Of a stretch of DNA of 64,000 nt, positions 1 to 64,000 are shown one piece after another. Every line of letters begins with the position of its first letter. Within the stretch, counting starts at the first letter, position 1. The notes beneath the pieces are model-generated. The model was not told where the DNA came from. It made no database searches and worked only from the letters and a program-made list of their open reading frames with translations. The translations under genes and the position numbers were made by a program. The DNA comes from Neisseriaceae bacterium ESL0693 (GTDB lineage Bacteria > Pseudomonadota > Gammaproteobacteria > Burkholderiales > Neisseriaceae), in the NCBI GenBank assembly GCA_029433475.1, contig JAQTIE010000005.1:62001-126000 (forward strand), given 5' to 3'.

Positions 1-106
1 GCCAGTCTGACAAGGCAGCATCAAAGACACCAGAAAAGAGATCAGCAGCCAATGCATGACTATGCTGCCTGATGGATATCAGAAACACTCTGAATAAACA
101 AAATAA

Positions 107-140
107 ATCATGGTTAATCCTTTACGGGACTAACCATGAT
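107..140 (-). terminator. Hairpin terminator downstream of the repeat-protein gene
   Basis: An inverted repeat with arms at 107-120 and 127-140 (ATCATGGTTAATCC against GGACTAACCATGAT, one mismatch) has a 6-base loop. It lies about 30 bases past the stop of the minus-strand gene at 170-544. It could also serve a gene ending left of the window. Bases 1-106 show no recognisable gene. Confidence 0.6.
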
Positions 141-169
141 GATTTACTGACCAAGTATATTATTACGTA

Positions 170-544
170 TTATCTGTCGCGATAGAGTCGTTTTCTGTCA
201 TGCCCATCTTTAATGGCACGATCACGAACAATGGCATGAGCCACGGCGCGATCACGAGCCACTTTATGCGCTACAACACGGTCACGGGCAACAGTACTTG
301 CCACCGCACGATCACGGGCAACGGCATGAGCCACAGCGCGATCACGGGCAACGGCATGAGCCACAGCGCGATCACGGGCAACAGCATGGGCGACAGCACG
401 ATCATGCGCAATCGCACGGTCACGAGCCACCGCACGAGCCACCGCACGGTCACGATTGATATCATGCGCCTGTACCGCAGGAATCATACTGATGCTGAGC
501 ATAGCGCCCACAGACAACAGGGTAATGGTTTTACGAAATTGCAT
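170..544 (-). CDS. Secreted protein of 10-residue RDRAVAHAVA tandem repeats
   Basis: I do not recognise this 124-residue protein. Residues 1-26 form a Sec signal peptide with likely cleavage after AVQA. Residues 31-106 are about eight copies of a 10-residue unit, consensus RDRAVAHAVA. One unit is shortened (41-47, RDRAIAH) and the later ones diverge (RDRAVASTVA, RDRVVAHKVA). The tail from residue 107 is basic and ends KRLYRDR. The mature protein is a regular alternation of an Arg-Asp-Arg cluster and an Ala/Val/His strip, strongly cationic and free of cysteine. A strong ribosome binding site (AGGAGGAAAT) precedes the ATG, so expression is likely. A surface or periplasmic polyampholyte, or a binder of nucleic acid or an anionic polymer, is possible, but function is unknown. 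The gene downstream of it in reading order is left of the terminator at 107-140; the gene at 619-1053 lies upstream on the same strand. Confidence 0.75.
   Translation of the reverse strand: MQFRKTITLLSVGAMLSISMIPAVQAHDINRDRAVARAVARDRAIAHDRAVAHAVARDRAVAHAVARDRAVAHAVARDRAVASTVARDRVVAHKVARDRAVAHAIVRDRAIKDGHDRKRLYRDR
227..454 (-). repeat. 30-bp tandem repeat inside the coding region
   Basis: The unit is 30 bp, read on the plus strand as GCGATCACGGGCAACGGCAT followed by GAGCCACAGC. Two copies at 311-370 are virtually identical and the outer copies have diverged. Each unit encodes ten residues, so changes in copy number keep the reading frame. This is the expected structure of a slippage or recombination-prone coding minisatellite. 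Confidence 0.85.
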
Positions 545-618
545 ATTTCCTCCTAATTGTAATTACATTTTAAATAAACATCATATATTTAGCATGCTAA
601 ATATATTTTCCAGCAACA

Positions 619-1053
619 TTAATGATGATGATTGCGATCATGATCATGGTAATGATTATTATCATGATGGTGATTATGACGGCGATAGTGATCATAATCC
701 TGATAACGGCGCCGCTCCTGATCTTTGAGCATGCCCTGATCTACCGCCCGGCGATATGCCTCATAATCACGCTGATTGTCAAACCGGCGGCCACCATAAT
801 AATAGTGATTACGGTAAAAGCCTTCGCGATCATAATCAGGATCACTGTGATTAAGTAAATGACCCAGAAGACCACCAGCCGCCGCCCCGATCAGGGTAGA
901 GCTGAGATTATCACCAATGGCATTACCAGCCACTCCACCAATGGCAGCACCCACCAGAGTACTGCTGGTTTTACTCATGGCCATGGTCAGCGGTGCACTG
1001 ACCAGTAGGCTTGTACCCAATAAAACAGCGAGATAATGGTTGTATTTCATCAT
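619..1053 (-). CDS. Glycine-zipper envelope protein with His-rich C-terminus
   Basis: 144 residues. Residues 1-25 are a signal peptide ending PLTMA. Residues 30-68 hold two Gly/Ala-rich hydrophobic stretches (GAAIGGVAGNAIGD and GAAAGGLLGHLL) typical of glycine-zipper 2TM domains found in small outer-membrane or periplasmic proteins. The middle is Tyr/Arg-rich (residues 74-115). The last 26 residues are dominated by His and Asp (HNHHHDNNHYHDHDRNHHH), a plausible metal-binding tail. A GAAGAAG element precedes the start; a second ATG follows immediately and could be used instead. The gene shares strand with the repeat-protein gene 74 bases downstream, so the two may be co-transcribed. Function is unknown; metal binding is inference from composition only. 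Confidence 0.75.
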   Translation of the reverse strand: MMKYNHYLAVLLGTSLLVSAPLTMAMSKTSSTLVGAAIGGVAGNAIGDNLSSTLIGAAAGGLLGHLLNHSDPDYDREGFYRNHYYYGGRRFDNQRDYEAYRRAVDQGMLKDQERRRYQDYDHYRRHNHHHDNNHYHDHDRNHHH

Positions 1054-1635
1054 AAATCTTCTTCATGGTTACGGATATCATGCGACTATTCAAGGATACA
1101 ACTATTTAATTTTAATCAAAAATAAACATAAAATTAAATCAACTTTTATACATACATCCGTGTATGTTTGTATACTATAATAACGTTAGTTATTTGTAAA
1201 GAGAATGATATAGAAAAGTGGTAACACAATAAAAACATTAAATAAATAAATGTTTGTCCATCATGGATAAACCAAAAGATAAATAAAATGTATAAAAAAA
1301 TCATATTATTATTTATTTTTATGGTTTGGCGTAAATACAACAGATAATAAAGCAATCATAATTATTTATGATTTTCCACTGTTTTTTAGTATTTTATATC
1401 ATGGCAGAAAATAACCATCAGCTGTCAGATAACTGATTACCATCAATCCAGTCAATCAATTGCATCATCAAAAATATCCGCAAAACCCCATAAATCCATC
1501 AGCTTCTGACCGCATTTATAAATATAAAAACAATCACGTATTGATTGCCGCCTACCTTTGATTATTCGTAAGCTTGATGGCTAGATCGATTTAAAACCAT
1601 AAACAAAGAGTGATAATAAACAATCATGAAGTAAC
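1054..1635. other. AT-rich intergenic region, no gene seen
   Basis: Very AT-rich sequence between the glycine-zipper gene and the Sel1-like array. Short open frames exist on the minus strand, but they lack ribosome binding sites and have the Leu/Ile/Phe-rich composition expected of random AT-rich DNA. I see no RNA gene or repeat. Confidence 0.5.
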
Positions 1636-1839
1636 ATGTATCTATGGTCAGTTTTATGTAAAAAAGCCAGTGAAACAGAGATAAAGCAAATATCCGCACT
1701 TCATCGGATCTATAGAAATATAAAGAAGCGAAGAAGAATAAGATCAGGCCATATCCAACAACCATATGAAAGCTTAACGAAAATTACCCGTAACACGACC
1801 TGTAATAATTTATCGAATAAATCAGATATTTATTGCTAA
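1636..1839 (+). pseudogene. Decayed eighth copy of the Sel1-like secreted family
   Basis: The frame contains, in the right order, shortened versions of the family landmarks. VLCKKASETEI resembles EVCEHNYSNREI. RIYRNIKKRRR resembles ILYDIKSMQR. RNTTCNNLSN resembles RQSSCDSTNN of the third array gene. The signal peptide is missing and the A-x-x-GD-x-x-AQLK part of the Sel1 motif appears deleted. Immediately after it comes the same spacer sequence (CAGATATTTATT, then TTGTTATCAG) that separates the intact genes. I infer a degraded first unit of the array. The similarity is weak at residue level, so an alignment is needed. Confidence 0.4.
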
Positions 1840-1897
1840 TTTATTGTTATCAGGAGTATTCTACAGTAAATACCTTATGCATGATAAAGGATTGAAA

Positions 1898-2260
1898 ATG
1901 AAAAGCTATAAATTGATGTTATTGGGTGCGTTGTCTGCTTTATCTATACAGTCCAGCCATGCTGAAATAGTGAGATATGGTGGATGGGTATTAGGATCTG
2001 TTAATTATGTTATTGTCGATGTAGTATGTAAGCATACCTATACCAATGAAGAGATTATGGTATTGGAAAAATCAGCAGATCAAGGAGATAGTCTTGCACA
2101 ACTAAAATTAGGTATATTATATGATATTAAATCAATGCAAAGATATCAGCAGGTACATGAAAATCAAAATGTTAGCAGTAATAGTAAGGAGATAGCACAA
2201 ATTTTGTCAAAACAAAGATCATCGCCCTGTATTCATATTAATAATACTGCTAAAGAATAA
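1898..2260 (+). CDS. Secreted Sel1-like two-cysteine protein, array gene 1
   Basis: 120 residues. Signal peptide 1-22 (KLMLLGALSALSIQSSHA). The mature part has the family pattern: Cys44 in VVCKHTYTNEEI, a single Sel1-like helix pair at about 53-80 (LEKSADQGDSLAQLKLGILY, matching the A-G-AQ-LG-Y Sel1 spacing), then a variable linker and Cys111 in RSSPC. The start is set at the ATG preceded by GATAAAGGATTGAAA, a leader repeated before the other members; the longer frame from 1844 would bury the signal peptide. The mature N-terminus (EIVRYGG) and the last ten residues (CIHINNTAKE) match array gene 7, suggesting recent duplication or gene conversion. The two invariant cysteines probably form a disulfide in the periplasm. 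Function is unknown; a Tli5-like immunity role is one hypothesis. Confidence 0.8.
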   Translation: MKSYKLMLLGALSALSIQSSHAEIVRYGGWVLGSVNYVIVDVVCKHTYTNEEIMVLEKSADQGDSLAQLKLGILYDIKSMQRYQQVHENQNVSSNSKEIAQILSKQRSSPCIHINNTAKE

Positions 2261-2322
2261 AATCTATTGATACGAATGAGTTGATTCAATGCTGTCAGGT
2301 GTAAGCTGACGAAGGAACGATA

Positions 2323-2643
2323 ATGAAACGATATAAGCTGATATTGTGGGTTTTATTGGGTTTTTTAAGTATGGAAAACAGCTATGCCAGAATTTGTTTA
2401 AATACACAATGTGGCTATCTGATCATAATCGATAAAGTCTGTAAACATAACTATAATCCTGAGGAAATTGCCGCATTGGAAGAATCGGCAGATCAAGGCG
2501 ATAGTTATGCCCAATTGGTTTTAGGCATATTATATGATATTAAATCAGTCCAAAGACATGAACAGGCCAGCCATACTTATCGGATAGCAAACTGGTGGCA
2601 TCAACGTAAATCCCCATGTGACCCTACCAATAATGAACCATAA
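2323..2643 (+). CDS. Secreted Sel1-like protein, array gene 2
   Basis: 106 residues, of the second subtype in the array (N-terminus MKRYKLILWVLL). Signal peptide 1-22 ending SYA. It carries the invariant Cys40 (KVCKHNYNPEEI) and Cys99 (RKSPC) plus an extra pair, Cys25 and Cys30, at the mature N-terminus, so two disulfides are possible. The Sel1-like motif lies at about 51-71 (LEESADQGDSYAQLVLGILY). A GAAGGAACGATA element precedes the ATG. The linker before the terminal Cys is shorter than in genes 1, 4 and 7. It sits 62 bases after gene 1 and reads in the same direction as all members. No enzymatic residues are recognisable. Confidence 0.8.
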   Translation: MKRYKLILWVLLGFLSMENSYARICLNTQCGYLIIIDKVCKHNYNPEEIAALEESADQGDSYAQLVLGILYDIKSVQRHEQASHTYRIANWWHQRKSPCDPTNNEP

Positions 2644-2723
2644 TAAAAATCAGATATTTATTTATATATTGCTATTATCAATGGCATTTTTAGCTGAATA
2701 TAATTTCCTGTAAAGGACTGGAA

Positions 2724-3047
2724 ATGAAGCAGTATAAATTAATACTATTAACGGTATTTTATATTTTATGCGTGAATAAAAGTTATTCAGCAGTTTGTTT
2801 TAATTCAGATTGTTTTTATAAAGATATGATCAAGGAAATTTGTGAATATCCGTATAATAATACAGAAATAAATACACTGGAGAAACTTGCTAATGAAGGA
2901 GATATTAATGCCCAGCTAAAACTAGCTATATTTTATGATATTAAGTCGGTTCAGAAATACCAAGAAGTGCTTAATCATAGTTGTGGACTAGAAAAACTCT
3001 GGGAAAAACGTCAATCATCTTGTGATTCTACGAATAATAATCTGTAA
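2724..3047 (+). CDS. Secreted Sel1-like protein, array gene 3
   Basis: 107 residues; closest to array gene 2 in layout. Signal peptide 1-22 (LILLTVFYILCVNKSYS). Cysteines at 25, 30, 40, 87 and 100; 40 and 100 are the invariant pair, 25 and 30 are shared with gene 2, and 87 is private. The Sel1-like part is LEKLANEGDINAQLKLAIFY at about 52-71, with Ala in place of the Gly of LG. A GTAAAGGACTGGAA leader precedes the ATG. Spacer sequence on both sides resembles that between other members, so the gene-plus-spacer is the duplicated unit. Confidence 0.8.
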   Translation: MKQYKLILLTVFYILCVNKSYSAVCFNSDCFYKDMIKEICEYPYNNTEINTLEKLANEGDINAQLKLAIFYDIKSVQKYQEVLNHSCGLEKLWEKRQSSCDSTNNNL

Positions 3048-3128
3048 GCAAAAGCAGATATTTATTTCTATAATTGTTGTTATCAGTGTTATTTTTCCTA
3101 AGTGTAATTACCTGATAAAGGATTGGAA

Positions 3129-3506
3129 ATGAGAAGCCATAAATTGATGTTATTGGGTGTGTTGTTTGCTTTGTTTATGCAATTCAGTTATGCGAAAGTA
3201 TATATAATATCTGAAATGGTATCCGGGCCGATTAAATATGATGTTGTTAAAGAGGTGTGTGAACATAATTATAGTAATAAAGAAATTAGAGCATTGGAGA
3301 AAGCGGCAGATCGGGGAAACAGTCTAGCCCAATTGAAATTGGGTATATTATATGACATCAGATCAATGCAAAGATATCAGCAAGTACGCGAAAATCAAAG
3401 CATAAATAATAATAGTGTACGATATGAAGATAAAAGAGTAGCGAGGGTTTTAGCAAAACAAAGATCATCACCTTGTACTTTGACTAAAAATACAGTAATA
3501 AAATAA
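3129..3506 (+). CDS. Secreted Sel1-like protein, array gene 4
   Basis: 125 residues, the longest member. Start placed at the ATG at 3129, directly after GATAAAGGATTGGAA; an in-frame TTG two codons upstream falls inside that ribosome binding region. Signal peptide 1-22 (LMLLGVLFALFMQFSYA). Cys44 (EVCEHNYSNKEI), Sel1-like segment at about 56-75 (LEKAADRGNSLAQLKLGILY), Cys116 (RSSPC). The linker has an insertion (RYEDKRVARVL) shared in part with gene 7 (HYKDKILTFVL). First-subtype N-terminus MRSHKLMLLGVL is identical in genes 4, 5 and 7, which points to recent copying of the 5' part. Confidence 0.8.
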   Translation: MRSHKLMLLGVLFALFMQFSYAKVYIISEMVSGPIKYDVVKEVCEHNYSNKEIRALEKAADRGNSLAQLKLGILYDIRSMQRYQQVRENQSINNNSVRYEDKRVARVLAKQRSSPCTLTKNTVIK

Positions 3507-3578
3507 TATATTTATTTCTATATTTTTGTTATAAATGGTATTCTTTACTAGATGCTATGACCTGATAAAGGATTAGAA

Positions 3579-3926
3579 ATGAGAAGCCATAAATTGATGT
3601 TATTGGGTGTGTTGTCTGTTTTATATATACCATTCAGCTGTGCTGAAATAGTGAGAATATCTCAATTTATTTATACAGGAAAAGATGCTGGTCTCATCAG
3701 AGAAGTATGTAGAGATAAGTATACTGACCAAGATATTCATATGTTAAAGAAATTGGCCAGTAAAGGCGATGATGAAGCACTTTTAAAACTGGGCATATTT
3801 TATGACATGAAATCAATCCAGCTGTATCAGCAAGTGGAGAAAAATAATGACGCATCTGTAGCAGCTCTATTAAAAACGCGGCATTATCCTTGCACTTATA
3901 TTTTACATAATGAATATTTTCAGTAA
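3579..3926 (+). CDS. Secreted Sel1-like protein, array gene 5 (most diverged)
   Basis: 115 residues. Signal peptide 1-22 (LMLLGVLSVLYIPFSCA), with an extra Cys inside the signal region. Mature start EIVRISQFIYTG. Invariant Cys44 (EVCRDKYTDQDI) and Cys105 (HYPC). The Sel1-like segment LKKLASKGDDEALLKLGIFY at about 56-75 has lost the Gln of AQ. The C-terminus (TYILHNEYFQ) differs from every other member. The leader GATAAAGGATTAGAA is the same as before genes 4 and 7. The combination of a nearly identical 5' end and a divergent 3' part suggests mosaic evolution. Confidence 0.8.
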   Translation: MRSHKLMLLGVLSVLYIPFSCAEIVRISQFIYTGKDAGLIREVCRDKYTDQDIHMLKKLASKGDDEALLKLGIFYDMKSIQLYQQVEKNNDASVAALLKTRHYPCTYILHNEYFQ

Positions 3927-3993
3927 TATGATATAAAATATCTGAATATGAATATTCTAAACAGCTTATGTTTTATTTATGGAGGATCGAAAA

Positions 3994-4335
3994 ATGAGAA
4001 AATATAAATTAATATTATTAACGGTATTCTATATTTTAGGCTTAGGGCAAAGTTTAGCTCAAGACAGTTATATTGAAATGATGTCTAAAGTGATTAATGA
4101 AAAAGCAGACAGCCATGTGATCAGAGAAGTTTGTGAACATAAATACAGTAATAGAGAAATCAATAAACTAGAGAAATTGGCTAATGGGGGAGATAATAAT
4201 GCTCAATTAAAACTGGGAATTATTTATGATATTAAAGCACGGCAAATATATAGGCAGATATGGCGGAAAAATGATAATTTCGATGTGCCAAGCTTGTATT
4301 CAGGCCGAGAATCACCTTGCGATTTTATCAATTAA
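3994..4335 (+). CDS. Secreted Sel1-like protein, array gene 6
   Basis: 113 residues, second subtype (MRKYKLILLTVFYIL, very close to gene 3). The start is placed at 3994 because a GGAGG ribosome binding site lies just upstream at about 3980; the longer frame from 3979 would translate that site. Signal peptide 1-23 ending SLAQ or SLA. Cys47 (EVCEHKYSNREI), Sel1-like segment at about 59-78 (LEKLANGGDNNAQLKLGIIY), Cys109 (RESPC). A longer linker precedes the first Cys (MSKVINEKADSHVI). Confidence 0.8.
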   Translation: MRKYKLILLTVFYILGLGQSLAQDSYIEMMSKVINEKADSHVIREVCEHKYSNREINKLEKLANGGDNNAQLKLGIIYDIKARQIYRQIWRKNDNFDVPSLYSGRESPCDFIN

Positions 4336-4411
4336 AATAATAATTTCCTGATAAAATATTGTTATATTAAGTATTATGTACTGGATACAATGATCAGATA
4401 AAGGATTAGAA

Positions 4412-4786
4412 ATGAGAAGCCATAAATTGATGTTATTGGGTGTGTTGTCTGCTTTATATATACAGTCCAGCCATGCTGAAATAGTGAGATATGGTGGGCT
4501 GACATATGGACCAATTGATTACAGTGTTGTCAAAGAAGTGTGTGAACATAATTACAGTAATAGAGAGATCAGGAAATTAGAAAAAGCAGCAGAGCGGGGA
4601 GACACTTCGGCGCAATTAAAATTGGGTATATTGTATGATATTAAATCGATGCAAAAATATCAGCAATTAATTGATCAGAGAATAGAAGGTAATAGTGTAC
4701 ATTACAAAGATAAAATATTAACGTTTGTTTTGACAAAACACAGATCATCACCTTGTATTCATATCAATAATACCGCTAAAGAATAA
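4412..4786 (+). CDS. Secreted Sel1-like protein, array gene 7
   Basis: 124 residues, last intact member. Signal peptide 1-22 (LMLLGVLSALYIQSSHA). Mature start EIVRYGGLTYGPIDY. Cys44 (EVCEHNYSNREI), Sel1-like segment at about 56-75 (LEKAAERGDTSAQLKLGILY), Cys115 (RSSPC), and the same ten-residue tail as gene 1. The 5' part matches genes 4 and 5, and the ends match gene 1, so it looks like a chimera of the outer and inner members. A hairpin terminator follows at 4862-4894. Confidence 0.8.
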   Translation: MRSHKLMLLGVLSALYIQSSHAEIVRYGGLTYGPIDYSVVKEVCEHNYSNREIRKLEKAAERGDTSAQLKLGILYDIKSMQKYQQLIDQRIEGNSVHYKDKILTFVLTKHRSSPCIHINNTAKE

Positions 4787-4861
4787 AGTATTACTATAAT
4801 AAAATACAAAGAATTATTGTTACACTAAAACAATTGCTTTTAATAATTTACTTTTTTGAAA

Positions 4862-4894
4862 AAGGTAATAAATACAATATATATTTATTACCTT
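4862..4894. terminator. Bidirectional terminator between the array and the 379-residue gene
   Basis: A perfect 13-bp inverted repeat, AAGGTAATAAATA at 4862-4874 and TATTTATTACCTT at 4882-4894, has a 7-base loop. It sits between two converging genes and has A/T runs on both sides. Confidence 0.65.
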
Positions 4895-4941
4895 AGTTGA
4901 TTAATTTACATATAAATTGATTTTTTATAAATAAACCTTAG

Positions 4942-6081
4942 TTATTTTTGAGGTTTTTGTTTGGGCATGAAATGATTGTCTGGATAATGTTCCCCTTTTT
5001 TCAAGGTATAACGGAAATTTCCTTTACTCACCTGAATATCACCATTGGATTGTAAAATTACTTCCTGATGAACAGTCCCCAGACTTTTCCATTTCTCTGG
5101 AGTACCTTCAGGTTTGACCAAACTCCACTCAATCGGTATATCTACAATCATGCTGCCGCCCTGACCAATATCGACGTTAGGATCATTATCTCCACCACCC
5201 ACGGTATCGTATCCAATTGATATATTTGTATTATTTCCAATATCTTGAAATTTCAATTTTTCACCGGCACCAGTACATTGGCCATTAGTAATGGGGTGTC
5301 CTTGAATATGACAATGGATTTGATTCATAGCAAAATAACCTGTATCTCTTGAAGCACAATTTATTTCTCGTATCTGTACCTTACTAAAATTAACTGATTT
5401 CGGCAGTAATTTCATGCTTAATCCCACTGCGCCATTATAGCCATTTTTCGGATGATAGATCAGCGGGTTGCTGTCATCTGGTCTTTCTAATTCAGGATAA
5501 TCCTGATACTTCCCCATGCTAAATTGCAAGCCTTTCGGCTCTACGATCATGAATTTGATACTGGAGCGAAAGGTTTTGTCTTTTTCGGTATAAAAGGCGT
5601 TGACGGTGCAGGTGCCGCCCTGATCGCTGGCGGCAATCCACAGTTCTTTACTGTCTTGTCTGACAATGCTGGCCAGTTTGTTGTTGAGCTGCCATGTAAC
5701 CGCTTTGTCGGCGTAGATTCTGACTACTTCACCTACGCCGATATTGGTGCGCGAACGTGGCGTCGGCAGCATGGCTTCGGTTTCCGAGGTAAGCTGAATT
5801 TCTCCTTCAACATAGTCGGTCATGGCGTAGTAGTAATCAAATCCCGACAGAATGGAATCAGGGTCGTCTCCGGCAAAAACGGCGCCTCTGTTGATGACAC
5901 ACATATCATTGTCTTCAGATACGGTAATAAATTCGCCTTTGTTGGCGCTGCAATGATCCATCGGTTCCATGCCGCCTAATTCAGACAAGGGCAGGTATCT
6001 GCTGCCTGAAGGGGATAAACCATAAAGTCTGATGACTTGGTTGTCTTTGCGGTGTTGTTTGGGTTTGTCGTTTTTAGCCAT
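4942..6081 (-). CDS. Orphan 379-residue protein, two-part composition, possible secreted-effector partner
   Basis: I cannot name this family. There is no signal peptide or membrane segment. The N-terminus is basic and polar (MAKNDKPKQHRKDNQ). Residues about 108-190 look like an Ig-like beta domain (PTPRSRTNIGVGEVVRIY, then VTWQLNN, then TCTVNAFY). The second half (about 195-379) is beta-rich with LLPKSVNFSKVQIRE, DTGYF, MIVDIPIEWSL and a terminal QVSKGNFRYTLKKG. From memory, this sequence style occurs in proteins linked to contractile-injection or polymorphic-toxin loci; that is a weak impression. The DNA for residues 1-175 is clearly GC-richer than that for the second half, as in proteins whose C-terminal module has been exchanged. 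A strong GGAGATGG site precedes the ATG. It converges on the Sel1-like array across a shared terminator. The pairing of an exchangeable cytosolic protein with a bank of small periplasmic proteins would fit effector and immunity, but no toxin domain is recognisable. Confidence 0.7.
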   Translation of the reverse strand: MAKNDKPKQHRKDNQVIRLYGLSPSGSRYLPLSELGGMEPMDHCSANKGEFITVSEDNDMCVINRGAVFAGDDPDSILSGFDYYYAMTDYVEGEIQLTSETEAMLPTPRSRTNIGVGEVVRIYADKAVTWQLNNKLASIVRQDSKELWIAASDQGGTCTVNAFYTEKDKTFRSSIKFMIVEPKGLQFSMGKYQDYPELERPDDSNPLIYHPKNGYNGAVGLSMKLLPKSVNFSKVQIREINCASRDTGYFAMNQIHCHIQGHPITNGQCTGAGEKLKFQDIGNNTNISIGYDTVGGGDNDPNVDIGQGGSMIVDIPIEWSLVKPEGTPEKWKSLGTVHQEVILQSNGDIQVSKGNFRYTLKKGEHYPDNHFMPKQKPQK

Positions 6082-6376
6082 TTGCTGCCATCTCCATAAA
6101 ATTAATTAATTAATGGTCATCTCTTGTGTGTCCGCTGGGGTTAGATCAGGGCAACGGACAATAAAGAGACATCGCTGGATCAGATACCCGCTTCAGGCAG
6201 GATTCGGACAACAATGGATAAAGTTTAGTGCATGCGTGAATGGGTATGATTCTGATATTTTTAGTATATATTAATTGTGTTTTAATTAATAGACGTAAAA
6301 ATTGTCATAGTGATGTGATGAATAGGGCGATTTTTGCTAATGCAGGCGTAATGTTGATCAGGCTGGAAATAAACAT
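6082..6376. other. Intergenic region upstream of the 379-residue gene
   Basis: No gene is seen. Bases just upstream of the start at 6081 include a run of TTAAT repeats (about 6099-6113) that could melt easily in a promoter. No clear -35/-10 pair is assigned. Confidence 0.4.
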
Positions 6377-6428
6377 AAATCACAACCCCGGGCAGATGGT
6401 TTGATGCATTTACCCGGGGTTGTGATTT
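6377..6428 (-). terminator. Strong terminator of ychF
   Basis: A perfect 16-bp inverted repeat, AAATCACAACCCCGGG at 6377-6392 and its complement at 6413-6428, has a 20-base loop. It starts 15 bases past the ychF stop. Confidence 0.75.
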
Positions 6429-6443
6429 TAGGCTGATAAGAAA

Positions 6444-7535
6444 TTAAACGTTAAACAGGAAATGAATCACATCGCCATCTTGAACGATGTATTCTTTGCC
6501 TTCGGCGCGCATTTTGCCGGCTTCTTTGGCGCGGGCTTCGCCGCCACAGGCAATAAAGTCCTCATAGGCAATGACCTGGGCGCGGATAAAGCCGCGCTCA
6601 AAATCGGTATGGATAACGCCGGCGGCCTGTGGGGCGGTGTCGCCTTGATGAATGGTCCAGGCGCGCACTTCCTGTACGCCGGCGGTGAAATAGGTTTGTA
6701 GTCCGAGTAAGTTGTAGCCGGCACGAATCAGGCGGTTTAAACCAGGTTCTTTTAAGCCCATTTCTTGCAGAAATTCGGTTTTGTCGGCTTCGTCCAGATC
6801 GGCAATTTCGCTTTCCATGGCGGCGCATAAGGCCACAACGGGAGCGTTTTCTTTGGCGGCCAGTTCTTGCAGGCGCGCTAAGTGCGGATTGTTTTCAAAG
6901 CCGTTTTCTGCCACATTGGCCACATACATGGCCGGTTTGATGGTTAAAAGGCACAAAGGCTTAATCAGGGTAAGGGCATCGTCATCCAGTTTGGCTGAGC
7001 GGACGGGTTTGCCTTCCAACAAGTGCTGCTGTAATTGTTGCAGTATGCTGACCAGTTTCTGGGCGTCTTTATCGCCGGATTTGGCGCGTTTGCCTTCGCG
7101 GATAATGGCTTTTTCAACGCTGGCCAGATCTGCCAGTGCCAGTTCAGTCTGAATGACTTCAATATCGGCGATGGGGTCGATGTGTCCGGCCACGTGCACA
7201 ATGTTGTCGTCTTCAAAGCAGCGCACAACGTTAACGATGGCATCGGTTTCGCGGATATTGGCCAGAAACTGGTTACCCAGTCCTTCGCCTTTGCTGGCAC
7301 CAGCCACCAGACCGGCGATATCGACAAATTCGACAATGGCTGGCTGGACTTTTTTGGGATTAACGATTTTAGATAATTCATCCAGACGGTGATCGGGTAC
7401 TTCAACAATACCGACATTGGGCTCAATCGTACAAAACGGATAGTTGGCTGCCTCGATACCGGATTGGGTCAGGGCATTAAAGAGGGTGGATTTGCCTACG
7501 TTGGGCAGACCGACAATACCGCACTTCAAACTCAT
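6444..7535 (-). CDS. ychF: Redox-regulated ATPase YchF (OLA1/Obg family)
   Basis: 363 residues from the ATG at 7535; a longer frame to 7583 has no ribosome binding site, while AAGGAATATC precedes this ATG and the N-terminus [19 protein letters not shown] is the usual YchF start. The G1 P-loop is GLPNVGKST (residues 8-16), G3 is [16 protein letters not shown], and the G4 position reads NVAE, the substitution that makes YchF prefer ATP over GTP. The C-terminal TGS domain ends [16 protein letters not shown]. In other bacteria YchF binds ribosomes and affects oxidative-stress response and translation start choice. It is monocistronic here, with its own terminator. Confidence 0.97.
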
Positions 7536-7742
7536 GATATTCCTTGAAACTGTTGTCATTGAAACTAGGGCGAATTGTAACATAAGTCTTTAGTGTGCTA
7601 TTTGCTGGCTTTAGGAAATGGACTGATCTGTTTTTTACCGGTTGATGGTTTGCTGGTGCTGATCGGGCTGGGCGGTTTATTTTATCTCTTATATAAATTT
7701 TTTTATAAAACAGTTTTTTATAAAAATTTTGGATTGGCTGGC

Positions 7743-7770
7743 TTGCATTGTGGTGAGAATATCGTATAAT
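7743..7770 (+). promoter_or_regulatory. Sigma-70 promoter for tRNA-Met
   Basis: TTGCAT at 7743-7748 and TATAAT at 7765-7770 with a 16-base spacer; predicted transcript start near 7777, about 17 bases before the mature tRNA. Confidence 0.75.
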
Positions 7771-7796
7771 GCCGTTTCTCTCAGATGAGAAACGGC
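7771..7796 (+). promoter_or_regulatory. Leader hairpin overlapping the tRNA 5' end
   Basis: A perfect 10-bp inverted repeat, GCCGTTTCTC at 7771-7780 and GAGAAACGGC at 7787-7796, has a 6-base loop. The right arm includes the first three bases of the tRNA acceptor stem, so this hairpin and the cloverleaf exclude each other in the precursor unless transcription begins inside the left arm. Confidence 0.6.
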
Positions 7797-7870
7797 GAAT
7801 TAGCTCAGTCGGTTAGAGCAGAGGAATCATAATCCTTGTGTCCGGGGTTCGAATCCCTGATTCGCCACCA
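7794..7870 (+). tRNA. tRNA-Met (CAT), elongator type
   Basis: 77 bases including an encoded CCA. The acceptor stem GGCGAAT pairs with ATTCGCC. The anticodon loop is ATCATAA with anticodon CAT and the T-loop is GGTTCGAATCC. The paired first base (G with C) argues against initiator tRNA, which has a mismatch there. A tRNA-Ile2 with lysidine-modified CAU is the alternative; overall match to elongator tRNA-Met is better. Confidence 0.93.
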
Positions 7871-7882
7871 GAAAGATTTTAA

Positions 7883-7917
7883 AATAAAGCCCTGAATTGT
7901 CAGGGCTTTATTTTTTC
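7883..7917 (+). terminator. Intrinsic terminator after tRNA-Met
   Basis: A 13-bp stem, AATAAAGCCCTGA at 7883-7895 against TCAGGGCTTTATT at 7900-7912, has the loop ATTG and is followed by a T run. Confidence 0.85.
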
Positions 7918-8040
7918 TAGATTGCGGTCATTGTTTCATAATAAATTCTGTGCCAGAATTATGCCTTAAATTTCAATCCTATTGGCATAATTATTTAAAT
8001 ATAATGACAAATATGCATATCTTTATATCATCTCTATAAA

Positions 8041-8154
8041 CTCCTAGTCCTCTAGTGCTTTAAATGCATCAATATCTACACCACTTTGTACTATCCATGT
8101 TACCCATGTATGTCGTAGATACTGTCATTGAAAATTCTCAATTCTTGTATCCTT
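8041..8154 (-). pseudogene. Tyrosine integrase C-terminal remnant
   Basis: Read on the minus strand this stretch translates as ENFQ, a stop, QYLRHTWVTWIVQSG, then VDIDAFKALED and a stop. LRHTWxxWxVQSG is the catalytic box of tyrosine recombinases (the H-x-x-R type motif), and in-frame stops interrupt it. The integrase points toward the tRNA-Met gene 170 bases away, the usual arrangement for an island integrated at a tRNA 3' end. The rest of the gene is not recoverable by eye upstream. A second, related remnant lies beside tRNA-Lys at 37441-37635. Confidence 0.75.
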
Positions 8155-8863
8155 AATGCTTTCCTCTCTATTTTTGGCTTATTCGTTTTAATGTTAATGA
8201 TTTTCCAAACCTATTAGATACAAATATAAAAATAGGATAATTCAAATGTTGTTTCTTAATAATTTTCATAGCTGTATCTTTAAGAGTATATTAATTTCAT
8301 ATCCAGATTTTGAATCTTCCGGATCAATTCCAGGATTTTGGGTTCTCTAAATTAATTTGTGACCATCGAAACTATAAAACATCTTGCTATCTTAATTTTG
8401 TCATTAAACTAAATTGTACTAAATCAGCATAGAGAGGAGGAAAATTTGCAATTAGTCTATAGTGCTTTGTCAAATACGGTTGAAAAGTGTGCCACAATTA
8501 TTATGGTCTAAAATAGCTCACCTCAGGAACGGTTTTAAAACCGATACGACTCATTGTCTGTCTCAAAGATTTCACTGTGATCACCAGTCTATCCAACAAT
8601 GCTTTAATGCTTTAGTCATATAATTATCCGTAAATAAGTTCACCCATTTATCCTTTTAGGAAACTCCCAGAAGATATATGACTTTTCCTAGTGTTTGCAC
8701 TTATTCAACTTGGTTTGACATCTTCCATGTAAAGATAAATAATTTCAGTTTGTATAACCAGATGAATAGCTCAAATCACCAGCCACGCGCATAACCAGTA
8801 ACCAATCAAAATATTCAGATAACCTCAGCCCGCAATTTTTAAATTTTATATTCGGAATACAAC
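8155..8863. other. Decayed island DNA upstream of hsdM
   Basis: About 700 bases without an intact gene. The expected N-terminal part of the integrase is not recognisable on the minus strand. Presumably the hsd promoter lies in the last 100 bases, but no convincing -35/-10 pair is assigned. Confidence 0.4.
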
Positions 8864-10411
8864 ATGGCCAGAAAACCAAAAGAAACCAAAACAGAACCTT
8901 TAGAAGTGATTCTATGGAAGGCAGCAGACAAGCTGCGCAAAAACATTGATGCCGCCGAATACAAACATGTGGTAATGGGTCTGATTTTTCTAAAATATAT
9001 TTCTGATTCTTTCGAATTTCACCATGCTCTGCTTAGCATAGGAGAAGGCGAATTTGCCGATGCAGACCCCGAAGACAAAGACGAATATCTCGCATACAAC
9101 ATCTTTTTTGTGCCAGAACAGGCACGATGGGCATATCTGACAGGCAAAGCGAAATTGCCGGAAATCGGGCGGCTGGTAGACGATGCCATGGAACTGATTG
9201 AAGCTGACAACCCGCAATTAAAAGGCGTATTGCCCAAAGTTTATGCGCGACAAAACCTTGATGCCACCGTATTGGGTGAGCTAATCGACCTGATTGGCAA
9301 TATTGCCTTGGGCGATGCCAAAGCACGTTCTGCCGATGTATTAGGCCATGTGTTTGAATATTTTCTGGGCGAGTTTGCTCTGGCGGAAGGCAAACAGGGC
9401 GGCCAGTTTTACACTCCAAAATCCATTGTTGATTTGCTGGTGAATATGCTTGAGCCTTATGAAGGCCGTGTGTTTGACCCTTGCTGCGGTTCCGGCGGCA
9501 TGTTTGTGCAATCCGAACAATTTGTGAAAGCACATCAGGGCAATATTCAAAATATTTCCATTTACGGGCAAGAATCCAACCAAACCACTTGGCGTCTAGC
9601 AAAAATGAACCTTGCTATTCGTGGCATCAATTCGCAATACGTCATGTGGAACAGCGAAGGATCGTTTTTAAACGATGCGCATAAAGATTTAAAAGCAGAT
9701 TTTATCCTTGCTAATCCACCATTTAATGTTTCGGATTGGTCGGGAGAACAACTGCGCGGTGATGGTCGCTGGCGTTATGGCACGCCACCCGCTGGCAATG
9801 CCAATTTTGCCTGGATGCAGCATTTTCTCTATCACTTGTCACCAAAAGGCCAAGCAGGTGTAGTGCTGGCCAAAGGTGCGCTAACTTCGAAAAGCTCCGG
9901 CGAAGGCGATATTCGCGCCGCGCTAGTGAAAGACGCCAATGTAATTGATTGTATCGTCAACTTACCTGCAAAACTGTTTCTCAATACCCAGATTCCGGCG
10001 GCATTGTGGTTTATGCGCCGCGACAGGGAAAACAGCAAAACCTATCGCGACCGCAGCCAAGAAATCCTGTTTATTGACGCACGCAATCTCGGCCATTTAA
10101 TCAATCGGCGCAGCAAAGTGTTGTCTGCAGAAGATATCCATACCATCGCTGATACCTACCATCAATGGCGCAATCCAAACGGCAATTATCAGGACATAGC
10201 CGGTTTCTGCGCTTCGGTGAACATCAGCGAAGTGGCCAAACTGGATTATGTGCTCACCCCTGGACGCTATGTCGGATTGGCTGATGAAGAAGACGATTTC
10301 GACTTTAACCAACGCTTTAACGCACTCAAAGCCGAGTTTGCCGCACAATTAGCAGAAGAAGAGCGGCTCAATCAGGCGATTAAGGAAAATCTGGCGAAGG
10401 TGGTGGTATGA
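8864..10411 (+). CDS. hsdM: Type I restriction-modification DNA methyltransferase subunit
   Basis: 515 residues. HsdM methylates adenine N6 in the site chosen by HsdS, as M2S1, and protects host DNA. The N-terminal helical domain starts near residue 13 (LEVILWKAADKLRKNIDAAE). The S-adenosylmethionine motif I is FDPCCGSGGMF at about 204-214, and the amino-methylase motif IV is ANPPF at about 283-287. Length matches the 500-520 expected. The first gene of an operon whose next gene overlaps it by four bases (ATGA), implying translational coupling with hsdS. No frameshift or missing motif, so it should be active. Confidence 0.97.
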   Translation: MARKPKETKTEPLEVILWKAADKLRKNIDAAEYKHVVMGLIFLKYISDSFEFHHALLSIGEGEFADADPEDKDEYLAYNIFFVPEQARWAYLTGKAKLPEIGRLVDDAMELIEADNPQLKGVLPKVYARQNLDATVLGELIDLIGNIALGDAKARSADVLGHVFEYFLGEFALAEGKQGGQFYTPKSIVDLLVNMLEPYEGRVFDPCCGSGGMFVQSEQFVKAHQGNIQNISIYGQESNQTTWRLAKMNLAIRGINSQYVMWNSEGSFLNDAHKDLKADFILANPPFNVSDWSGEQLRGDGRWRYGTPPAGNANFAWMQHFLYHLSPKGQAGVVLAKGALTSKSSGEGDIRAALVKDANVIDCIVNLPAKLFLNTQIPAALWFMRRDRENSKTYRDRSQEILFIDARNLGHLINRRSKVLSAEDIHTIADTYHQWRNPNGNYQDIAGFCASVNISEVAKLDYVLTPGRYVGLADEEDDFDFNQRFNALKAEFAAQLAEEERLNQAIKENLAKVVV

Positions 10412-11586
10412 GTGAGTGGTCTATTCAATTATTAAGTAGTCTCATCGTAATTAATGCACATTCTATAGGTAAAGATTGGCAATATGAAAATTGCCTTTAT
10501 CTTGACACAGGCTCAATTACAAGAGGAATAATTAGCTCTATTCAAAATATAAAAAAAGAAAATTTTCCTAGTCGAGCCAAGCGTTTAGTCAAAAATTTAG
10601 ATATAGTTTATTCTCTTGTTCGACCTAATCAAGAACATTATGGTTTAATAATTTCACCACCTAAAAATATGGTAGTATCTACTGGATTTGCAATCCTATC
10701 AGCGAATAAGAATAAAATAAATCCATACTTTCTATATCATTGGCTAACTCAATCTGAGATAACTGAATTGTTACATTCAATTGCTGAAGGATCTACGTCC
10801 ACTTATCCTTCTTTAAAGCCAGAAGATTTAGGTGCTTTAAAAATAAATTTACCCCCTCTCTCTGAACAAAAAGCCATTGCAGACGTTCTGTCTTCGCTTG
10901 ATGATAAAATAGACTTGCTGCATCGCCAGAATAAAACGCTTGAAGCCATGGCTGAAACACTGTTTAGGCAGTGGTTTATTGAAGAAGCACAAGAAGATTG
11001 GGCTAAGGGAATTTTAAAGGATGAATTCTACTTTGTAATGGGACAATCACCATCAGGAATTTCCTTTAATGAGGATAATATAGGAATTCCTATGTATCAA
11101 GGAAATGCTGATTTTGGTTTTCGCTTTCCTTCAAAAAGAGTTTTTACAACAAAACCAACTAGGTTTGCTGAACCATTAGATACACTTATAAGTGTGAGAG
11201 CTCCGGTAGGCGCACAAAATATGGCTTTTGAAAAATGCTGTATAGGCAGGGGATTATCAGCCTTTCGATATAAACCTAACCCAGAGTTTTATACTTATAC
11301 ATATTTTAAACTTAGGCAATTAATGACTGAAATAAGATGTTTTAATGATGAAGGAACAGTTTTTGGCTCAATCAGTAAATCAGATTTTGAAAAAATAAAA
11401 ATAGTTATTCCTTCTTACAAGCAAATTTCTTATTTTGAAAATATAGCAAAACCTATTAATGATAAAGTTATAAAAAACTGTTATCAAATATCTATCCTAG
11501 AATCCCTCCGCGACACCCTGTTGCCTAAATTGATGAGTGGAGAGGTACGGGTTCGATATACTACAGAAGCAGGCGAATCGGCGTAG
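10408..11586 (+). CDS. hsdS: Type I restriction-modification specificity subunit
   Basis: 392 residues. HsdS holds the two target-recognition domains (TRDs) that read the two halves of a split site. TRD1 spans about 1-150, followed by the conserved central helix (LPPLSEQKAIADVLSSLDDKIDLLHRQ split here as residues about 150-177) and LEAMAETLFRQWF. TRD2 spans about 198-360 and includes VMGQSPSG and ISVRAPVGAQN. The terminal conserved helix ends LRDTLLPKLMSGEV. DNA for the two TRDs is clearly more AT-rich than the conserved helices and than hsdM, the usual mark of swapped recognition domains. The target sequence cannot be predicted from the protein by eye. Confidence 0.95.
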   Translation: MSEWSIQLLSSLIVINAHSIGKDWQYENCLYLDTGSITRGIISSIQNIKKENFPSRAKRLVKNLDIVYSLVRPNQEHYGLIISPPKNMVVSTGFAILSANKNKINPYFLYHWLTQSEITELLHSIAEGSTSTYPSLKPEDLGALKINLPPLSEQKAIADVLSSLDDKIDLLHRQNKTLEAMAETLFRQWFIEEAQEDWAKGILKDEFYFVMGQSPSGISFNEDNIGIPMYQGNADFGFRFPSKRVFTTKPTRFAEPLDTLISVRAPVGAQNMAFEKCCIGRGLSAFRYKPNPEFYTYTYFKLRQLMTEIRCFNDEGTVFGSISKSDFEKIKIVIPSYKQISYFENIAKPINDKVIKNCYQISILESLRDTLLPKLMSGEVRVRYTTEAGESA

Positions 11587-11648
11587 TACTAAGAAAATAA
11601 CAAAGTGATATTACCCCCTGTTATTCAACCACAATGAAGGACTGAAGT

Positions 11649-14600
11649 ATGGCAAAGATAACCGAATCCGATATTGAAGTGATGACGATTGAACAACTGC
11701 AAGAGTTGGGCTATGAGTGTATTTACGGTCCAGATATAGAGCCAAGCAGTATTGAACCATTGCGCAGTTATCAACAAGTCATTTTAGCCGACACCGTGCG
11801 GGCTGCACTGCAACGCTTAAACCCTCATCTCAACCCACAGCAATGCGAAGAGGCGTTTAAAACGCTGACACAAATCAATTCGCCTGATTTAATGGCCAAT
11901 AATCTCGCTTTTCATCGTTTGTTGACCGAAGGCATTCATATTGAGGTGAACAAACAGGGCAATACACAGGGAGAATTGGCTTGGCTGATTGATTTTAACG
12001 ATCCAAATAATAATCAATTTCTGGTGGTCAACCAAGTAACCATTCGTGAAAATCGTCACGAACGCCGCCCTGATTTGATTCTGTTTATTAATGGCCTGCC
12101 TTTGGTGGTGATTGAATTAAAAAATGCGGTGGATGAAAACGCCACAATAAAAAAGGCTTTCGATCAAATACAAACCTATCAAGCTGAAATACCGAGCTTA
12201 TTTACCTACAATGCATTTAATGTGATTTCAGATGGGCTGGAAGCCAAAGCAGGCACAATTTCTGCTGATTTAAACCGCTATATGGCGTGGAAAACCGCCA
12301 ACGGACGAACAGCCGCCACCAAGACGCAGCCGCAGTTGCTGGTACTGGTTCAGGGCTTATTCAATCCCGTTACCTTACTGGATATGATTCGCCATTTTAT
12401 GGTGTTTGAAAACAGCAAGCATCAGGACAAAAATGGCGTAGTGAGCATTCGTACGGTCAAAAAAATGGCCGCTTATCATCAATATTACGCCGTGAATGCT
12501 GCGGTGTTGTCTACCATTCGCGCGGCGGCGGTGAATACTGATGTATCCTCGGCTGAAGTGGTGTTGCGTCAGCAGGAGCGTGATAGTAGTAAGCTGGTTG
12601 ATGAACAGAGAATCGGCGACCACAAAGCAGGTGTGGTATGGCATACCCAAGGATCGGGGAAATCGCTGTCAATGGTGTTTTATACCGGGAAAATTGTGCT
12701 GACACTAAATAATCCCACTGTAGTGGTAATTACTGACCGGAACGATTTGGATGACCAATTATTCGGTACTTTTTCTGGTGCTACACAACTATTGCGCCAA
12801 ACGCCAGTACAAGCAGAAAGCCGAGAAGATTTGCAAAAATTGCTGAATGTGGCTTCCGGCGGCGTGGTGTTTACCACTATCCAGAAATTTCAACCGGAAG
12901 ATGGCAGCAGTATTTATAAACAATTATCAGATCGCAGCAATATTGTGGTGATTGCCGATGAGGCGCACCGCTCACAATATGGCTTTGTGGCCAAAGAAGT
13001 GGATGTCAAAGGCCACAATAACCAAGTAACCGGAAAACGCACGGTTTATGGTTTTGCCAAGTACCTGCGCGATGCTTTGCCCAATGCCACTTATTTGGGG
13101 TTTACCGGCACACCGATCGAAAAAACAGACGTCAATACACCGATCGTGTTCGGGCATTATGTTGATATTTACGATATTTCTCAAGCAGTAGAAGATGGCG
13201 CCACAGTGCGTATTTTCTATGAAAGCCGTTTGGCAAAAATAGCCATTAGTGAAGAAGGCAAAGAGCTAATTAAAGCGTTTGATGAAGAGTTTAACGAGGA
13301 CGAACTCACACAGACGCAGAAAGAACGCGCCAAATGGACACATATTGAAGCGCTGATTGGCAATTCACAACGCATTAAAGCGATTGCCGCTGATATCGTC
13401 AAACACTTTATGCTTCGACTGGAAGCCAATGCTCAGCATGGCAAAGGCATGATTGTGACCATGTCGCGCCGCATTGCAGCCGAACTGTATCGGGAAATTG
13501 TTGCACTCAGGCCAGAGTGGCACAGTGATGATATTCATGACGGAGTGATTAAGGTGGTAATGACGTCTTCTGCCGCCGATGGGCCGGAAATCGCCAAACA
13601 CCATACCACTAAGGCACAAAGGCAGACGCTAGCTAAGCGGATGAAAGACGATGACGACAAACTCAAGTTGGTGATTGTGCGGGATATGTGGCTCACCGGC
13701 TTTGATGCGCCATCTATGCATACGCTGTATATCGACAAGCCGATGAAAGGCCATAATCTGATGCAGGCTATTGCACGAGTGAATCGGGTAGATGGCGATA
13801 AAACTGGTGGATTGGTGGTTGACTATCTTGGTATTGCTTCAGATTTAAAAGCTGCGTTGGCATTTTATGCGACAGCGGGTGGCAAAGGCGATCCTGCCGA
13901 AATTCAAGATAAAGCGGTAACGCTGATGCAAGAAAAGCTGGAAATTCTTCAGGATATGATGCACGGCTACGATTACCACACCTATTTCACCGCCACCACA
14001 GCGCAAAGACTGAATATTATTTTAGATGCGGAAAACCATATTCTGGGATTGGATAATGGCAAAGCCAAACCACGTTTTCTGGTAGCGGTGTTGGCATTGT
14101 CACAGGCCTTTGCACTGGCCACACCCCATGAAAAGGCAATGGCCGCTGCCCCAGAAGTGGCTTTTTTTCAGGCTGTGAAAGCACGGCTGAATAAATTTTC
14201 CGAATCAGTAACTGGCTCGGCCGAATTAAATGATAATGGTTTGTCCATACGGGTAAAACAGACCATAGACCAAGCGCTGGTTACCGATAAAGTAGTGGAT
14301 ATTTTTGATGCGGCAGGCATCAAAAAGCCTGATATCTCTGTGTTATCCGACGAATTTATGCAGGAAATGAAGGATTATCAACATAAAAATATTGCGCTAG
14401 AAACATTGAAAAAATTATTGGCTGATGAAATTACCGTCCGTTCCAATCAAAGCATTACCCAAGGTAAAAAGCTCATGGATATGCTCTCTTCCGCTATCCG
14501 AGGTTATCAAAACAAACTATTGACAGCGGCAGAAGTGATTGATGAGTTGATACACATATCGAAAACCATCCGCGAATCAGACAATCTGGCCAAAGAGCTT

Positions 14601-14891
14601 AATTTAAGCACTGATGAATATGCTTTTTATTCCGCGGTGGCCGATAATAACAGCGCGCAAGAACTGATCGGAAAAGCAAAACTACGCGAATTGGCTATCG
14701 CGCTAACAGAGTCCATACGCAATAATGTCAGCTTGGATTGGACTATTAAAGCCGATGCCAGAGCAAAAATCCGCGTGGTAGTTAAACGCTTGCTGAAAAA
14801 ATACGGTTATCCGCCCGATATGTCGCTGCTGGCAACGGAAACCGTTTTAAAACAAGCCGAACAACTGGCTGGTGGATTAAGCAATCAGTGA
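11649..14891 (+). CDS. hsdR: Type I restriction endonuclease, translocase and nuclease subunit
   Basis: 1080 residues. HsdR joins HsdM2S to translocate DNA by ATP hydrolysis and cut unmodified DNA. The PD-(D/E)xK nuclease is near residues 140-160 (RPDLILF, then VVIELKN). The superfamily-2 motor has Walker A HTQGSGKS at about 332, Walker B IADEAHRSQYG at about 434, motif III FTGTPIE at about 484 and motif VI QAIARVNRVDGDK at about 706. The C-terminal helical region, for docking to the methylase, runs from about 870. It starts 62 bases after hsdS with AAGGACTGAAGT before the ATG. All key motifs are present. Confidence 0.97.
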   Translation: MAKITESDIEVMTIEQLQELGYECIYGPDIEPSSIEPLRSYQQVILADTVRAALQRLNPHLNPQQCEEAFKTLTQINSPDLMANNLAFHRLLTEGIHIEVNKQGNTQGELAWLIDFNDPNNNQFLVVNQVTIRENRHERRPDLILFINGLPLVVIELKNAVDENATIKKAFDQIQTYQAEIPSLFTYNAFNVISDGLEAKAGTISADLNRYMAWKTANGRTAATKTQPQLLVLVQGLFNPVTLLDMIRHFMVFENSKHQDKNGVVSIRTVKKMAAYHQYYAVNAAVLSTIRAAAVNTDVSSAEVVLRQQERDSSKLVDEQRIGDHKAGVVWHTQGSGKSLSMVFYTGKIVLTLNNPTVVVITDRNDLDDQLFGTFSGATQLLRQTPVQAESREDLQKLLNVASGGVVFTTIQKFQPEDGSSIYKQLSDRSNIVVIADEAHRSQYGFVAKEVDVKGHNNQVTGKRTVYGFAKYLRDALPNATYLGFTGTPIEKTDVNTPIVFGHYVDIYDISQAVEDGATVRIFYESRLAKIAISEEGKELIKAFDEEFNEDELTQTQKERAKWTHIEALIGNSQRIKAIAADIVKHFMLRLEANAQHGKGMIVTMSRRIAAELYREIVALRPEWHSDDIHDGVIKVVMTSSAADGPEIAKHHTTKAQRQTLAKRMKDDDDKLKLVIVRDMWLTGFDAPSMHTLYIDKPMKGHNLMQAIARVNRVDGDKTGGLVVDYLGIASDLKAALAFYATAGGKGDPAEIQDKAVTLMQEKLEILQDMMHGYDYHTYFTATTAQRLNIILDAENHILGLDNGKAKPRFLVAVLALSQAFALATPHEKAMAAAPEVAFFQAVKARLNKFSESVTGSAELNDNGLSIRVKQTIDQALVTDKVVDIFDAAGIKKPDISVLSDEFMQEMKDYQHKNIALETLKKLLADEITVRSNQSITQGKKLMDMLSSAIRGYQNKLLTAAEVIDELIHISKTIRESDNLAKELNLSTDEYAFYSAVADNNSAQELIGKAKLRELAIALTESIRNNVSLDWTIKADARAKIRVVVKRLLKKYGYPPDMSLLATETVLKQAEQLAGGLSNQ

Positions 14892-14901
14892 TTTTGCTTA
14901 A

Positions 14902-14925
14902 AAATATCTTGGCATAATGATATTT
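14902..14925 (+). terminator. Possible weak terminator of the hsd operon
   Basis: A 7-bp AT-rich inverted repeat, AAATATC at 14902-14908 and GATATTT at 14919-14925, starts 10 bases after the hsdR stop. It is weak and has no long T run. Confidence 0.3.
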
Positions 14926-15030
14926 AATGAAAATATGCTTTATGTATTTAAGACTGCAAAGTAACTTCTACTTTTTAAGTATAAGTAAATTGGAGCAGTT
15001 TATAAAAGACAGGAAATGGTACATTTAACC

Positions 15031-15710
15031 TCATAATCCCCTGTTTCTCAGATCTACTTTTGTACGATACTTAACAGACAGACCAAAATTTTCCTCTTTA
15101 CTGGCGGTATGTAGTATCATCAATTTATCTTTCAGGAAGGTTGTCCGTGCCTTGAGTATGGCTTGGTGACTTTTCAAGTCTCGAACGGTACTGTCAAAAA
15201 TCAATTGGGCTTTGGTTGTAAAATCAGCTTATTTGACTTCCTGTGTCAGTTTGCTGACTATTTTTGCTTTAGTTTCGTGACCGAGTTTGTATAGTTCTTT
15301 GGCAATCAGATTATATTCGCTGATAATAATGCCAGTAGTTTGCATGGTTTCTTTCAGAATAAAGATGCTTAAGGTGTTCATTGTTGGCTAAGGTCTCAAT
15401 AATTTCCTTTATCTGGCGTTTGTGTACCTCGCCGGCAAATCCACGCGGTTGCATAGCTTTTAAATACTGTTCTCTTTTAGAGTAATACCGCGATGCTGAC
15501 GGCAGGTGGCTGCATAGGGCAACGCCATTCAAACAGATCGTTTCTGCGCAGGTTGATGCGATGGCTGTACTGGTCGCGCATCAGGACACATGGATGGACA
15601 TGCAGGTGTGCCGGTTTATTGGGTCGATCCTGATCTGAATGCAGGGTAAAAGCGTACTAGTGAATAGGTCATGAAATTGAAGAGTTGACGAGAATATGCT
15701 TGTCCGCTGC
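15031..15710 (-). pseudogene. Relaxase / mobilisation protein, decayed
   Basis: On the minus strand, broken frames together give a MobA-like relaxase. AFTLHSDQDRPNKPAHLHVH resembles the HxDxxxPHxH metal-binding motif, followed by INLRRNDLFEWRC, which resembles the LNxRKxDLxxWR stretch after it. Next comes MQPRGFAGEVHKRQIKEIIE at about 15445, then a C-terminal piece (AKELYKLGHETKAKIVSKL, a stop, ADFTTKAQLIFDSTVRDL) ending at the TCA at 15031. At least two frameshifts or stops separate the pieces. With the integrase remnant on the other side of hsdMSR it suggests that the restriction operon arrived on a mobilisable or integrative element that has since died. Confidence 0.65.
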
Positions 15711-15746
15711 CATGAGATAGAGTAAATAAATTTTTATTTGTGTTGG

Positions 15747-15780
15747 CTAAAACCAGCCATGGTGTTTTGGCTGGTTTTAG
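15747..15780 (-). terminator. Terminator of cysE
   Basis: A perfect 13-bp inverted repeat, CTAAAACCAGCCA at 15747-15759 and its complement at 15768-15780, has an 8-base loop, 27 bases past the cysE stop. Confidence 0.7.
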
Positions 15781-15806
15781 ATGAATGGGATAGGTTGTTG
15801 CTAAGT

Positions 15807-16601
15807 TTAAATGCGTTGATCCATATCCTGAGCGGGGGTCTGGCTGGTGTGGTTTTGTGATATGGGTCTGGCGGGTACACCGACAACGGTGGTGTGTTCG
15901 GGAACATCATTCACCACAACGCTGTTGGCACCGATTTTGGCACAGTGGCCAATATGGATATTGCCAAGTATTGAGGCATTGGCGCCGATCAATACGCCGT
16001 CGTCAATTTTGGGATGCCGGTCACCGGTTTCTTTACCCGAGCCGCCAAGGGTAACGCCATGCAATAGTGAGATATTATTTCCCAATACAGCGGTTTCGCC
16101 GATAACCACGCCGGTACCATGATCAATCATGATGCCCTGACCCAGTGTAGCGGCGGGGTGGATGTCAACGCCGAATACTTCTGAGGCGCGGTTTTGCAAA
16201 AAATAAGCCAGTGTTTTGCGGTCTTGCTGCCATAACCAATGGTTGATGCGGTGGGTTTGAATGGCGTGGAAACCTTTGTAATACAATAAGGGCAGAGAAT
16301 AGGTATTGCAGGCGGGATCACGCTGGTAATAGGCGATGATGTCGAGCATGGCGGCATTGATGATGTCTTCATCTTTCTCAAGCGCGTTGACGTAGATTTC
16401 AAATAATACGCGCGCTTCCATGACGGCACTGCACATTTTGGTGGATAAATGAAAGGCCAGCATGCGCGAAAAACAGTTGTGGCGCAATACGGTCAGATGC
16501 AGAAAACTGGCCAGAATCGGTTCATTTTGTACGGCAATTTCGGTTTCCTGACGGATGGTAATCCATAACGCTTCGGCCTGAGCACGGTTTAAATTCTTCA
16601 T
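15807..16601 (-). CDS. cysE: Serine O-acetyltransferase
   Basis: 264 residues. It transfers acetyl from acetyl-CoA to serine, giving O-acetylserine for cysteine synthesis. The N-terminal helical SATase domain covers 1-140. The left-handed beta-helix with hexapeptide repeats begins at DIHPAATLG; the catalytic pair corresponds to Asp146 (VDIHPAA) and His161 (IDHGTG). The acetyl-CoA part continues through HGVTLGGSGK and GVPARPI. The C-terminal tail ends in Asp-Met-Asp-Gln-Arg-Ile: the terminal Ile is the residue that inserts into cysteine synthase CysK, so complex formation is expected. It lies 24 bases after rng and is probably in the same transcript. Confidence 0.96.
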   Translation of the reverse strand: MKNLNRAQAEALWITIRQETEIAVQNEPILASFLHLTVLRHNCFSRMLAFHLSTKMCSAVMEARVLFEIYVNALEKDEDIINAAMLDIIAYYQRDPACNTYSLPLLYYKGFHAIQTHRINHWLWQQDRKTLAYFLQNRASEVFGVDIHPAATLGQGIMIDHGTGVVIGETAVLGNNISLLHGVTLGGSGKETGDRHPKIDDGVLIGANASILGNIHIGHCAKIGANSVVVNDVPEHTTVVGVPARPISQNHTSQTPAQDMDQRI

Positions 16602-16625
16602 GTGTGTTTGTCCGATGATGTTGGT

Positions 16626-18128
16626 TTAGTCTGCCGCTACATCGACGATGTCGTACAGCTCTTGTGAATAACTGCTTTCTACGGCTAAAGCAATGGGTTG
16701 ATGAATGGATTGTCGCAACCGCTCAAGGGCATGTGCTTCTTCATCTAAAAAGAGATCAATAACGGCGGGCGCGGCCAGAATGCGAAAGCCGTGGCTCTGA
16801 TCCTGGCGTGCTTTACGCATGATTTCGCGCATGATTTCGTAACAGATGGTCTGGGGGGTTTTCAAGCGTCCCCGTCCATGACAGGTGGTGCAGGGCTCAC
16901 ATAAAACTTGTTCGAGATTCTCGCGTGTGCGTTTGCGGGTTAGTTCGACCAGCCCAAGGCTGGTGAATCCGTTGAGGGTAACGCGGGTACGGTCAAGTGC
17001 CAGTGCCTGTGCCAGTTCGTTTAATACGGTCTGTCGGTGTTCTTCATTGTCCATGTCGATAAAATCAATGATGACGATACCACCCAGATTGCGTAAGCGT
17101 ATTTCACGGGCGATGACATGACAGGCTTCCAGATTGGTTTTAAATATGGTTTCATCAAAATTGCGGGCGCCGACAAAACCACCGGTATTGACGTCAATGG
17201 TGGTCATGGCTTCGGTGGGTTCGATGATCAGGTAACCACCGAAATTCAGGTTAACCCGCGGTTGCAGGGCGCCATTGATCTGGGTTTCGATGTGGTGTCG
17301 TTCAAATAAGGGTAGCTGATCCTGGTATAAGGCCAGCTTGTCTACCGCTTTTTGGGCATAGTGGCTGGCAAACTGGTGCATCTGTTCATAAGTGGTGGCT
17401 GAGTCAACCCATAGCTGGCGGATATTGTCGCTGTACATGTCACGCAGTACGCGTAAACTCAGTGGCAGATCCTGATAGAGCAGCGTTTCCGGCGGTCGGG
17501 TTTTGGCGGCGTGCAGGATTTCCTGCCAGCGTTTGGTCAGATAGGCAATATCGGCCTGTAAATCGGCATCGGTGGCATTTTCGGCACAGGTACGGATAAT
17601 ATAACCGTGCTGACCTTCTGGTGGCAGCAGTTGTATAAGCCGGTCGCGTAAATGGTTTCTTTCTTCTTCGTTATCAATGCGCTGGGAAATGCCGATGTGG
17701 TTGTCCTGCGGTAGATAAACCAGAAACCGGCCGGCCAGTGAAATCTGGGTGGAAAGGCGTGCGCCTTTGGTGTTGATCGGATCCTTGATGACTTGCACCA
17801 GAATGGTTTGTCCTTCAAACAGCATATGTTCGATGCGCTGGTGTTGCTCTGGTTTCTGGCGTTGTTCCAGCATGTCGACAACATGTAAAAAGGCGGCGCG
17901 ATCCAGACCAATATCGATAAAGGCGCTTTGCATACCGGGCAGTACCCGCCGGACAATACCCAGATAAATATTACCCACCAGTCCGTGGCCGCTGTGTCGT
18001 TCGATGTGGATTTCACACAGGGTGTCATTTTCCAATATGGCGACGCGTGTTTCCTGTGGCGTAATGTTAACAAGCACGGTTTCAGGCTGCCTTTGTATGT
18101 CTTTAGGCAGCGGTATGTTGTTATGCAT
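16626..18128 (-). CDS. rng: Ribonuclease G
   Basis: 500 residues from the ATG at 18128; five more codons to a TTG at 18143 are possible but less likely. It is an endoribonuclease of the RNase E/G family that matures the 5' end of 16S rRNA and degrades some mRNAs. The S1 domain occupies about 35-120 (GNIYLGIVRRVLPGMQSAF). The catalytic metal-binding parts are TTIDVNTGGFVG and GGIVIIDFIDM, and the zinc-link cysteines lie in CEPCTTCHGRG. It lacks the long Arg-rich tail of RNase E, the basis for calling RNase G; the true RNase E is at 26593-29301. The extra N-terminal residues before VLVNITPQETRVA exceed the E. coli protein by about a dozen. Confidence 0.95.
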   Translation of the reverse strand: MHNNIPLPKDIQRQPETVLVNITPQETRVAILENDTLCEIHIERHSGHGLVGNIYLGIVRRVLPGMQSAFIDIGLDRAAFLHVVDMLEQRQKPEQHQRIEHMLFEGQTILVQVIKDPINTKGARLSTQISLAGRFLVYLPQDNHIGISQRIDNEEERNHLRDRLIQLLPPEGQHGYIIRTCAENATDADLQADIAYLTKRWQEILHAAKTRPPETLLYQDLPLSLRVLRDMYSDNIRQLWVDSATTYEQMHQFASHYAQKAVDKLALYQDQLPLFERHHIETQINGALQPRVNLNFGGYLIIEPTEAMTTIDVNTGGFVGARNFDETIFKTNLEACHVIAREIRLRNLGGIVIIDFIDMDNEEHRQTVLNELAQALALDRTRVTLNGFTSLGLVELTRKRTRENLEQVLCEPCTTCHGRGRLKTPQTICYEIMREIMRKARQDQSHGFRILAAPAVIDLFLDEEAHALERLRQSIHQPIALAVESSYSQELYDIVDVAAD

Positions 18129-18400
18129 GAATAAAACTTTCAAATATGATCAAATCATTTTGTGCAGACTTCGCTGTGGGTAAAAGGCTGGACAAAATCA
18201 TCTCGAAGGGCACTGAATACCAGAGATATCATAGCGCACGCGTGGGCTTACTGCCAGACAAAACCGTTGATGTTTTAATGCTTTTAACATGATAAAAGTG
18301 ATGGTTAAGGTATTTCAGGCTGAATTTGATGTTGCATACAACCCAAGGCCTTTATCCATCAGGGATGTGATGTCATCAAAGGGTGCGGGCGCCATGAGTT

Positions 18401-19438
18401 TCAGAAAGTGGCGTCAGTCTGATGCATGGCCTGAATACAGTCACGGATTAAGGTCGGTCCTTGAAAAACAAGGCCTGAATAAATCTGTACAGCACTGGCA
18501 CCGAGTTGCTGTTTGGTGGCAGCATCAGCGCCGGTCATAATACCGCCTACGCCGATGATGGGAATGCAGCCGTTGAGCTCTTCGGCCAGTTGGGTCAATA
18601 CCTGATTGGCTTTTGAGCGCACCGGCAGGCCGGACAAGCCGCCGGCTTCAGCAGCTAAGGGATGCTGACCCAGACTGGACTTATCGATGGTGGTGTTGGT
18701 GGCAATGATGCCGTCTATTTCGGTTTGTTGTGCAACCTCGGCAATGATGCTGATTTGTTCCGGCGTGAGGTCGGGGGCGATTTTCACAGCCAGTGGAACA
18801 TAATGCCCTTGCTGTGTGCTCAGTTGGGCTTGTCTGTTTTTCAGTCGGGTGAGGAGTGAGGTTAGTTCGTCTTCGCTTTGTAAGGCGCGCAGGTTTTTGG
18901 TGTTGGGCGATGAAATATTGACGGTGATGTAGCTGGCATGAGGGTAGGCTTTTTGCAGACAGATCAGGTAATCATCTGCGGCTTTTTCAATCGGTGTGGT
19001 GGCATTTTTGCCGATATTGATGCCGAGAATGCCGTTAAAACGACTTTTTTTGACATTGTCAATCAGGGCATCAATGCCTTGATTATTAAAGCCCATGCGG
19101 TTAACAATGGCCTGGTGTGCCGCTGACCTGAATAAGCGCGGTCTGGGATTACCCGGTTGGGGGCGGGGAGTCACGGTGCCTACTTCAATGAAACCAAAAC
19201 CCAGTGCCGCCAAAGCATCGATGTAGGCGCCATTTTTATCCAGTCCGGCCGCCAGCCCCACTGCATTGGGCAGGGTCAGCCCCATTAAGGTGGTTTGTCC
19301 GGCTTTATGGTTGGCTGGCTGCTGGCGTTTTAGCAGGCCGCTGCGGTAGGCCAGTTGTAATAAACGCAAAGTCAGATGATGCGCTTGTTCAGCGTTAAGG
19401 CGAAAGAGTAAAGGTTTCAGTGCAGCATACATAGCCAT
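18401..19438 (-). CDS. pyrD: Dihydroorotate dehydrogenase (quinone), class 2
   Basis: 345 residues. It oxidises dihydroorotate to orotate with FMN and passes electrons to the membrane quinone pool. The short N-terminal membrane-contact helices are at 1-45 (LKPLLFRLNAEQAHHLTLRL). The FMN barrel begins at GLTLPNAVGLAAGLDKNG; substrate-binding NRMGFNNQG and the NISSPNTKNLR segment with the class-2 catalytic Ser follow; phosphate-binding GVGGI is near residue 299. It pairs functionally with pyrE at 34928. It is a single gene between rng and the LysR regulator. Confidence 0.96.
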   Translation of the reverse strand: MAMYAALKPLLFRLNAEQAHHLTLRLLQLAYRSGLLKRQQPANHKAGQTTLMGLTLPNAVGLAAGLDKNGAYIDALAALGFGFIEVGTVTPRPQPGNPRPRLFRSAAHQAIVNRMGFNNQGIDALIDNVKKSRFNGILGINIGKNATTPIEKAADDYLICLQKAYPHASYITVNISSPNTKNLRALQSEDELTSLLTRLKNRQAQLSTQQGHYVPLAVKIAPDLTPEQISIIAEVAQQTEIDGIIATNTTIDKSSLGQHPLAAEAGGLSGLPVRSKANQVLTQLAEELNGCIPIIGVGGIMTGADAATKQQLGASAVQIYSGLVFQGPTLIRDCIQAMHQTDATF

Positions 19439-19993
19439 AGAACACCATTAAGAATAGATAGGCTCTATTATAGTATAGCGAGCCTGAAGATAGAAAAAAC
19501 ACCGATAGGTAAAAGATTGTGATGATGTCAGAATACGAGGCTGATGAGAGAGATGGGGCGGATATTTTTAAGGTGACATAATGATTTGAATGCTGATGAT
19601 GTCTGGCTGAGCTACAGTGCTTGGTTGAATAGAAAATGGGTATATTGGTTTTTATGTGATCTGGTTATCCCCAAAAAACGCATCTCAAGCCGGACTACTT
19701 TTTTGTATACTGGTTATGCGGCCTGTGATCAGATTCGGTAATGAATAATTTTCTTATAAAATAGTAATATATGCCAGCTTTGATGTGACGGTTTTTGTTG
19801 TATCGGTTGATGTGCTGACATTCGTTACTGTCGTTGAGTTAGCCCTGTTTTTTGAAAGTGAATATAGGATTGATTGACATTACTGCTTCTTCTTCATGAA
19901 TTAAATGATTGTATTTACGTTATGCTACGCTGATCTGTGCTTCGGCTGAATCAGTGATTGGTGTCGGGCGGTTTTACGCCGGAAAGAAATAAT
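19439..19993. other. Intergenic region between pyrD and the LysR gene
   Basis: About 550 bases holding the divergent promoters of pyrD and the LysR-type gene. No gene is seen. A TAGTATAG element at about 19472 just upstream of pyrD could be part of its -10. Nothing else is recognisable. Confidence 0.4.
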
Positions 19994-20902
19994 ATGGATG
20001 ATCTGCATGCTTTTTTGATGGTGGCACGATACTTGAATTTTACCCATGCAGCGGCACAAATGGGCGTTACTTCTTCTGCTTTAAGCCATACCATCAAATC
20101 TTTGGAGGAAAGACTGGGATACCGGTTATTAACCCGAACCACGCGGCGGGTGGCGCTGACAGAGGCGGGGGAAAAGCTGTTCAATGCGATTGAACCATTG
20201 TATGAAGAAATTCAATATGCCCTGGATAAATTAAGTATCGCACGAGATCGGCCGGCCGGTGTGATCAGGTTGACGTGTTCTGATGATGTGGTTGAATATT
20301 TTATCCGGCCGATGTTAACCTCGTTTCTGGCCACTTATCCGGATATTCAGATAGAAATCAGTATTGATTATGGCTTTACTGATATTGTGCGTGAACGGAT
20401 TGATGCAGGTATTCGTCTGGGGGAATCCATTGACAAAGACATGATCGCGGTCAGAATCAGCCGTGATTGGCGCTTGTGTGCGGTGGCGACAGCAGATTAT
20501 TTTTTGCGCCATGGCATACCGGCCACGCCACAGATGTTGATGCAGCACAATTGTATTAATATTCGTCATTCCGCCACCAGCGGGGTTTATGCCTGGGAAT
20601 TCACTCAGGATAAGCGTCATTTTACGGTCAAAACCCATGGTCAGTTTACGGTAAACAGCACCATTCATCAGCTCAATGCAGCGCTGGATGGCATAGGGAT
20701 TGCCTATCTGCCGGATTATCTGGTGGAACCCTACATCAATAATGGTCAATTAATGCAGGTATTGGCCGACTGGAGCCCGTGTTTTCAGGGATTTCATTTG
20801 TATTACCCTCATCGGCGTCAGGGTTCGCCTGCTTTTATGGCTTTTGTTGAGGCATTGCGCTATCAGGGCGATTATGCGCCGGTTCAATGGTTAACAGGCT
20901 GA
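19994..20902 (+). CDS. LysR-type transcriptional regulator
   Basis: 302 residues from the ATG at 19994 (GGAAAGAAATAAT before it); a TTG twelve codons upstream is less likely. The N-terminal winged helix-turn-helix is at 1-60 (FLMVARYLNFTHAAAQMGVT, then SALSHTIKSLEERLG, then LLTRTTRRVALTEAG). The effector domain from about 90 to 295 has the usual two-lobe pattern (RLTCSDDVVEYFIRPML, GIAYLPDYLVEPYI). It is closest in style to the group that includes DsdC/PerR-like and AaeR-like regulators controlling oxidoreductases. It converges with the aldo/keto reductase gene rather than diverging from it, so the target is uncertain. Confidence 0.92.
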   Translation: MDDLHAFLMVARYLNFTHAAAQMGVTSSALSHTIKSLEERLGYRLLTRTTRRVALTEAGEKLFNAIEPLYEEIQYALDKLSIARDRPAGVIRLTCSDDVVEYFIRPMLTSFLATYPDIQIEISIDYGFTDIVRERIDAGIRLGESIDKDMIAVRISRDWRLCAVATADYFLRHGIPATPQMLMQHNCINIRHSATSGVYAWEFTQDKRHFTVKTHGQFTVNSTIHQLNAALDGIGIAYLPDYLVEPYINNGQLMQVLADWSPCFQGFHLYYPHRRQGSPAFMAFVEALRYQGDYAPVQWLTG

Positions 20903-20906
20903 CTGA

Positions 20907-20951
20907 GCAAACTTTTGTTTGCATGTATGACCCACACGTAATGTATGGGTC
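20907..20951. terminator. Possible bidirectional terminator
   Basis: Two small hairpins lie between the convergent LysR and aldo/keto reductase genes: GCAAAC/GTTTGC (20907-20922, loop TTTT) and GACCCA/TGGGTC (20929-20951). Either may stop transcription; neither has a long T run. Confidence 0.35.
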
Positions 20952-20962
20952 TTCACACAGGG

Positions 20963-21949
20963 TTACCAGGCGTAGGCTTCGGGTGCTTCGCCACCGGTAC
21001 CCGGCCAGATGGCGTCAATGGCGTGTAAGGTTTCTGTTGACAGGGTGATGTCCAGTGCGTGTGTGTTTTGTCTGATTTGTTCGGCAGTACGAGCGCCGCT
21101 GAGTACGGTGGAAACCGCCGGTTGATGCAAAAGCCAGGCCAGTGCAACATCGGACGGTTTTTTGCCCAGGTCATCACACAGTTTTTCCCAGGCTTGCAGT
21201 TGTGGCCGCAGCCGTTGTATTTGTTGTTGTAGTGCCGGTGTAGATCGCCGTCCTGCGGTTGTCTGGCGTAATACACCGCCGAGTAAACCGCTAGCCAGCG
21301 GACTCCAGGGTATCAGACCTATGCCGTAATAACGCAGTGCCGGAATTACTTCCAGTTCGATGCTGCGTTGGGTGAGATTATACAGGCTTTGCTCTGAAAC
21401 CAGCCCAAGCAGATGCCGCTCCTTGGCGGCACACTGGGCAGTGGCTATTTGCCAGCCGGCAAAGTTGCTGCTGCCAACATAAGTGATTTTGCCTTCATTG
21501 ATCAGCTGGGTCATTGCCTGCCAGATTTCTTCCCACGGGGTGGCGCGGTCAATATGATGCATCTGATACAGATCAATGTGATCGGTTTTGAGTCGTCTCA
21601 GACTGGCTTCACAGGCACGTTTGATGTGGTAAGCCGATAAATATTTGTCGTTCGGACCGGTATTCATGGGCTGGTAGACTTTGGTGGCCAGTACAATATC
21701 ATTGCGGTGTCCGCTTTTTTGCAACCAGTGGCCGATGATTTCCTCTGACAGTCCGAAACCTTTTTTCATGTCGGGTGACTGAGGACCGCCATAAACGTCA
21801 GCGGTATCAAAAAAATTAATGCCATGCTGGATGGCTTCGTCCATAACGCTAAAGCTGTCTGCCTGATTGATTAATTCACCAAAATTCATGGTACCCAAAC
21901 TGATACGGCTGATGCGCAGTCCTGTGCGTCCTAAAAAAGTATATTGCAT
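20963..21949 (-). CDS. Aldo/keto reductase
   Basis: 328 residues from the ATG at 21949, chosen for its AGGAGA site and the usual family start MQYTFLGRTGLRISRISLG. NADPH-dependent reductase barrel. The catalytic tetrad is visible: Asp and Tyr in FDTADVYGGP, Lys in LATKVY, His in YQMHHID. The cofactor-binding end is SPLASGLLGG and the C-terminal STVLSGARTAEQIRQN. It resembles the YghZ/Gsp69-like group acting on small aldehydes or sugars; the substrate cannot be told. Confidence 0.93.
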   Translation of the reverse strand: MQYTFLGRTGLRISRISLGTMNFGELINQADSFSVMDEAIQHGINFFDTADVYGGPQSPDMKKGFGLSEEIIGHWLQKSGHRNDIVLATKVYQPMNTGPNDKYLSAYHIKRACEASLRRLKTDHIDLYQMHHIDRATPWEEIWQAMTQLINEGKITYVGSSNFAGWQIATAQCAAKERHLLGLVSEQSLYNLTQRSIELEVIPALRYYGIGLIPWSPLASGLLGGVLRQTTAGRRSTPALQQQIQRLRPQLQAWEKLCDDLGKKPSDVALAWLLHQPAVSTVLSGARTAEQIRQNTHALDITLSTETLHAIDAIWPGTGGEAPEAYAW

Positions 21950-22611
21950 GATGTTCTCCTGCCTTATCCTGACAAACCCATATTTGATCAAGACAGGCAA
22001 TAAGATGAATGAGGCGTTGATGATGGCTCAGATAAACATCAGTGTTTAATCCGCTGAATCATTGTTTGCCTTAGGCAAACAATGATCAGTCTAATCAATG
22101 TTGAAGAAGGCGTTAATAGCTATAAATTTGATGCTGTTTTGAATAAAATTCATTAATGATTTTGATGGCCTGATATTCAATAACGGCTGATCGGGCTTGG
22201 TTTCAATGAGAAGGACAATGATCTGGCTGAATTTTCAGGTTAAAACAGGGATTATGGATGTTGATTGAATAGGGCTTGTCTGACCGATATCGATCTGACC
22301 GCCTCAGCTTCTGATTGAGGTATTTGCATCGTGAACCAGCAGGTTTTAGAGGTTGGCTGACGTGACAAGATCAGATGACAGCCGATTCAGCATTTTGGTA
22401 TCACAGGCAGCGTCTGGAGGCGCAATAGTAGTAAAACAGTAACCACCTCGCTTACTTCGGCATAACAATGCTTTACTGATCAATATTCTATCTGGTTTTT
22501 ATGCTGCATAACACTGCGGCCAAAGCAGGTAAGCAAACATCAATCAATACATGTTTCTTTTGCCTGCCTTGGCCGCCTGAAATTTAAAACGGTAAAAACC
22601 AGTCAGCGTTA
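21950..22611. other. Intergenic region with two inverted repeats
   Basis: About 660 bases without a gene. A 13-bp perfect inverted repeat at 22058-22070 and 22074-22086 (ATCATTGTTTGCC, loop TTA) lies 110 bases upstream of the aldo/keto reductase start and could be an operator or terminator. A longer imperfect hairpin at 22522-22570, about 40 bases past sppA, is the likely sppA terminator. Nothing else is recognisable. Confidence 0.45.
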
Positions 22612-23577
22612 TCACCAGCCTGATTGTTGTACCATGTTCTGTAAACTTTGCTGCATTTCACTGCCGATACGACGGCTGATGCGTTTACTGAGGCTGGTTT
22701 CCGGGGTGTAATCCACCAGTTTGGGGGCGCCGATGACTTGGCGTGATACGCTGTAGACATTACCAAAGTCATCAATCAGACCGACGGTTTTGGCTTCGGT
22801 GCCGGTATAGGCGCGGCCGCTGAATACATCCGGATAATCAGCAAAATGCAGACGATTGCCACGCCCTTGTTTCACCGCATCAATAAACTGCTGATGAATG
22901 CTGCTCAGCATACCTTGCCAGATTTGTGTCTGTTCGGGCGTTTCGGGTACGAAAGGGTCACCCATGTCTTTATTATTACCCGCAATTTTTACCCGCCGTT
23001 TAACGCCGAGTTTATCCATCAGACCTGTCAGGTCAAAGCTGCTGCCGATCACGCCGATACTGCCCATCAGGCTGGCCGGATCAGCATAGATTTTATCCGC
23101 AGCGCTGGCAATATAATAACAGCCGGAAGCACACATATCCTCCGCCACAACATAAAGCGGAATATGCGGGTGTTCCGCTTTGAGGCGGCGTATCTCTTCA
23201 TAAGCAATATTGGAAACCACGGGCGAGCCGCCGGGGCTGTTGGCGCGGATAATGATGCCCTTAACCTGTTTATTTTTGTACGCGGCTTTGAGCCCTTCCT
23301 GAATCAGGTCAGCCTGATTCTCATCGCTATTGATCACGCCGGTTAAATTAATCACCGCGGTATGTGCTTCTGTGGTATTGGTTTTATCCGTATCTGTCAG
23401 CATCAGGCCAATCAGCAACACCACAATAATCAATAAAAATAATTGCTTTATCCGGCGCCAGATACGGTTACGCCGTTGTTCGCGGTACACTTCCAGTAAT
23501 AATTTTTCCAGGATATTGCGTTCCCAGCTCAGGTTATTTTCTATGGGCTCATTAGGTTTATTGGGTGTTTGCATCAT
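22612..23577 (-). CDS. sppA: Signal peptide peptidase SppA, short form (S49 family)
   Basis: 321 residues. It degrades cleaved signal peptides at the inner membrane. A cytosolic N-terminus of about 44 residues is followed by one transmembrane helix at 45-61 (LFLLIIVVLLIGLML). The protease domain has ANSPGGSPV at 112-120, the catalytic Ser151 in CASGCYYIAS and the likely general base Lys203 in NNKDMG; their 52-residue spacing equals that of the Bacillus SppA dyad. The length fits the 36-kDa form, without the duplicated domain of E. coli SppA. A second ATG directly follows the first. It is divergent from galU. Confidence 0.94.
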   Translation of the reverse strand: MMQTPNKPNEPIENNLSWERNILEKLLLEVYREQRRNRIWRRIKQLFLLIIVVLLIGLMLTDTDKTNTTEAHTAVINLTGVINSDENQADLIQEGLKAAYKNKQVKGIIIRANSPGGSPVVSNIAYEEIRRLKAEHPHIPLYVVAEDMCASGCYYIASAADKIYADPASLMGSIGVIGSSFDLTGLMDKLGVKRRVKIAGNNKDMGDPFVPETPEQTQIWQGMLSSIHQQFIDAVKQGRGNRLHFADYPDVFSGRAYTGTEAKTVGLIDDFGNVYSVSRQVIGAPKLVDYTPETSLSKRISRRIGSEMQQSLQNMVQQSGW

Positions 23578-24094
23578 TCGGTTTCAATCTCAGCTCTGCA
23601 AGTGACGGCCATTATCCGCATTCATATTCAATGCTGACAACTCAAATTCAGATTAATTTTAGAAGAATAGAACCATTATATTATAGATTAAGAAATAATA
23701 CAGATCATATTAAATCAGAATATTTTCAGTGCCAAACCGAAAACCGGCGGCTACATCCTGCGCCAGTGTCATGCCTTTTTATAGCGGTATCCGTGCAACA
23801 CAGGCGGGCTTATTTTATAGATTTGGGAATCAGTCTGTGTTTTGTATAATATATTTTAATAAATCAGTTGGTTATTGGTGTGATGCTGGCCAAAAATAAG
23901 CAGATAGAGCTGATCATGAGCAGATAAAATCAATCGATTGTTGTCCAGCCTTCAGGCCAAACCCGTCGTTACATTGGTGAGAGTGGGGTTGCTATGGCAT
24001 AATTCTCCTTTTTCATGCCAGATTATAGTTATTGTGCCATAGCATCGTTGCCGCTGTAGTTAACAACGAATAAATGGATGATTTAAGGATATTT
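23578..24094. other. Divergent promoter region of sppA and galU
   Basis: About 500 bases, no gene recognised. An AT-rich stretch at 23650-23740 next to sppA and TATAGTTATTGTGCC at about 24025 next to galU may be promoter parts. No repeat or RNA gene is seen. Confidence 0.4.
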
Positions 24095-24976
24095 ATGAAA
24101 GCGATTATTCCTGTTGCCGGATTAGGCACACGTATGCTGCCAGCCACCAAAGCCATACCTAAAGAAATGCTGACACTGGCTGATAAACCCTTAATCCAGT
24201 ATGTGGTTGAAGAATGTGCCGCCGCCGGTTTTGATGAAATTATTCTGGTGAATCATGCGGCCAAAACGGCGATTGATGACCACTTTGATACCGCTTTTGA
24301 ATTGGAAACCCAGCTGGCCAATAAAGGCAAGACCTCATTATTACATGAGGTACGTAGCACTTGTCCGGCACAGGTGCATTTAATTCAGGTGCGTCAGGGT
24401 GAGGCCAAAGGTCTGGGGCATGCAGTTTTGTGCGCTTTGCCGGTGATCGGTCATGAGCCTTTTGCCGTGTTGCTGCCCGATGTATTGATTGATAATCAGG
24501 CGTGTGATTTATCGCGGGATAATCTGGCGCTGATGCGACAGCGTTTTGAAGCCACTGGCCATAGTCAGATCATGGTGGAAAGCGTGCCGATGTCTGAAGT
24601 AAGTAAATATGGGGTGGTGGATTGTCAGGGACAAACAGCCAAAGCCGGTCAGAGCATTAAAATGCAGGCAGTGATTGAAAAACCAGCGCAAGATCAGGCA
24701 CCTTCCAATCTGGCGGTGGTGGGGCGCTATGTTTTGTCGGCCAGTATCTGGCCGCTATTACAACAAACGAAGCCCGGTCAGGGCAATGAAATTCAGTTGA
24801 CCGATGCGATTGCCGCCTTGATTCTTCAGGAAGAGGTGGATGCTTTTGTGATGAATGGTTATTCGCATGATTGCGGTAATAAGCTGGGCTACATGAAAGC
24901 ATTTGTTGAATACAGTTTGCGCCATTCGCAATGTGGTGCTGATTTTCGCACCTGGCTGGCATCTATCCAGAAATAA
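24095..24976 (+). CDS. galU: UTP-glucose-1-phosphate uridylyltransferase
   Basis: 293 residues; start at 24095 because AAGGATATTT precedes it and [20 protein letters not shown] is the canonical beginning. It makes UDP-glucose for surface polysaccharides and lipooligosaccharide. The nucleotide-binding [18 protein letters not shown] motif is at 9-26, the substrate-contacting Q-x-E-x-KGLGHA-like stretch is [15 protein letters not shown] at about 106-120, followed by LLPDVLID and VIEKP. Single gene, ending in a terminator shared with rluC. Confidence 0.96.
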
Positions 24977-24993
24977 TCTAAACCGGTTTACAC

Positions 24994-25028
24994 TCATTGG
25001 CTGCCTTTGGAAAACAGGCAACCAATGA
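24994..25028. terminator. Bidirectional terminator between galU and rluC
   Basis: Inverted repeat TCATTGGCTGCCT (24994-25006) against AGGCAACCAATGA (25016-25028) with one mismatch and a 9-base loop, between convergent genes. Confidence 0.65.
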
Positions 25029-25039
25029 TTGATATTATC

Positions 25040-26023
25040 TTAATCCGTATGCAATTGGTGCAGAAATTGCTGTAATTCTGCCGGCAAAGGTGCTTTCAGA
25101 TGTAAGGGTTCGCCTGTAACCGGGTGATTAATGTGTAATTCGGCTGCATGTAAAAACATGCGTTTTAACTGTATTTTATGTAGGCGTTTATTGATCTGAT
25201 AATTGCCATAACGCTCATCACCGGCAATAGGGCATTGCTGTGATTGCATGTGTACCCGAATCTGATGGGTGCGACCAGTTTTCAAAGTGGCCTGTATTAA
25301 GGTCACTTCACTCAGGCCGATGCTGTGTAATACCGGATGACGATAGCGGTTTAATACTTTAAATAAGGTATGGGCCGATTGCCCTTCGGTTGCATTTGCC
25401 GCTACCCGCACCATTTTCTCACCTTGGGCGCCGGTATATTTGATTAATGGCCGTTTCACTTGGTGCACCGTATCCGGCCAATGGCCAAGACCTAAGGCCA
25501 GATAGATTTTTTGTGGGTGATTGTGACGGATGGCTTCATGTAATTTCACCAGCGCACTGCGTTTTTTAGCAATCATCAATAGGCCGCTAGTATCTTTATC
25601 CAGCCGGTGTACCAGTTCCAGATAGGGGGCTTGTGGTCTGGCCTGTCGCAATTGTTCAATGACCCCGAAACTGATGCCACTACCACCATGCACCGCAATA
25701 CCTGAAGGTTTGTTGATCACCAGCAATACTTCGTCTTCATAGATAATATCAAACGCTAAAGGTAGCGGTATCGGTTTTGGGGTAGTTTGTGCGCGCGTAG
25801 CTACCCGCACTGGCGGTAAACGAATCACATCGCCTTCCTGAATGCGGTCAGTAGCGTGACAACGTTTTTTATTCAGGCGCACTTCACCATTGCGAATGAT
25901 GCGCTGAATATGGCTTTTAGGCACGCCTTTTAACTGGCGCATCAGAAAGTTATCTAATCGCTGACCGGTTTCTTCGGCATTAATGCACAAAAACTGTACT
26001 GAAACTTTGCTTAAAGCAGTCAT
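25040..26023 (-). CDS. rluC: 23S rRNA pseudouridine synthase RluC
   Basis: 327 residues. An N-terminal S4 RNA-binding domain (about 20-80: RLDNFLMRQLKGVPKSHIQR, GEVRLN) is followed by the RluA-type catalytic domain. The catalytic Asp142 is in VHRLDKDTSG; the conserved INKPSGIAVHGG and LKTGRTHQIRVH are present. The divergent pairing with rne, conserved in many proteobacteria, supports RluC over RluD. It modifies several uridines of 23S rRNA. Confidence 0.95.
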   Translation of the reverse strand: MTALSKVSVQFLCINAEETGQRLDNFLMRQLKGVPKSHIQRIIRNGEVRLNKKRCHATDRIQEGDVIRLPPVRVATRAQTTPKPIPLPLAFDIIYEDEVLLVINKPSGIAVHGGSGISFGVIEQLRQARPQAPYLELVHRLDKDTSGLLMIAKKRSALVKLHEAIRHNHPQKIYLALGLGHWPDTVHQVKRPLIKYTGAQGEKMVRVAANATEGQSAHTLFKVLNRYRHPVLHSIGLSEVTLIQATLKTGRTHQIRVHMQSQQCPIAGDERYGNYQINKRLHKIQLKRMFLHAAELHINHPVTGEPLHLKAPLPAELQQFLHQLHTD

Positions 26024-26592
26024 CTTGCTTATAATCCAAATGCTTTTTGTTGATAAAATGAAAAGACCCGAATATCGAGCCTGAGGTTAGGCCAATGCTT
26101 GGGATGGGCAACAAAAAAGGTACATTGCACCTGAGGCTGATGATTTAAAGAATCAACCGCGAACAATGAAATCTTAACGTATTTACTGTAAAAGCGCACT
26201 CTACGAGCGATTGATGCCGGTTATTAGAGCATGAGTCAGGCCGGCAAGCGTGATTAAGTTTGACTCCATCAGACAACAGACAATGGTTTCAGACGTGGTG
26301 CAGAATGGCAAACTACACCGCGCAGCCACAACAAATGTTTGTCTGTCTGACAGAATAACAGAAGAAATGACTAATACCGAAATGAATGAAGCGTCAGCAC
26401 AGGAATAGACCAGTAGCGGTTTATCAAAGACGCCCACCTGTATGGCCAGTGATTAGGCTGTCGGGTGACAATTGATCTTTTTTACTTCTTTATGATGAAA
26501 GCCTGCCGGATATGCTGCCCCATTATTGCAGCAAGGCTGCGGGTGTCAAATACTGATTACAGCGCCTCGTTTGTGCACATCACGAGGTTCTC
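26024..26592 (+). promoter_or_regulatory. Long 5' region of rne
   Basis: 569 bases between rluC and rne without a credible gene. RNase E genes in enterics carry a long structured 5' untranslated region through which the enzyme controls its own mRNA; the length here is compatible. I see no clearly defined strong hairpin and no convincing -35/-10 pair. Confidence 0.4.
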
Positions 26593-29301
26593 ATGAAACG
26601 AATGTTATTTAATGCCACACAGGCTGAAGAGTTGCGTGTGGCGATTGTAGATGGCCAGAGTCTGGTTGATCTGGACATCGAAACGCTGGGAAAAGAGCAG
26701 CGTAAAGGCAATATTTATAAAGGTGTCATCACCCGCATCGAACCCTCTTTAGAGGCTTGTTTTGTCGATTATGGTACAGACCGGCATGGTTTTTTACCCT
26801 TTAAGGAAATTTCACGCAGTTATTTTCAGAATTACGAAGGTGGCCGGACACGCATTCAGGACGTTTTATCTGAAGGTGTTGAAGTCATCGTACAGATTGA
26901 AAAAGATGAACGCGGCAATAAAGGCGCAGCCTTAACTACATTCATCAGCCTGGCCGGCAGATATCTGGTACTGATGCCCAATAATCCCCGTGGTGGTGGC
27001 ATCTCACGCCGGATTGAAGGAGAAGAGCGGCAGGAACTCAAACAAGCCATGCATCAGCTGGACGTTGCGCGCGGCATGAGTATTATTGCCCGTACTGCCG
27101 GCATCGGTCGCAGTGTGGAAGAATTGCAATGGGATCTGAATTACCTCAAGCAATTGTGGCAGGCCATTGAAGAGGCCGCCCATCAGCACAGTGAACCTTA
27201 TCTGTTGTTCATGGAAAGTTCATTACTGATTCGTGCCATTCGTGATTATTTTCAGCCAGATATCGGTGAAATCCTGATTGACTCACAGGAAGTCTATGAT
27301 CAGGTCAGCGAATTCATGACCTATGTTATGCCCGCCTATGTTAATCGGCTGCGGCACTATACTGATCATACCCCTTTATTTTCCCGCTTTCAGATCGAAC
27401 AGCAGATTGAATCTGCTTTCTCACGCGAAGTCTCATTGCCTTCCGGCGGGGCGATTGTGATTGACCACACCGAAGCGCTGGTATCGATTGACGTCAATTC
27501 AGCCCGTGCCACTCGTGGCGCCGATATTGAAGACACCGCCTTTAAAACCAATATGGAGGCTGCTGAAGAAGTCGCCCGTCAAATGCGGGTACGCGATTTA
27601 GGCGGTCTGGTGGTGATCGACTTTATCGACATGGAAAACAGCAAAAATCAGCGTGATGTTGAAAATACCTTACGCGAAGCGCTGAAAAAAGACCGTGCCC
27701 GCGTTCAGATGGTGAAATTATCACGTTTCGGCCTGATGGAATTATCGCGTCAGCGGCTTAAACCTTCACTGGGTGAAAGCAGCCATACCATTTGCCCGCG
27801 CTGTGCCGGAACCGGCTTTATCCGCAGCATCGAATCAACCGCTTTACATGTTTTGCGCATCATTCAGGAAGAGTCCATGAAGGACAATACGGCTGAAGTA
27901 CGCGCCCAGGTACCGGTTGATGTGGCTACCTTTTTGCTGAATGAAAAACGAGCCGAACTTTTTGGTTTGGAAGAGCGCCTTGATGTCAATGTGCTCCTCA
28001 TTCCCAATAGACATCTGGAAAACCCGCATTACAGTATTACCCGCGTACGGACGGATAATGTGGAAGAAAATGCCCATCCGAGCTACCGGCAGGTATCCAA
28101 GCCGGATGAATCGGATGAATTGCCATTCTCCATTGGCCAATCCAAAGCCATAAAACCAGAACCAGCCGTTAAAGGTGTGCATCACAGTAAACCTGCCCCG
28201 ATCATCGACAAAACCGAGTCAGCGCCTAACCACAATGAGCAGCCTAATTTATGGACTCGTGTAGTCAAATGGTTCGGTTCATGGCTCAGCCCTCAGCCTG
28301 AAACCCGATCTGTCAGCAATGACAGTCATCCTGATGCGTCTGATAAAACCAGTCAGATCAATGATCGTGCAGCCAAACCGCGCGCACGGCGTAAAGTGCG
28401 TCCGGCCGGCCAGCGTCAGGGCAAAAATAAACCAACCAATGATCACGTTTCGCAAAACCCTGTATCCGAACCGGTACGACCTCGTCAGGAGCAACACGCT
28501 GAGCGTAAAACGGTGGCTGATCAGACAGCAACACCGGCTGAAAACAGTACCACGACAGGGCAGAAGGAAGAGCGGACACCCAATCGTCGTCGTCAACGCT
28601 CTCCACGTAAACAGGAAACAACAGCCGAAACAGTGAATCAGGCACAGGCCGAAAAGCAGCCAGAGCCGCAAAAGCCCATCATTGTGACCTTAAATGAAGA
28701 CAGTTATCAGGCTGAAGCACGACCAAAAAACCGGCAGAACAACCATAAAGAGCGGCGCACAAACAATAAAAAGCACCGCCGTCATATTCCTGCGGCGAAT
28801 AAAATCGTGCATTATCTGGATATGCAGACACTGGTTAATCAGGTGCAACTGACTGTTGCGCATGTGCTGGCGTTGCCATCCGAGACACCCCAGCACGCTG
28901 ATGCCGTACCAGAAGCGCCTACACCGCATACAAAAGCCGCCAGTCAATTGATCGAAGCGGCAACCCAGCAGGTTCGGCAGACAACAGCTCATGTATTGAC
29001 TCAGATCAGCGAGCCTCTGCCATCAGCCATGCCAGAGCTGTCTGATGGGGCTATACAAGAGCCGGTAGTTGTGGAGCAGCAGATCAATACACAAAGTATT
29101 CATGCTGTAGAAGATGCACCGTCAATCCAGCCAAGCGGCCTGATTATGGTAGAAACCCAAGCGGTGGCGGCGGAACCCTTAGCAGTTGTGACTGATGAAA
29201 TATCAGAACCAAAGCGCCGGCGTCGTGATGTTGTGCATGCGATTGCCCCGACAAGTAATGATACAGGTGCAGTATTGCAGCAAATCGAAACGCATCAATA
29301 A
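26593..29301 (+). CDS. rne: Ribonuclease E
   Basis: 902 residues. The main mRNA-degrading and RNA-processing endonuclease, core of the degradosome. The start MKRMLFNATQAEELRVAIVDG matches E. coli in kind. S1 domain about 35-120; DNase I-like catalytic domain with metal-binding Asp near residue 299 (SIDVNSARATRG) and 342 (VIDFIDMEN); zinc-link CPRC at about 401-404. After residue 510 the protein is disordered: an amphipathic membrane-targeting candidate (LWTRVVKWFGSWL, about 553-565), Arg/Lys-rich RNA-binding tracts (PRARRKVRPAGQRQG, NRRRQRSPRKQ, KERRTNNKKHRR) and an Ala/Val/Gln-rich end with an internal duplication. Partner-binding sites for the helicase or PNPase cannot be read. A GAGG site precedes the ATG. 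Confidence 0.97.
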   Translation: MKRMLFNATQAEELRVAIVDGQSLVDLDIETLGKEQRKGNIYKGVITRIEPSLEACFVDYGTDRHGFLPFKEISRSYFQNYEGGRTRIQDVLSEGVEVIVQIEKDERGNKGAALTTFISLAGRYLVLMPNNPRGGGISRRIEGEERQELKQAMHQLDVARGMSIIARTAGIGRSVEELQWDLNYLKQLWQAIEEAAHQHSEPYLLFMESSLLIRAIRDYFQPDIGEILIDSQEVYDQVSEFMTYVMPAYVNRLRHYTDHTPLFSRFQIEQQIESAFSREVSLPSGGAIVIDHTEALVSIDVNSARATRGADIEDTAFKTNMEAAEEVARQMRVRDLGGLVVIDFIDMENSKNQRDVENTLREALKKDRARVQMVKLSRFGLMELSRQRLKPSLGESSHTICPRCAGTGFIRSIESTALHVLRIIQEESMKDNTAEVRAQVPVDVATFLLNEKRAELFGLEERLDVNVLLIPNRHLENPHYSITRVRTDNVEENAHPSYRQVSKPDESDELPFSIGQSKAIKPEPAVKGVHHSKPAPIIDKTESAPNHNEQPNLWTRVVKWFGSWLSPQPETRSVSNDSHPDASDKTSQINDRAAKPRARRKVRPAGQRQGKNKPTNDHVSQNPVSEPVRPRQEQHAERKTVADQTATPAENSTTTGQKEERTPNRRRQRSPRKQETTAETVNQAQAEKQPEPQKPIIVTLNEDSYQAEARPKNRQNNHKERRTNNKKHRRHIPAANKIVHYLDMQTLVNQVQLTVAHVLALPSETPQHADAVPEAPTPHTKAASQLIEAATQQVRQTTAHVLTQISEPLPSAMPELSDGAIQEPVVVEQQINTQSIHAVEDAPSIQPSGLIMVETQAVAAEPLAVVTDEISEPKRRRRDVVHAIAPTSNDTGAVLQQIETHQ

Positions 29302-29344
29302 TGATCAGCAGCATATAACTATCATTAAAATACAGCCATTAAAC

Positions 29345-29379
29345 AAACGATCCGATGGAGTTGCAATCGGATCGTTTTT
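29345..29379 (+). terminator. Terminator of rne
   Basis: Perfect 12-bp stem AAACGATCCGAT (29345-29356) with ATCGGATCGTTT (29366-29377), 9-base loop, then T residues. Confidence 0.85.
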
Positions 29380-29892
29380 GATTATCTGGCTGAGCAATGA
29401 CTGATAACAGGATTAATGTGATCTCATCTGGAGAAAATCCAACAATATGTTTTTATCATTAATATGCGAATATTACCACACAGATTGAATGTTTCAGCGC
29501 GCGATTATTCAATAAAAAATGTCATTATTCAGATGACCGCAGCAAAGCATATACTTTATCCGAAAATGACATCAGCAATAAAAATATGAAGTTACAATAA
29601 AATGAAGTGTTGAAAAAGTACAACACTTTATATATATATGGCATATATGGCTTTTTGCTAAAATTAAGAATAGTTTATTGATTTAATTAAATAAAAATTG
29701 AATTTTATTGCAATAATTCTGGCAGCTGTCCAAACCAAGTGTTGTGTATTTACAAATGAGTTTGTTTTTTTGCAACTGAAGCATTATATTGATAACCATG
29801 AAATCGCTGATGCGGCGATTAATGCAAAACTTTAAGAGCTCTACCAAAGGTTTTTGAAGTTTGTTTTTTCGACACAGAAAAGGAATACAGCA
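29380..29892 (+). promoter_or_regulatory. Upstream region of porin 1
   Basis: About 510 AT-rich bases without a gene. The last 140 bases contain TTGCAA and TATATT elements (about 29770-29795), but spacing is poor, so no promoter is assigned. This leader is unlike those of porins 2 and 3. Confidence 0.35.
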
Positions 29893-31026
29893 ATGAAAAA
29901 AACCCTGATTGCTTTGGCTTTGACCACTTTGCCAGTTGCCGCTATGGCTGAAGTTGTTTTATATGGTCAGATGAAAGCCGGCTATGAAGTTTCTTCTACC
30001 AAAACCGACGGTGCTGATCGTGGTCCTTACCAGAATGGTATCGCTGATTACGGTTCACGTATCGGCTTCAAAGGTTATGAAGTATTGCCTAACACCAATG
30101 GCCTGAAAGCCATCTGGCAGGTTGAATCTGGTATCCATCTGGGTAACAGCGATGGTCAGGGCGATGGCTGGGCTAACCGTGATTCATTCATTGGTTTGCA
30201 GTCTGATACTCTGGGTACCATCCGTGCTGGTCGTTTGAGCAACAACATCAATGCCAACATGGATACTGTAGATACTTGGGAATACAATAATGCTGCCTTG
30301 GGTCTGGGTAAACTGACCCGTACCGATGCGCGTTATGTAGGTATCGCCTATGATTCTCCAACCTGGGCTGGTTTCAATTTCAACGTATTGTACTCACCAC
30401 GTGATAACGTAAATGGTAATGACCGTCAAGGTGAATACGATACCGGTATCGGTTCTGGCGAAAAATACAGCGTTGGTTTGAACTATGAAAATTCAGGCTT
30501 CTTCGCTAAATACGGTTTTGATTACCTGAAAAATTCAGCAGTTCGTGATGCTGTGGTAAATCTTGATGGTTCCATTTCTGGTGACTATAAAGATGGTCAG
30601 GTTCACCGTGTGGAAGGTGGCTATGATGCCAACAACCTGTTTGTTGGTGTGGCTTACCAATACACCAAAAATACCAGCTCTTACGTAACTGGTATCAATG
30701 ACTACTCACATAAAGTGATCGGTGATCACAAACTGGGTTTAGATAACAAAGGCCAGGAAGCTGCCTTAACCGTTGGTTATCATTTCGGTAACATCTTCCC
30801 GAAAATCTCCTATGCTCATGGCTGGGACGCTAAAGTTGAAGGCGAAAAAGTGGGCAACACCAAATACGATCAGGTTGTGTTAGGTGCTGACTACGACTTC
30901 TCTAAACGTACCACTGCCAATGTACAGGCTGGTTGGTTGCGTGAAGGTAATGGTGCTGATTTGACTAACGACAGCGGCAAAACCAAAACCACCGCTTTCG
31001 GTGTTGGTCTGAAACACACATTCTAA
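29893..31026 (+). CDS. Trimeric beta-barrel porin, copy 1
   Basis: 377 residues from the ATG at 29893 (AAGGAATACAGCA before it; the longer frame from 29854 would disrupt the signal peptide). General diffusion porin of the Neisseria/Burkholderia Gram-negative porin family, 16-stranded, outer membrane. Signal peptide 1-19 ending VAAMA; mature start EVVLYGQMKAGYE; terminal aromatic residue Phe (VGLKHTF) for BAM recognition. The barrel strands are nearly identical among the three copies, for instance GAVLR-like IRAGRLSNN and YSVGLNYENSG, while differences cluster in putative surface loops (about 175-190, 215-235, 260-285). Own terminator. Confidence 0.95.
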   Translation: MKKTLIALALTTLPVAAMAEVVLYGQMKAGYEVSSTKTDGADRGPYQNGIADYGSRIGFKGYEVLPNTNGLKAIWQVESGIHLGNSDGQGDGWANRDSFIGLQSDTLGTIRAGRLSNNINANMDTVDTWEYNNAALGLGKLTRTDARYVGIAYDSPTWAGFNFNVLYSPRDNVNGNDRQGEYDTGIGSGEKYSVGLNYENSGFFAKYGFDYLKNSAVRDAVVNLDGSISGDYKDGQVHRVEGGYDANNLFVGVAYQYTKNTSSYVTGINDYSHKVIGDHKLGLDNKGQEAALTVGYHFGNIFPKISYAHGWDAKVEGEKVGNTKYDQVVLGADYDFSKRTTANVQAGWLREGNGADLTNDSGKTKTTAFGVGLKHTF

Positions 31027-31052
31027 TTCCGGTTAATCCGCTTAGTTTGATT

Positions 31053-31077
31053 AAAAACCCGCTTTGGCGGGTTTTTT
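31053..31077 (+). terminator. Terminator of porin 1
   Basis: Stem AAAAACCCGC (31053-31062) and GCGGGTTTTT (31067-31076), loop TTTG, T run. Confidence 0.9.
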
Positions 31078-31290
31078 GTTGTGTATCGTCTCACCCTCAT
31101 GCTGGAATAAATGAACTGAATGAAGATTTTATGTTGCTTTTATACCACAAGAATAATAACAGAGTTGTTATTTTATAAATAACTCATTATATTTGCATCT
31201 TGCAAAATCTTTATGAAAAGACAACATAACTTTAAATAGATTTCCTGCTTTTAAAATTTGTTTTTAACATGTGAATAAGGAAATACAGTA

Positions 31291-32469
31291 ATGAAAAAAA
31301 CCCTGATTGCTTTAGCTCTGACCACTTTGCCAGTTGCCGCTATGGCTGAAGTTGTTTTATACGGTCAAATGAAAGCCGGCTATGAAGCATCTTCTACCAA
31401 AACAGATGGTGCTGATCGCGGCCCTTACCAGAATGGTATTGCTGACTATGGTTCACGTATCGGTTTCAAAGGTTATGAAGTATTGCCTAACACCAATGGC
31501 CTGAAAGCCATCTGGCAGGTCGAATCTGCGATTCATTTGGGTAACAGTGATGGTAAAGGTGATGGCTGGGCCAACCGTGATTCATTCATTGGTTTGCAGT
31601 CTGATACTCTGGGTACTGTTCGTGCTGGTCGCTTGAGCAACAACATCAACGCCAATATGGATACTGTAGATAGCTGGGAATACAATAATGATGCTTTAGG
31701 TTTGGGTAAACTGACCCGTACCGATGCACGTTATGTCGGTATTGCCTATGATTCTCCAACCTGGGCTGGTTTCAATTTCAATGTGTTGTATTCACCACGT
31801 GATAATGTTAATGGCAATAACCGTGAGCAAGAATATAAATATGGTATTGGTACTGGTGAAAAATACAGCGTTGGTTTGAACTATGAAAATTCAGGCTTCT
31901 TTGCTCAATATGGTTTTGATTACCTGAAAAACTCTGCGTATAAAGCAGAAACTTCTAATAAAGGTGGTGTTAATCGCATCAGCTACGATCTGAAAGATGG
32001 TCAGGTTCACCGTGTGGAAGGTGGCTATGATGCCAACAACCTGTTTGTCGGCGTAGCTTATCAGTACACTAAAAATGCCAGTTCTTATTCTGATTTCGTG
32101 AATCATAATATGGCCAGTACCATAGCATCCATTGCTTTGGGGCCAATCAAAGATGGTGTTAATGACCATACTTTGATTCAGGATAACCAAGGTCAGGAAG
32201 CTGCCTTAACGGTTGGTTACCATTTCGGTAATATTTTCCCGAAAATTTCCTATGCCCATGGCTGGGATGTAAAAGTTAACGGTGATAAAGTGGGCAACAC
32301 CAAATACGATCAGATCGTGTTAGGTGCAGACTATGATTTTTCTAAACGCACTACCGCTAATGTACAAGCTGGTTGGTTGCGTGAAGGTAATGGCGAAACT
32401 GCTTTGGGCAGTGATTTGGGTAAAACCAAAACCACAGCCATTGGTGTTGGTCTGAAACACACATTCTAA
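31291..32469 (+). CDS. Trimeric beta-barrel porin, copy 2
   Basis: 392 residues. Same family and topology as copy 1; signal peptide 1-19, C-terminal Phe. Distinguishing loops include a KAETSNKGGVNRISYD segment (about 218-233) and a long insert near 268-300 (NHNMASTIASIALGPIKDG). The leader GATTTCCTGCTTTTAAA then TTTGTTTTTAAC and AATAAGGAAxxACAGTA before the ATG is shared with copy 3. It shares its repeated unit with copy 3, so these two arose by the more recent duplication including upstream region and terminator. Confidence 0.95.
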   Translation: MKKTLIALALTTLPVAAMAEVVLYGQMKAGYEASSTKTDGADRGPYQNGIADYGSRIGFKGYEVLPNTNGLKAIWQVESAIHLGNSDGKGDGWANRDSFIGLQSDTLGTVRAGRLSNNINANMDTVDSWEYNNDALGLGKLTRTDARYVGIAYDSPTWAGFNFNVLYSPRDNVNGNNREQEYKYGIGTGEKYSVGLNYENSGFFAQYGFDYLKNSAYKAETSNKGGVNRISYDLKDGQVHRVEGGYDANNLFVGVAYQYTKNASSYSDFVNHNMASTIASIALGPIKDGVNDHTLIQDNQGQEAALTVGYHFGNIFPKISYAHGWDVKVNGDKVGNTKYDQIVLGADYDFSKRTTANVQAGWLREGNGETALGSDLGKTKTTAIGVGLKHTF

Positions 32470-32494
32470 TTTTGTCTGATTTGCTTAGTTTGAT

Positions 32495-32522
32495 CAAAAA
32501 ACCCGCTTTTAGCGGGTTTTTT
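32495..32522 (+). terminator. Terminator of porin 2
   Basis: Stem AAAAAACCCGCT against AGCGGGTTTTTT with loop TTT or TTTT; closely related to the porin 1 terminator. Confidence 0.9.
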
Positions 32523-32736
32523 GTTGTGTATTGTCTCACCATCATGCAGGAATAAATGAGCCAGATGAATATTTTGTGTTGCTTTTCTACCACAATAATA
32601 ATGACAGAGTTGTTATTTCATAAATAACCCATTATATTTACCCCTTGCAAAATTGTCATAAACATACAGCATAAACTTTAAAGAGATTTCCTGCTTTTAA
32701 AGTTTGTTTTTAACACAAAAATAAGGAAGCACAGTA

Positions 32737-33894
32737 ATGAAAAAAACCCTGATTGCTTTGGCTTTGGCCACTTTGCCAGTTGCCGCTATGGCCGAAGTTA
32801 CTTTATATGGTCAAATAAAAGCAGGCTATGAAGCATCTTCTACCAAAACAGATGGTGCTGATCGCGGCCCTTACCAGAATGGTATCGCGGATTATGGTTC
32901 ACGTATCGGTTTCAAAGGTTATGAAGTATTGCCTAACACCAATGGCCTGAAAGCCATCTGGCAGGTTGAATCTGCTATCCATTTGGGTAACAGCGATGGT
33001 AAAGGCGATGGCTGGGCTACTCGTGATTCATTCATTGGTATACAGTCCGACACTCTGGGTACCATTCGTGCTGGTCGCTTGAGTAACCAGATGAATGCCA
33101 ACATGGATGCTGTAGATACTTGGGAATACGATAATGCTGCCTTGGGTCTGAAAAAATTCACCCGTACTGATGCGCGTTATGTAGGTATCGCCTATGATTC
33201 TCCAACCTGGGCTGGTTTCAATTTCAATGTATTGTACTCACCACGTGATAACGTAAACCATAATAATCGCGAAGATGAATATTTTGAAAATATGGGTACT
33301 GGTGAAAAATACAGTGTTGGTTTGAACTATGAAAACTCAGGTTTCTTCGCTAAATACGGTTTTGATTATCTGAAAAACTCTGCTTTCAAAGCAGAAGGCT
33401 ATGATGTGTTAAGCCATACTTTCTATGGTTCTAACAAAGATGGTCAGGTTCACCGTTTAGAAGGTGGCTATGATGCCAACAATCTGTTTGTGGCTGTAGG
33501 CTACCAATATGCTAAAAACGCCAGCTCTTATGTTGACGCTGTGAATGACATACACTGGAATAGCATCGGCGGTACTGGTGTTGTAGGTGATCATAAACTT
33601 GGCTTGGATAATCAAGGTCAGGAAGCTGCTTTAACTGTTGGTTACCATTTCGGCAACATTTTCCCGAAAATCTCCTATGCTCATGGCTGGGATATAAAAG
33701 TTAACGGCGATAAAGTTAGCAATACCAAATACGATCAGATCGTGTTAGGTGCAGACTATGATTTCTCTAAACGTACCACTGCCAATGTACAAGCTGGTTG
33801 GTTGCGTGAAGGTAATGGCGAAACTGCTCTGGGTCACGACTTGGGTAAAACCAAAACTACCGCCTTCGGTGTTGGCCTGAAACACACATTCTAA
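32737..33894 (+). CDS. Trimeric beta-barrel porin, copy 3
   Basis: 385 residues. Signal peptide 1-19, mature start EVTLYGQIKAGYE, C-terminal Phe. Loop differences from copies 1 and 2 include NHNNREDEYFENMG (about 179-192), KAEGYDVLSHTFYGSN (about 217-232) and VNDIHWNSIGGTGVVGD (about 268-284). Barrel strands are nearly identical to the other two, so gene conversion among the copies is likely. It has its own leader and ends before the hairpin at 33975-34016. Confidence 0.95.
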   Translation: MKKTLIALALATLPVAAMAEVTLYGQIKAGYEASSTKTDGADRGPYQNGIADYGSRIGFKGYEVLPNTNGLKAIWQVESAIHLGNSDGKGDGWATRDSFIGIQSDTLGTIRAGRLSNQMNANMDAVDTWEYDNAALGLKKFTRTDARYVGIAYDSPTWAGFNFNVLYSPRDNVNHNNREDEYFENMGTGEKYSVGLNYENSGFFAKYGFDYLKNSAFKAEGYDVLSHTFYGSNKDGQVHRLEGGYDANNLFVAVGYQYAKNASSYVDAVNDIHWNSIGGTGVVGDHKLGLDNQGQEAALTVGYHFGNIFPKISYAHGWDIKVNGDKVSNTKYDQIVLGADYDFSKRTTANVQAGWLREGNGETALGHDLGKTKTTAFGVGLKHTF

Positions 33895-33974
33895 TTCAAA
33901 CTTCTAGTTTGAATCCTGAATGACTGATTTCATTGCCATGATTTAATCATCAGGCAACAAAATTGGATATTAAT

Positions 33975-34016
33975 AAAACTGGATTTCATCGTGAGATGAC
34001 GTCCAGTTTTTATTTT
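33975..34016 (+). terminator. Terminator of porin 3
   Basis: Outer stem AAAACTGGA (33975-33983) and TCCAGTTTT (34002-34010), inner stem TCATC/GATGA, tetraloop GTGA, then TATTTTG. A smaller hairpin (ATTCAAAC/GTTTGAAT, 33894-33914) overlaps the porin stop codon. Confidence 0.8.
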
Positions 34017-34877
34017 GATTTTATATTACTGATTTACACCATAAAAATAATGATTATTTAAAATATCATTGTATAATGATATTTTGGTATCAGACAGATA
34101 TCTATTTAACCATCAGATATCATGAAACCATCTCAAGCACAAAACAAAGTATCAATGTCAGTAATGATGCTTCAGAATTTTGGCTTAAATATAGAAAACC
34201 ATTGTTACAGAATAAACAATCAGTTGCTATTCCATGGCTATTATTGAGCCAATATAATCAATAAACAATCAATTTTATTGATTAATAATTATGCTTATTA
34301 TTTTAAATCAATTATTTATTCTAAATATCTTTATAAATGTACAAATACAGTTTTTATTAAGTAATATGAAGCATTAAAAATAGATTAAATTTTTGCTATT
34401 TTTGAAGCAATAGAAATAATATCAAAAGCGTTGAATTATAAATAGATGATTATTGGGAGCAGTATCGGGTTAGATTGATTTGTTCATAATTAAATAAAAT
34501 ATTACATGCTTTAATCATGATGTTAATTCTATAAAATAAGAGATTATTAATAATATCAATTTATTATATAAATCAGTAAATCAATATTATTTTGACCATA
34601 GATGTGGTTTGATAACGCGATGATGATGATAAAACAGTTAATTAATATTATTGATTCTGATATAAATGGGTAAACATCGTATTTATGCATATGTTAAATG
34701 TATTTATCGCGGTAGTCATAAAATTATGGTAATGTTTTGATGCTACAGATTGCAAAATATGCATTTATTTTATTCTGATTAAAACCGTAAATCCCTGTGT
34801 ATCAAATACTTTTAATAATCAAAATATATTTAATTATTAATTTTTGAATTAATTATTTAAATTTTGATAATATAGCC
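34017..34877. other. AT-rich region, no gene seen
   Basis: About 860 bases of very AT-rich DNA between porin 3 and pyrE. A 62-codon open frame at 34076-34264 lacks a ribosome binding site and recognisable features. No repeat or RNA gene identified. Confidence 0.5.
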
Positions 34878-34914
34878 AATAGCCAGATGATTGAATAATA
34901 ATCATCTGGCTATT
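34878..34914 (-). terminator. Terminator of pyrE
   Basis: Perfect 15-bp inverted repeat AATAGCCAGATGATT (34878-34892) and its complement (34900-34914), 7-base loop, 13 bases past the pyrE stop. Confidence 0.8.
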
Positions 34915-34927
34915 ATTCAAATGTTTA

Positions 34928-35566
34928 TCAGATACCATAACGCTGACGATAAGCTATGACTGGTTCCCGGTAAATGGCAAACTCAGCCTGATTGTCGAGT
35001 AAAGTCAGTAAATCCTGTAAGGTGGCAATAGATATTACCGGCAGTTGGTGCTGTTGTTCTACTTCTTGTACCGCAGATTGCTCTGTTTGCCCTTTTTCCA
35101 TACGATCCAGTGCAATGGCCACACCCGCAGGCGTAGCGCCGGCGGCTTGAATCAGTGACACCGATTCTCGCACCGAGGTACCGGCAGAAATGACATCATC
35201 AATGATCAATACCCGCCCTTGTAGTGGTGCACCAACCAATACGCCACCTTCACCATGATCTTTGGCTTCTTTACGATTATAGGCAAACGGTACATTATGG
35301 CCTTGTTCCGCCAGCATCATGGCGGTTGCCGACGCCAGAATAATGCCTTTATAGGCAGGCCCGAACAGCATATCAAACTGTACACCGCTGGCCAGAATGG
35401 CTTTGGCGTAAAAACGTGCCAATTGTAACGTACTGGCGCCATCATTAAATAAACCGGCATTAAAAAAGTAAGGTGACTGCCGCCCCGCTTTAGTTGTGAA
35501 TTCGCCGAATTTTAATACGTTTTGTTGTAAGGCGAAGTGCAAAAAGTCTTGGCGAAAGTCTGACAT
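34928..35566 (-). CDS. pyrE: Orotate phosphoribosyltransferase
   Basis: 212 residues. It joins orotate to PRPP giving OMP in pyrimidine synthesis, one step after PyrD. The PRPP-binding motif [13 protein letters not shown] lies at about 117-129; the flexible-loop residues are [11 protein letters not shown] at about 98-108; FGPAYKGI at about 67-74 contacts orotate. An AAGGAAA site precedes the ATG. Divergent from xth, 85 bases apart. Confidence 0.96.
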
Positions 35567-35651
35567 AATTTTCCTTAATGATAGAATAGTGGCTTTTCAG
35601 CGTGCTGAAAAATGAAGGCTTGATTTTAGCATTAAAAGAAAGGAAGGGCAG

Positions 35652-36422
35652 GTGCGAATTATTTCTGCCAATGTGAATGGTATTCGTTCTGCTACCCGTA
35701 AAGGGTTTATAGATTATCTGGCTCAGGCACAAGCTGATATTGTGTGCGTGCAGGAATTAAAGGCACAAGAGGCGGATATGAGTATAGACATGCAACGGCC
35801 ACACGGCATGTATGGTGTCTGGCATACGGCTGAAAAACGCGGTTACAGCGGCGTCGCGATTTACAGCAAGCTCAAACCGGACTCGGTACAAGTGGGTTTG
35901 GGCTGGCCGGATTTTGATCATGAAGGGCGTTATGTCCGTGCTGATTTTGGCTCATTATCGGTGATTTCAGTCTATCTGCCTTCAGGCAGCAGTTCTGACG
36001 AGCGGCAACAGGTGAAATTTCAGTTTCTGGATAAATTTTTACCACTGTTGCGACAATTATATGCAGAAAACCGCGATGTGGTGATCTGTGGCGACTGGAA
36101 TATTGCCCATCAGAATATTGATCTGAAAAACTGGCGTGGTAATCAGAAAAATTCTGGTTTTCTGCCTGAAGAACGAGCATGGCTGACCAAGGTTATTCAG
36201 GAGCTTGGCTGGATTGATGTCTGGCGTCAATTGTATCCGGAAATACCCGGTTATACCTGGTGGAGTAACCGGGGGCAGGCCTATGCCAAGGATGTCGGCT
36301 GGCGGATTGACTATCAGATGGTCACGCCAGCTTTGGCACAGCGGGCACATCAGGCTTTTGTATATAAAGATGAGAAATTTTCAGATCATGCGCCCTTGGT
36401 GGTGGATTATCGGGATGAGTAG
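35652..36422 (+). CDS. xth: Exodeoxyribonuclease III / AP endonuclease
   Basis: 256 residues with a GTG start preceded by AGGAAGG. Class-II AP endonuclease of base excision repair. Family motifs in order: RIISANVNGIRSA (1-13), CVQELKAQE with the metal-binding Glu at about 37, YSGVAIYSK, GDWNIAH at about 149 with the catalytic Asp and Asn, and SDHAPLVVDY at the C-terminus with the catalytic His. Length fits the family (250-270). Confidence 0.95.
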   Translation: MRIISANVNGIRSATRKGFIDYLAQAQADIVCVQELKAQEADMSIDMQRPHGMYGVWHTAEKRGYSGVAIYSKLKPDSVQVGLGWPDFDHEGRYVRADFGSLSVISVYLPSGSSSDERQQVKFQFLDKFLPLLRQLYAENRDVVICGDWNIAHQNIDLKNWRGNQKNSGFLPEERAWLTKVIQELGWIDVWRQLYPEIPGYTWWSNRGQAYAKDVGWRIDYQMVTPALAQRAHQAFVYKDEKFSDHAPLVVDYRDE

Positions 36423-36504
36423 CGAGATAATTAAATCACCAAACCGATCAAAGTATTTGTTTTTATCTACCCGATAATCCATATCTAGGTCGTTTGCTGG
36501 GCAG

Positions 36505-36975
36505 TCAAGCTGTTTTGGCAGCAATGGAATCCAGCAGGAATGTGGTCGGCCCGTCATTGGTCAGTTGTACCTGCATATGCGCACCAAACTGGCCTGTCTG
36601 TACCTGTAAACCATGCTGGCGTAATGCTTGAGCCACGGCTTCATAAAGCTTTTGTGCCTGTGAGGGTGCTGCGGCAGCAGAAAAGGAGGGGCGGCGTCCA
36701 CGTCGGGTATCACCATACAAGGTAAATTGTGATACCAGTAAAATATGGCCACCCACTTCTTTGACGCAAAGATTCATTTTTTCCTGTTCATCTGTAAATA
36801 TTCTCAGGTGGGTAATTTTATCCGCGATATAGGTGACATCATGTGCTGAATCGGTGTGGGTGACGCCCAAAAGCACCATTAAACCGTGTGTTATGGCGGC
36901 GATACGTTGAGTCTGATCAGAAGAATCAATGACATCAACGCTTGCCTGAGTGACTTTTTGTATCAGTGCTCGCAT
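36505..36975 (-). CDS. dtd: D-aminoacyl-tRNA deacylase
   Basis: 156 residues from the ATG at 36975 (TTTTAAGGAAATAT before it); the frame extends 35 codons further without support. It removes D-amino acids and glycine mischarged on tRNA. The N-terminus MRALIQKVTQASV is typical; the two DTD motifs are visible as SQFTLYGDT and TNDGPTTFLLDS, the second holding the Gly-cisPro chirality filter. Confidence 0.95.
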   Translation of the reverse strand: MRALIQKVTQASVDVIDSSDQTQRIAAITHGLMVLLGVTHTDSAHDVTYIADKITHLRIFTDEQEKMNLCVKEVGGHILLVSQFTLYGDTRRGRRPSFSAAAAPSQAQKLYEAVAQALRQHGLQVQTGQFGAHMQVQLTNDGPTTFLLDSIAAKTA

Positions 36976-37153
36976 ATATTTCCTTAAAACATGCCCGATA
37001 ATAGTAATCTTTGTTGATGGATTCTGGCGAAAATGGCTGCCAAGGTCAATATTCTGGTAAAAGTCTTTATTTATGGTCATTATTAAATCGTTTACCGAAT
37101 CAGTAATCTAAATTAAAGATCAGCATTTTTCGATAGTGATAATGGTTTTTTGC

Positions 37154-37182
37154 TTGACGGCTTGGGGTTGTGTATCTATAAT
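37154..37182 (+). promoter_or_regulatory. Sigma-70 promoter of the tRNA-Asn/tRNA-Lys operon
   Basis: TTGACG (37154-37159) and TATAAT (37177-37182) with a 17-base spacer, followed by GCGC, a GC-rich discriminator of the kind seen at stringently controlled stable RNA promoters. Confidence 0.85.
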
Positions 37183-37194
37183 GCGCTCTTCCTT

Positions 37195-37270
37195 TCCTCG
37201 ATAGCTCAGTCGGTAGAGCGACGGACTGTTAATCCGCAGGTCCCTGGTTCGAGCCCAGGTCGGGGAGCCA
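37195..37270 (+). tRNA. tRNA-Asn (GTT)
   Basis: 76 bases with encoded CCA. Acceptor TCCTCGA pairs with TCGGGGA (one T-G wobble); anticodon loop CTGTTAA; T-loop GGTTCGAGCC. Confidence 0.95.
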
Positions 37271-37272
37271 AA

Positions 37273-37348
37273 GGGTCGTTAGCTCAGTCGGTAGAGCAGC
37301 GGACTTTTAATCCGTTGGTCGAGCGTTCGAATCGCTCACGACCCACCA
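37273..37348 (+). tRNA. tRNA-Lys (TTT)
   Basis: 76 bases with encoded CCA. Acceptor GGGTCGT pairs with ACGACCC; anticodon loop CTTTTAA; T-loop GTTCGAATC. It follows tRNA-Asn after two bases, so both come from one transcript. Confidence 0.95.
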
Positions 37349-37398
37349 ATTTTTAAAATCAGATCAAATGTTGGTTGTATATTTCTGATTTAAGCCCT

Positions 37399-37434
37399 AA
37401 GCCACAATTCTGTCTATATCAGATTTGTGGCTTT
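37399..37434. terminator. Terminator between tRNA-Lys and the integrase remnant
   Basis: AAGCCACAA (37399-37407) pairs with TTGTGGCTT (37425-37433), with an inner TCTG/CAGA extension across one mismatch; T-rich sequence follows on the plus strand. May serve either direction. Confidence 0.6.
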
Positions 37435-37440
37435 GTTATA

Positions 37441-37635
37441 TTTATCGATAGTAACGGTCTGTTTATGTAGATGTATCAGTGAAATATGGGCATACTTCTG
37501 TAACTTCTTTATGGGTTCCCAATCTTCTATTGCTTGCAATGCATAATAAATATAGGCCACTTTGTACCAGCCAGTTTACCCAGATATGAGGTGTTCAATT
37601 CCGGCTTTTTCTCAGGCTTTATGCCAGACCTGATG
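37441..37635 (-). pseudogene. Second tyrosine integrase remnant
   Basis: On the minus strand the sequence gives WHKA, a stop, EKAGIE, then in a shifted frame HIWVNWLVQSG (cognate of LRHTWVTWIVQSG at 8041-8154), then back in the first frame ALQAIEDWEPIKKLQKYAHI and SLIHLHK. The last part contains the catalytic Tyr context (KYAHIS) of tyrosine recombinases. At least one stop and two frame changes make it nonfunctional. It points toward the tRNA-Lys gene, as expected for an element once integrated at the tRNA 3' end. Confidence 0.75.
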
Positions 37636-37778
37636 GTTTAGAGTACAGTTTGGTTTGTTGCTTGAGAAGAGTATCAATAATTTTGTAGTAACGCTGTTTA
37701 AAAATATTGGCTCACATGTCCTTCAAATATTATGCTGAAACGATGTAGGGCAGTTTTACCGTCATGTATTGACATCTT

Positions 37779-38066
37779 CTATTTCTTACTTGCTGTCATC
37801 ATTGCTAAATAAATCACTTTCTTCATTAAATTATCCGTAGAAAAAATTTGTTGTATGTCGGATTGATATTGTGTTAGCCATATTGCCTTAGGTATATTCT
37901 CAAGATAAGCAAATAAAATATTGAGATTCGTTTGGTTGATTTGCCCTGATTTACTGATTTGAAGGTATGTATTTGCCTATCTGAGACTCAATTGATCCAG
38001 TGTCTGTGGTGTTTCCTTGATAACCGACCAATAGATTTTCTTTAGATCAGTCACACTCCAAGCCAT
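37779..38066 (-). pseudogene. Broken small gene, 95 codons with an internal TAG
   Basis: From an ATG at 38066, preceded by GAGGTATGTT, a frame reads MAWSVTDLKKIYWSVIKETP, continues to codon 29, meets TAG at 37977-37979, and continues sensibly (ANTYLQISKSGQINQTN, YLENIPKAIWL, DNLMKKVIYLAMMTASKK) to a TAG at 37779. Composition is that of a real helical protein, not of random sequence. It lies upstream of the integrase remnant on the same strand and is probably cargo of the dead element. I do not recognise the family. Confidence 0.5.
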
Positions 38067-38562
38067 AACATACCTCATGAATAATGCACAGCTGGATAGG
38101 GTCATCAGGATAAACGGCATTTACACAGAACGATTGATATTCTCTCTCATTTGATTTGGTGTTTTATTTTTCTGTTTTTTATATCATTGTTGTGGCTGGA
38201 TATAATATCTATTGATGGTTTTATTGGTACGGATTGATTTAATAAGACATTGATTATGTGTTTGCTGTGTGTATGGTATTCACTGCAAGATGAGCAGTGT
38301 TTGGCCTGCTGCTGGTTTTGTCAATGGTTATGCATTGCGTGGCAATTAAATTTTTGGTTATGATCTGATATCAGTTAATTAAATAATTCCTTTGGGATTT
38401 CATGTTGTTTTGTCATTACTTTTGGGTAATAAGATTTTTATATTAACCCTAAAATCAACAAATATTGAGTTTGTGGTATGGCATGATGGGTTTTAAGCGG
38501 GTCTTTGATACCCATCGACGGGTTAGTTTATGTTTGCCTGTAGGCAAGGTTGGAAGGGTGGT
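38067..38562. other. Intergenic region after the second integrase remnant
   Basis: About 500 bases without a recognisable gene, T-rich on the plus strand. A short TTGCCT/AGGCAA inverted repeat at about 38533-38547 lies just past the stop of the DUF445 gene and may be its terminator. Confidence 0.4.
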
Positions 38563-39873
38563 TTATGTGGTTAAAAATTGTGATACTGCATAGATGATTA
38601 AGCCAATCAGGCCGCCGACAAGGGTACCATTGATGCGGATAAATTGTAGATCGCGGCCGATGCTAAGTTCGATTTTGTCGATCATTTGGTTGCTGTCCCA
38701 GCTTTTGACTTTGTCGGCCACAAATTGGGCGGCATGGTGTTTGTTGTGTTCGATCTGGTGTTTTATCCATAAGGCTAGACGAGCATCCAGACGTAACATG
38801 AATCTGGGGTGGGCGTGTGATTGTTTTAATAGCTGGTTGATGAGCTGGCGGCTTTGTTGTTGCCACCATGAATCGGGCTGATCAATGTCGTGTTCACTCC
38901 AGTGAATGAGGTTTTGCCACAGGGGTTCGATGATCAGCAGGAGGGCATCTGACTGAGTCAGTTGCTGGCGTATGCTGGCCAAGCGCTGGTGCCAGTGTGG
39001 GTTGTGGCGCAGTTGTTTTCTGAGTCGCAGATATTGTCGGCGGTAGTGGCGCCATAGAGGGTGCTGCGGGTCATTCAGGGCGTCTTTAAGATAGGAGTCG
39101 GCCCAATCCAGTGCTTTGGTGGCAACCCAGTCGTCAACGCGTGCGGTCAGGGTGGTTTTGAATGATGCTTTGAGTTTGTCCCAGCTATTCGGGTCTTGTT
39201 TTTCAATTTTGCCGGCCCAGTTGCGTAAACTGGCTTCGAGTGATGTTCTGGTTTGTGGATGGTGTAAGCCATAACGCAGCTGGTGTAATACGATACGTAA
39301 TATTTTGATATCGATGTTTTGCTGGTGTAACAGGGTGAGGGTATTGGCCAAGGTGTTGCCCAGTTTTGCGCCGTTGTAATGACGATCAATCAGCTGGTTG
39401 ATGAGGCGGGTGATGTATTCCGGTTTCACGCTGCTCATAAGGGGCGGCAAAAGATGTAGGGCTTGCGGCAGCCATTGCTGTTGGTGTGCTGGTTGTGCGA
39501 GCCAGTTGAGTGCTTTTTGAGTAGGATGCCATTGGTAGATACGGGCGGTAATGGCTTTGCTTTGCAGAAAGTTATGTTCGATAAAGCGTCCAAGTTCATC
39601 AGCGATTTTGTTTTGTTTGTGTACCAGTATGGCGGTGTGGGGTATGGGCAAACCCAAGGGGTGGCGAAACAGGGCGGTGATGGCAAACCAGTCGGCCAGT
39701 GCACCCACCATGGCCGCCTCGGCAAAGGCTTTGAGGTAGGCCATGAAGGGGTGAAGATGTAAATAAATACAGCTGATGATAAACAGTGTCAGCGCCAGTA
39801 ACAGCAGGCTGGTGGCAATGAGCCGGCTTTGGTACAGGCGCTGCTGCTGTGTCTGTTGGTTGAAAGAAGGCAT
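38563..39873 (-). CDS. DUF445 family inner-membrane protein (YjiN-like)
   Basis: 436 residues. N-terminal transmembrane helices at about 19-38 (ATSLLLLALTLFIISCIYL) and a second hydrophobic part with the family signature AFAEAAMVGALADWFAITAL-FRHP (49-72). A long, mostly helical soluble region follows, and a C-terminal membrane helix (GGLIGLIIYAVSQFL) closes the protein. DUF445 proteins have no proven biochemical role. It follows the 132-residue membrane protein gene by 25 bases, and both read in the recC-recB direction. Confidence 0.9.
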   Translation of the reverse strand: MPSFNQQTQQQRLYQSRLIATSLLLLALTLFIISCIYLHLHPFMAYLKAFAEAAMVGALADWFAITALFRHPLGLPIPHTAILVHKQNKIADELGRFIEHNFLQSKAITARIYQWHPTQKALNWLAQPAHQQQWLPQALHLLPPLMSSVKPEYITRLINQLIDRHYNGAKLGNTLANTLTLLHQQNIDIKILRIVLHQLRYGLHHPQTRTSLEASLRNWAGKIEKQDPNSWDKLKASFKTTLTARVDDWVATKALDWADSYLKDALNDPQHPLWRHYRRQYLRLRKQLRHNPHWHQRLASIRQQLTQSDALLLIIEPLWQNLIHWSEHDIDQPDSWWQQQSRQLINQLLKQSHAHPRFMLRLDARLALWIKHQIEHNKHHAAQFVADKVKSWDSNQMIDKIELSIGRDLQFIRINGTLVGGLIGLIIYAVSQFLTT

Positions 39874-39898
39874 CGCTGTGCGTCAGAATGACGGATCA

Positions 39899-40297
39899 TT
39901 AGAGTTTGTCTGGCTGACGGTGGCGGCTGCGCTGCCATTTGATGAAATAGCCGATGGCCACTGGAATCAGGGCATAGATAATGAGGGCTGGCCATTGGGC
40001 ATACCAGCTGATTTCGGTCTGGGCTTGGTTATTACCATTGAGCACGATCTGGGTACCTGACCAGTAGATGGCGCGCCACCAGCAGATAACCAGTATGCCG
40101 AGAAAAACCGGCCAGATGGAACGGCTCAGACCGCGTTGCCATAATAAAAAGAAGACCAGTGCCCACAACAGGGTCAGGGCGGTGGTTAAGAGGCCGGTAT
40201 CGGTGGGCATGTTGATATAACGGCAGATAATGAAGGTTAAAACCACCCATAGGCCGGCCAGAATGGCCATAATGAATTCTTCGGGTTTATTGAACAT
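39899..40297 (-). CDS. Small multi-pass membrane protein
   Basis: 132 residues with about four hydrophobic helices (11-27 IMAILAGLWVVLTFIIC, 37-53 LTTALTLLWALVFFLLW, 61-80, 104-121 PALIIYALIPVAIGYFI) and a basic cytosolic tail (KWQRSRHRQPDKL). No family recognised. It lies between recB and the DUF445 gene on the same strand with gaps of 56 and 25 bases, so it is likely part of a recC-recB transcript. Confidence 0.7.
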   Translation of the reverse strand: MFNKPEEFIMAILAGLWVVLTFIICRYINMPTDTGLLTTALTLLWALVFFLLWQRGLSRSIWPVFLGILVICWWRAIYWSGTQIVLNGNNQAQTEISWYAQWPALIIYALIPVAIGYFIKWQRSRHRQPDKL

Positions 40298-40353
40298 GGT
40301 TGGGGTTCCTCAATATTACGTGGCCTGACTATGATAGGGTTAATATACCTGAG

Positions 40354-43300
40354 TCACTGTTTTTTGTCATGTTTGGTGAGCCAGGGGGCTAAATCGGTGG
40401 TGGCAATATCCCATGACCAGATACCTGACTGGTCGGTGGAGTTCAGGCCGCGCAGGAATAAATAGCGCACGCTGATTTTTTCGGGCAGGCGCTGCTGGTT
40501 TTGCAGGAATCTGGCCACGGCGATGGTGTAAATCAGGGCTTGCAGGTAATAATGATGTTGTGCCATGGCCTGATCCATGGCGTTTTGATGGTAATCAATC
40601 AGGCGATTGCCAAGGTGGTTGGATTTGTAGTCAACCACGTAGACATGCCCTTGTGTGTCTTCACCGACCAGATCAATGGCGCCGTTGATGAATCCTTCGA
40701 TGATGTTGAAATTCAACTCGGCAGCGGCATCGATGCAGATTTGTGGCAGACCCAGATGGGGCTGGGCAAACCATTGTTGCAGTGTGGCTAAATTGAAGTC
40801 ATGCATGTGAAGCATGAAGTTCATTTCGGCCAGACGTTGTGTCGGTGGAATTGATTGGATCGGAGTGTTTTCTGAAAGACGGCATTGGCGCACTTGATCA
40901 CACAGCTGTAACAGGGTGTCGGTATGGTTGGGGTCAAAGCCAAAGCGTGCCAGTAGGGCGGCGATGTGATTGGCATCATCTGGCTGGGGTGGCTGGCTGA
41001 ATTCGGTTTGTTCGAGCACAGCGTGCAGGCATAAACCGGCCTGAATGCCGCGGGCAAATTGCAATAGTTCGGTTTCAGGCAGTTCGTGGCTGCGACTGGC
41101 GGGCAGTGTGGATAATTCCGCCTGATCCAGTGCAGGTGCGGCGGCTTCTTCTTCAAGTTCGTGGCTGGGTTGATGAGGGTTGCGGCTGCGGCTTAAATGG
41201 GTAAAGCTGGTGTAATAAGGTTGGCTAAACCGGCGGGGCGGCCAGCTGAGTGCCTGATAATGCTGTTGGGTTGCAGGGTATGGGTTAGTCAGTGTGGCGG
41301 TAGCTTCGCTGCCTTCCTGCCAGGCGAAATGGCAGGCCTTGTGAGCGTTGGTCAGGCAGTTTTGCCAGAGGGTTTTTAATAAGTCAGCGGCATTTTTTTT
41401 TGCGGCCTGTTGCCAGTAGTTGTGGTGTTGTGGCCATGCAGGGTGCTGATTGTCCAGTAGCCAGGTAAAGGGGTTGTGCGATAGTTCGGAACCAGCAGCG
41501 GCGTAGATGATGAGTTGTTCGCGGGCGCGGGTAAAGGCCACATAATAGAGGCGCAGTTTTTCACTCATGGCTTCAAGTATGAATTCATCTTTATCGGCTT
41601 GGGTCAATAAGCTTTTGGCCACCAGTTCCAGACCTTCGGAGCGATGAATGGCAAACCAGTTTTGGGTCGGAGGAATGGGGTTTTTGCCATCCCAGACGAA
41701 TGGGCAGAAAACAATAGGATATTCCAGACCTTTGGCGGCGTGCATGGTAACGATTTTAACCAGAGCCTCGTCGCTTTCCAGTCGCAGCTGGTGGGCTTCG
41801 TTGTGGCTGTCGGGGTCGGTGAGGGTGTGATCAAACCATTGTACTAGTGCGTGGGTGGTGGAGAATGTCTGGGCGGCATCGGCCAGTAATTCGGCCAGTT
41901 GCCAGAAATTGGTCAGGCTGCGTTGGTTGTGGTGTTTCAGGGCGATGGTTTCAAGCCGGGTCTGGGTGGCAAACCATTGCAGGGCGCTATAGATGCCTTG
42001 TTGCTGCCAGCGTTCATGGGCATTTATTGCTGTTTGAATCCATTGGCTGATGGCGGTTTCATTCTGGTTTAAGTCGTTGAGTTGTTCGGCGGTCCAGTGG
42101 TACAGAGGGCCAGCAAGGATAAAGCGCAGATAATGAGTGTGTTGCGGTTGCAGCCAGAAATGTAATAAGGCGGTCATGGCCTGAGCTTCTGAACTGGCAA
42201 ATACGGATTGATTATTCAGGGAAACACTGATGACGCCATTTTTTTTCAGTGTTCTGGCCATGAGCTGACCTTCATTGTGGGTATGCACCAGAACGGCAAT
42301 GTCGCCTGCCTGAAGAGGGCGCTGATTGATGTGTAATTGTTGGTTGAGGCCGCGCTGAATCAGGCTGGCGATTTCGTTGGCGCAGCATTGGGCAGCACGT
42401 TGGCGTAAGAGGTTTTTATTGGGTACCGATTCGGTGCTGTCAGTCGGTTCATGCAGCCAGCGAATGGTAATGGCGGATTGAGCAGGCGTGAGCTGGCTGT
42501 GTGGCTGGCTGGATTCGACTTTGGGAAAATCGATGCCTTCGAGAATGAAGGGGTGTTGGCGTTGGCTAAACAGGTGATTGACCGATTGAACCAGTGCCTG
42601 ATGGCTACGGTAATTGGTTTGCAGGGTATAACGTTGTCCGGCGGGTGTGTCATTTGCAGCGCGTAAATAGGCATGGATATCAGCACCGCGAAAGCGGTAG
42701 ATGGCCTGTTTGGGGTCGCCCACCATCAGTAATGGCCGGTTCTGGTCGGCAAAAATGGTTTTGAAGAGGCGGTATTGCAGTGGGTCGGTATCCTGACATT
42801 CGTCTACCAGCGCAATATGCCAGGTTTGTGCCAGTGCTCTGGCCAAGGTTTGGGCATGCGGATTTTGCTCAGACAGGGCGTAATCCAGATCAGTTAAAAG
42901 ATCATCAAAGCTGCGTTCGTGGCTGTTGCGCCGGTGTTCGGCCAGTTGCTGGCGTACGTAAGTAAAGCAATCCAGTTGCAGTTGTAAGAGTGCCTGTTGC
43001 TGTGCTTTTTCAATGGCTAATCGCAATTGACCAAATTCAGCCAGTATTGCCAGTGTATTGATGTCTTCAGGGCATAATACCTGGCCTTTTTTGCATTTGG
43101 CGGTCAGTATGTCTGCCTGGAATTGTTGGAGTTTTTCGGCTTTGGTCAGAGGTGTTAGCGGCTGATCGGTAGTGGCGGCCTGAGTGAGTTCGCCAAATAA
43201 GGTGCTAAAGGTTTTCTGCTTAAAGCTGGTTTGATTAAGTTGGGGGTGAATGCGCCAGAATGTGGCGGCCAAGTCGGGCATTTGCTGGCATAGTTTCGGC

Positions 43301-43968
43301 CACAGTTCAAACAATTGTTGTTCGCAGGTGTGCCATTCGGCTGTGCTGGTTTCAGGCTGGCGCAGACTGAGGTCAGTTCGGCTGCTGTAGTGTTGCAGCT
43401 CGGTCATCAGTTTTTGCGGGGTAAGCTGCTGGCTGAGTACCAGTTTGGCCATACGCGGGTGATGATTGACATGGCTGCGCCAGAAGTCTTCGGCAAAACG
43501 ATACAGTAAGGCGGTTTCAGTGTGGGTGGTTTCGGTTTCAAACGGTACCTGACACCAGAAGGCGTAATCACTTAATACACGCTGGCAAAAGGCGTGAATG
43601 GTGTAAATGGCGGCACCATCAAATTCGGTAATGGCTGCTTGTAAGCGTAAAATTAAACCGGTGTCGTTTTCTTTTTCCCGTGCTGCGGCAATCAGTTGTT
43701 GTAATACCGGATCTGCTTTTTCAGCAGGCAGGGTGTGTTGCAATAATGCCAGTGCCTGATTTAATCGGGCGCGTAGCCGGTGTTTGAGTTCGGCAGTGGC
43801 GGCTTTGGTGAAGGTAACGACTAAAATGGTGTTTAAGGGCAGTTGTTCCAGTAAGACCAGTCGGGTGAATAAAGCCGCAATATTGAAGGTTTTGCCGGTA
43901 CCAGCCGAGGCTTCAATCAGGCTGGTGCCGGTAAGGGGTAAGGTGAGCGGGTTAAGGGTTTGATTCAT
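40354..43968 (-). CDS. recB: RecBCD enzyme, RecB helicase-nuclease subunit
   Basis: 1204 residues. A 3'-5' superfamily-1 helicase fused to the single nuclease of the RecBCD complex, which processes double-strand breaks and loads RecA. Walker A EASAGTGKTF is at 19-28; motif II is LVDECQDTDPLQYRLF; GDPKQAIYRFRGAD is motif III; the later helicase motif VTMHAAKGLEYP is present. The C-terminal nuclease has GAIDLVGE, then VVDYKSNHLG at about 1107-1116 with the catalytic Asp and Lys. All motifs are intact. Its start overlaps the recC stop by four bases. Confidence 0.96.
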   Translation of the reverse strand: MNQTLNPLTLPLTGTSLIEASAGTGKTFNIAALFTRLVLLEQLPLNTILVVTFTKAATAELKHRLRARLNQALALLQHTLPAEKADPVLQQLIAAAREKENDTGLILRLQAAITEFDGAAIYTIHAFCQRVLSDYAFWCQVPFETETTHTETALLYRFAEDFWRSHVNHHPRMAKLVLSQQLTPQKLMTELQHYSSRTDLSLRQPETSTAEWHTCEQQLFELWPKLCQQMPDLAATFWRIHPQLNQTSFKQKTFSTLFGELTQAATTDQPLTPLTKAEKLQQFQADILTAKCKKGQVLCPEDINTLAILAEFGQLRLAIEKAQQQALLQLQLDCFTYVRQQLAEHRRNSHERSFDDLLTDLDYALSEQNPHAQTLARALAQTWHIALVDECQDTDPLQYRLFKTIFADQNRPLLMVGDPKQAIYRFRGADIHAYLRAANDTPAGQRYTLQTNYRSHQALVQSVNHLFSQRQHPFILEGIDFPKVESSQPHSQLTPAQSAITIRWLHEPTDSTESVPNKNLLRQRAAQCCANEIASLIQRGLNQQLHINQRPLQAGDIAVLVHTHNEGQLMARTLKKNGVISVSLNNQSVFASSEAQAMTALLHFWLQPQHTHYLRFILAGPLYHWTAEQLNDLNQNETAISQWIQTAINAHERWQQQGIYSALQWFATQTRLETIALKHHNQRSLTNFWQLAELLADAAQTFSTTHALVQWFDHTLTDPDSHNEAHQLRLESDEALVKIVTMHAAKGLEYPIVFCPFVWDGKNPIPPTQNWFAIHRSEGLELVAKSLLTQADKDEFILEAMSEKLRLYYVAFTRAREQLIIYAAAGSELSHNPFTWLLDNQHPAWPQHHNYWQQAAKKNAADLLKTLWQNCLTNAHKACHFAWQEGSEATATLTNPYPATQQHYQALSWPPRRFSQPYYTSFTHLSRSRNPHQPSHELEEEAAAPALDQAELSTLPASRSHELPETELLQFARGIQAGLCLHAVLEQTEFSQPPQPDDANHIAALLARFGFDPNHTDTLLQLCDQVRQCRLSENTPIQSIPPTQRLAEMNFMLHMHDFNLATLQQWFAQPHLGLPQICIDAAAELNFNIIEGFINGAIDLVGEDTQGHVYVVDYKSNHLGNRLIDYHQNAMDQAMAQHHYYLQALIYTIAVARFLQNQQRLPEKISVRYLFLRGLNSTDQSGIWSWDIATTDLAPWLTKHDKKQ

Positions 43969-46900
43969 GATTGGCTTTGGTCAAAACAGGATTGCAAGGG
44001 TAAGAGTAATTGTTCGATCAGGTTCCAGAACAAAGGCTGTTCCAGCGGAGATTCGGATTGGCGGCCAAAAATTTGCATGACTTCCGGGTATTCGGCCTGC
44101 GGTTTGGTGTTGTGGCTGTTGGTGTAGGCGTTTATTGCTGCCTGCATTTCTTCTGCACCATAGGGTTGGTGTGCGTTTTTGTGCCGGTTTTTATACCATT
44201 TTTCTGCCGCCTGTAAACTGGTGCGGGCAAAAAAAGGCAATGGCCTTGTCTGGCCGAGCTGGTAAAAATCCAGCCAGAGTGACAAAAGCTGTTGTGCTTC
44301 GGTGGCGGCTATCGTGTCCAGACAGCGTGGCTTTGGCGGATAAAGTTCATGAGTCTGAATGAGTATGTCGTTAATCCGGGGGGCAGCAGCGCAGAAAATC
44401 AGGTGACGCAAATACAATTCAATCTGATCAGGCGCATGGGGCGCTTGTAAGCGCTTGATGATCTGGCCATGCTGATGAAGCTGGCTGAGGTGTCCTGTAA
44501 GTTGTATGTGCTGGTGCTTGAAAGACACAAAAACATGCTCGCGCGCCGGACTGAATAATAAGGTTGAGTCGAGGGCTTTGGTCTGGCTGGCGAGTATATC
44601 ACTGGCCAGTTCGCCCAGTATGCCTTCGGGCAGAAGATTGCTGGCTTGTAGTGTTTCTGTTACCTGATCAAAGTTTTGATTGTGCTGACGTGCATGCAGG
44701 TAGTGGTCATACACGGCGGTATTGTCTTCGATGGTAAAAGGTTCGGCCGCGGTCTGCTGTTGCGATTGAAACGGTGACTGCCATTGTAGCTGTTGTTGCA
44801 GCCACTGGCGCACGGGATTGCGCCAAAAGCGGATAAAATCTTCCAGATCGACTTGAACGGTGTCGGTTGTTTCGGTAAAGGGGATATTGAAAAAAGGTAC
44901 TATTGTGGTCTCTGTCTGATTCAGTGCTTCGGCATAATCCTGGCGACAGCTGATCAGTTCGCCATTGAAATAGCGCACAGAAAAGGGTTGTAATGGGTGT
45001 TGAATGATGTGTTTATGATTAAATTCCAATGGATCGCAGCCACTCATGGCGGCCAGGACATCGGTTAATTCATACAATAAGGCGGAGGGCGCCAGTTCAT
45101 CATTTTTACGCTGATCACGCCCTATATAAGACAAATACAATTTACTCTGGGCACTGAGTAATGATTCCAGAAACAGATAACGGTCATCATCGCGCCGTGC
45201 CCGATCACCGCGGCGCGGGTGTTGTGCAATCAGGTCAAAGGCGGCAGCGGGATTGGTGCGGGGAAATTCGCCATCATTCAGACCCAATAAACACACACAT
45301 TGAAAGGGCAGGCTGCGCATGGGCACCATGCTGCAAAATACGATACCGCCGCGTAAAAATCCGGCCTGACGGGTGGTGGCTAACTGCCGTTGCAAGTGCT
45401 CAATGGCGATTTCGGGGGCGATGGGCTGATCAAAACCGGCCAGAGCAGCTTGTGATTGCCAGGCGGCTAAAGCGGTTTCCAGTTGTTGCATACCGGTGCC
45501 ACACAGGCTGTCTTCATCGGCCAGATCGCGCAGTAAATCACGAACCCGCAGCAACCATTCATCCACACTGGCTTCAGTCTGCCAGATGTGATAGTGCTGT
45601 ATGAGTTGATCAATGCATTGTTGTGCGTGGGCGATGGTGGTGGTGTGGTTGATGTCGCCAAACCAGGGCAAGTGGTTTTGCCAGAGCGTCTGGCGGGTAG
45701 TGGCGGGCAAGAGCCAGCCTAAAACGGTGCGTTCATGCGCCTGCCGCCAGGTAAACGGGTTGCCCTGGCCGCCAAACTGATGACGCATGCGGCCATCAGT
45801 ACCCCAGTGTATGCCCTGCTGCTGCCATATCTGGCTGATCAGAGCCACATCAGCATCACTCAGATCAAACCGGCTGCGTAAGGGCGGTTCGTCCAGTAGT
45901 GGCAGAATGGTTTCAATGTCAAACCGGCTTTGCATCAGCAGTAGTAATTTTTCAAACAGCTGTAATAGCGGCACATGTAGACTGATTTTGATGTCGGCAA
46001 TGCTGTAGGGTAACGCAGGCATTTGCCCCTGACTTTGACCAAAAACAGCTTCAATGAAGGGTAGATAGGGCTCAATATGCGGTGTCAGCACGGCGATATC
46101 GTGTGGCTGCCAGTCGGGATGGCTGGCTAAATCCTGTAGAAGCTGCTCTTTCAGAATGTGTAACTCACGCAAACGGGAATGGGCACACACCAGTTGAATG
46201 GAGTGATCCATGGCTTGTATGGCATAGGGTGATTGGTAGGGGTGATGCAGACTCTGAATGTCTTGTTGTAAGCGTTGCAGTAAGCTGATGGGCTGATCGG
46301 TACTTTCCTGATAGACAGAAGGCATGTAGTGCACATTGTCTAATTCATTCAGAGCATCAAAAAAATCCCGTCCTTGTTTACCCAGACTGGCCAGCAGCGG
46401 GTGGCCGATGCTGGTCAGATCGGTCTGGCCATTTCTGAGTAATGTTTGCGCAGATAGAATGTTACCCCAATATTCGGCGCTGGGATTGACGGCGAATAGA
46501 TGTACTTCGGTGTGTCTGGCAATGGCCTGCAAAAGCTGTAGATACAGCGGTGCTAAAGTGGCGATGCCGAACACGAATAAACGGGGCGGTAAATCGGCAG
46601 GTGTCAGGCGTTCAAAGAGTTGCTGTAGTTGCTGCACGCGATGACTGGCTTGCGTTTGATGGCTGAGCCAGCGCCACAGTTGTGCCTGCCAGACTTCATC
46701 ATCACCCAGATTCAATAAACGGTTTTGCTGCCAGCTTTGCAGCCAGTCATTGCGATAGATTAAGTATTGGTCAAATATATCGGCCAGTTTGCCGGCCAGA
46801 TGATACGATGCCTGTTTACTGCTATTAAGATAGCCGTTCAGTGCCTGGGCTACATGGGTCAGATCATCACGGTGAAAATCATCACTTTGAAACAGTTCCA

Positions 46901-47186
46901 GCAATCGCCAGCGCATGACTTCGGTCTGAAAAGGATTGAGTGGGGGTGTACCGGGCAATAAACGCTGAGTTAATTGCCAGGCGAAGCTTGCCGGCAGATT
47001 AAAATGCAGGTTGGCAGCAATGCCTTGCTGTTGCGCCAGATAATGGTTAAGGTAACGGCGCATACCTTGGCTTTGCACCATGATTTCAGTGGGCAGCCAT
47101 GGAGATTCGGGTGCTGAGAGCTCATAGACGCGCGCAAATAAGGCCGCCAGATCGGCCAGACGATTAGACTGATAAACGTACAGCAT
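43965..47186 (-). CDS. recC: RecBCD enzyme, RecC subunit
   Basis: 1073 residues. RecC clamps RecB and RecD and scans the unwound 3' strand for Chi. The N-terminus MLYVYQSNRLADLAALFARV and the conserved QSQGMRRYLNHYLAQ are typical; an inactive helicase fold fills the first half and an inactive nuclease-like fold the last third (about 760-1060). First gene of recC-recB; overlap with recB implies coupled translation. No recD is present in the window. Confidence 0.95.
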   Translation of the reverse strand: MLYVYQSNRLADLAALFARVYELSAPESPWLPTEIMVQSQGMRRYLNHYLAQQQGIAANLHFNLPASFAWQLTQRLLPGTPPLNPFQTEVMRWRLLELFQSDDFHRDDLTHVAQALNGYLNSSKQASYHLAGKLADIFDQYLIYRNDWLQSWQQNRLLNLGDDEVWQAQLWRWLSHQTQASHRVQQLQQLFERLTPADLPPRLFVFGIATLAPLYLQLLQAIARHTEVHLFAVNPSAEYWGNILSAQTLLRNGQTDLTSIGHPLLASLGKQGRDFFDALNELDNVHYMPSVYQESTDQPISLLQRLQQDIQSLHHPYQSPYAIQAMDHSIQLVCAHSRLRELHILKEQLLQDLASHPDWQPHDIAVLTPHIEPYLPFIEAVFGQSQGQMPALPYSIADIKISLHVPLLQLFEKLLLLMQSRFDIETILPLLDEPPLRSRFDLSDADVALISQIWQQQGIHWGTDGRMRHQFGGQGNPFTWRQAHERTVLGWLLPATTRQTLWQNHLPWFGDINHTTTIAHAQQCIDQLIQHYHIWQTEASVDEWLLRVRDLLRDLADEDSLCGTGMQQLETALAAWQSQAALAGFDQPIAPEIAIEHLQRQLATTRQAGFLRGGIVFCSMVPMRSLPFQCVCLLGLNDGEFPRTNPAAAFDLIAQHPRRGDRARRDDDRYLFLESLLSAQSKLYLSYIGRDQRKNDELAPSALLYELTDVLAAMSGCDPLEFNHKHIIQHPLQPFSVRYFNGELISCRQDYAEALNQTETTIVPFFNIPFTETTDTVQVDLEDFIRFWRNPVRQWLQQQLQWQSPFQSQQQTAAEPFTIEDNTAVYDHYLHARQHNQNFDQVTETLQASNLLPEGILGELASDILASQTKALDSTLLFSPAREHVFVSFKHQHIQLTGHLSQLHQHGQIIKRLQAPHAPDQIELYLRHLIFCAAAPRINDILIQTHELYPPKPRCLDTIAATEAQQLLSLWLDFYQLGQTRPLPFFARTSLQAAEKWYKNRHKNAHQPYGAEEMQAAINAYTNSHNTKPQAEYPEVMQIFGRQSESPLEQPLFWNLIEQLLLPLQSCFDQSQS

Positions 47187-47437
47187 ACCATTACCGCTAA
47201 AACAAAATAGGGGTGAATTTTATAACTTTTCAGGCGGATGTGGTTAAACAAAAATCAATAATCACTGAGTTTAGTATCTTGGTTATTGATCAGAATTGAT
47301 GACAGACTGCAATTCGGTCATGATTGCGGTTAAAATAGGTAATAGAAAAAAATTGAAAAATACTGTCTGACTATATATTATAGTACGGATGGCAAACTTA
47401 AGTGATTTTAAAGACAAACAAGAAAAGGGTGCTCCCC

Positions 47438-47815
47438 ATGAGATTTGAACGCGTTATTGAGGAATTAGCGGCAACAAAGGGCGTCATGGCATGTGGTGTA
47501 GTGGATTACGAAAATGGTATGTTTCTTGAAGGAAAAAGTCCGTCAGGAATGGATTTAGACGTTTTATCTGCTGGTAATACTGAAATTGTTCGTTCTGAAG
47601 TTAAAGGCATTGAGCGTCTTTATGAAGGTAAAGACAATACGGAAGCAGTAGAAGATATTTTGATTACGTTACAAAAACAGTATTATTTGCTTCGGCCTAT
47701 GCGCAGTGAACCCGGGTTATTCATGTTTCTGGTACTGGATCGCAATAAAGCCAATCTGGCTTTATCAAGACGGGCATTGAAAGATGCTGATCGCAGCTAT
47801 AAACAGACAAATTAA
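47438..47815 (+). CDS. Roadblock/LC7 domain protein
   Basis: 125 residues from the ATG at 47438 (AAGGGTGCTCCCC before it); a GTG at 47402 would add 12 residues. Single roadblock/LC7-type fold: helix MRFERVIEELAATKGVMACG, central strands and helix, C-terminal helix LALSRRALKDADRSYKQ. In other bacteria such proteins act as small-GTPase regulators (MglB type) or dimeric scaffolds. No MglA-like GTPase gene lies nearby, so the partner is unknown. Monocistronic with a very strong terminator. Confidence 0.8.
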   Translation: MRFERVIEELAATKGVMACGVVDYENGMFLEGKSPSGMDLDVLSAGNTEIVRSEVKGIERLYEGKDNTEAVEDILITLQKQYYLLRPMRSEPGLFMFLVLDRNKANLALSRRALKDADRSYKQTN

Positions 47816-47843
47816 TCCGGTATAGCCGGTTTAAATGGTTTTT

Positions 47844-47895
47844 AAAAGCCTTAATACAAAGTGTTTTTATTGAGACACTTTGTATTAAGGCTTTT
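47844..47895. terminator. Very strong bidirectional terminator
   Basis: A perfect 21-bp inverted repeat (arms 47844-47864 and 47875-47895, beginning AAAAGCCTTAATACAAAG) with a 10-base loop lies between the roadblock gene and dsbD, which converge. T-rich ends on both strands. Confidence 0.9.
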
Positions 47896-47936
47896 ATTAT
47901 ATGGGGTTTTGTGACTAAATCTAGGCCGCATCAGTG

Positions 47937-49736
47937 CTATTGATTCTGCTGGTACCAATCAATCAATGCCTCTGCGCGCACAAAACCCAATAGTGGCGCA
48001 CTTTTCTGGCCATTGGCATGTATCATGAATAATCCGGGCGGACCATATAAACCATATTGGCGCAACATGGCCTGTTGGGCAGGGGTATTCCGGGTAACAT
48101 CGATTTGTAATAGCCGCTTGTCATCGATGGTTTTTTGTACCTTGGTCTGACTGAACGTGTAGGCAGCCATTTCCTTACAGGAAACGCACCAGTCGGCATA
48201 AAAATCAACCAATACTGGTTTATCCGGCTGACTGTGCAAAAGTTGCTGCAAGGTGTGGTTCAATTGGTCAGGATCAGTAAAACGTTGACCAAAATGGTGT
48301 TGATCTGACGCATCCAGAGTCAGTAAATGGTGTAAGGGGGTATTGATGTGTCTCAAACTACCTACAGTAAAATAAATACCATTAACCAGCAAAAATAATC
48401 CGATGCCAAAGGGCAACCAAGATATTTTGCCTGAGGTGCGATGGGCACGCCAAAGCAATCCCAATGCCGGTATCAGTAATAAGAGCGTATACGCCAGTAT
48501 GACCAGCCAGCGAGGCAGAAACGGGGTAGCCAGATAAACCGCCGCTGCCAGTAAAAGGCAGCCAAACAGATATTTTACGGCCAGCATCCAGCCGCCGGCA
48601 CGCGGCAGCATTTGGCTGCCGAATACGGCAATCAGCATTAAGGGTACGCCGGTACCCAGTGCCAGGGCATATAGCGCCAGTCCACCCAGTAAAACATCGC
48701 CGCTTTGTCCGATATAACCCAGTGCAAACGCCAGAGGAGGCGCCACGCAAGGCCCTACGATCAAGGCCGACAGTGCGCCCATAATAAATACAGACAGCCA
48801 GTGACCACCGCGGAAACGGTTGCTTTTTTGTTGAAAAAAACTTTGCCAGCGGCTGGGAAGCTGGATTTGATATAAATCAAACATGGAAAGCGCCAGTAAT
48901 ACCAAAATGGCGGCGGCAACCAGAATAATGGCTGGTTGCTGCATCCAGGCTGACAGTAAAGCACCGGTACGCGCGGTAATGATGCCAACCAAAGTATAAG
49001 TCAGCGCCAGACCTTGTACGTAAATGAAAGACAGACCGAAAGTCTGCATTTTATTGGGCGTATGCTTTTGTCCCACCACAATGGCCGATACAATCGGAAT
49101 CAGCGGATACAGGCAGGCCGTCAGACTTAATCCCAGTCCGGCAATAAAAAAGGCCAGCAGATTTGCCCACAAAGTCTGGCGGGATAAATGCAGCTGATCA
49201 GACAGTGGTAAAGCATTAGCTGCGGGTTGGGGCTGATTTTTGTTGCTGACAGGCGCAGTCAGGAATTGCTGCATGATTGCCGAGTGGTCACTTGGCGGGG
49301 TATAGACGCCGTTGCCCTTAATCCTGAATGTTTGATTGACTGGCGGATAACAAACGCCGGCACTGGCACAGCCTTGATAAGACAAGGTTAATGCATAGGG
49401 TTCGTCTTGATTATTGTTTAGGTAAGACCAGTGAATATCCACTTTTTGATGGTATACCTGCTGTTTGCCGAAAAAATCATCTTCTTTTAATTGTCCTGCT
49501 TGCATAAACTGTGGTGCTGCCAGTATGCCGGCCGGTTCCGTGGCCGCAATGATTTTCTGCTGATACAGATAATAGCCATCGGCAATGGTGAAATGTACCT
49601 GAATCTGATGGTCATTAACGACTATCTGTGGCACAAATGCCTGATTAGCCGGCAATAACTTACCAGCATCTATAGCCCAGCTTAAAGGCGAAAGCACCAG
49701 AAGGCAGATCAGAAAGACAGACAGTTTTTTCAGCAT
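47937..49736 (-). CDS. dsbD: Thiol:disulfide interchange protein DsbD
   Basis: 599 residues from the ATG at 49736. It carries electrons from cytoplasmic thioredoxin across the inner membrane to periplasmic reductases (DsbC, DsbG, CcmG type). Signal peptide about 1-22 (LKKLSVFLICLLVLSPLSWA). The periplasmic alpha domain to about 160 has the Cys pair in QGCASAGVCYPP. Eight membrane helices follow with the redox cysteines in LTACLYPLIP and VGPCVAPPLA. The C-terminal periplasmic thioredoxin domain has YADWCVSCKEM. All three Cys pairs are present. It would reduce misformed disulfides in secreted two-cysteine proteins such as those of the 1.9-4.8 kb array. Confidence 0.96.
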   Translation of the reverse strand: MLKKLSVFLICLLVLSPLSWAIDAGKLLPANQAFVPQIVVNDHQIQVHFTIADGYYLYQQKIIAATEPAGILAAPQFMQAGQLKEDDFFGKQQVYHQKVDIHWSYLNNNQDEPYALTLSYQGCASAGVCYPPVNQTFRIKGNGVYTPPSDHSAIMQQFLTAPVSNKNQPQPAANALPLSDQLHLSRQTLWANLLAFFIAGLGLSLTACLYPLIPIVSAIVVGQKHTPNKMQTFGLSFIYVQGLALTYTLVGIITARTGALLSAWMQQPAIILVAAAILVLLALSMFDLYQIQLPSRWQSFFQQKSNRFRGGHWLSVFIMGALSALIVGPCVAPPLAFALGYIGQSGDVLLGGLALYALALGTGVPLMLIAVFGSQMLPRAGGWMLAVKYLFGCLLLAAAVYLATPFLPRWLVILAYTLLLLIPALGLLWRAHRTSGKISWLPFGIGLFLLVNGIYFTVGSLRHINTPLHHLLTLDASDQHHFGQRFTDPDQLNHTLQQLLHSQPDKPVLVDFYADWCVSCKEMAAYTFSQTKVQKTIDDKRLLQIDVTRNTPAQQAMLRQYGLYGPPGLFMIHANGQKSAPLLGFVRAEALIDWYQQNQ

Positions 49737-49812
49737 GACGTCATGGTTTCTCAATAAAATGCGGTAATGAAACGTTAGTATGACTGACTGGCCGTATCGA
49801 CGTCAGGATTTA

Positions 49813-50586
49813 TCAAGGATATTGAATCATTGCATAGGCAGAGTGATTGTGAATCGATTCAAAATTTTCACTTTCAACCTGAAATTCAGTAATACGCGGT
49901 TCTGATTTAAGTGCGGCGGCAATATCGCGCACCATATCTTCAACGAACTTGGGATTATCGTACGCTTGTTCGGTAACGTATTTTTCATCAGGTCGTTTCA
50001 GTAAACCATATAACTGGCAGGACGCCTGACGTTCAACCAGATCAATGATTTCTTCTATATGGATAACCGCCTGACTGCGCAGCGACACCGTGACGTGAGA
50101 ACGCTGGTTATGGGCGCCATAGGCCGATATTTCCTTGCTGCACGGACACAGGCTGGTTACCGGTACTATGACCTGTAATTGCTGTGTGTAATGACCGTTA
50201 TTGATTTCACCGGTCATGGTGACCTGATAATCCAGCCAGCTGCCAATCTCGGTGACTGGCGCGGTTTTGCGTCTGAAAAACGGAAAAGTAAGGCTGATTT
50301 TGCCGGCATTGGCCTCTAAACGGGATAACATGGTTTGAGTCAGCGTCTTTAAGGCGGCAGCATCGATTTTATCCTGATGGGCTTCCATCAGCTCGATAAA
50401 CCGGGACATGTGCGTGCCTTTTTGCGTGGCTACCAGTGCCACTGTCATGGTTAGTTCGGCCACGGTACTGGCTTCACCTTCCTGGGTAGCGATACGTACC
50501 GGTAAGCGTAAACCTTTGATGCCCACCTGATTAATGGGTATATTGCGTTGATCAAGACTGCTTTGCACGTCAGCAATGGCATTCAT
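49813..50586 (-). CDS. folE2: GTP cyclohydrolase FolE2 (type IB)
   Basis: 257 residues. It opens GTP to dihydroneopterin triphosphate, the first step of folate synthesis, as the zinc-independent alternative to FolE. The metal/substrate part SLCPCSKEISAYGAHNQRSH with its key Cys is at about 146-165. Conserved start DVQSSLDQRNIPINQVGIKG. In some bacteria folE2 is under Zur control; I cannot see a Zur box. AAGGAAA precedes the ATG. Divergent from the PLP enzyme gene. Confidence 0.95.
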   Translation of the reverse strand: MNAIADVQSSLDQRNIPINQVGIKGLRLPVRIATQEGEASTVAELTMTVALVATQKGTHMSRFIELMEAHQDKIDAAALKTLTQTMLSRLEANAGKISLTFPFFRRKTAPVTEIGSWLDYQVTMTGEINNGHYTQQLQVIVPVTSLCPCSKEISAYGAHNQRSHVTVSLRSQAVIHIEEIIDLVERQASCQLYGLLKRPDEKYVTEQAYDNPKFVEDMVRDIAAALKSEPRITEFQVESENFESIHNHSAYAMIQYP

Positions 50587-50645
50587 GCTAATGATTTTCC
50601 TTGCAGAACAAATGACTTAAAATAGTCGGTGAATAAGGTACGAGG

Positions 50646-50669
50646 CATGACTGGCTTAAAAGTCATGCA
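50646..50669. promoter_or_regulatory. Inverted repeat in the folE2 / PLP-enzyme divergent region
   Basis: GCATGACT (50646-50653) and AGTCATGC (50662-50669) form an 8-bp inverted repeat with an 8-base centre, about 60 bases upstream of the folE2 start. It could be an operator; no regulator is assigned. Confidence 0.35.
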
Positions 50670-50869
50670 TATCGGAAACAGTCGATTATACTGTATTTGT
50701 TAATAACAGGCTAATTCCGATAAAAACAGTCGGAATTAAAAATCACGGCGATTTACTGCCTGGCTTTATGGGTGCATGCTAAACTAGTTGCGCTAAAAGC
50801 TGCTGATTTGGAAAAATCAGGCTGAATGATCGATGCAGTGATCAGCCGTAATCAATAACTGGAGAGAAG

Positions 50870-52027
50870 ATGAAATTTGCGACCGAAGCCATTCATTCAA
50901 GCTATTGCCCGGAAGAGCATAATCGGGCTTTGATGCCGCCCATTTATCAGAACAGTATGTTTGCTTTGCATGGAATCGGTGAAGATGTTCCGTTTCGTTA
51001 TGCCCGCATTTCCAATCCGACCCGTCAGGTGCTGGAAGATACCCTGGCGGCGCTGGAGCATGGCTGTGCCGGATTTGCCTACAGCAGCGGTATGGCCGGC
51101 ATTGACGCCATCTGGCGCACCTTTCTGCGGCCGAATGATACCATAGTGGCCACTGCCGATATTTATGGCGGTGCCTATGATTTACTGACTGAACTTTATG
51201 CCCAATGGGGTGTTAATGTTATTTTTGCAGACCTGACTGAGCCGGCCAATCTGGATAACATTCTGGAAAGCACACCTGTTAAAATGCTGTGGCTGGAAAG
51301 CCCGAGCAATCCTTTACTGCATGTGACAGATATTGAATTACTGGCCGCCAAAGCCAAAGCAGCCGGTGCCATTGTCGGCATCGATAATACTTTTGCCACT
51401 CCCTATGTACAAAATCCGCTGGACTTAGGGGTGGATATTGTGTTTCATTCAGCCACCAAATACCTGTGCGGACACTCTGATGTGTTAATGGGTATTGTGG
51501 TAGTAAAAGAACCAGCACAGGCGGCATTATTGCGCAGTACCACCATCAATACCGGTGCTGTAGCCGGCCCCATGGATTGTGCGCTGGTGCTGCGCGGTAT
51601 TAAAACATTGGCGGTGCGCATGGACAGGCACATGAGTAATGCAGCTGAAATTGCGCGGCGGTTGCAACAGCATCCGGCCATCGAACAGGTTTTCTATCCG
51701 GGTCTGGCCAGCCATAAACAGCATCATCTCGCCGCCAGACAAATGCAGCATGGTTTTGGTGGTGTGGTGTCGGTATATTTGCGCCAGGATAGTCGCAAGG
51801 CCGCCAATACCGTGATCAACGGGCTGCAATTATTGACCATGGCTGCCAGCCTTGGCGGTGTGGAAAGCCTGGTGAATCACAGTGCCAGCCAGTCACACAG
51901 CGGCATGAGTGCTGCTGTAAAACACCAGTTAGGTATCCGTGAAGGATTATTGCGCTTTTCGATTGGTATTGAGGATGTCGAGGATATCTGGGCTGATATC
52001 AATCAGGCTCTGGATCGTTTGTTATAG
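50870..52027 (+). CDS. Cys/Met metabolism PLP-dependent lyase (cystathionine beta-lyase or gamma-synthase type)
   Basis: 385 residues. Fold-type I PLP enzyme. YARISNPTRQVLED (about 44-57) and the GMAGIDA region bind PLP phosphate; SPSNPLLHVTDI and DNTFATPY hold the PLP-ring contacts (Asp in IDNTFATPY); the Schiff-base Lys197 is in HSATKYLCGHSD. The C-terminal SLGGVESLVNHSA matches the family. Distinguishing MetB, MetC and methionine gamma-lyase needs alignment. GGAGAGAAG before the ATG. The J-domain gene follows at 10 bases, with fpr after it. Confidence 0.9.
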   Translation: MKFATEAIHSSYCPEEHNRALMPPIYQNSMFALHGIGEDVPFRYARISNPTRQVLEDTLAALEHGCAGFAYSSGMAGIDAIWRTFLRPNDTIVATADIYGGAYDLLTELYAQWGVNVIFADLTEPANLDNILESTPVKMLWLESPSNPLLHVTDIELLAAKAKAAGAIVGIDNTFATPYVQNPLDLGVDIVFHSATKYLCGHSDVLMGIVVVKEPAQAALLRSTTINTGAVAGPMDCALVLRGIKTLAVRMDRHMSNAAEIARRLQQHPAIEQVFYPGLASHKQHHLAARQMQHGFGGVVSVYLRQDSRKAANTVINGLQLLTMAASLGGVESLVNHSASQSHSGMSAAVKHQLGIREGLLRFSIGIEDVEDIWADINQALDRLL

Positions 52028-52037
52028 GTAAAAGCCA

Positions 52038-52829
52038 GTGCAGAATTATTATGATGTATTAAGCGTGTCACGCGAAGCTTCGGCCGAGGTGATTCGTGCC
52101 GCCTATCGGGCATTGTCACAGAAATATCATCCTGATCGTAATCCCCATGATGCTGCGGCCAACCAGCGCATGATCGAAATCAATCAGGCCTATGCGGTGT
52201 TATCCGATCCTGAGCAACGGCGGCAGCATGATTTATGGATTGCCAGACATGCTTTGCAGGCACAGGTTTCACCTGTATTACTGGCGCGCCGGCAAACGCC
52301 TTTTGAACCATCTGCTCCATTGTTACAGCTGCCTGAAAAACCCGCCAGCATGGTGACCTTGCACGAACGTAATTCTGTCTGGTTATGGTTATTGGGTATT
52401 GCACTGGTGGCCGTATTCGGCATTGTCTGGTGGCGAGTGGCACAACCTCAGGCGCCAGTGATGGTGGAAAATCAGCATACACCGGTATTACTGGCACCCA
52501 ATGGCCAGCTCTTTCCTTTAAAGGCGGCTTATGTTTCCGGTTATCCTCTGGTAAACCAGCGTGGCGATAATGAGATCAACGTCGATGCCAGTGCGTTGCC
52601 TGTGCCGGTTTTTGCCCAATTGTATGCACTACAGAATAATAAATTAGTGGCTATTCGTTCCTTTTATCTGCCTGCCGGTGAATCCTTTACCCTGAAAAAA
52701 ATCGGTGATGGTGATTTCAGCCTGCAATATCAGCGGCTGAACGATGGGCAGTGGCAGGTCAGTGACATCATTCGTATCCGGCATACGGAGGCCAGTCATC
52801 AATATCGGCAGATTGCCATTAATTTATAA
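52038..52829 (+). CDS. Membrane-anchored J-domain protein
   Basis: 263 residues with a GTG start. The J domain is at 2-66 (QNYYDVLSVSREASAEVIRA; the HPD motif in KYHPDRNPHDA is intact, so it should stimulate Hsp70 ATPase). After a linker, one membrane helix at about 113-133 (VWLWLLGIALVAVFGIVWW) leads to a domain of about 125 residues, probably periplasmic, with beta-type composition and no recognised family. There is no Gly/Phe or zinc-finger region, so it is not DnaJ itself. Downstream of the PLP enzyme by 10 bases and upstream of fpr by 50. Confidence 0.9.
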   Translation: MQNYYDVLSVSREASAEVIRAAYRALSQKYHPDRNPHDAAANQRMIEINQAYAVLSDPEQRRQHDLWIARHALQAQVSPVLLARRQTPFEPSAPLLQLPEKPASMVTLHERNSVWLWLLGIALVAVFGIVWWRVAQPQAPVMVENQHTPVLLAPNGQLFPLKAAYVSGYPLVNQRGDNEINVDASALPVPVFAQLYALQNNKLVAIRSFYLPAGESFTLKKIGDGDFSLQYQRLNDGQWQVSDIIRIRHTEASHQYRQIAINL

Positions 52830-52879
52830 GGTCAGCCAGCTGAAAACAGCATTACCCCGTTAAGCAGAAAGAATCGCGA

Positions 52880-53656
52880 ATGAACGCCAGTACCGCAGAA
52901 AAATATACCGAAGAAACCATCTTGTGGATAAAACGCCATACCCCGAAACTGATGACTTTTGCCATCAGCCGGCCGGCATCCTATCGTTTCAGCGCCGGTC
53001 AGTTTTCTCGTCTGGGTATTCGCGATGGTGCCGGCTTTTTGTGGCGTGCTTATTCAGTATTATCAGCAGAATACGCGGACACACTCGAATATTTTGCGGT
53101 TTTAATTGAAGATGGCGCCATGAGCCGGCATTTTGAGCATATGCAGCCGGGAGATACTTTACTGCTGGATAAAACTGCTACTGGCTTTTTACTGCCTGGT
53201 CGTTTTCAGGATGGCCGTGATCTGATCATGCTAAGCACCGGCAGTGGCATTGCGCCTTTTTTGTCGATGCTGCAACAGCCTGAATTATGGCAACGGTTTG
53301 AACACATTGCCTTGGTGCATTCAGTCTCCTATGCCAATGAATTGATTTTTAATCATGCTCTGGCCAGTCTGGCCGAGCATCCGCTGATCGGCGAATATGC
53401 CGGTCAATTCCGTTTTCAGGCAGTGGTGACACGGGAAAAAGTGGCCGATGCCTTGTCTTTGCGTTTACCGGAATTATTAAAAAACGGCACATTGGCCGAA
53501 GGTCTGGGTCTGGTCTTCAGCCCTGAAGACAGCCGTTTCATGGTATGCGGCAATCCGGCCATGGTGGCGGACACGTTTAAAACGCTGGTAGATCAGGGCT
53601 ATCGTCTGAATCGCAACAAACTACCCGGACAGATACTGATTGAAAATGGTTTCTGA
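52880..53656 (+). CDS. fpr: Ferredoxin/flavodoxin--NADP reductase
   Basis: 258 residues. FAD enzyme exchanging electrons between NADPH and ferredoxin or flavodoxin. FAD-binding RAYSVLS at about 55-61 and GQFSRLGI; the NADP site is STGSGIAPFLSML at about 121-133; MVCGNPAMV at about 225 and the ending ENGF match the bacterial Fpr class. Likely cotranscribed with the J-domain gene. Confidence 0.94.
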   Translation: MNASTAEKYTEETILWIKRHTPKLMTFAISRPASYRFSAGQFSRLGIRDGAGFLWRAYSVLSAEYADTLEYFAVLIEDGAMSRHFEHMQPGDTLLLDKTATGFLLPGRFQDGRDLIMLSTGSGIAPFLSMLQQPELWQRFEHIALVHSVSYANELIFNHALASLAEHPLIGEYAGQFRFQAVVTREKVADALSLRLPELLKNGTLAEGLGLVFSPEDSRFMVCGNPAMVADTFKTLVDQGYRLNRNKLPGQILIENGF

Positions 53657-53691
53657 ATGCCGCTAATGAGCGCAGCGGCGAAAAACAGCCA

Positions 53692-54108
53692 TTAGCCGTC
53701 TTTTTCGCTTAAATGCTGCAAAGCCCGGGCTAAATCGGGATGATGACTGACTGCCCGCGCAGATTGTGCCAAAGCCTGGCGTGCCGTGATACTCAGTTTT
53801 GCTTGTTTGATTACCGGTTTTTTAGCCGCTACTGGCTGTACTTTAACCCGGCTGGTGGTAATGCGGGCATCAATCTGTTGCAATTGTGGCAATACCGCTG
53901 GCAATACCATACGCAGTCTGGCCGCGGCCATACTGTGGTGAGCCAATACCACCAGACAACCCTCACGAACACAGGCAACCTGAAAATAATCGTGCAGATT
54001 AGCCGGTAATGCCCGTTTCAGGCACGCATTGAGCTTTTGCCAGTGTGCTGCCATGCTCAATAATTGCTTCAGCTCCTGATTGCCGGCACCAAAATCAGCA
54101 AGATTCAT
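53692..54108 (-). CDS. dciA: DciA, DnaB helicase loader/operator (DUF721)
   Basis: 138 residues. DUF721 core at about 8-90 (FGAGNQELKQLLSMAAHWQK, then VACVREGCLVVLAHHSMAAA, then RLRMVLP), followed by a basic, flexible tail. DciA replaces DnaC in most bacteria as the protein that helps DnaB load at origins. Its position next to secA, reading away from it, is a conserved neighbourhood in beta- and gammaproteobacteria. The gene begins directly after the stop of the GNAT gene. Confidence 0.85.
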   Translation of the reverse strand: MNLADFGAGNQELKQLLSMAAHWQKLNACLKRALPANLHDYFQVACVREGCLVVLAHHSMAAARLRMVLPAVLPQLQQIDARITTSRVKVQPVAAKKPVIKQAKLSITARQALAQSARAVSHHPDLARALQHLSEKDG

Positions 54109-54399
54109 TCATGACACCAACGTAATTTCAGGATAGCGCTGCGGTAATTTAGCCGCCACATAACTGCAACCGGCAGCAACGGCCAGATGATGTTGTTTGA
54201 CATATGTTACCAGCGCTGCCAATAGCGCTTCAGCCACCCCTTGGCCTCTGGCCTCAGGATCAACAAAAGTATGGTATACATCAATCACACCCTCATTAAG
54301 CAGATTAAAATCCATGTGCCCCAGTAGTTTGCTACCGGCCAGAGCAATAAAACGACCACGATTATCGTTTATTTCCAGCGTGGTTTGTAATGTATTCAT
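54109..54399 (-). CDS. GNAT-fold N-acetyltransferase, YjdJ-like
   Basis: About 97 residues; alternative starts (ATG at 54405, TTG at 54411) are possible and none has a strong ribosome binding site. Minimal GNAT domain of the Gcn5-like YjdJ type: GRFIALAGSKLLGHMDF strands, VDPEARGQGVAEALLAALV is the acetyl-CoA-binding motif A, with CSYVAAKLPQRYPE at the end. The substrate is unknown. Directly upstream of dciA, same strand, without a gap. Confidence 0.85.
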   Translation of the reverse strand: MNTLQTTLEINDNRGRFIALAGSKLLGHMDFNLLNEGVIDVYHTFVDPEARGQGVAEALLAALVTYVKQHHLAVAAGCSYVAAKLPQRYPEITLVS

Positions 54400-54411
54400 A
54401 AGCATGCCCAA

Positions 54412-55060
54412 ATGAATCAGATAGCTTAAATATACAAGAAATGAGGGACTGCAACCAGCAGTTATACGAAAAATAAAACATCAATCAGTAACATCGTTCA
54501 TGTCTTAACTCTTTCAGCACTACAATATCTTTAATCGCCATCTTGCCGAATGCATTGCCTGAATCTGCAATTGAATCATAATGATTGATTACCATATTTT
54601 TATCCGGCAAATAAACGCCGCCCGTATCGGGCAACCAAATAAATTATAGCGGATCAGCCAGCATGAATCGCTGAGGGCAGATACAAGAGCAGTGCCGATT
54701 GAATCCCATATTATTTGCCAGAAGGTTTACATCGACTGATTCACACCGTATAGGCTGATTCTCTGGATAAAATCATCATAAATGCTGCGTTGAAAAATAT
54801 TCTTCTGCTGAAATGTTCCGGCGCCAGTATTTACTATCAAAGCCCAGAAAGACGGCACCGATTATTTTTTCTTTTTCAGCAATAGCGTTAAATCAGCCGT
54901 AAAAAGTACACTTAATGCATAAAAAGATAGATAATCAGTATATATTTGTGTTCAATTCGCATTGAATTCACAACATTTGTCGTCAGTCAGATAAATGACT
55001 GTGTTAAAATCAAACATTTGTTGCCTTTTGTTGCGCCCGCTGGCGCAGGACTGTTGATTT
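54412..55060 (+). promoter_or_regulatory. Upstream region of secA
   Basis: About 650 bases without a gene. No SecM-like arrest peptide is seen. A hairpin TGCGCC/GGCGCA (55032-55047, loop CGCT) lies 13 bases before the secA ATG, directly over or next to the AGGA ribosome binding site, and might tune translation. Confidence 0.45.
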
Positions 55061-57736
55061 ATGCTGAAAAACTTAGCCAAAAAAATTCTGGGTAGCCGTA
55101 ATGACCGGTTACTGAAACAATATCGTAAAGAAGTATCCAGAATCAACGCTTTAGAACCAGAAATTCAAGCATTGAGTGATGCCGGTTTACAGGCGAAAAC
55201 GGCTGAATTCAAACAACGCCTCAGCGAAGGCGCCAGTCTGGATAGCTTATTGCCGGAAGCATTCGCCGTTTGCCGCGAAGCAAGTAAACGCATACTCAAT
55301 ATGCGCCATTTTGACGTGCAGCTGATTGGTGGCATGGTATTGCACCAAGGTAAAATTGCTGAAATGCGCACCGGTGAAGGTAAAACACTGGTTGCCACCA
55401 GCGCCGTATATCTGAATGCCCTGGCCGGTAAAGGCGTGCATGTGGTCACGGTCAATGATTATCTTGCCGCTCGTGATGCCAGCATTATGCGGCCTTTATA
55501 CGAATTTCTGGGCATGCGTGTCGGCGTCATCGTCAGCAATATGCGGCCACAGGATAAAATTGATGCCTATCAGGCCGACATCACTTACGGTACCAATAAC
55601 GAATTTGGCTTTGACTATCTGCGCGACAACATGATTAACGACGTGGCTGATAAAGTACAGCGCGAGCTGTCTTATGCCGTCGTGGACGAAGTCGATTCCA
55701 TTCTGATCGATGAAGCACGTACTCCGCTGATCATTTCCGGTCAGGCCGATGATAACGTCAGCCTGTACCAGATCATGGATCAGATTCCGCCCAAACTTCA
55801 GCCACAGGACAAAGAAGATAGCGAAGGAGATTACTGGGTAGACGAAAAATCGCGGCAGGTCATGCTGAGTGATCAGGGACATGAACATGCCGAAGAAATT
55901 CTGACCGAATTGGGATTATTGAAAGAGGGCGATTCACTTTATTCCACCACCAACATTATGCTGATGCACCACCTCATGGCCGCCTTGCGTGCTCATACCC
56001 TGTATCAGAAAGATCAGCATTACGTGGTTCAGGATAATGAGGTGGTTATTGTTGATGAATTTACCGGCCGCTTAATGGCTGGTCGCCGCTGGTCCGACGG
56101 TCTGCATCAGGCGGTTGAAGCCAAAGAAGGCGTGGAAATCAATAAAGAAAACCAGACACTGGCTTCCATCACCTTCCAGAATTTTTTCCGCCTGTATGAC
56201 AAACTGTCTGGCATGACCGGTACTGCCGATACCGAAGCATTTGAATTCCAGAGTATTTATGGTCTGGAAACCGTGATTATCCCCACCAACCGCCCCATGG
56301 TGCGTAAAGACTTCAACGATCAGATATATCGTACTGCTGAAGAAAAATACGAAGCCGTGGTGGCTGACATCAAACAACGTCACCAGCAAGGTCAGCCGGT
56401 ATTGGTCGGCACCACCAGCATTGAAAATTCCGAGCTGGTTTCAGCCATGCTGAAAAAAGAAAAATTACCACACAACGTGCTTAATGCCAAAGAGCATGAA
56501 CGTGAAGCCGACATCATTGCTCAGGCCGGCCGGCCGGGCATGATTACCGTAGCCACCAACATGGCAGGCCGCGGTACCGATATCGTTCTGGGCGGCAACA
56601 TCAAGCCTCAAATTGATACCATTCTGACACAGACTGATCTGACTGAAAGCGAACGCGCGGCCAAAATAGACGCTTTGCAGCAGCAATGGCAAAAAGATCA
56701 TGATGCCGTACTGGCCGCCGGCGGCTTACACATCATCGGTACCGAAAGGCATGAAAGCCGCCGGATTGATAACCAGTTGCGCGGCCGTGCCGGCCGACAG
56801 GGTGATGCTGGTTCGAGCCGGTTTTATCTGTCTTTCGAAGACCCGTTACTGCGCCTGTTTGCGCTTGATCGCGCTGCCGCCATTCTCAATCGTCTTGCTC
56901 CTGAGCGCGGCGTGGCTATTGAAGCCGGCATGTTGAGCCGCCAGATCGAAGGCGCCCAGCGCAAAGTAGAAAACCGCAATTTTGACATGCGTAAACAAGT
57001 GCTGGAATATGATGATGTTGCCAACGATCAACGTAAAGTGATCTACCATCAGCGCGCAGAAATTCTCCACAGCGATAATATCGAAGAATTGATGCAGGAA
57101 ATCCGCCATGATGCCATCGTTAATACGGTTAACAGCCATATTCCGCCAGACAGCATGGAAGAACAATGGGACATCAGCGGCTTAGAGCAGACACTGGCAA
57201 CTACCTACAATATTCATGTTTCGATTAAAGACTGGCTTAAAGAAGATAATACCCTGGATAGTCAGGATATTTGTCAGCGTCTTATCGATCAGGTAGAAAC
57301 AGAATACGCTGCCAAGCTGGAAATGGTGGGCGCTGAAGATATGCGTAACTTCGAACGTAACGTTATGCTCAATATCATTGATACCCGCTGGCGCGAACAT
57401 CTGGCCGCCATGGATTATTTACGCCAGGGCATTCATTTGCGTGGCTATGCCCAGAAAAATCCCAAACAGGAATATAAACGCGAAGCCTTCGATATGTTCC
57501 AGGCCATGTGGGAAGACATCAAGCAGACTGTTGCTTCTTTACTGATCTCTGTTCAGATCGAACGACGTAGTGAAGAAGATGACGATGATCTGACTGCATC
57601 CGCCCAAGAGATGGACGATGAAGAAGACTATAGTCCTGAGGCACTGCAAGCACGTGGTATCATCGTGCATCGTAATGACCCTTGCCCCTGTGGCAGTGGT
57701 CAGAAATACAAACAATGTCATGGCAGTTTAATGTAA
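55061..57736 (+). CDS. secA: Preprotein translocase ATPase SecA
   Basis: 891 residues. Motor that drives secretory proteins through SecYEG. Walker [12 protein letters not shown] at about 102-112, [14 protein letters not shown] at about 209, [16 protein letters not shown] at about 501, and the second [20 protein letters not shown]. The C-terminal tail has the SecB-binding zinc site [14 protein letters not shown]. The length and every motif are typical. Confidence 0.98.
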
Positions 57737-57761
57737 TTATTGTCTGTTATTGTATTACCAC

Positions 57762-57793
57762 AAAAAAGACGGCTTGTTTCAGGCCGTTTTTTT
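57762..57793 (+). terminator. Terminator of secA
   Basis: AAAAGACGGC pairs with GCCGTTTTTT around an 8-9-base loop, followed by a T run, 25 bases after the stop. Confidence 0.8.
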
Positions 57794-58386
57794 ATGGTTT
57801 TTGAAACTGAATAATGTATTTATTATTTATAAGATAAACCAGAACATCGATATTACATCATAAAGATATGAGAGATTGTTTCAATGAAGATATCATTCCA
57901 GCAGGAAAACAATTTAGATGCGAAGATTTTTACTAGAAACTTCCGGTCAATACTTTAGCTGATGGCATGTCGCTCAATAAGAAACCGACAAAAAGCTCAG
58001 CACAAACCGATAAAATGGAAATAAACAACTAATACAATAACTATTTGGACAGATAAACACGGAAATCTAAAAACGGCTATACCGTATAGATTAAAATGAT
58101 CAATAAATTTGATGATACATTTAATAATGATAAATTAAAATTCTTGGCATTAGAAAAGAAAAAATTTATCCTTTTGAAAAAGAGCTCATAAGAATATTTT
58201 AAAGAAATAAAGCAAAAAAATTAAATAGTTGCTGGGTAGTGTTAAGAATTTTTTAGACAATATTATGGATAACGGAAATAAGGAAGGCCATGGTTCGTCA
58301 ACTTGAATTTCACAATATACTATAGAATTATAATTCTGGATAAAGAATAATATTACAAATACAGATATAAAAATAAGGAAATGCCT
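57794..58386. other. Boundary region, start of the decayed element
   Basis: About 590 AT-rich bases. A 54-codon frame at 57868-58032 (MRDCFNEDIIPAGKQFRCED, one internal TAG) may be a gene remnant, but its length is not convincing. Nothing else is recognisable. Confidence 0.35.
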
Positions 58387-58614
58387 ATGATTACTAAAGC
58401 CGAGCAATTGAGTCGTGAATCAAATGTTAAGGAAGCCTTAGCAATAGTACGGCTGGAGGGGCAAAATCCGGGGTCTCGTGTTTTAGCTGTATACGATGAT
58501 TATATAGCCGGTAAGTTTGATTTTGAGATGTGCACAGAAAAAGTTTTTGAGGCCGCACTTGAAGATTTGCGAGAATTATCCGAGCAGCAAGACAAGGATT
58601 TTCCTACCGCTTGA
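58387..58614 (+). CDS. VbhA-like antitoxin, orphan
   Basis: 75 residues from the second ATG; the first, at 58381, abuts the GGAA site. It resembles the small VbhA-type inhibitors of Fic toxins: KEALAIVRLEGQNPGSRV, then YDDYIAGKFDFE. VbhA blocks the Fic active site through a [S/T]xxxE[G/N] helix. Here Glu-Gly is kept (RLEG) but the Ser/Thr position is Ile (I-V-R-L-E-G). No Fic protein with an HPFxxGNGR motif is found in the following 5.4 kb. Orphan VbhA genes occur in conjugative elements, which fits the neighbours. Confidence 0.6.
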   Translation: MITKAEQLSRESNVKEALAIVRLEGQNPGSRVLAVYDDYIAGKFDFEMCTEKVFEAALEDLRELSEQQDKDFPTA

Positions 58615-58687
58615 AGCAGAATATGAACGACTATACAGAATATAAAGCCATTACTAAATATAGATAAGTCATATTTATATCAGGATA

Positions 58688-59177
58688 ATGAGAATATTTG
58701 AGTCTGCATTGAACAGCATTTCAAATTTAACTGCGGCAATACAAATTTCATCGGTAATTTTTAGTACTACCCCAGGTCATTCTACTTCGGAAAAAGATGT
58801 TGCCGTAGGTGTCGCTACTATCATGCAAAGGATGGACGCTTTGCGTTCAGTGATCATTGGATTTTATGAAGAACGCTACAATAAAAACATCAGCGCCTCT
58901 TGTCCATGCATGTTTTGAAAAGACACACGAATTAAACCCGGGATTTTTGCTTTTATCGGATTCATTATTTCAAGAATTGCTGCACGCTCAGTTACCTAAG
59001 CCAGAAAAAGCGGCATCACAATTACATGCTAACAGAGAAAGAGATCTGTATCGATTACATTATTTAAGACTGTTTACAAAAAATTATATCTATATTCTGA
59101 CTCAATTTAAAATTGATACTTCTGAAATTAGTAACATTCAGGAAATTATTCAAAGGCAATGTATAGATATTTTTTAA
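58688..59177 (+). pseudogene. Hypothetical gene split by a frameshift
   Basis: A frame starting at 58688 (AGGATA before the ATG) runs 76 codons (MRIFESALNSISNLTAAIQI to NKNISASCPCMF). An overlapping frame from 58857 continues to 59177 (APLVHACFEKTHELNPGFLL to IIQRQCIDIF). A one-base shift near 58890 would fuse them into one helical protein of about 160 residues. No family recognised. If they are two genuine genes they would overlap by 62 bases. Confidence 0.45.
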
Positions 59178-59298
59178 AAGACGTCTATATGCAGTATCAA
59201 GGCATAGATAATGAAAACAATGGCTGGAAAAATATCTTGAAGCTCTCGAAAGTCTTATCTGTCTTGTGTTGACGAACTAATATTACAACACGGCACTT

Positions 59299-60156
59299 AT
59301 GATGTTTTTGAACCGATTCCTTTACCGGATGAATCCATTAGATCATATGCAGACAAATGGCAATATCGGCAAGATCAAACGGTTTGAGGCAAAGCATCGG
59401 ACTACAAATGCAAAAATTCAGGCTGAAACAGCAGATAAGGCAGCTGCTGCGCGAAAACTGGCCATGTACCGGCACAATCAAGCCACAGCATTAGACATGA
59501 ATAAGCCTCACCCTTATCTGATGAAGAAAGGCATTACTAATCCCATAGGCGTCAAAATCTATAAGGGGTGGTTACAAATTCCCGCTTTTAATAAACAAGG
59601 TGTATTGACCATACTGCAATCCATCAGAGAAACAGGATTTAAGAGTATTCTTAAAGACAATATTTTTTCCGGCAGCGCAATCAGTATTGGTGGTAATTCA
59701 CACAATAAACAATTGCCGGCCTTATTCTGCGAAGGCCGGGCTACAGGACAGTCTTTGCACGCTGCAACTCATCTGAGTTATCCAAAAACCAATGGTCTAC
59801 AGGTGGTGATCGCTTTTAACAGCAACAATTTAAGTCATATTGCACAGAACATCCGGGAACATTATCCGGATCACCCCATACTGATCGGTGCCGACAATGA
59901 TACCCAGAACACAGTTAATACCGGTGTTTTAAAGGCAAAGGACATACAAACACAAATGTCGCAGGTAAAAGTGGTATATCCTGAATTCACCACAGAAGAT
60001 GTGCAACGGTTATTTCAGGGAAATGGTTCTGTACCGACTGACTTTCATGACATGCATCTGCTGCATAGCCTTGAACATGTTATGAAATATTTGCGATCGA
60101 GAGCGAATTCTGTATTAGAATACAATCAAGGTAATTATTTATCAATAAATATTTAA
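59299..60156 (+). pseudogene. Toprim-domain primase of a plasmid or ICE, N-terminally truncated
   Basis: Up to 285 codons. The readable domain starts near residue 31 (RFEAKHRTTNAKIQ), then HPYLMKKGI (residues 71-79) and PAFNKQGVLTILQSI, typical of the TraC/P4-like primases. The toprim part has the acidic CEGRATGQSLHAATH (about 148-162) and the DxD-type IGADND (about 203-208), ending with DFHDMHLLHSLEHV. The zinc-finger and nuclease or helicase parts of full-length relatives are missing. Upstream DNA (about 59245-59330) has a different frame reading HGTYDVFEPIPLPDESIRSY, so an older N-terminus was probably lost through frameshift. It may still express a fragment. Confidence 0.7.
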
Positions 60157-60169
60157 TGGAGTAAATAAA

Positions 60170-60694
60170 TTGAAATCAATCGTTAAAATTACTATGATGA
60201 GCTTAGTTCTGACTGCTCCGATGATCAGCGAAGCTGCACCTGGCAAAACACCGGCTCAGAGATTAGCTGATTCTTTGTTATGCAATAATGTCAAAATTGT
60301 ACAGCAGGGAGACCTAGGGCGGGCACAGCAAAAAATGATGCAGGGGCTGGTATTATCAGAAACAAAACTACCATCATCCGATAAATATTTCTACTACACA
60401 GTCATTAAACTGAAAGAACCGCTTGTTTATCCTCAAGGTCTCCAAAGTAATACACTTTCAGCACAATATAGTAATACTAGAAATCCACAGTTACTTGAGT
60501 TAAAGGTTTTGTTTAAAGAACCGGCGCAGAAAATAGGGAAAAAACTTCCAGGTAAGTTTGTCAAAAATGGCAGTCAATATTACAAAGATGTAGGGAAAGA
60601 AGGAGGCAGTATGCTTTGGCCGATTGAAGATTCAGAAGATATCATTACAAAAGAAAAAGAATACAAATCGTTTTTGCGGTGTATTGTCGATTGA
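60170..60694 (+). CDS. Secreted protein, copy 1 of a duplicated pair
   Basis: 174 residues with a TTG start preceded by GGAGTAAATAAA. Signal peptide 1-22 (KITMMSLVLTAPMISEAA). The mature part begins PGKTPAQRLADSLLC; later shared elements are LSETKLP, IKLKEPLVY, LQSN, LKVLFKEPAQKIGKKLPGKF, and a terminal Cys (LRCIVD). Two cysteines (about 38 and 171). A paralogue is at 60876-61397. No known family. Followed by a 67-base relic of the M23 gene. Confidence 0.65.
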   Translation: MKSIVKITMMSLVLTAPMISEAAPGKTPAQRLADSLLCNNVKIVQQGDLGRAQQKMMQGLVLSETKLPSSDKYFYYTVIKLKEPLVYPQGLQSNTLSAQYSNTRNPQLLELKVLFKEPAQKIGKKLPGKFVKNGSQYYKDVGKEGGSMLWPIEDSEDIITKEKEYKSFLRCIVD

Positions 60695-60713
60695 GTATGT
60701 TATATAAGCTGCC

Positions 60714-60780
60714 ATGAAAAAATCACTTTTTTACATTACTGTTATTTGCCATACTGCGGGTAATGGCTACCTGCCTGTAA
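60714..60780 (+). pseudogene. Relic of an M23 peptidase gene, copy 1
   Basis: Opens MKKSLFY exactly like 61417, then after a frame change reads LLLFAILRVMATCL, stop, matching SSLFAAPLVMAACL of the other copy. Only the signal peptide survives. Confidence 0.7.
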
Positions 60781-60875
60781 TAATGTTTAGAACAATATGA
60801 ATGTTGGCTCTTTAAAGACACAATATATATCAGCAAGATACATTTTTATCAATCAATAAGTAGGAGAAATAAAAA

Positions 60876-61397
60876 ATGATGAAATCCATCATGAAAATTA
60901 CCTTAATGAGCGTAGCCTTGGCTATTCCGGTTATCAGCGAGGCTGCATCTGGCAAGACACCGACGCAGAGGTTGGCTGATTCCTTTCTGTGCAAAGGCGT
61001 CATAACAAAAGCACAAATGGGGAAAATAATAGAGGAATTGAAATTATCAGAAAAAAGGCTGCCACCAGATGTGCGGAACAATTCTTATGAAAAAATCATT
61101 ACTTTAAAAGAACCACTTGTCTATCGTTCTGACCTTCAAAGTAACAAAATTCTGGCATCTTATGCTTTGAAAACGGAATACGATGTAAAAGCAAATCAGT
61201 TGCTCGGTTTAACAGTTCTATTTGAAGAACCATATCAGAAAGTAGCGAAGAAATTACCAGTAAAACTTAAGATCATAGAGGAAGGAGGAGTTGACTTAAC
61301 TAAATTAGTAAACCGGAAATGTAGAATTATGCTTTCTTCAAATGAAGATTCAGGAATAAAAGAACTTAGATCAACACTTTGGCGTGAATCCGATTGA
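60876..61397 (+). CDS. Secreted protein, copy 2 of a duplicated pair
   Basis: 173 residues; TAGGAGAAATAAAAA precedes the ATG. Signal peptide 1-23 (KITLMSVALAIPVISEAA). Mature start SGKTPTQRLADSFLC. Aligned with copy 1 it shares LSEKRLP, ITLKEPLVY, LQSNKI, LTVLFEEPYQKVAKKLPVKL. The centre and last third have diverged, including a different terminal part with Cys in NRKCRIM. Function unknown. Followed by the longer M23 gene relic. Confidence 0.7.
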   Translation: MMKSIMKITLMSVALAIPVISEAASGKTPTQRLADSFLCKGVITKAQMGKIIEELKLSEKRLPPDVRNNSYEKIITLKEPLVYRSDLQSNKILASYALKTEYDVKANQLLGLTVLFEEPYQKVAKKLPVKLKIIEEGGVDLTKLVNRKCRIMLSSNEDSGIKELRSTLWRESD

Positions 61398-61416
61398 GTG
61401 TGTAATATAGATTGTC

Positions 61417-61926
61417 ATGAAAAAATCACTTTTCTACATCTCCTCTTTGTTTGCTGCACCACTGGTAATGGCTGCGTGTCTGGTAGACCCAATGACCAAT
61501 CCTGTTGCCTCAAGTCCGTTTGGTAAATTTAGAAGTGGCTACGGTTCAACGGTACACCAAGGATTTGATCTGGCTCCATCTGGAAAAGACAGAAAAGATA
61601 TTAAACTATTCTCTGCGGCTAAAGGCAAGATAGCCTGGGCTGGTTTTCGCCGAACGCTGTCGTTGCTGATATCAACAAAACAAAGTAGTTCTATGGCATA
61701 AGACAATTTGCCATCAATTATGTCCTGTCCAGGCAATGCGAGCGCATGATCAGCTCAGTTTATGCTAAAACATATCACACGGACTTAATATTGCCATTGG
61801 TTCTGGTCGGCCTGATGGGTCGAAATTCATCGGTAATGGACAGCATCAGGACACCATGTATTCAAAGACAGAAATCCAGCATCCAACCTTGGCGGTGGCT
61901 CAGCTGTATGCGGTAGTTTCTCCATA
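61417..61926 (+). pseudogene. M23-type peptidoglycan peptidase, frameshifted
   Basis: The first frame (94 codons) reads MKKSLFYISSLFAAPLVMAA, a lipoprotein-like signal, then NPVASSPFGKFRSGYGSTVH and QGFDLAPSG, the HxxxD metal motif start of LytM-type M23 peptidases, then KGKIAWAG. It ends at 61701 in a wrong frame; the correct frame continues with NAVVADINKTK, VVLWHK and IAIGSGRPDGSKFIGNG, ending at about 61926. Several stops show it is dead. Such peptidases open the cell wall for conjugative secretion in ICEs and plasmids, in keeping with the primase relic upstream. Confidence 0.6.
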
Positions 61927-62317
61927 ATTAGTTATACTGGTGCCAGTTCAGCGGATGCCATAGCCAGTGCTGTCAACAACATTGAAGTCACGATTACCAC
62001 TGCCAAAAAAGAAGAAATCTCAAGTCTGATGCAAGGCCTGAGCCGATGGGGCGATATCTGACCTAGTTCTGGGAAGACCTCCGAGTATAGTGGTAAGTGT
62101 AGTCTGGAATAGGTTGTCAGATATGTATGGTAAAGCTGCGATGGTAAAGGAAGCAAAAGGCTGACTAGGCGGAAACAGCAGTAGTATCGGAGGCAGAAAC
62201 AGCCCGGAAGGTAGTTCAGGAGGCAAATCAGGAGGAAACCAGACTATTACAGCGAATGATTCAGTTATTAAGTAAGAAACCAGAAAATAAATCAGTAGAT
62301 ACACATACGAATAGTAT
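61927..62317. other. Decayed coding sequence
   Basis: The frame from about 61927 reads ISYTGASSADAIASAVNNIE and TAKKEEISSLMQGLSRWGDI before a stop at about 62060, then breaks up. It looks like part of a secretion or mating-pair protein but is not recognised. Confidence 0.35.
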
Positions 62318-62344
62318 AAAGGCTGGCAAAATTTGCCAGCCTTT
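62318..62344. terminator. Terminator of the coiled-coil gene
   Basis: Near-perfect palindrome: AAAGGCTGGCAAA (62318-62330) and TTTGCCAGCCTTT (62332-62344), loop A, 31 bases past the stop of the minus-strand gene. The core TTTGCCAGxCTTT recurs at 63196-63208. Confidence 0.75.
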
Positions 62345-62374
62345 ATATAAACTTATTTTGTGGGATAAGCGGAT

Positions 62375-62701
62375 TTAAGCATGAATACCGTGTTGAGCCA
62401 GCAATGCACTAAGACGGCGGATTTCGGCATTCTTTTCCCGAAAAGCTGCATTGGCTTTATCAATCTCAGCATCTATTCGGGCGATCTCAGCATTAGCCTT
62501 ATAGATCTCAGCATTAGCCTCATTCCAGCCTTGTTGATAGCCTTGGTTCCAACCTTGCTGACGGCCATTGTTGAAGGCCTGATTAATCTGACCATTCATT
62601 TCCTTACGGGCGCGCTGATAACCTAAGTATTCACCATTCTCTTTAGCGGAAGCCAAAGCCCAGCCAGCGGCCAATCCATTCATAACGTTGTTATTACTCA
62701 T
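62375..62701 (-). CDS. Small coiled-coil protein with Gln/Gly repeats
   Basis: 108 residues; AAAGGAGTGAATT precedes the ATG (strong). N-terminus MSNNNVMNGLAAGWALASAK; then a Gly/Gln/Trp repeat (NNGRQQGWNQGYQQGWNEA, about 44-62) and a heptad-type coiled coil (ANAEIYKANAEIARIDAEID, about 62-81, extending to about 104) with repeated NAEI. No signal peptide. A helical self-associating protein; function unknown. It has its own terminator, independent of the decayed neighbours, and appears intact. Confidence 0.7.
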   Translation of the reverse strand: MSNNNVMNGLAAGWALASAKENGEYLGYQRARKEMNGQINQAFNNGRQQGWNQGYQQGWNEANAEIYKANAEIARIDAEIDKANAAFREKNAEIRRLSALLAQHGIHA

Positions 62702-62905
62702 AATTCACTCCTTTAATTATATTTATGTAATAAAACCTTTACTTAAATTTTATTTTACAATAATATAATTATGTTATCAATAATGTTGCAATATATTATT
62801 AATATTAAATTTTATTTATATAAATTTATAAAAATTCTATTTTTTCGATATTTCAATGTTTTCTAAATTATATTGATATAGGTTTTAAATTTAAAAAGGT
62901 TTTCT

Positions 62906-63175
62906 ATGCTGAAAGTTTTATTTTTTATAATATTTATAATATTGGTAATAGGTTTATTTAGATTTATACTGATTTATACTGGTACCAAAATGGGAATCTG
63001 GGCAGCTAATAAAGCGAAGGAAGCATCCCAGAACGGATCACCTCGGGCAAGAGCGGTAGCTAATTCTGCTTTGGGTTATGCTCAGCGGCATTACAATCCT
63101 ATTGTTGGAAATAGTGGTGAAACTATCAAAAAAGATACTGTGAACCCAGGAAAAAATTCGCTAAACATCGACTGA
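62906..63175 (+). CDS. Small membrane protein
   Basis: 89 residues. One N-terminal transmembrane helix (LFFIIFIILVIGLFRFILIY, about 5-24), then a polar, Ala/Gly-rich region (TKMGIWAANKAKEASQNGSP) and an Asn-rich tail. AAGG lies 6 bases before the ATG. No recognised family. Divergent from the coiled-coil gene across a 200-base very AT-rich gap. Confidence 0.6.
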   Translation: MLKVLFFIIFIILVIGLFRFILIYTGTKMGIWAANKAKEASQNGSPRARAVANSALGYAQRHYNPIVGNSGETIKKDTVNPGKNSLNID

Positions 63176-63180
63176 TAATA

Positions 63181-63209
63181 GAAAGATTGGCAAATTTTGC
63201 CAGTCTTTC
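63181..63209. terminator. Terminator of the small membrane protein gene
   Basis: GAAAGATTGGCAAA (63181-63194) pairs with TTTGCCAGTCTTTC (63196-63209), one G-T pair, one-base loop; 5 bases after the stop. Related in sequence to the terminator at 62318-62344. Confidence 0.7.
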
Positions 63210-63425
63210 CAGATAGATCTATATGATTAAAGAACGACAGTGTTATCTGATGTACATATCTCTGTTGGCCCATCACCTGCGATATTAAGGTTAGAGCCCA
63301 TATATGAATTTATATTAGGTCTTATTTAATAAAATTATAAATTATATGTAGAATCATATAGATAAATTTAATACCTGATATAATGGATGATTTCATCAAT
63401 TTGAGCATCAAAAAGACAGGTCATA

Positions 63426-63622
63426 TTGAGAATAACCGTAACAATTGATGATGCTTTGTATGTTCAGGCATTGGAAATGTCTGAGCCTGGAAAGGATAAA
63501 GCGGATATTTTCCGAGAAGCAATGAAAACATATGTCCGAATACAGGGAGATTGGCATTACTCGGAAGTCAGGTACCTACGATGACATCTATTCCTGGATG
63601 TGAGGGAGAGTCGGTAGCGTAA
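63426..63622 (+). pseudogene. VapB-type antitoxin, frameshifted
   Basis: From a TTG at 63426: MRITVTIDDALYVQALEMSE, GKDKADIFREAMKTYVRIQ. This is the ribbon-helix-helix VapB pattern. The frame then runs GDWHYSEVRYLR to a stop at 63584, but the expected VapB C-terminus (LALLGSQVPTMTSIPG, ending at TAA 63620-63622) is read in another frame after about 63545. One indel therefore breaks the gene. TATAAT at 63379-63384 may be its promoter -10. Confidence 0.7.
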
Positions 63623-63769
63623 TGACTTTTGGTAGATATCTCTATTTGGATTGATTATTTTAGAAACCGCAATGATAAATTAATCCGCTTACTAAATCAG
63701 GCAATGGTTTTAAGCCATTTCATGATGTTGGCAGAAATAGCTTATGGCACTTTGTACATCATTGTTTAA
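63622..63769 (+). pseudogene. VapC PIN-domain toxin, frameshifted and truncated
   Basis: TAATG overlap with vapB, typical of vapBC. After ATG the correct frame resumes one base later: LVDISIWIDYFRNRNDKLIR, LLNQAMVLSHFMMLAEIAYG, stop at 63767-63769. VDxSxWIDY holds the first PIN-domain Asp; the remaining acidic residues are missing. The module is inactive. Confidence 0.75.
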
Positions 63770-64000
63770 ACAGATTTCAGAAGACGAAAACATATCAGGC
63801 ATATCAAGCAGAAAACGTTTAACCTATTTTTTATACGCGACAAATTCATTATTTTCGATATCGATAAACTTATTAAATAAACTATTGAATATAATATTTA
63901 AATATGAAAAAACATAAAACCTGAATTTATTAAAATAAAAAATCAATAATTTATATAATGCAAAGAAATAAGAATGAGGATTAGAAGTGAGAATGGATAA
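63770..64000. other. Right end of window
   Basis: No intact gene. The last bases read GAGGATTAGAAGTGAGAATG, which resembles the leader and start of the Sel1-like array genes (GGATTAGAAATGAGAA); a further family member could begin here at a GTG or ATG and continue outside the window. Confidence 0.3.

What the first reader, a model, noticed from the sequence alone, without database searches (positions are those of the whole stretch)
1898..4786. Bank of seven tandem secreted Sel1-like, two-cysteine proteins
Seens directly: seven consecutive same-strand genes each encode a signal peptide, one Sel1-like motif (A-x-x-GD-x-x-AQLKLGIxYDIKS) and two invariant cysteines (VCxxxYxxxEI and a terminal SPC). 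Knowledge: tandem periplasmic Sel1-repeat proteins serve as immunity proteins of type VI phospholipase effectors (Tli5 with PldA/PldB). Inference: this may be a bank of immunity or decoy proteins, or a host-facing secreted family. A single Sel1 unit with a disulfide is smaller than described immunity proteins, so the family may be new.
Basis: partly seen in the sequence, partly recalled or inferred. Interest (0 to 1): 0.8.

Follow-up and report, generated by a model that had tools for sequence, protein, structure and literature searches.

The report
Seven tandem secreted one-repeat Sel1-like proteins
A bacterium carries a row of seven related small exported proteins, built around one helical Sel1-type hairpin with two fixed cysteines, beside an unknown protein that may be a weapon they guard against; the arrangement resembles known tandem families, but this family was found only in a small group and its job is untested.

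Summary
The seven genes are real: window 1898-4786, + strand, each with a ribosome-binding site, a signal-peptide-like start, one Sel1-like helix-GD-helix unit and two invariant cysteines. A profile of the seven finds Sel1 proteins among solved structures and in other genomes, although no member reaches any Pfam model. Outside this genome the only specific relatives found are two decayed copies in sister species. The BIG/two-Cys pair recurs at a second chromosomal site in a sister genome, where BIG's N-terminus is partly shared by a nearby lipase, as for a delivered protein. That favours an effector-linked, poly-immunity-like bank. Against it: both sisters with intact BIG lack any intact two-Cys gene, yet BIG stays under purifying selection. 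The rival is a SlrV/Msf-like envelope or host-facing tandem Sel1 family. New variant of a known kind; mechanism about 0.36 likely.

The parts
1898..2260 (+). two-Cys Sel1-like secreted protein g1 (120 aa)
   Evidence: ATG 1898 with AAAGG site
2323..2643 (+). g2 (106 aa), extra Cys at residues 25 and 30
2724..3047 (+). g3 (107 aa), extra mature Cys at 25, 30, 87
3129..3506 (+). g4 (125 aa)
   Evidence: ATG 3129 preferred over the TTG at 3123
3579..3926 (+). g5 (115 aa)
3994..4335 (+). g6 (113 aa)
   Evidence: ATG 3994 preferred over 3979 (GGAGG site lies before 3994)
4412..4786 (+). g7 (124 aa)
4942..6081 (-). BIG, 379 aa, no signal peptide by inspection, candidate partner, tail-to-tail with the bank (155 nt between the two ORFs)
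1..6443 (.). interval between tyrS-like (183 nt upstream of the window) and engD/ychF-like genes: 6.6 kb here; at most about 0.53 kb in 11 of 12 sister genomes read, 1.6 kb in the twelfth (G077)
   Evidence: gene names recalled

Best explanation
The seven proteins are exported to the periplasm, where each folds as a small helical protein around one Sel1-type hairpin. The two invariant cysteines probably clip the segment before the hairpin to the C-terminal tail. The conserved hairpin is a scaffold; the fast-changing segment after the signal peptide (residues 23-37) and the tail would carry partner specificity. The row of divergent copies works like a homogeneous poly-immunity bank against variants of the linked BIG protein, which would be delivered into neighbours' periplasm, perhaps by the type VI system also present in this genome. 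Shown: seven intact exported-type genes, Sel1 likeness, linkage to BIG at two chromosomal sites, purifying selection on the core, and a shared N-terminal segment on the sisters' BIG and a lipase. Inferred: the disulfide, periplasmic residence, binding to BIG, toxicity of BIG, delivery route.
For: Linkage: two-Cys sequences (intact or decayed) were found in 3 of 14 genus genomes. In G000 and G076 they lie tail-to-tail with BIG, within about 0.2 kb. In G070 the decayed copy lies, same orientation, in the ppsA-ctpA interval that holds BIG in G076 and G071. The sites differ (tyrS-engD in G000; ppsA-ctpA in sisters), and G000's own ppsA-ctpA interval is about 0.5 kb with no BIG, lipase or two-Cys match, so the pair stayed together in two places. 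Decayed copies: nhmmer E 8.4e-17 and 2e-16; no hit at E 10 on 17 reversed loci nor at E 1 on 27 reversed loci. The first ~42 residues of the G071/G076 BIG are partly shared (48-57% with a gap; E 1e-4 to 5e-7) by the lipase in the same interval in G069, G071 and G076, while lipase relatives in G068, G072 and G073 start differently and follow Rhs-type ORFs (label recalled): N-terminal swapping as in delivered polymorphic proteins. T6SS TssK is present in 12 of 14 genus genomes, G000 included. A distant BIG relative in G148 is followed by a 211-aa signal-bearing ORF, and that genome has TssK. Paralogue dN/dS medians: core 0.17, segment 23-37 about 1.15, tail 0.61. Precedents seen in passages or abstract.
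Against: In 2 of 2 sister genomes with intact BIG (G071, G076) no intact two-Cys gene was found, yet BIG keeps dN/dS 0.17-0.26; for S. alvi Rhs toxins, a toxin without its immunity gene was never seen (passage of PMC5727410). The pair is convergent, not effector-then-immunity on one strand. By genome counts, intact BIG is not significantly associated with either TssK type (Fisher p 0.21 each), nor two-Cys with the T6SS-2-like type (p 0.21) or with intact BIG (p 0.093; 0.18 with the G069 fragment counted). The window's own BIG gave no match to the lipase start. BIG has no recognised domain and its model is useless (pLDDT 36). The ORF lists showed me no VgrG or PAAR gene beside it, but those families were not searched for.
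Confidence: 0.36

Rival explanations
1. A lineage-specific envelope or host-facing family of secreted Sel1-like proteins, like H. influenzae SlrV/Msf or Helicobacter Hcp: tandem, variable in copy number, changing fast at exposed segments, unrelated to any toxin; the BIG neighbour is a fellow passenger of a variable island.
For: SlrV genes are secreted-type, mostly tandem at a non-core locus, 0-5 copies per strain, nearly all with a conserved C-terminal Cys pair and with a fully conserved Tyr in the repeat (passages of PMC4792463); the present bank is also at a variable locus between core genes, AT-rich (31.5% GC against 43.8% for the window), with variable N-segment and tail.
Against: The SlrV proteins described in the passages have 2, 4 or 5 repeats and both cysteines in the C-terminus, whereas here there is one unit and the cysteines flank it; the BIG linkage recurs at two sites.
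Confidence: 0.33
2. A partner module without toxicity: two-Cys proteins are periplasmic adaptors, receptors or folding partners of an exported BIG protein, not immunity proteins.
For: Conserved convergent pairing at two sites; BIG conserved without toxin-like features and retained where the two-Cys gene decayed.
Against: Does not explain amplification to seven divergent copies; BIG persists without an intact partner.
Confidence: 0.16
3. Decoy or gene-dosage expansion with no distinct roles: tandem copies on the way to decay.
For: Single copies decayed in G070 and G076.
Against: All 7 of 7 copies are intact with own ribosome sites; 14 of 21 pairs have dS above 1 (3 more undefined) with dN/dS below 0.55 in every defined pair, so the copies are old and kept.
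Confidence: 0.07

Closest known systems
H. influenzae SlrV/Msf tandem secreted Sel1-like genes (PMC4792463; passages seen)
   Same: signal peptide, Sel1-like unit with conserved Tyr, tandem same-locus paralogues, variable copy number, conserved Cys pair
   Different: 2, 4 or 5 repeats per protein in the passages, both Cys in the C-terminal motif; no BIG neighbour mentioned in the passages seen
Tli5b immunity proteins of PldB (P. aeruginosa)
   Different: cognate effector is the phospholipase PldB; here no phospholipase was seen nearby and each protein has one unit
Klebsiella Sel1 genes by vgrG4, Sel1D and Sel1E (PMC7108748; passages seen)
   Same: five Sel1-repeat genes by a T6SS effector, one member (Sel1E) neutralising, another (Sel1D) not
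   Different: larger proteins (residues 230 and 251 of Sel1E are discussed), localisation inconclusive there; effector is a VgrG
Poly-immunity loci (PMC3482391, passages) and esaG/tsaI strings (PMC9484751, abstract)
   Same: tandem non-identical paralogues of one immunity type
   Different: immunity proteins there are described as nearly all cytoplasmic (PMC3482391); toxins known or predicted by domain

Membership tests
Sel1-like repeat proteins (Pfam PF08238) | match to the Pfam Sel1 model at its gathering score | tested here: not met
   0 of 7 proteins list Sel1 even at E 1
Sel1-like repeat proteins (Pfam PF08238) | profile-level similarity to known Sel1 proteins | tested here: met
   10 PDB sequences at E up to 1, 7 of them named Sel1; best 7.4e-10, but summed over many repeats: in the three alignments shown the best single stretch has E 0.37. 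In one search, 10 hit ORFs checked of 31 rows that are neither own-genome nor decayed copies: 10 of 10 are Sel1 (ORFs picked by Sel1-like motif count in 12 loci, a biased pick; 7 of 10 lengths equal one search's, 3 are shorter)
Sel1-like repeat proteins (Pfam PF08238) | antiparallel helical hairpins | tested here: met
   AlphaFold helices 50-61 and 65-90, block pLDDT 85-97 over residues 41-80, mean 68; that they pack antiparallel was not measured
Sel1-like repeat proteins (Pfam PF08238) | two or more tandem repeat units per protein | tested here: not met
   one unit in each of 7
Sel1-like repeat proteins (Pfam PF08238) | fold match to a solved Sel1 structure | tested here: inconclusive
Tli5-type T6SS immunity proteins | neighbouring HKD phospholipase effector | tested here: not met
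   by motif only: no H-x-K-x4-D ORF beside the bank; one hit in a 1670-aa ORF over 100 kb away
Tli5-type T6SS immunity proteins | neutralises a cognate effector in the periplasm | not testable with these tools
   needs co-expression
SlrV/Msf family | secreted, tandem, variable copy number at a non-core locus | tested here: met
   between species only, one genome per species
SlrV/Msf family | several Sel1 units and a C-terminal motif with two Cys | tested here: not met
   one unit; one Cys before it, one near the C-terminus
Homogeneous poly-immunity locus | tandem paralogues of one immunity family that neutralise toxins | tested here: inconclusive
   tandem paralogues met; linked gene BIG is not shown to be a toxin

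The most novel reading that the evidence does not exclude
The bank is a poly-immunity array of a new, minimal, disulfide-clipped one-hairpin Sel1 type, guarding the periplasm against allelic variants of a new class of delivered effector (BIG), possibly cargo of the bee-gut symbionts' second type VI system, whose effectors were called unidentified in the 2017 paper seen here in passages (PMC5727410).
Probability: 0.2. Interest if true: 0.68.

Novelty: new variant of a known kind. Interest (0 to 1): 0.42.

Why it matters
If the proteins neutralise BIG, this names both an effector class and its immunity family where the 2017 paper seen in passages named none, and shows how small a Sel1-type immunity protein can be. 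If they are host-facing, it adds a lineage-specific tandem Sel1 family in a probable gut symbiont, comparable with SlrV/Msf.

Tried and rejected
Pfam and NCBIfam scans of the seven and of BIG, and PHROGs of g2, g7 and BIG, gave nothing usable; the weak Pfam/NCBIfam matches lie far below curated cut-offs, and g2/g7 touched one PHROG of unknown function at E 0.04-0.07. BIG alone folded at pLDDT 36 and was not used for fold search. Foldseek and VIA-align on the two-Cys model gave no informative match. Viral contigs held no relative of either family, nor plasmids of BIG or its G148 relative; plasmids were not searched with the two-Cys family, phage records and PADLOC not at all. The genome-contig scan gave one locus matching only the Sel1-like core (27 residues, 48%), which the DNA profile also touched weakly (E 0.0009). 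BIG profile in 369 class genomes: own genome only; BIG in 399 order genomes: own and G148; both sets are samples. G148's family: besides itself two short hits in 297 genomes, judged chance. The N-terminal BIG segment in the genus: 6 places that are BIG or the lipase, plus 5 weak ones (E above 0.1) judged chance. Promoter-like sites 33 against 25.7 (sd 5.0) in shuffles, terminators 3 against 2.3: not informative. A Klebsiella paper reports a Sel1-domain protein toxic to E. coli as a putative T6SS effector (passages of PMC12469244); I did not adopt an effector role for the bank because all seven have signal-peptide-like starts. Rejected: 'chance repeats'; 'recent identical duplicates'.

Organism: no tool named it. 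That it is a Snodgrassella-like bee-gut symbiont (Neisseriaceae) is my inference from genome size, genus/family make-up, two TssK types and Rhs-type ORF rows. The names engD/ychF, tyrS, ppsA, ctpA, Rhs and porin are recalled from sequence, not from a call.

Caveats: dN/dS by Nei-Gojobori on 7 divergent copies; 14 of 21 whole-gene pairs have dS above 1 and 3 are undefined; regional medians use the 14-16 of 21 pairs with defined dS. The A1 search covered 83 family genomes, one per species, so strain-level copy number is unknown. G074 (60% complete) had no engD match; ctpA was not found within 9 kb of ppsA in G077, and the G069 contig ends before it. Papers: only search listings, abstracts or passages were seen, none whole.

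Full report
Observation. Seven consecutive + strand ORFs at 1898-4786 encode 106-125 aa proteins with 40-66% identity to the last one. Each has a ribosome site, a positively charged start, a hydrophobic stretch and a permissible cut site after residue 22 by simple rules. Twenty-one columns are invariant, including the two cysteines. Two members have additional cysteines. A search of the 2.23 Mb own genome with g7 at E 10 gave 7 matches, all here.

Sel1 likeness. No Pfam or NCBIfam model is met. A profile of the seven nevertheless picks out Sel1 proteins among PDB chains: 10 sequences at E up to 1, 7 of them named Sel1, best 7.4e-10. These are sums over many repeats; in the three alignments shown, the best single stretch has E 0.37. 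The matches lie mostly within columns 50-76, i.e. the second helix of one Sel1 unit, the G-D turn and the first helix of the next. In 83 family genomes 34 rows outside the own genome were listed; three are the decayed copies below, and of the other 31, 10 ORFs were checked and 10 are Sel1 proteins with 4-14 stretches (picked in 12 loci by counting a Sel1-like motif, so a biased pick; 7 of the 10 lengths equal those, 3 are shorter). AlphaFold gives helices 38-45, 50-61, 65-90 and 98-109, with pLDDT 85-97 in blocks 41-80 and 68 overall. Fold searches matched no Sel1 structure. The unit is single.

Distribution. One search also found damaged places in two sister genomes, G076 and G070. DNA profile search supported both (E 8.4e-17, 2e-16; no hit on 17 reversed loci). 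Of 14 genus genomes, one has seven intact copies, two have one decayed copy each, and in eleven none was found at the thresholds used (G074 is 60% complete).

Neighbour. The bank faces, tail to tail, BIG (379 aa, 4942-6081, - strand; 155 nt between the ORFs). Intact homologues (52-53%) occur in G071 and G076, and a 106-residue match in G069. In G076 the decayed two-Cys copy lies tail-to-tail with BIG, between ppsA-like and ctpA-like genes. In G070 the decayed copy lies in the same interval without BIG. In G000 that interval is about 0.5 kb with no BIG, lipase or two-Cys match, whereas its tyrS-engD interval is 6.6 kb, against at most about 0.53 kb in 11 of 12 sisters read and 1.6 kb in G077. 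So the pair has been kept together at two sites; independent events number two at most, because G070 and G076 share the site.

What BIG may be. It lacks a signal peptide by inspection and has no family match. The first residues of the G071/G076 BIG reappear, with a gap, at the start of a lipase (family I type by recall; 4.6e-106 to Lipase C12) in the same interval in G069, G071 and G076; the window's own BIG gave no such match. Lipase relatives in G068, G072 and G073 lack that start and lie after Rhs-type ORFs. This N-terminal sharing suggests a delivery tag, an inference. A distant relative in G148 (27% over the alignment) lies between a 246-aa ORF and a 211-aa signal-bearing ORF on the same strand; that genome has TssK. 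TssK is present in 12 of 14 genus genomes, but the association with BIG is not significant.

Selection. Among the seven, median dN/dS is 0.17 in the core, 0.42 in the signal peptide, 0.61 in the tail and 1.15 in segment 23-37 (saturation caveat). BIG is at 0.17-0.26, including 0.26 between G071 and G076, in which no intact two-Cys gene was found. The last result speaks against BIG being a self-toxic effector that needs this family for immunity; for S. alvi Rhs toxins the authors never saw a toxin without its immunity gene (passage of PMC5727410).

Mechanism and verdict. I commit, weakly (0.36), to a poly-immunity-like bank: exported one-hairpin scaffolds with variable flanking segments that bind variants of BIG in the periplasm. 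A SlrV/Msf-like envelope or host-facing family is nearly as likely (0.33), resting on a closely similar published arrangement (passages of PMC4792463). A search of the held library for papers with both Snodgrassella and Sel1 gave none; this does not show that the family is undescribed under another name. Not a member of Tli5 (no phospholipase seen nearby) nor of SlrV as described in the passages (one unit, different Cys positions); it may still work like either.

Noticed in passing
window 170-544 (-) and 619-1053 (-): Two further small exported-type genes in the same variable interval: an RDRAVA-repeat protein and a glycine-zipper, His-rich protein (glycine-zipper Pfam matches); G077 has a glycine-zipper relative (53% over 132 aa) in its tyrS-engD interval (L128 549-1130).
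   Followed up: partly
window 60170-60694 and 60876-61397 (+): Second pair of neighbouring secreted-type paralogues, 46% identical over 164 aa.
   Followed up: partly
window 29854-33894 (+): Three tandem porin-like paralogues (label recalled).
   Followed up: no
L059 4779-4925: In G076 a second copy of part of the ctpA-like 3' end lies between the lipase and BIG, as if the lipase came in by recombination.
   Followed up: no
L060 10312-10560 (-): 82-aa ORF between BIG and the lipase in G071 that looks like a phage tail-fibre-assembly fragment (recalled likeness).
   Followed up: no
L091 373-4816 (-): Three neighbouring ~380-405 aa paralogue-like ORFs with a hydrophobic N-terminal stretch in the own genome, some 20 kb from the TssK gene.
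   Followed up: no
window 8864-14891 (+): Type I restriction-modification-like operon (M, S, R) next to engD (label recalled).
   Followed up: no
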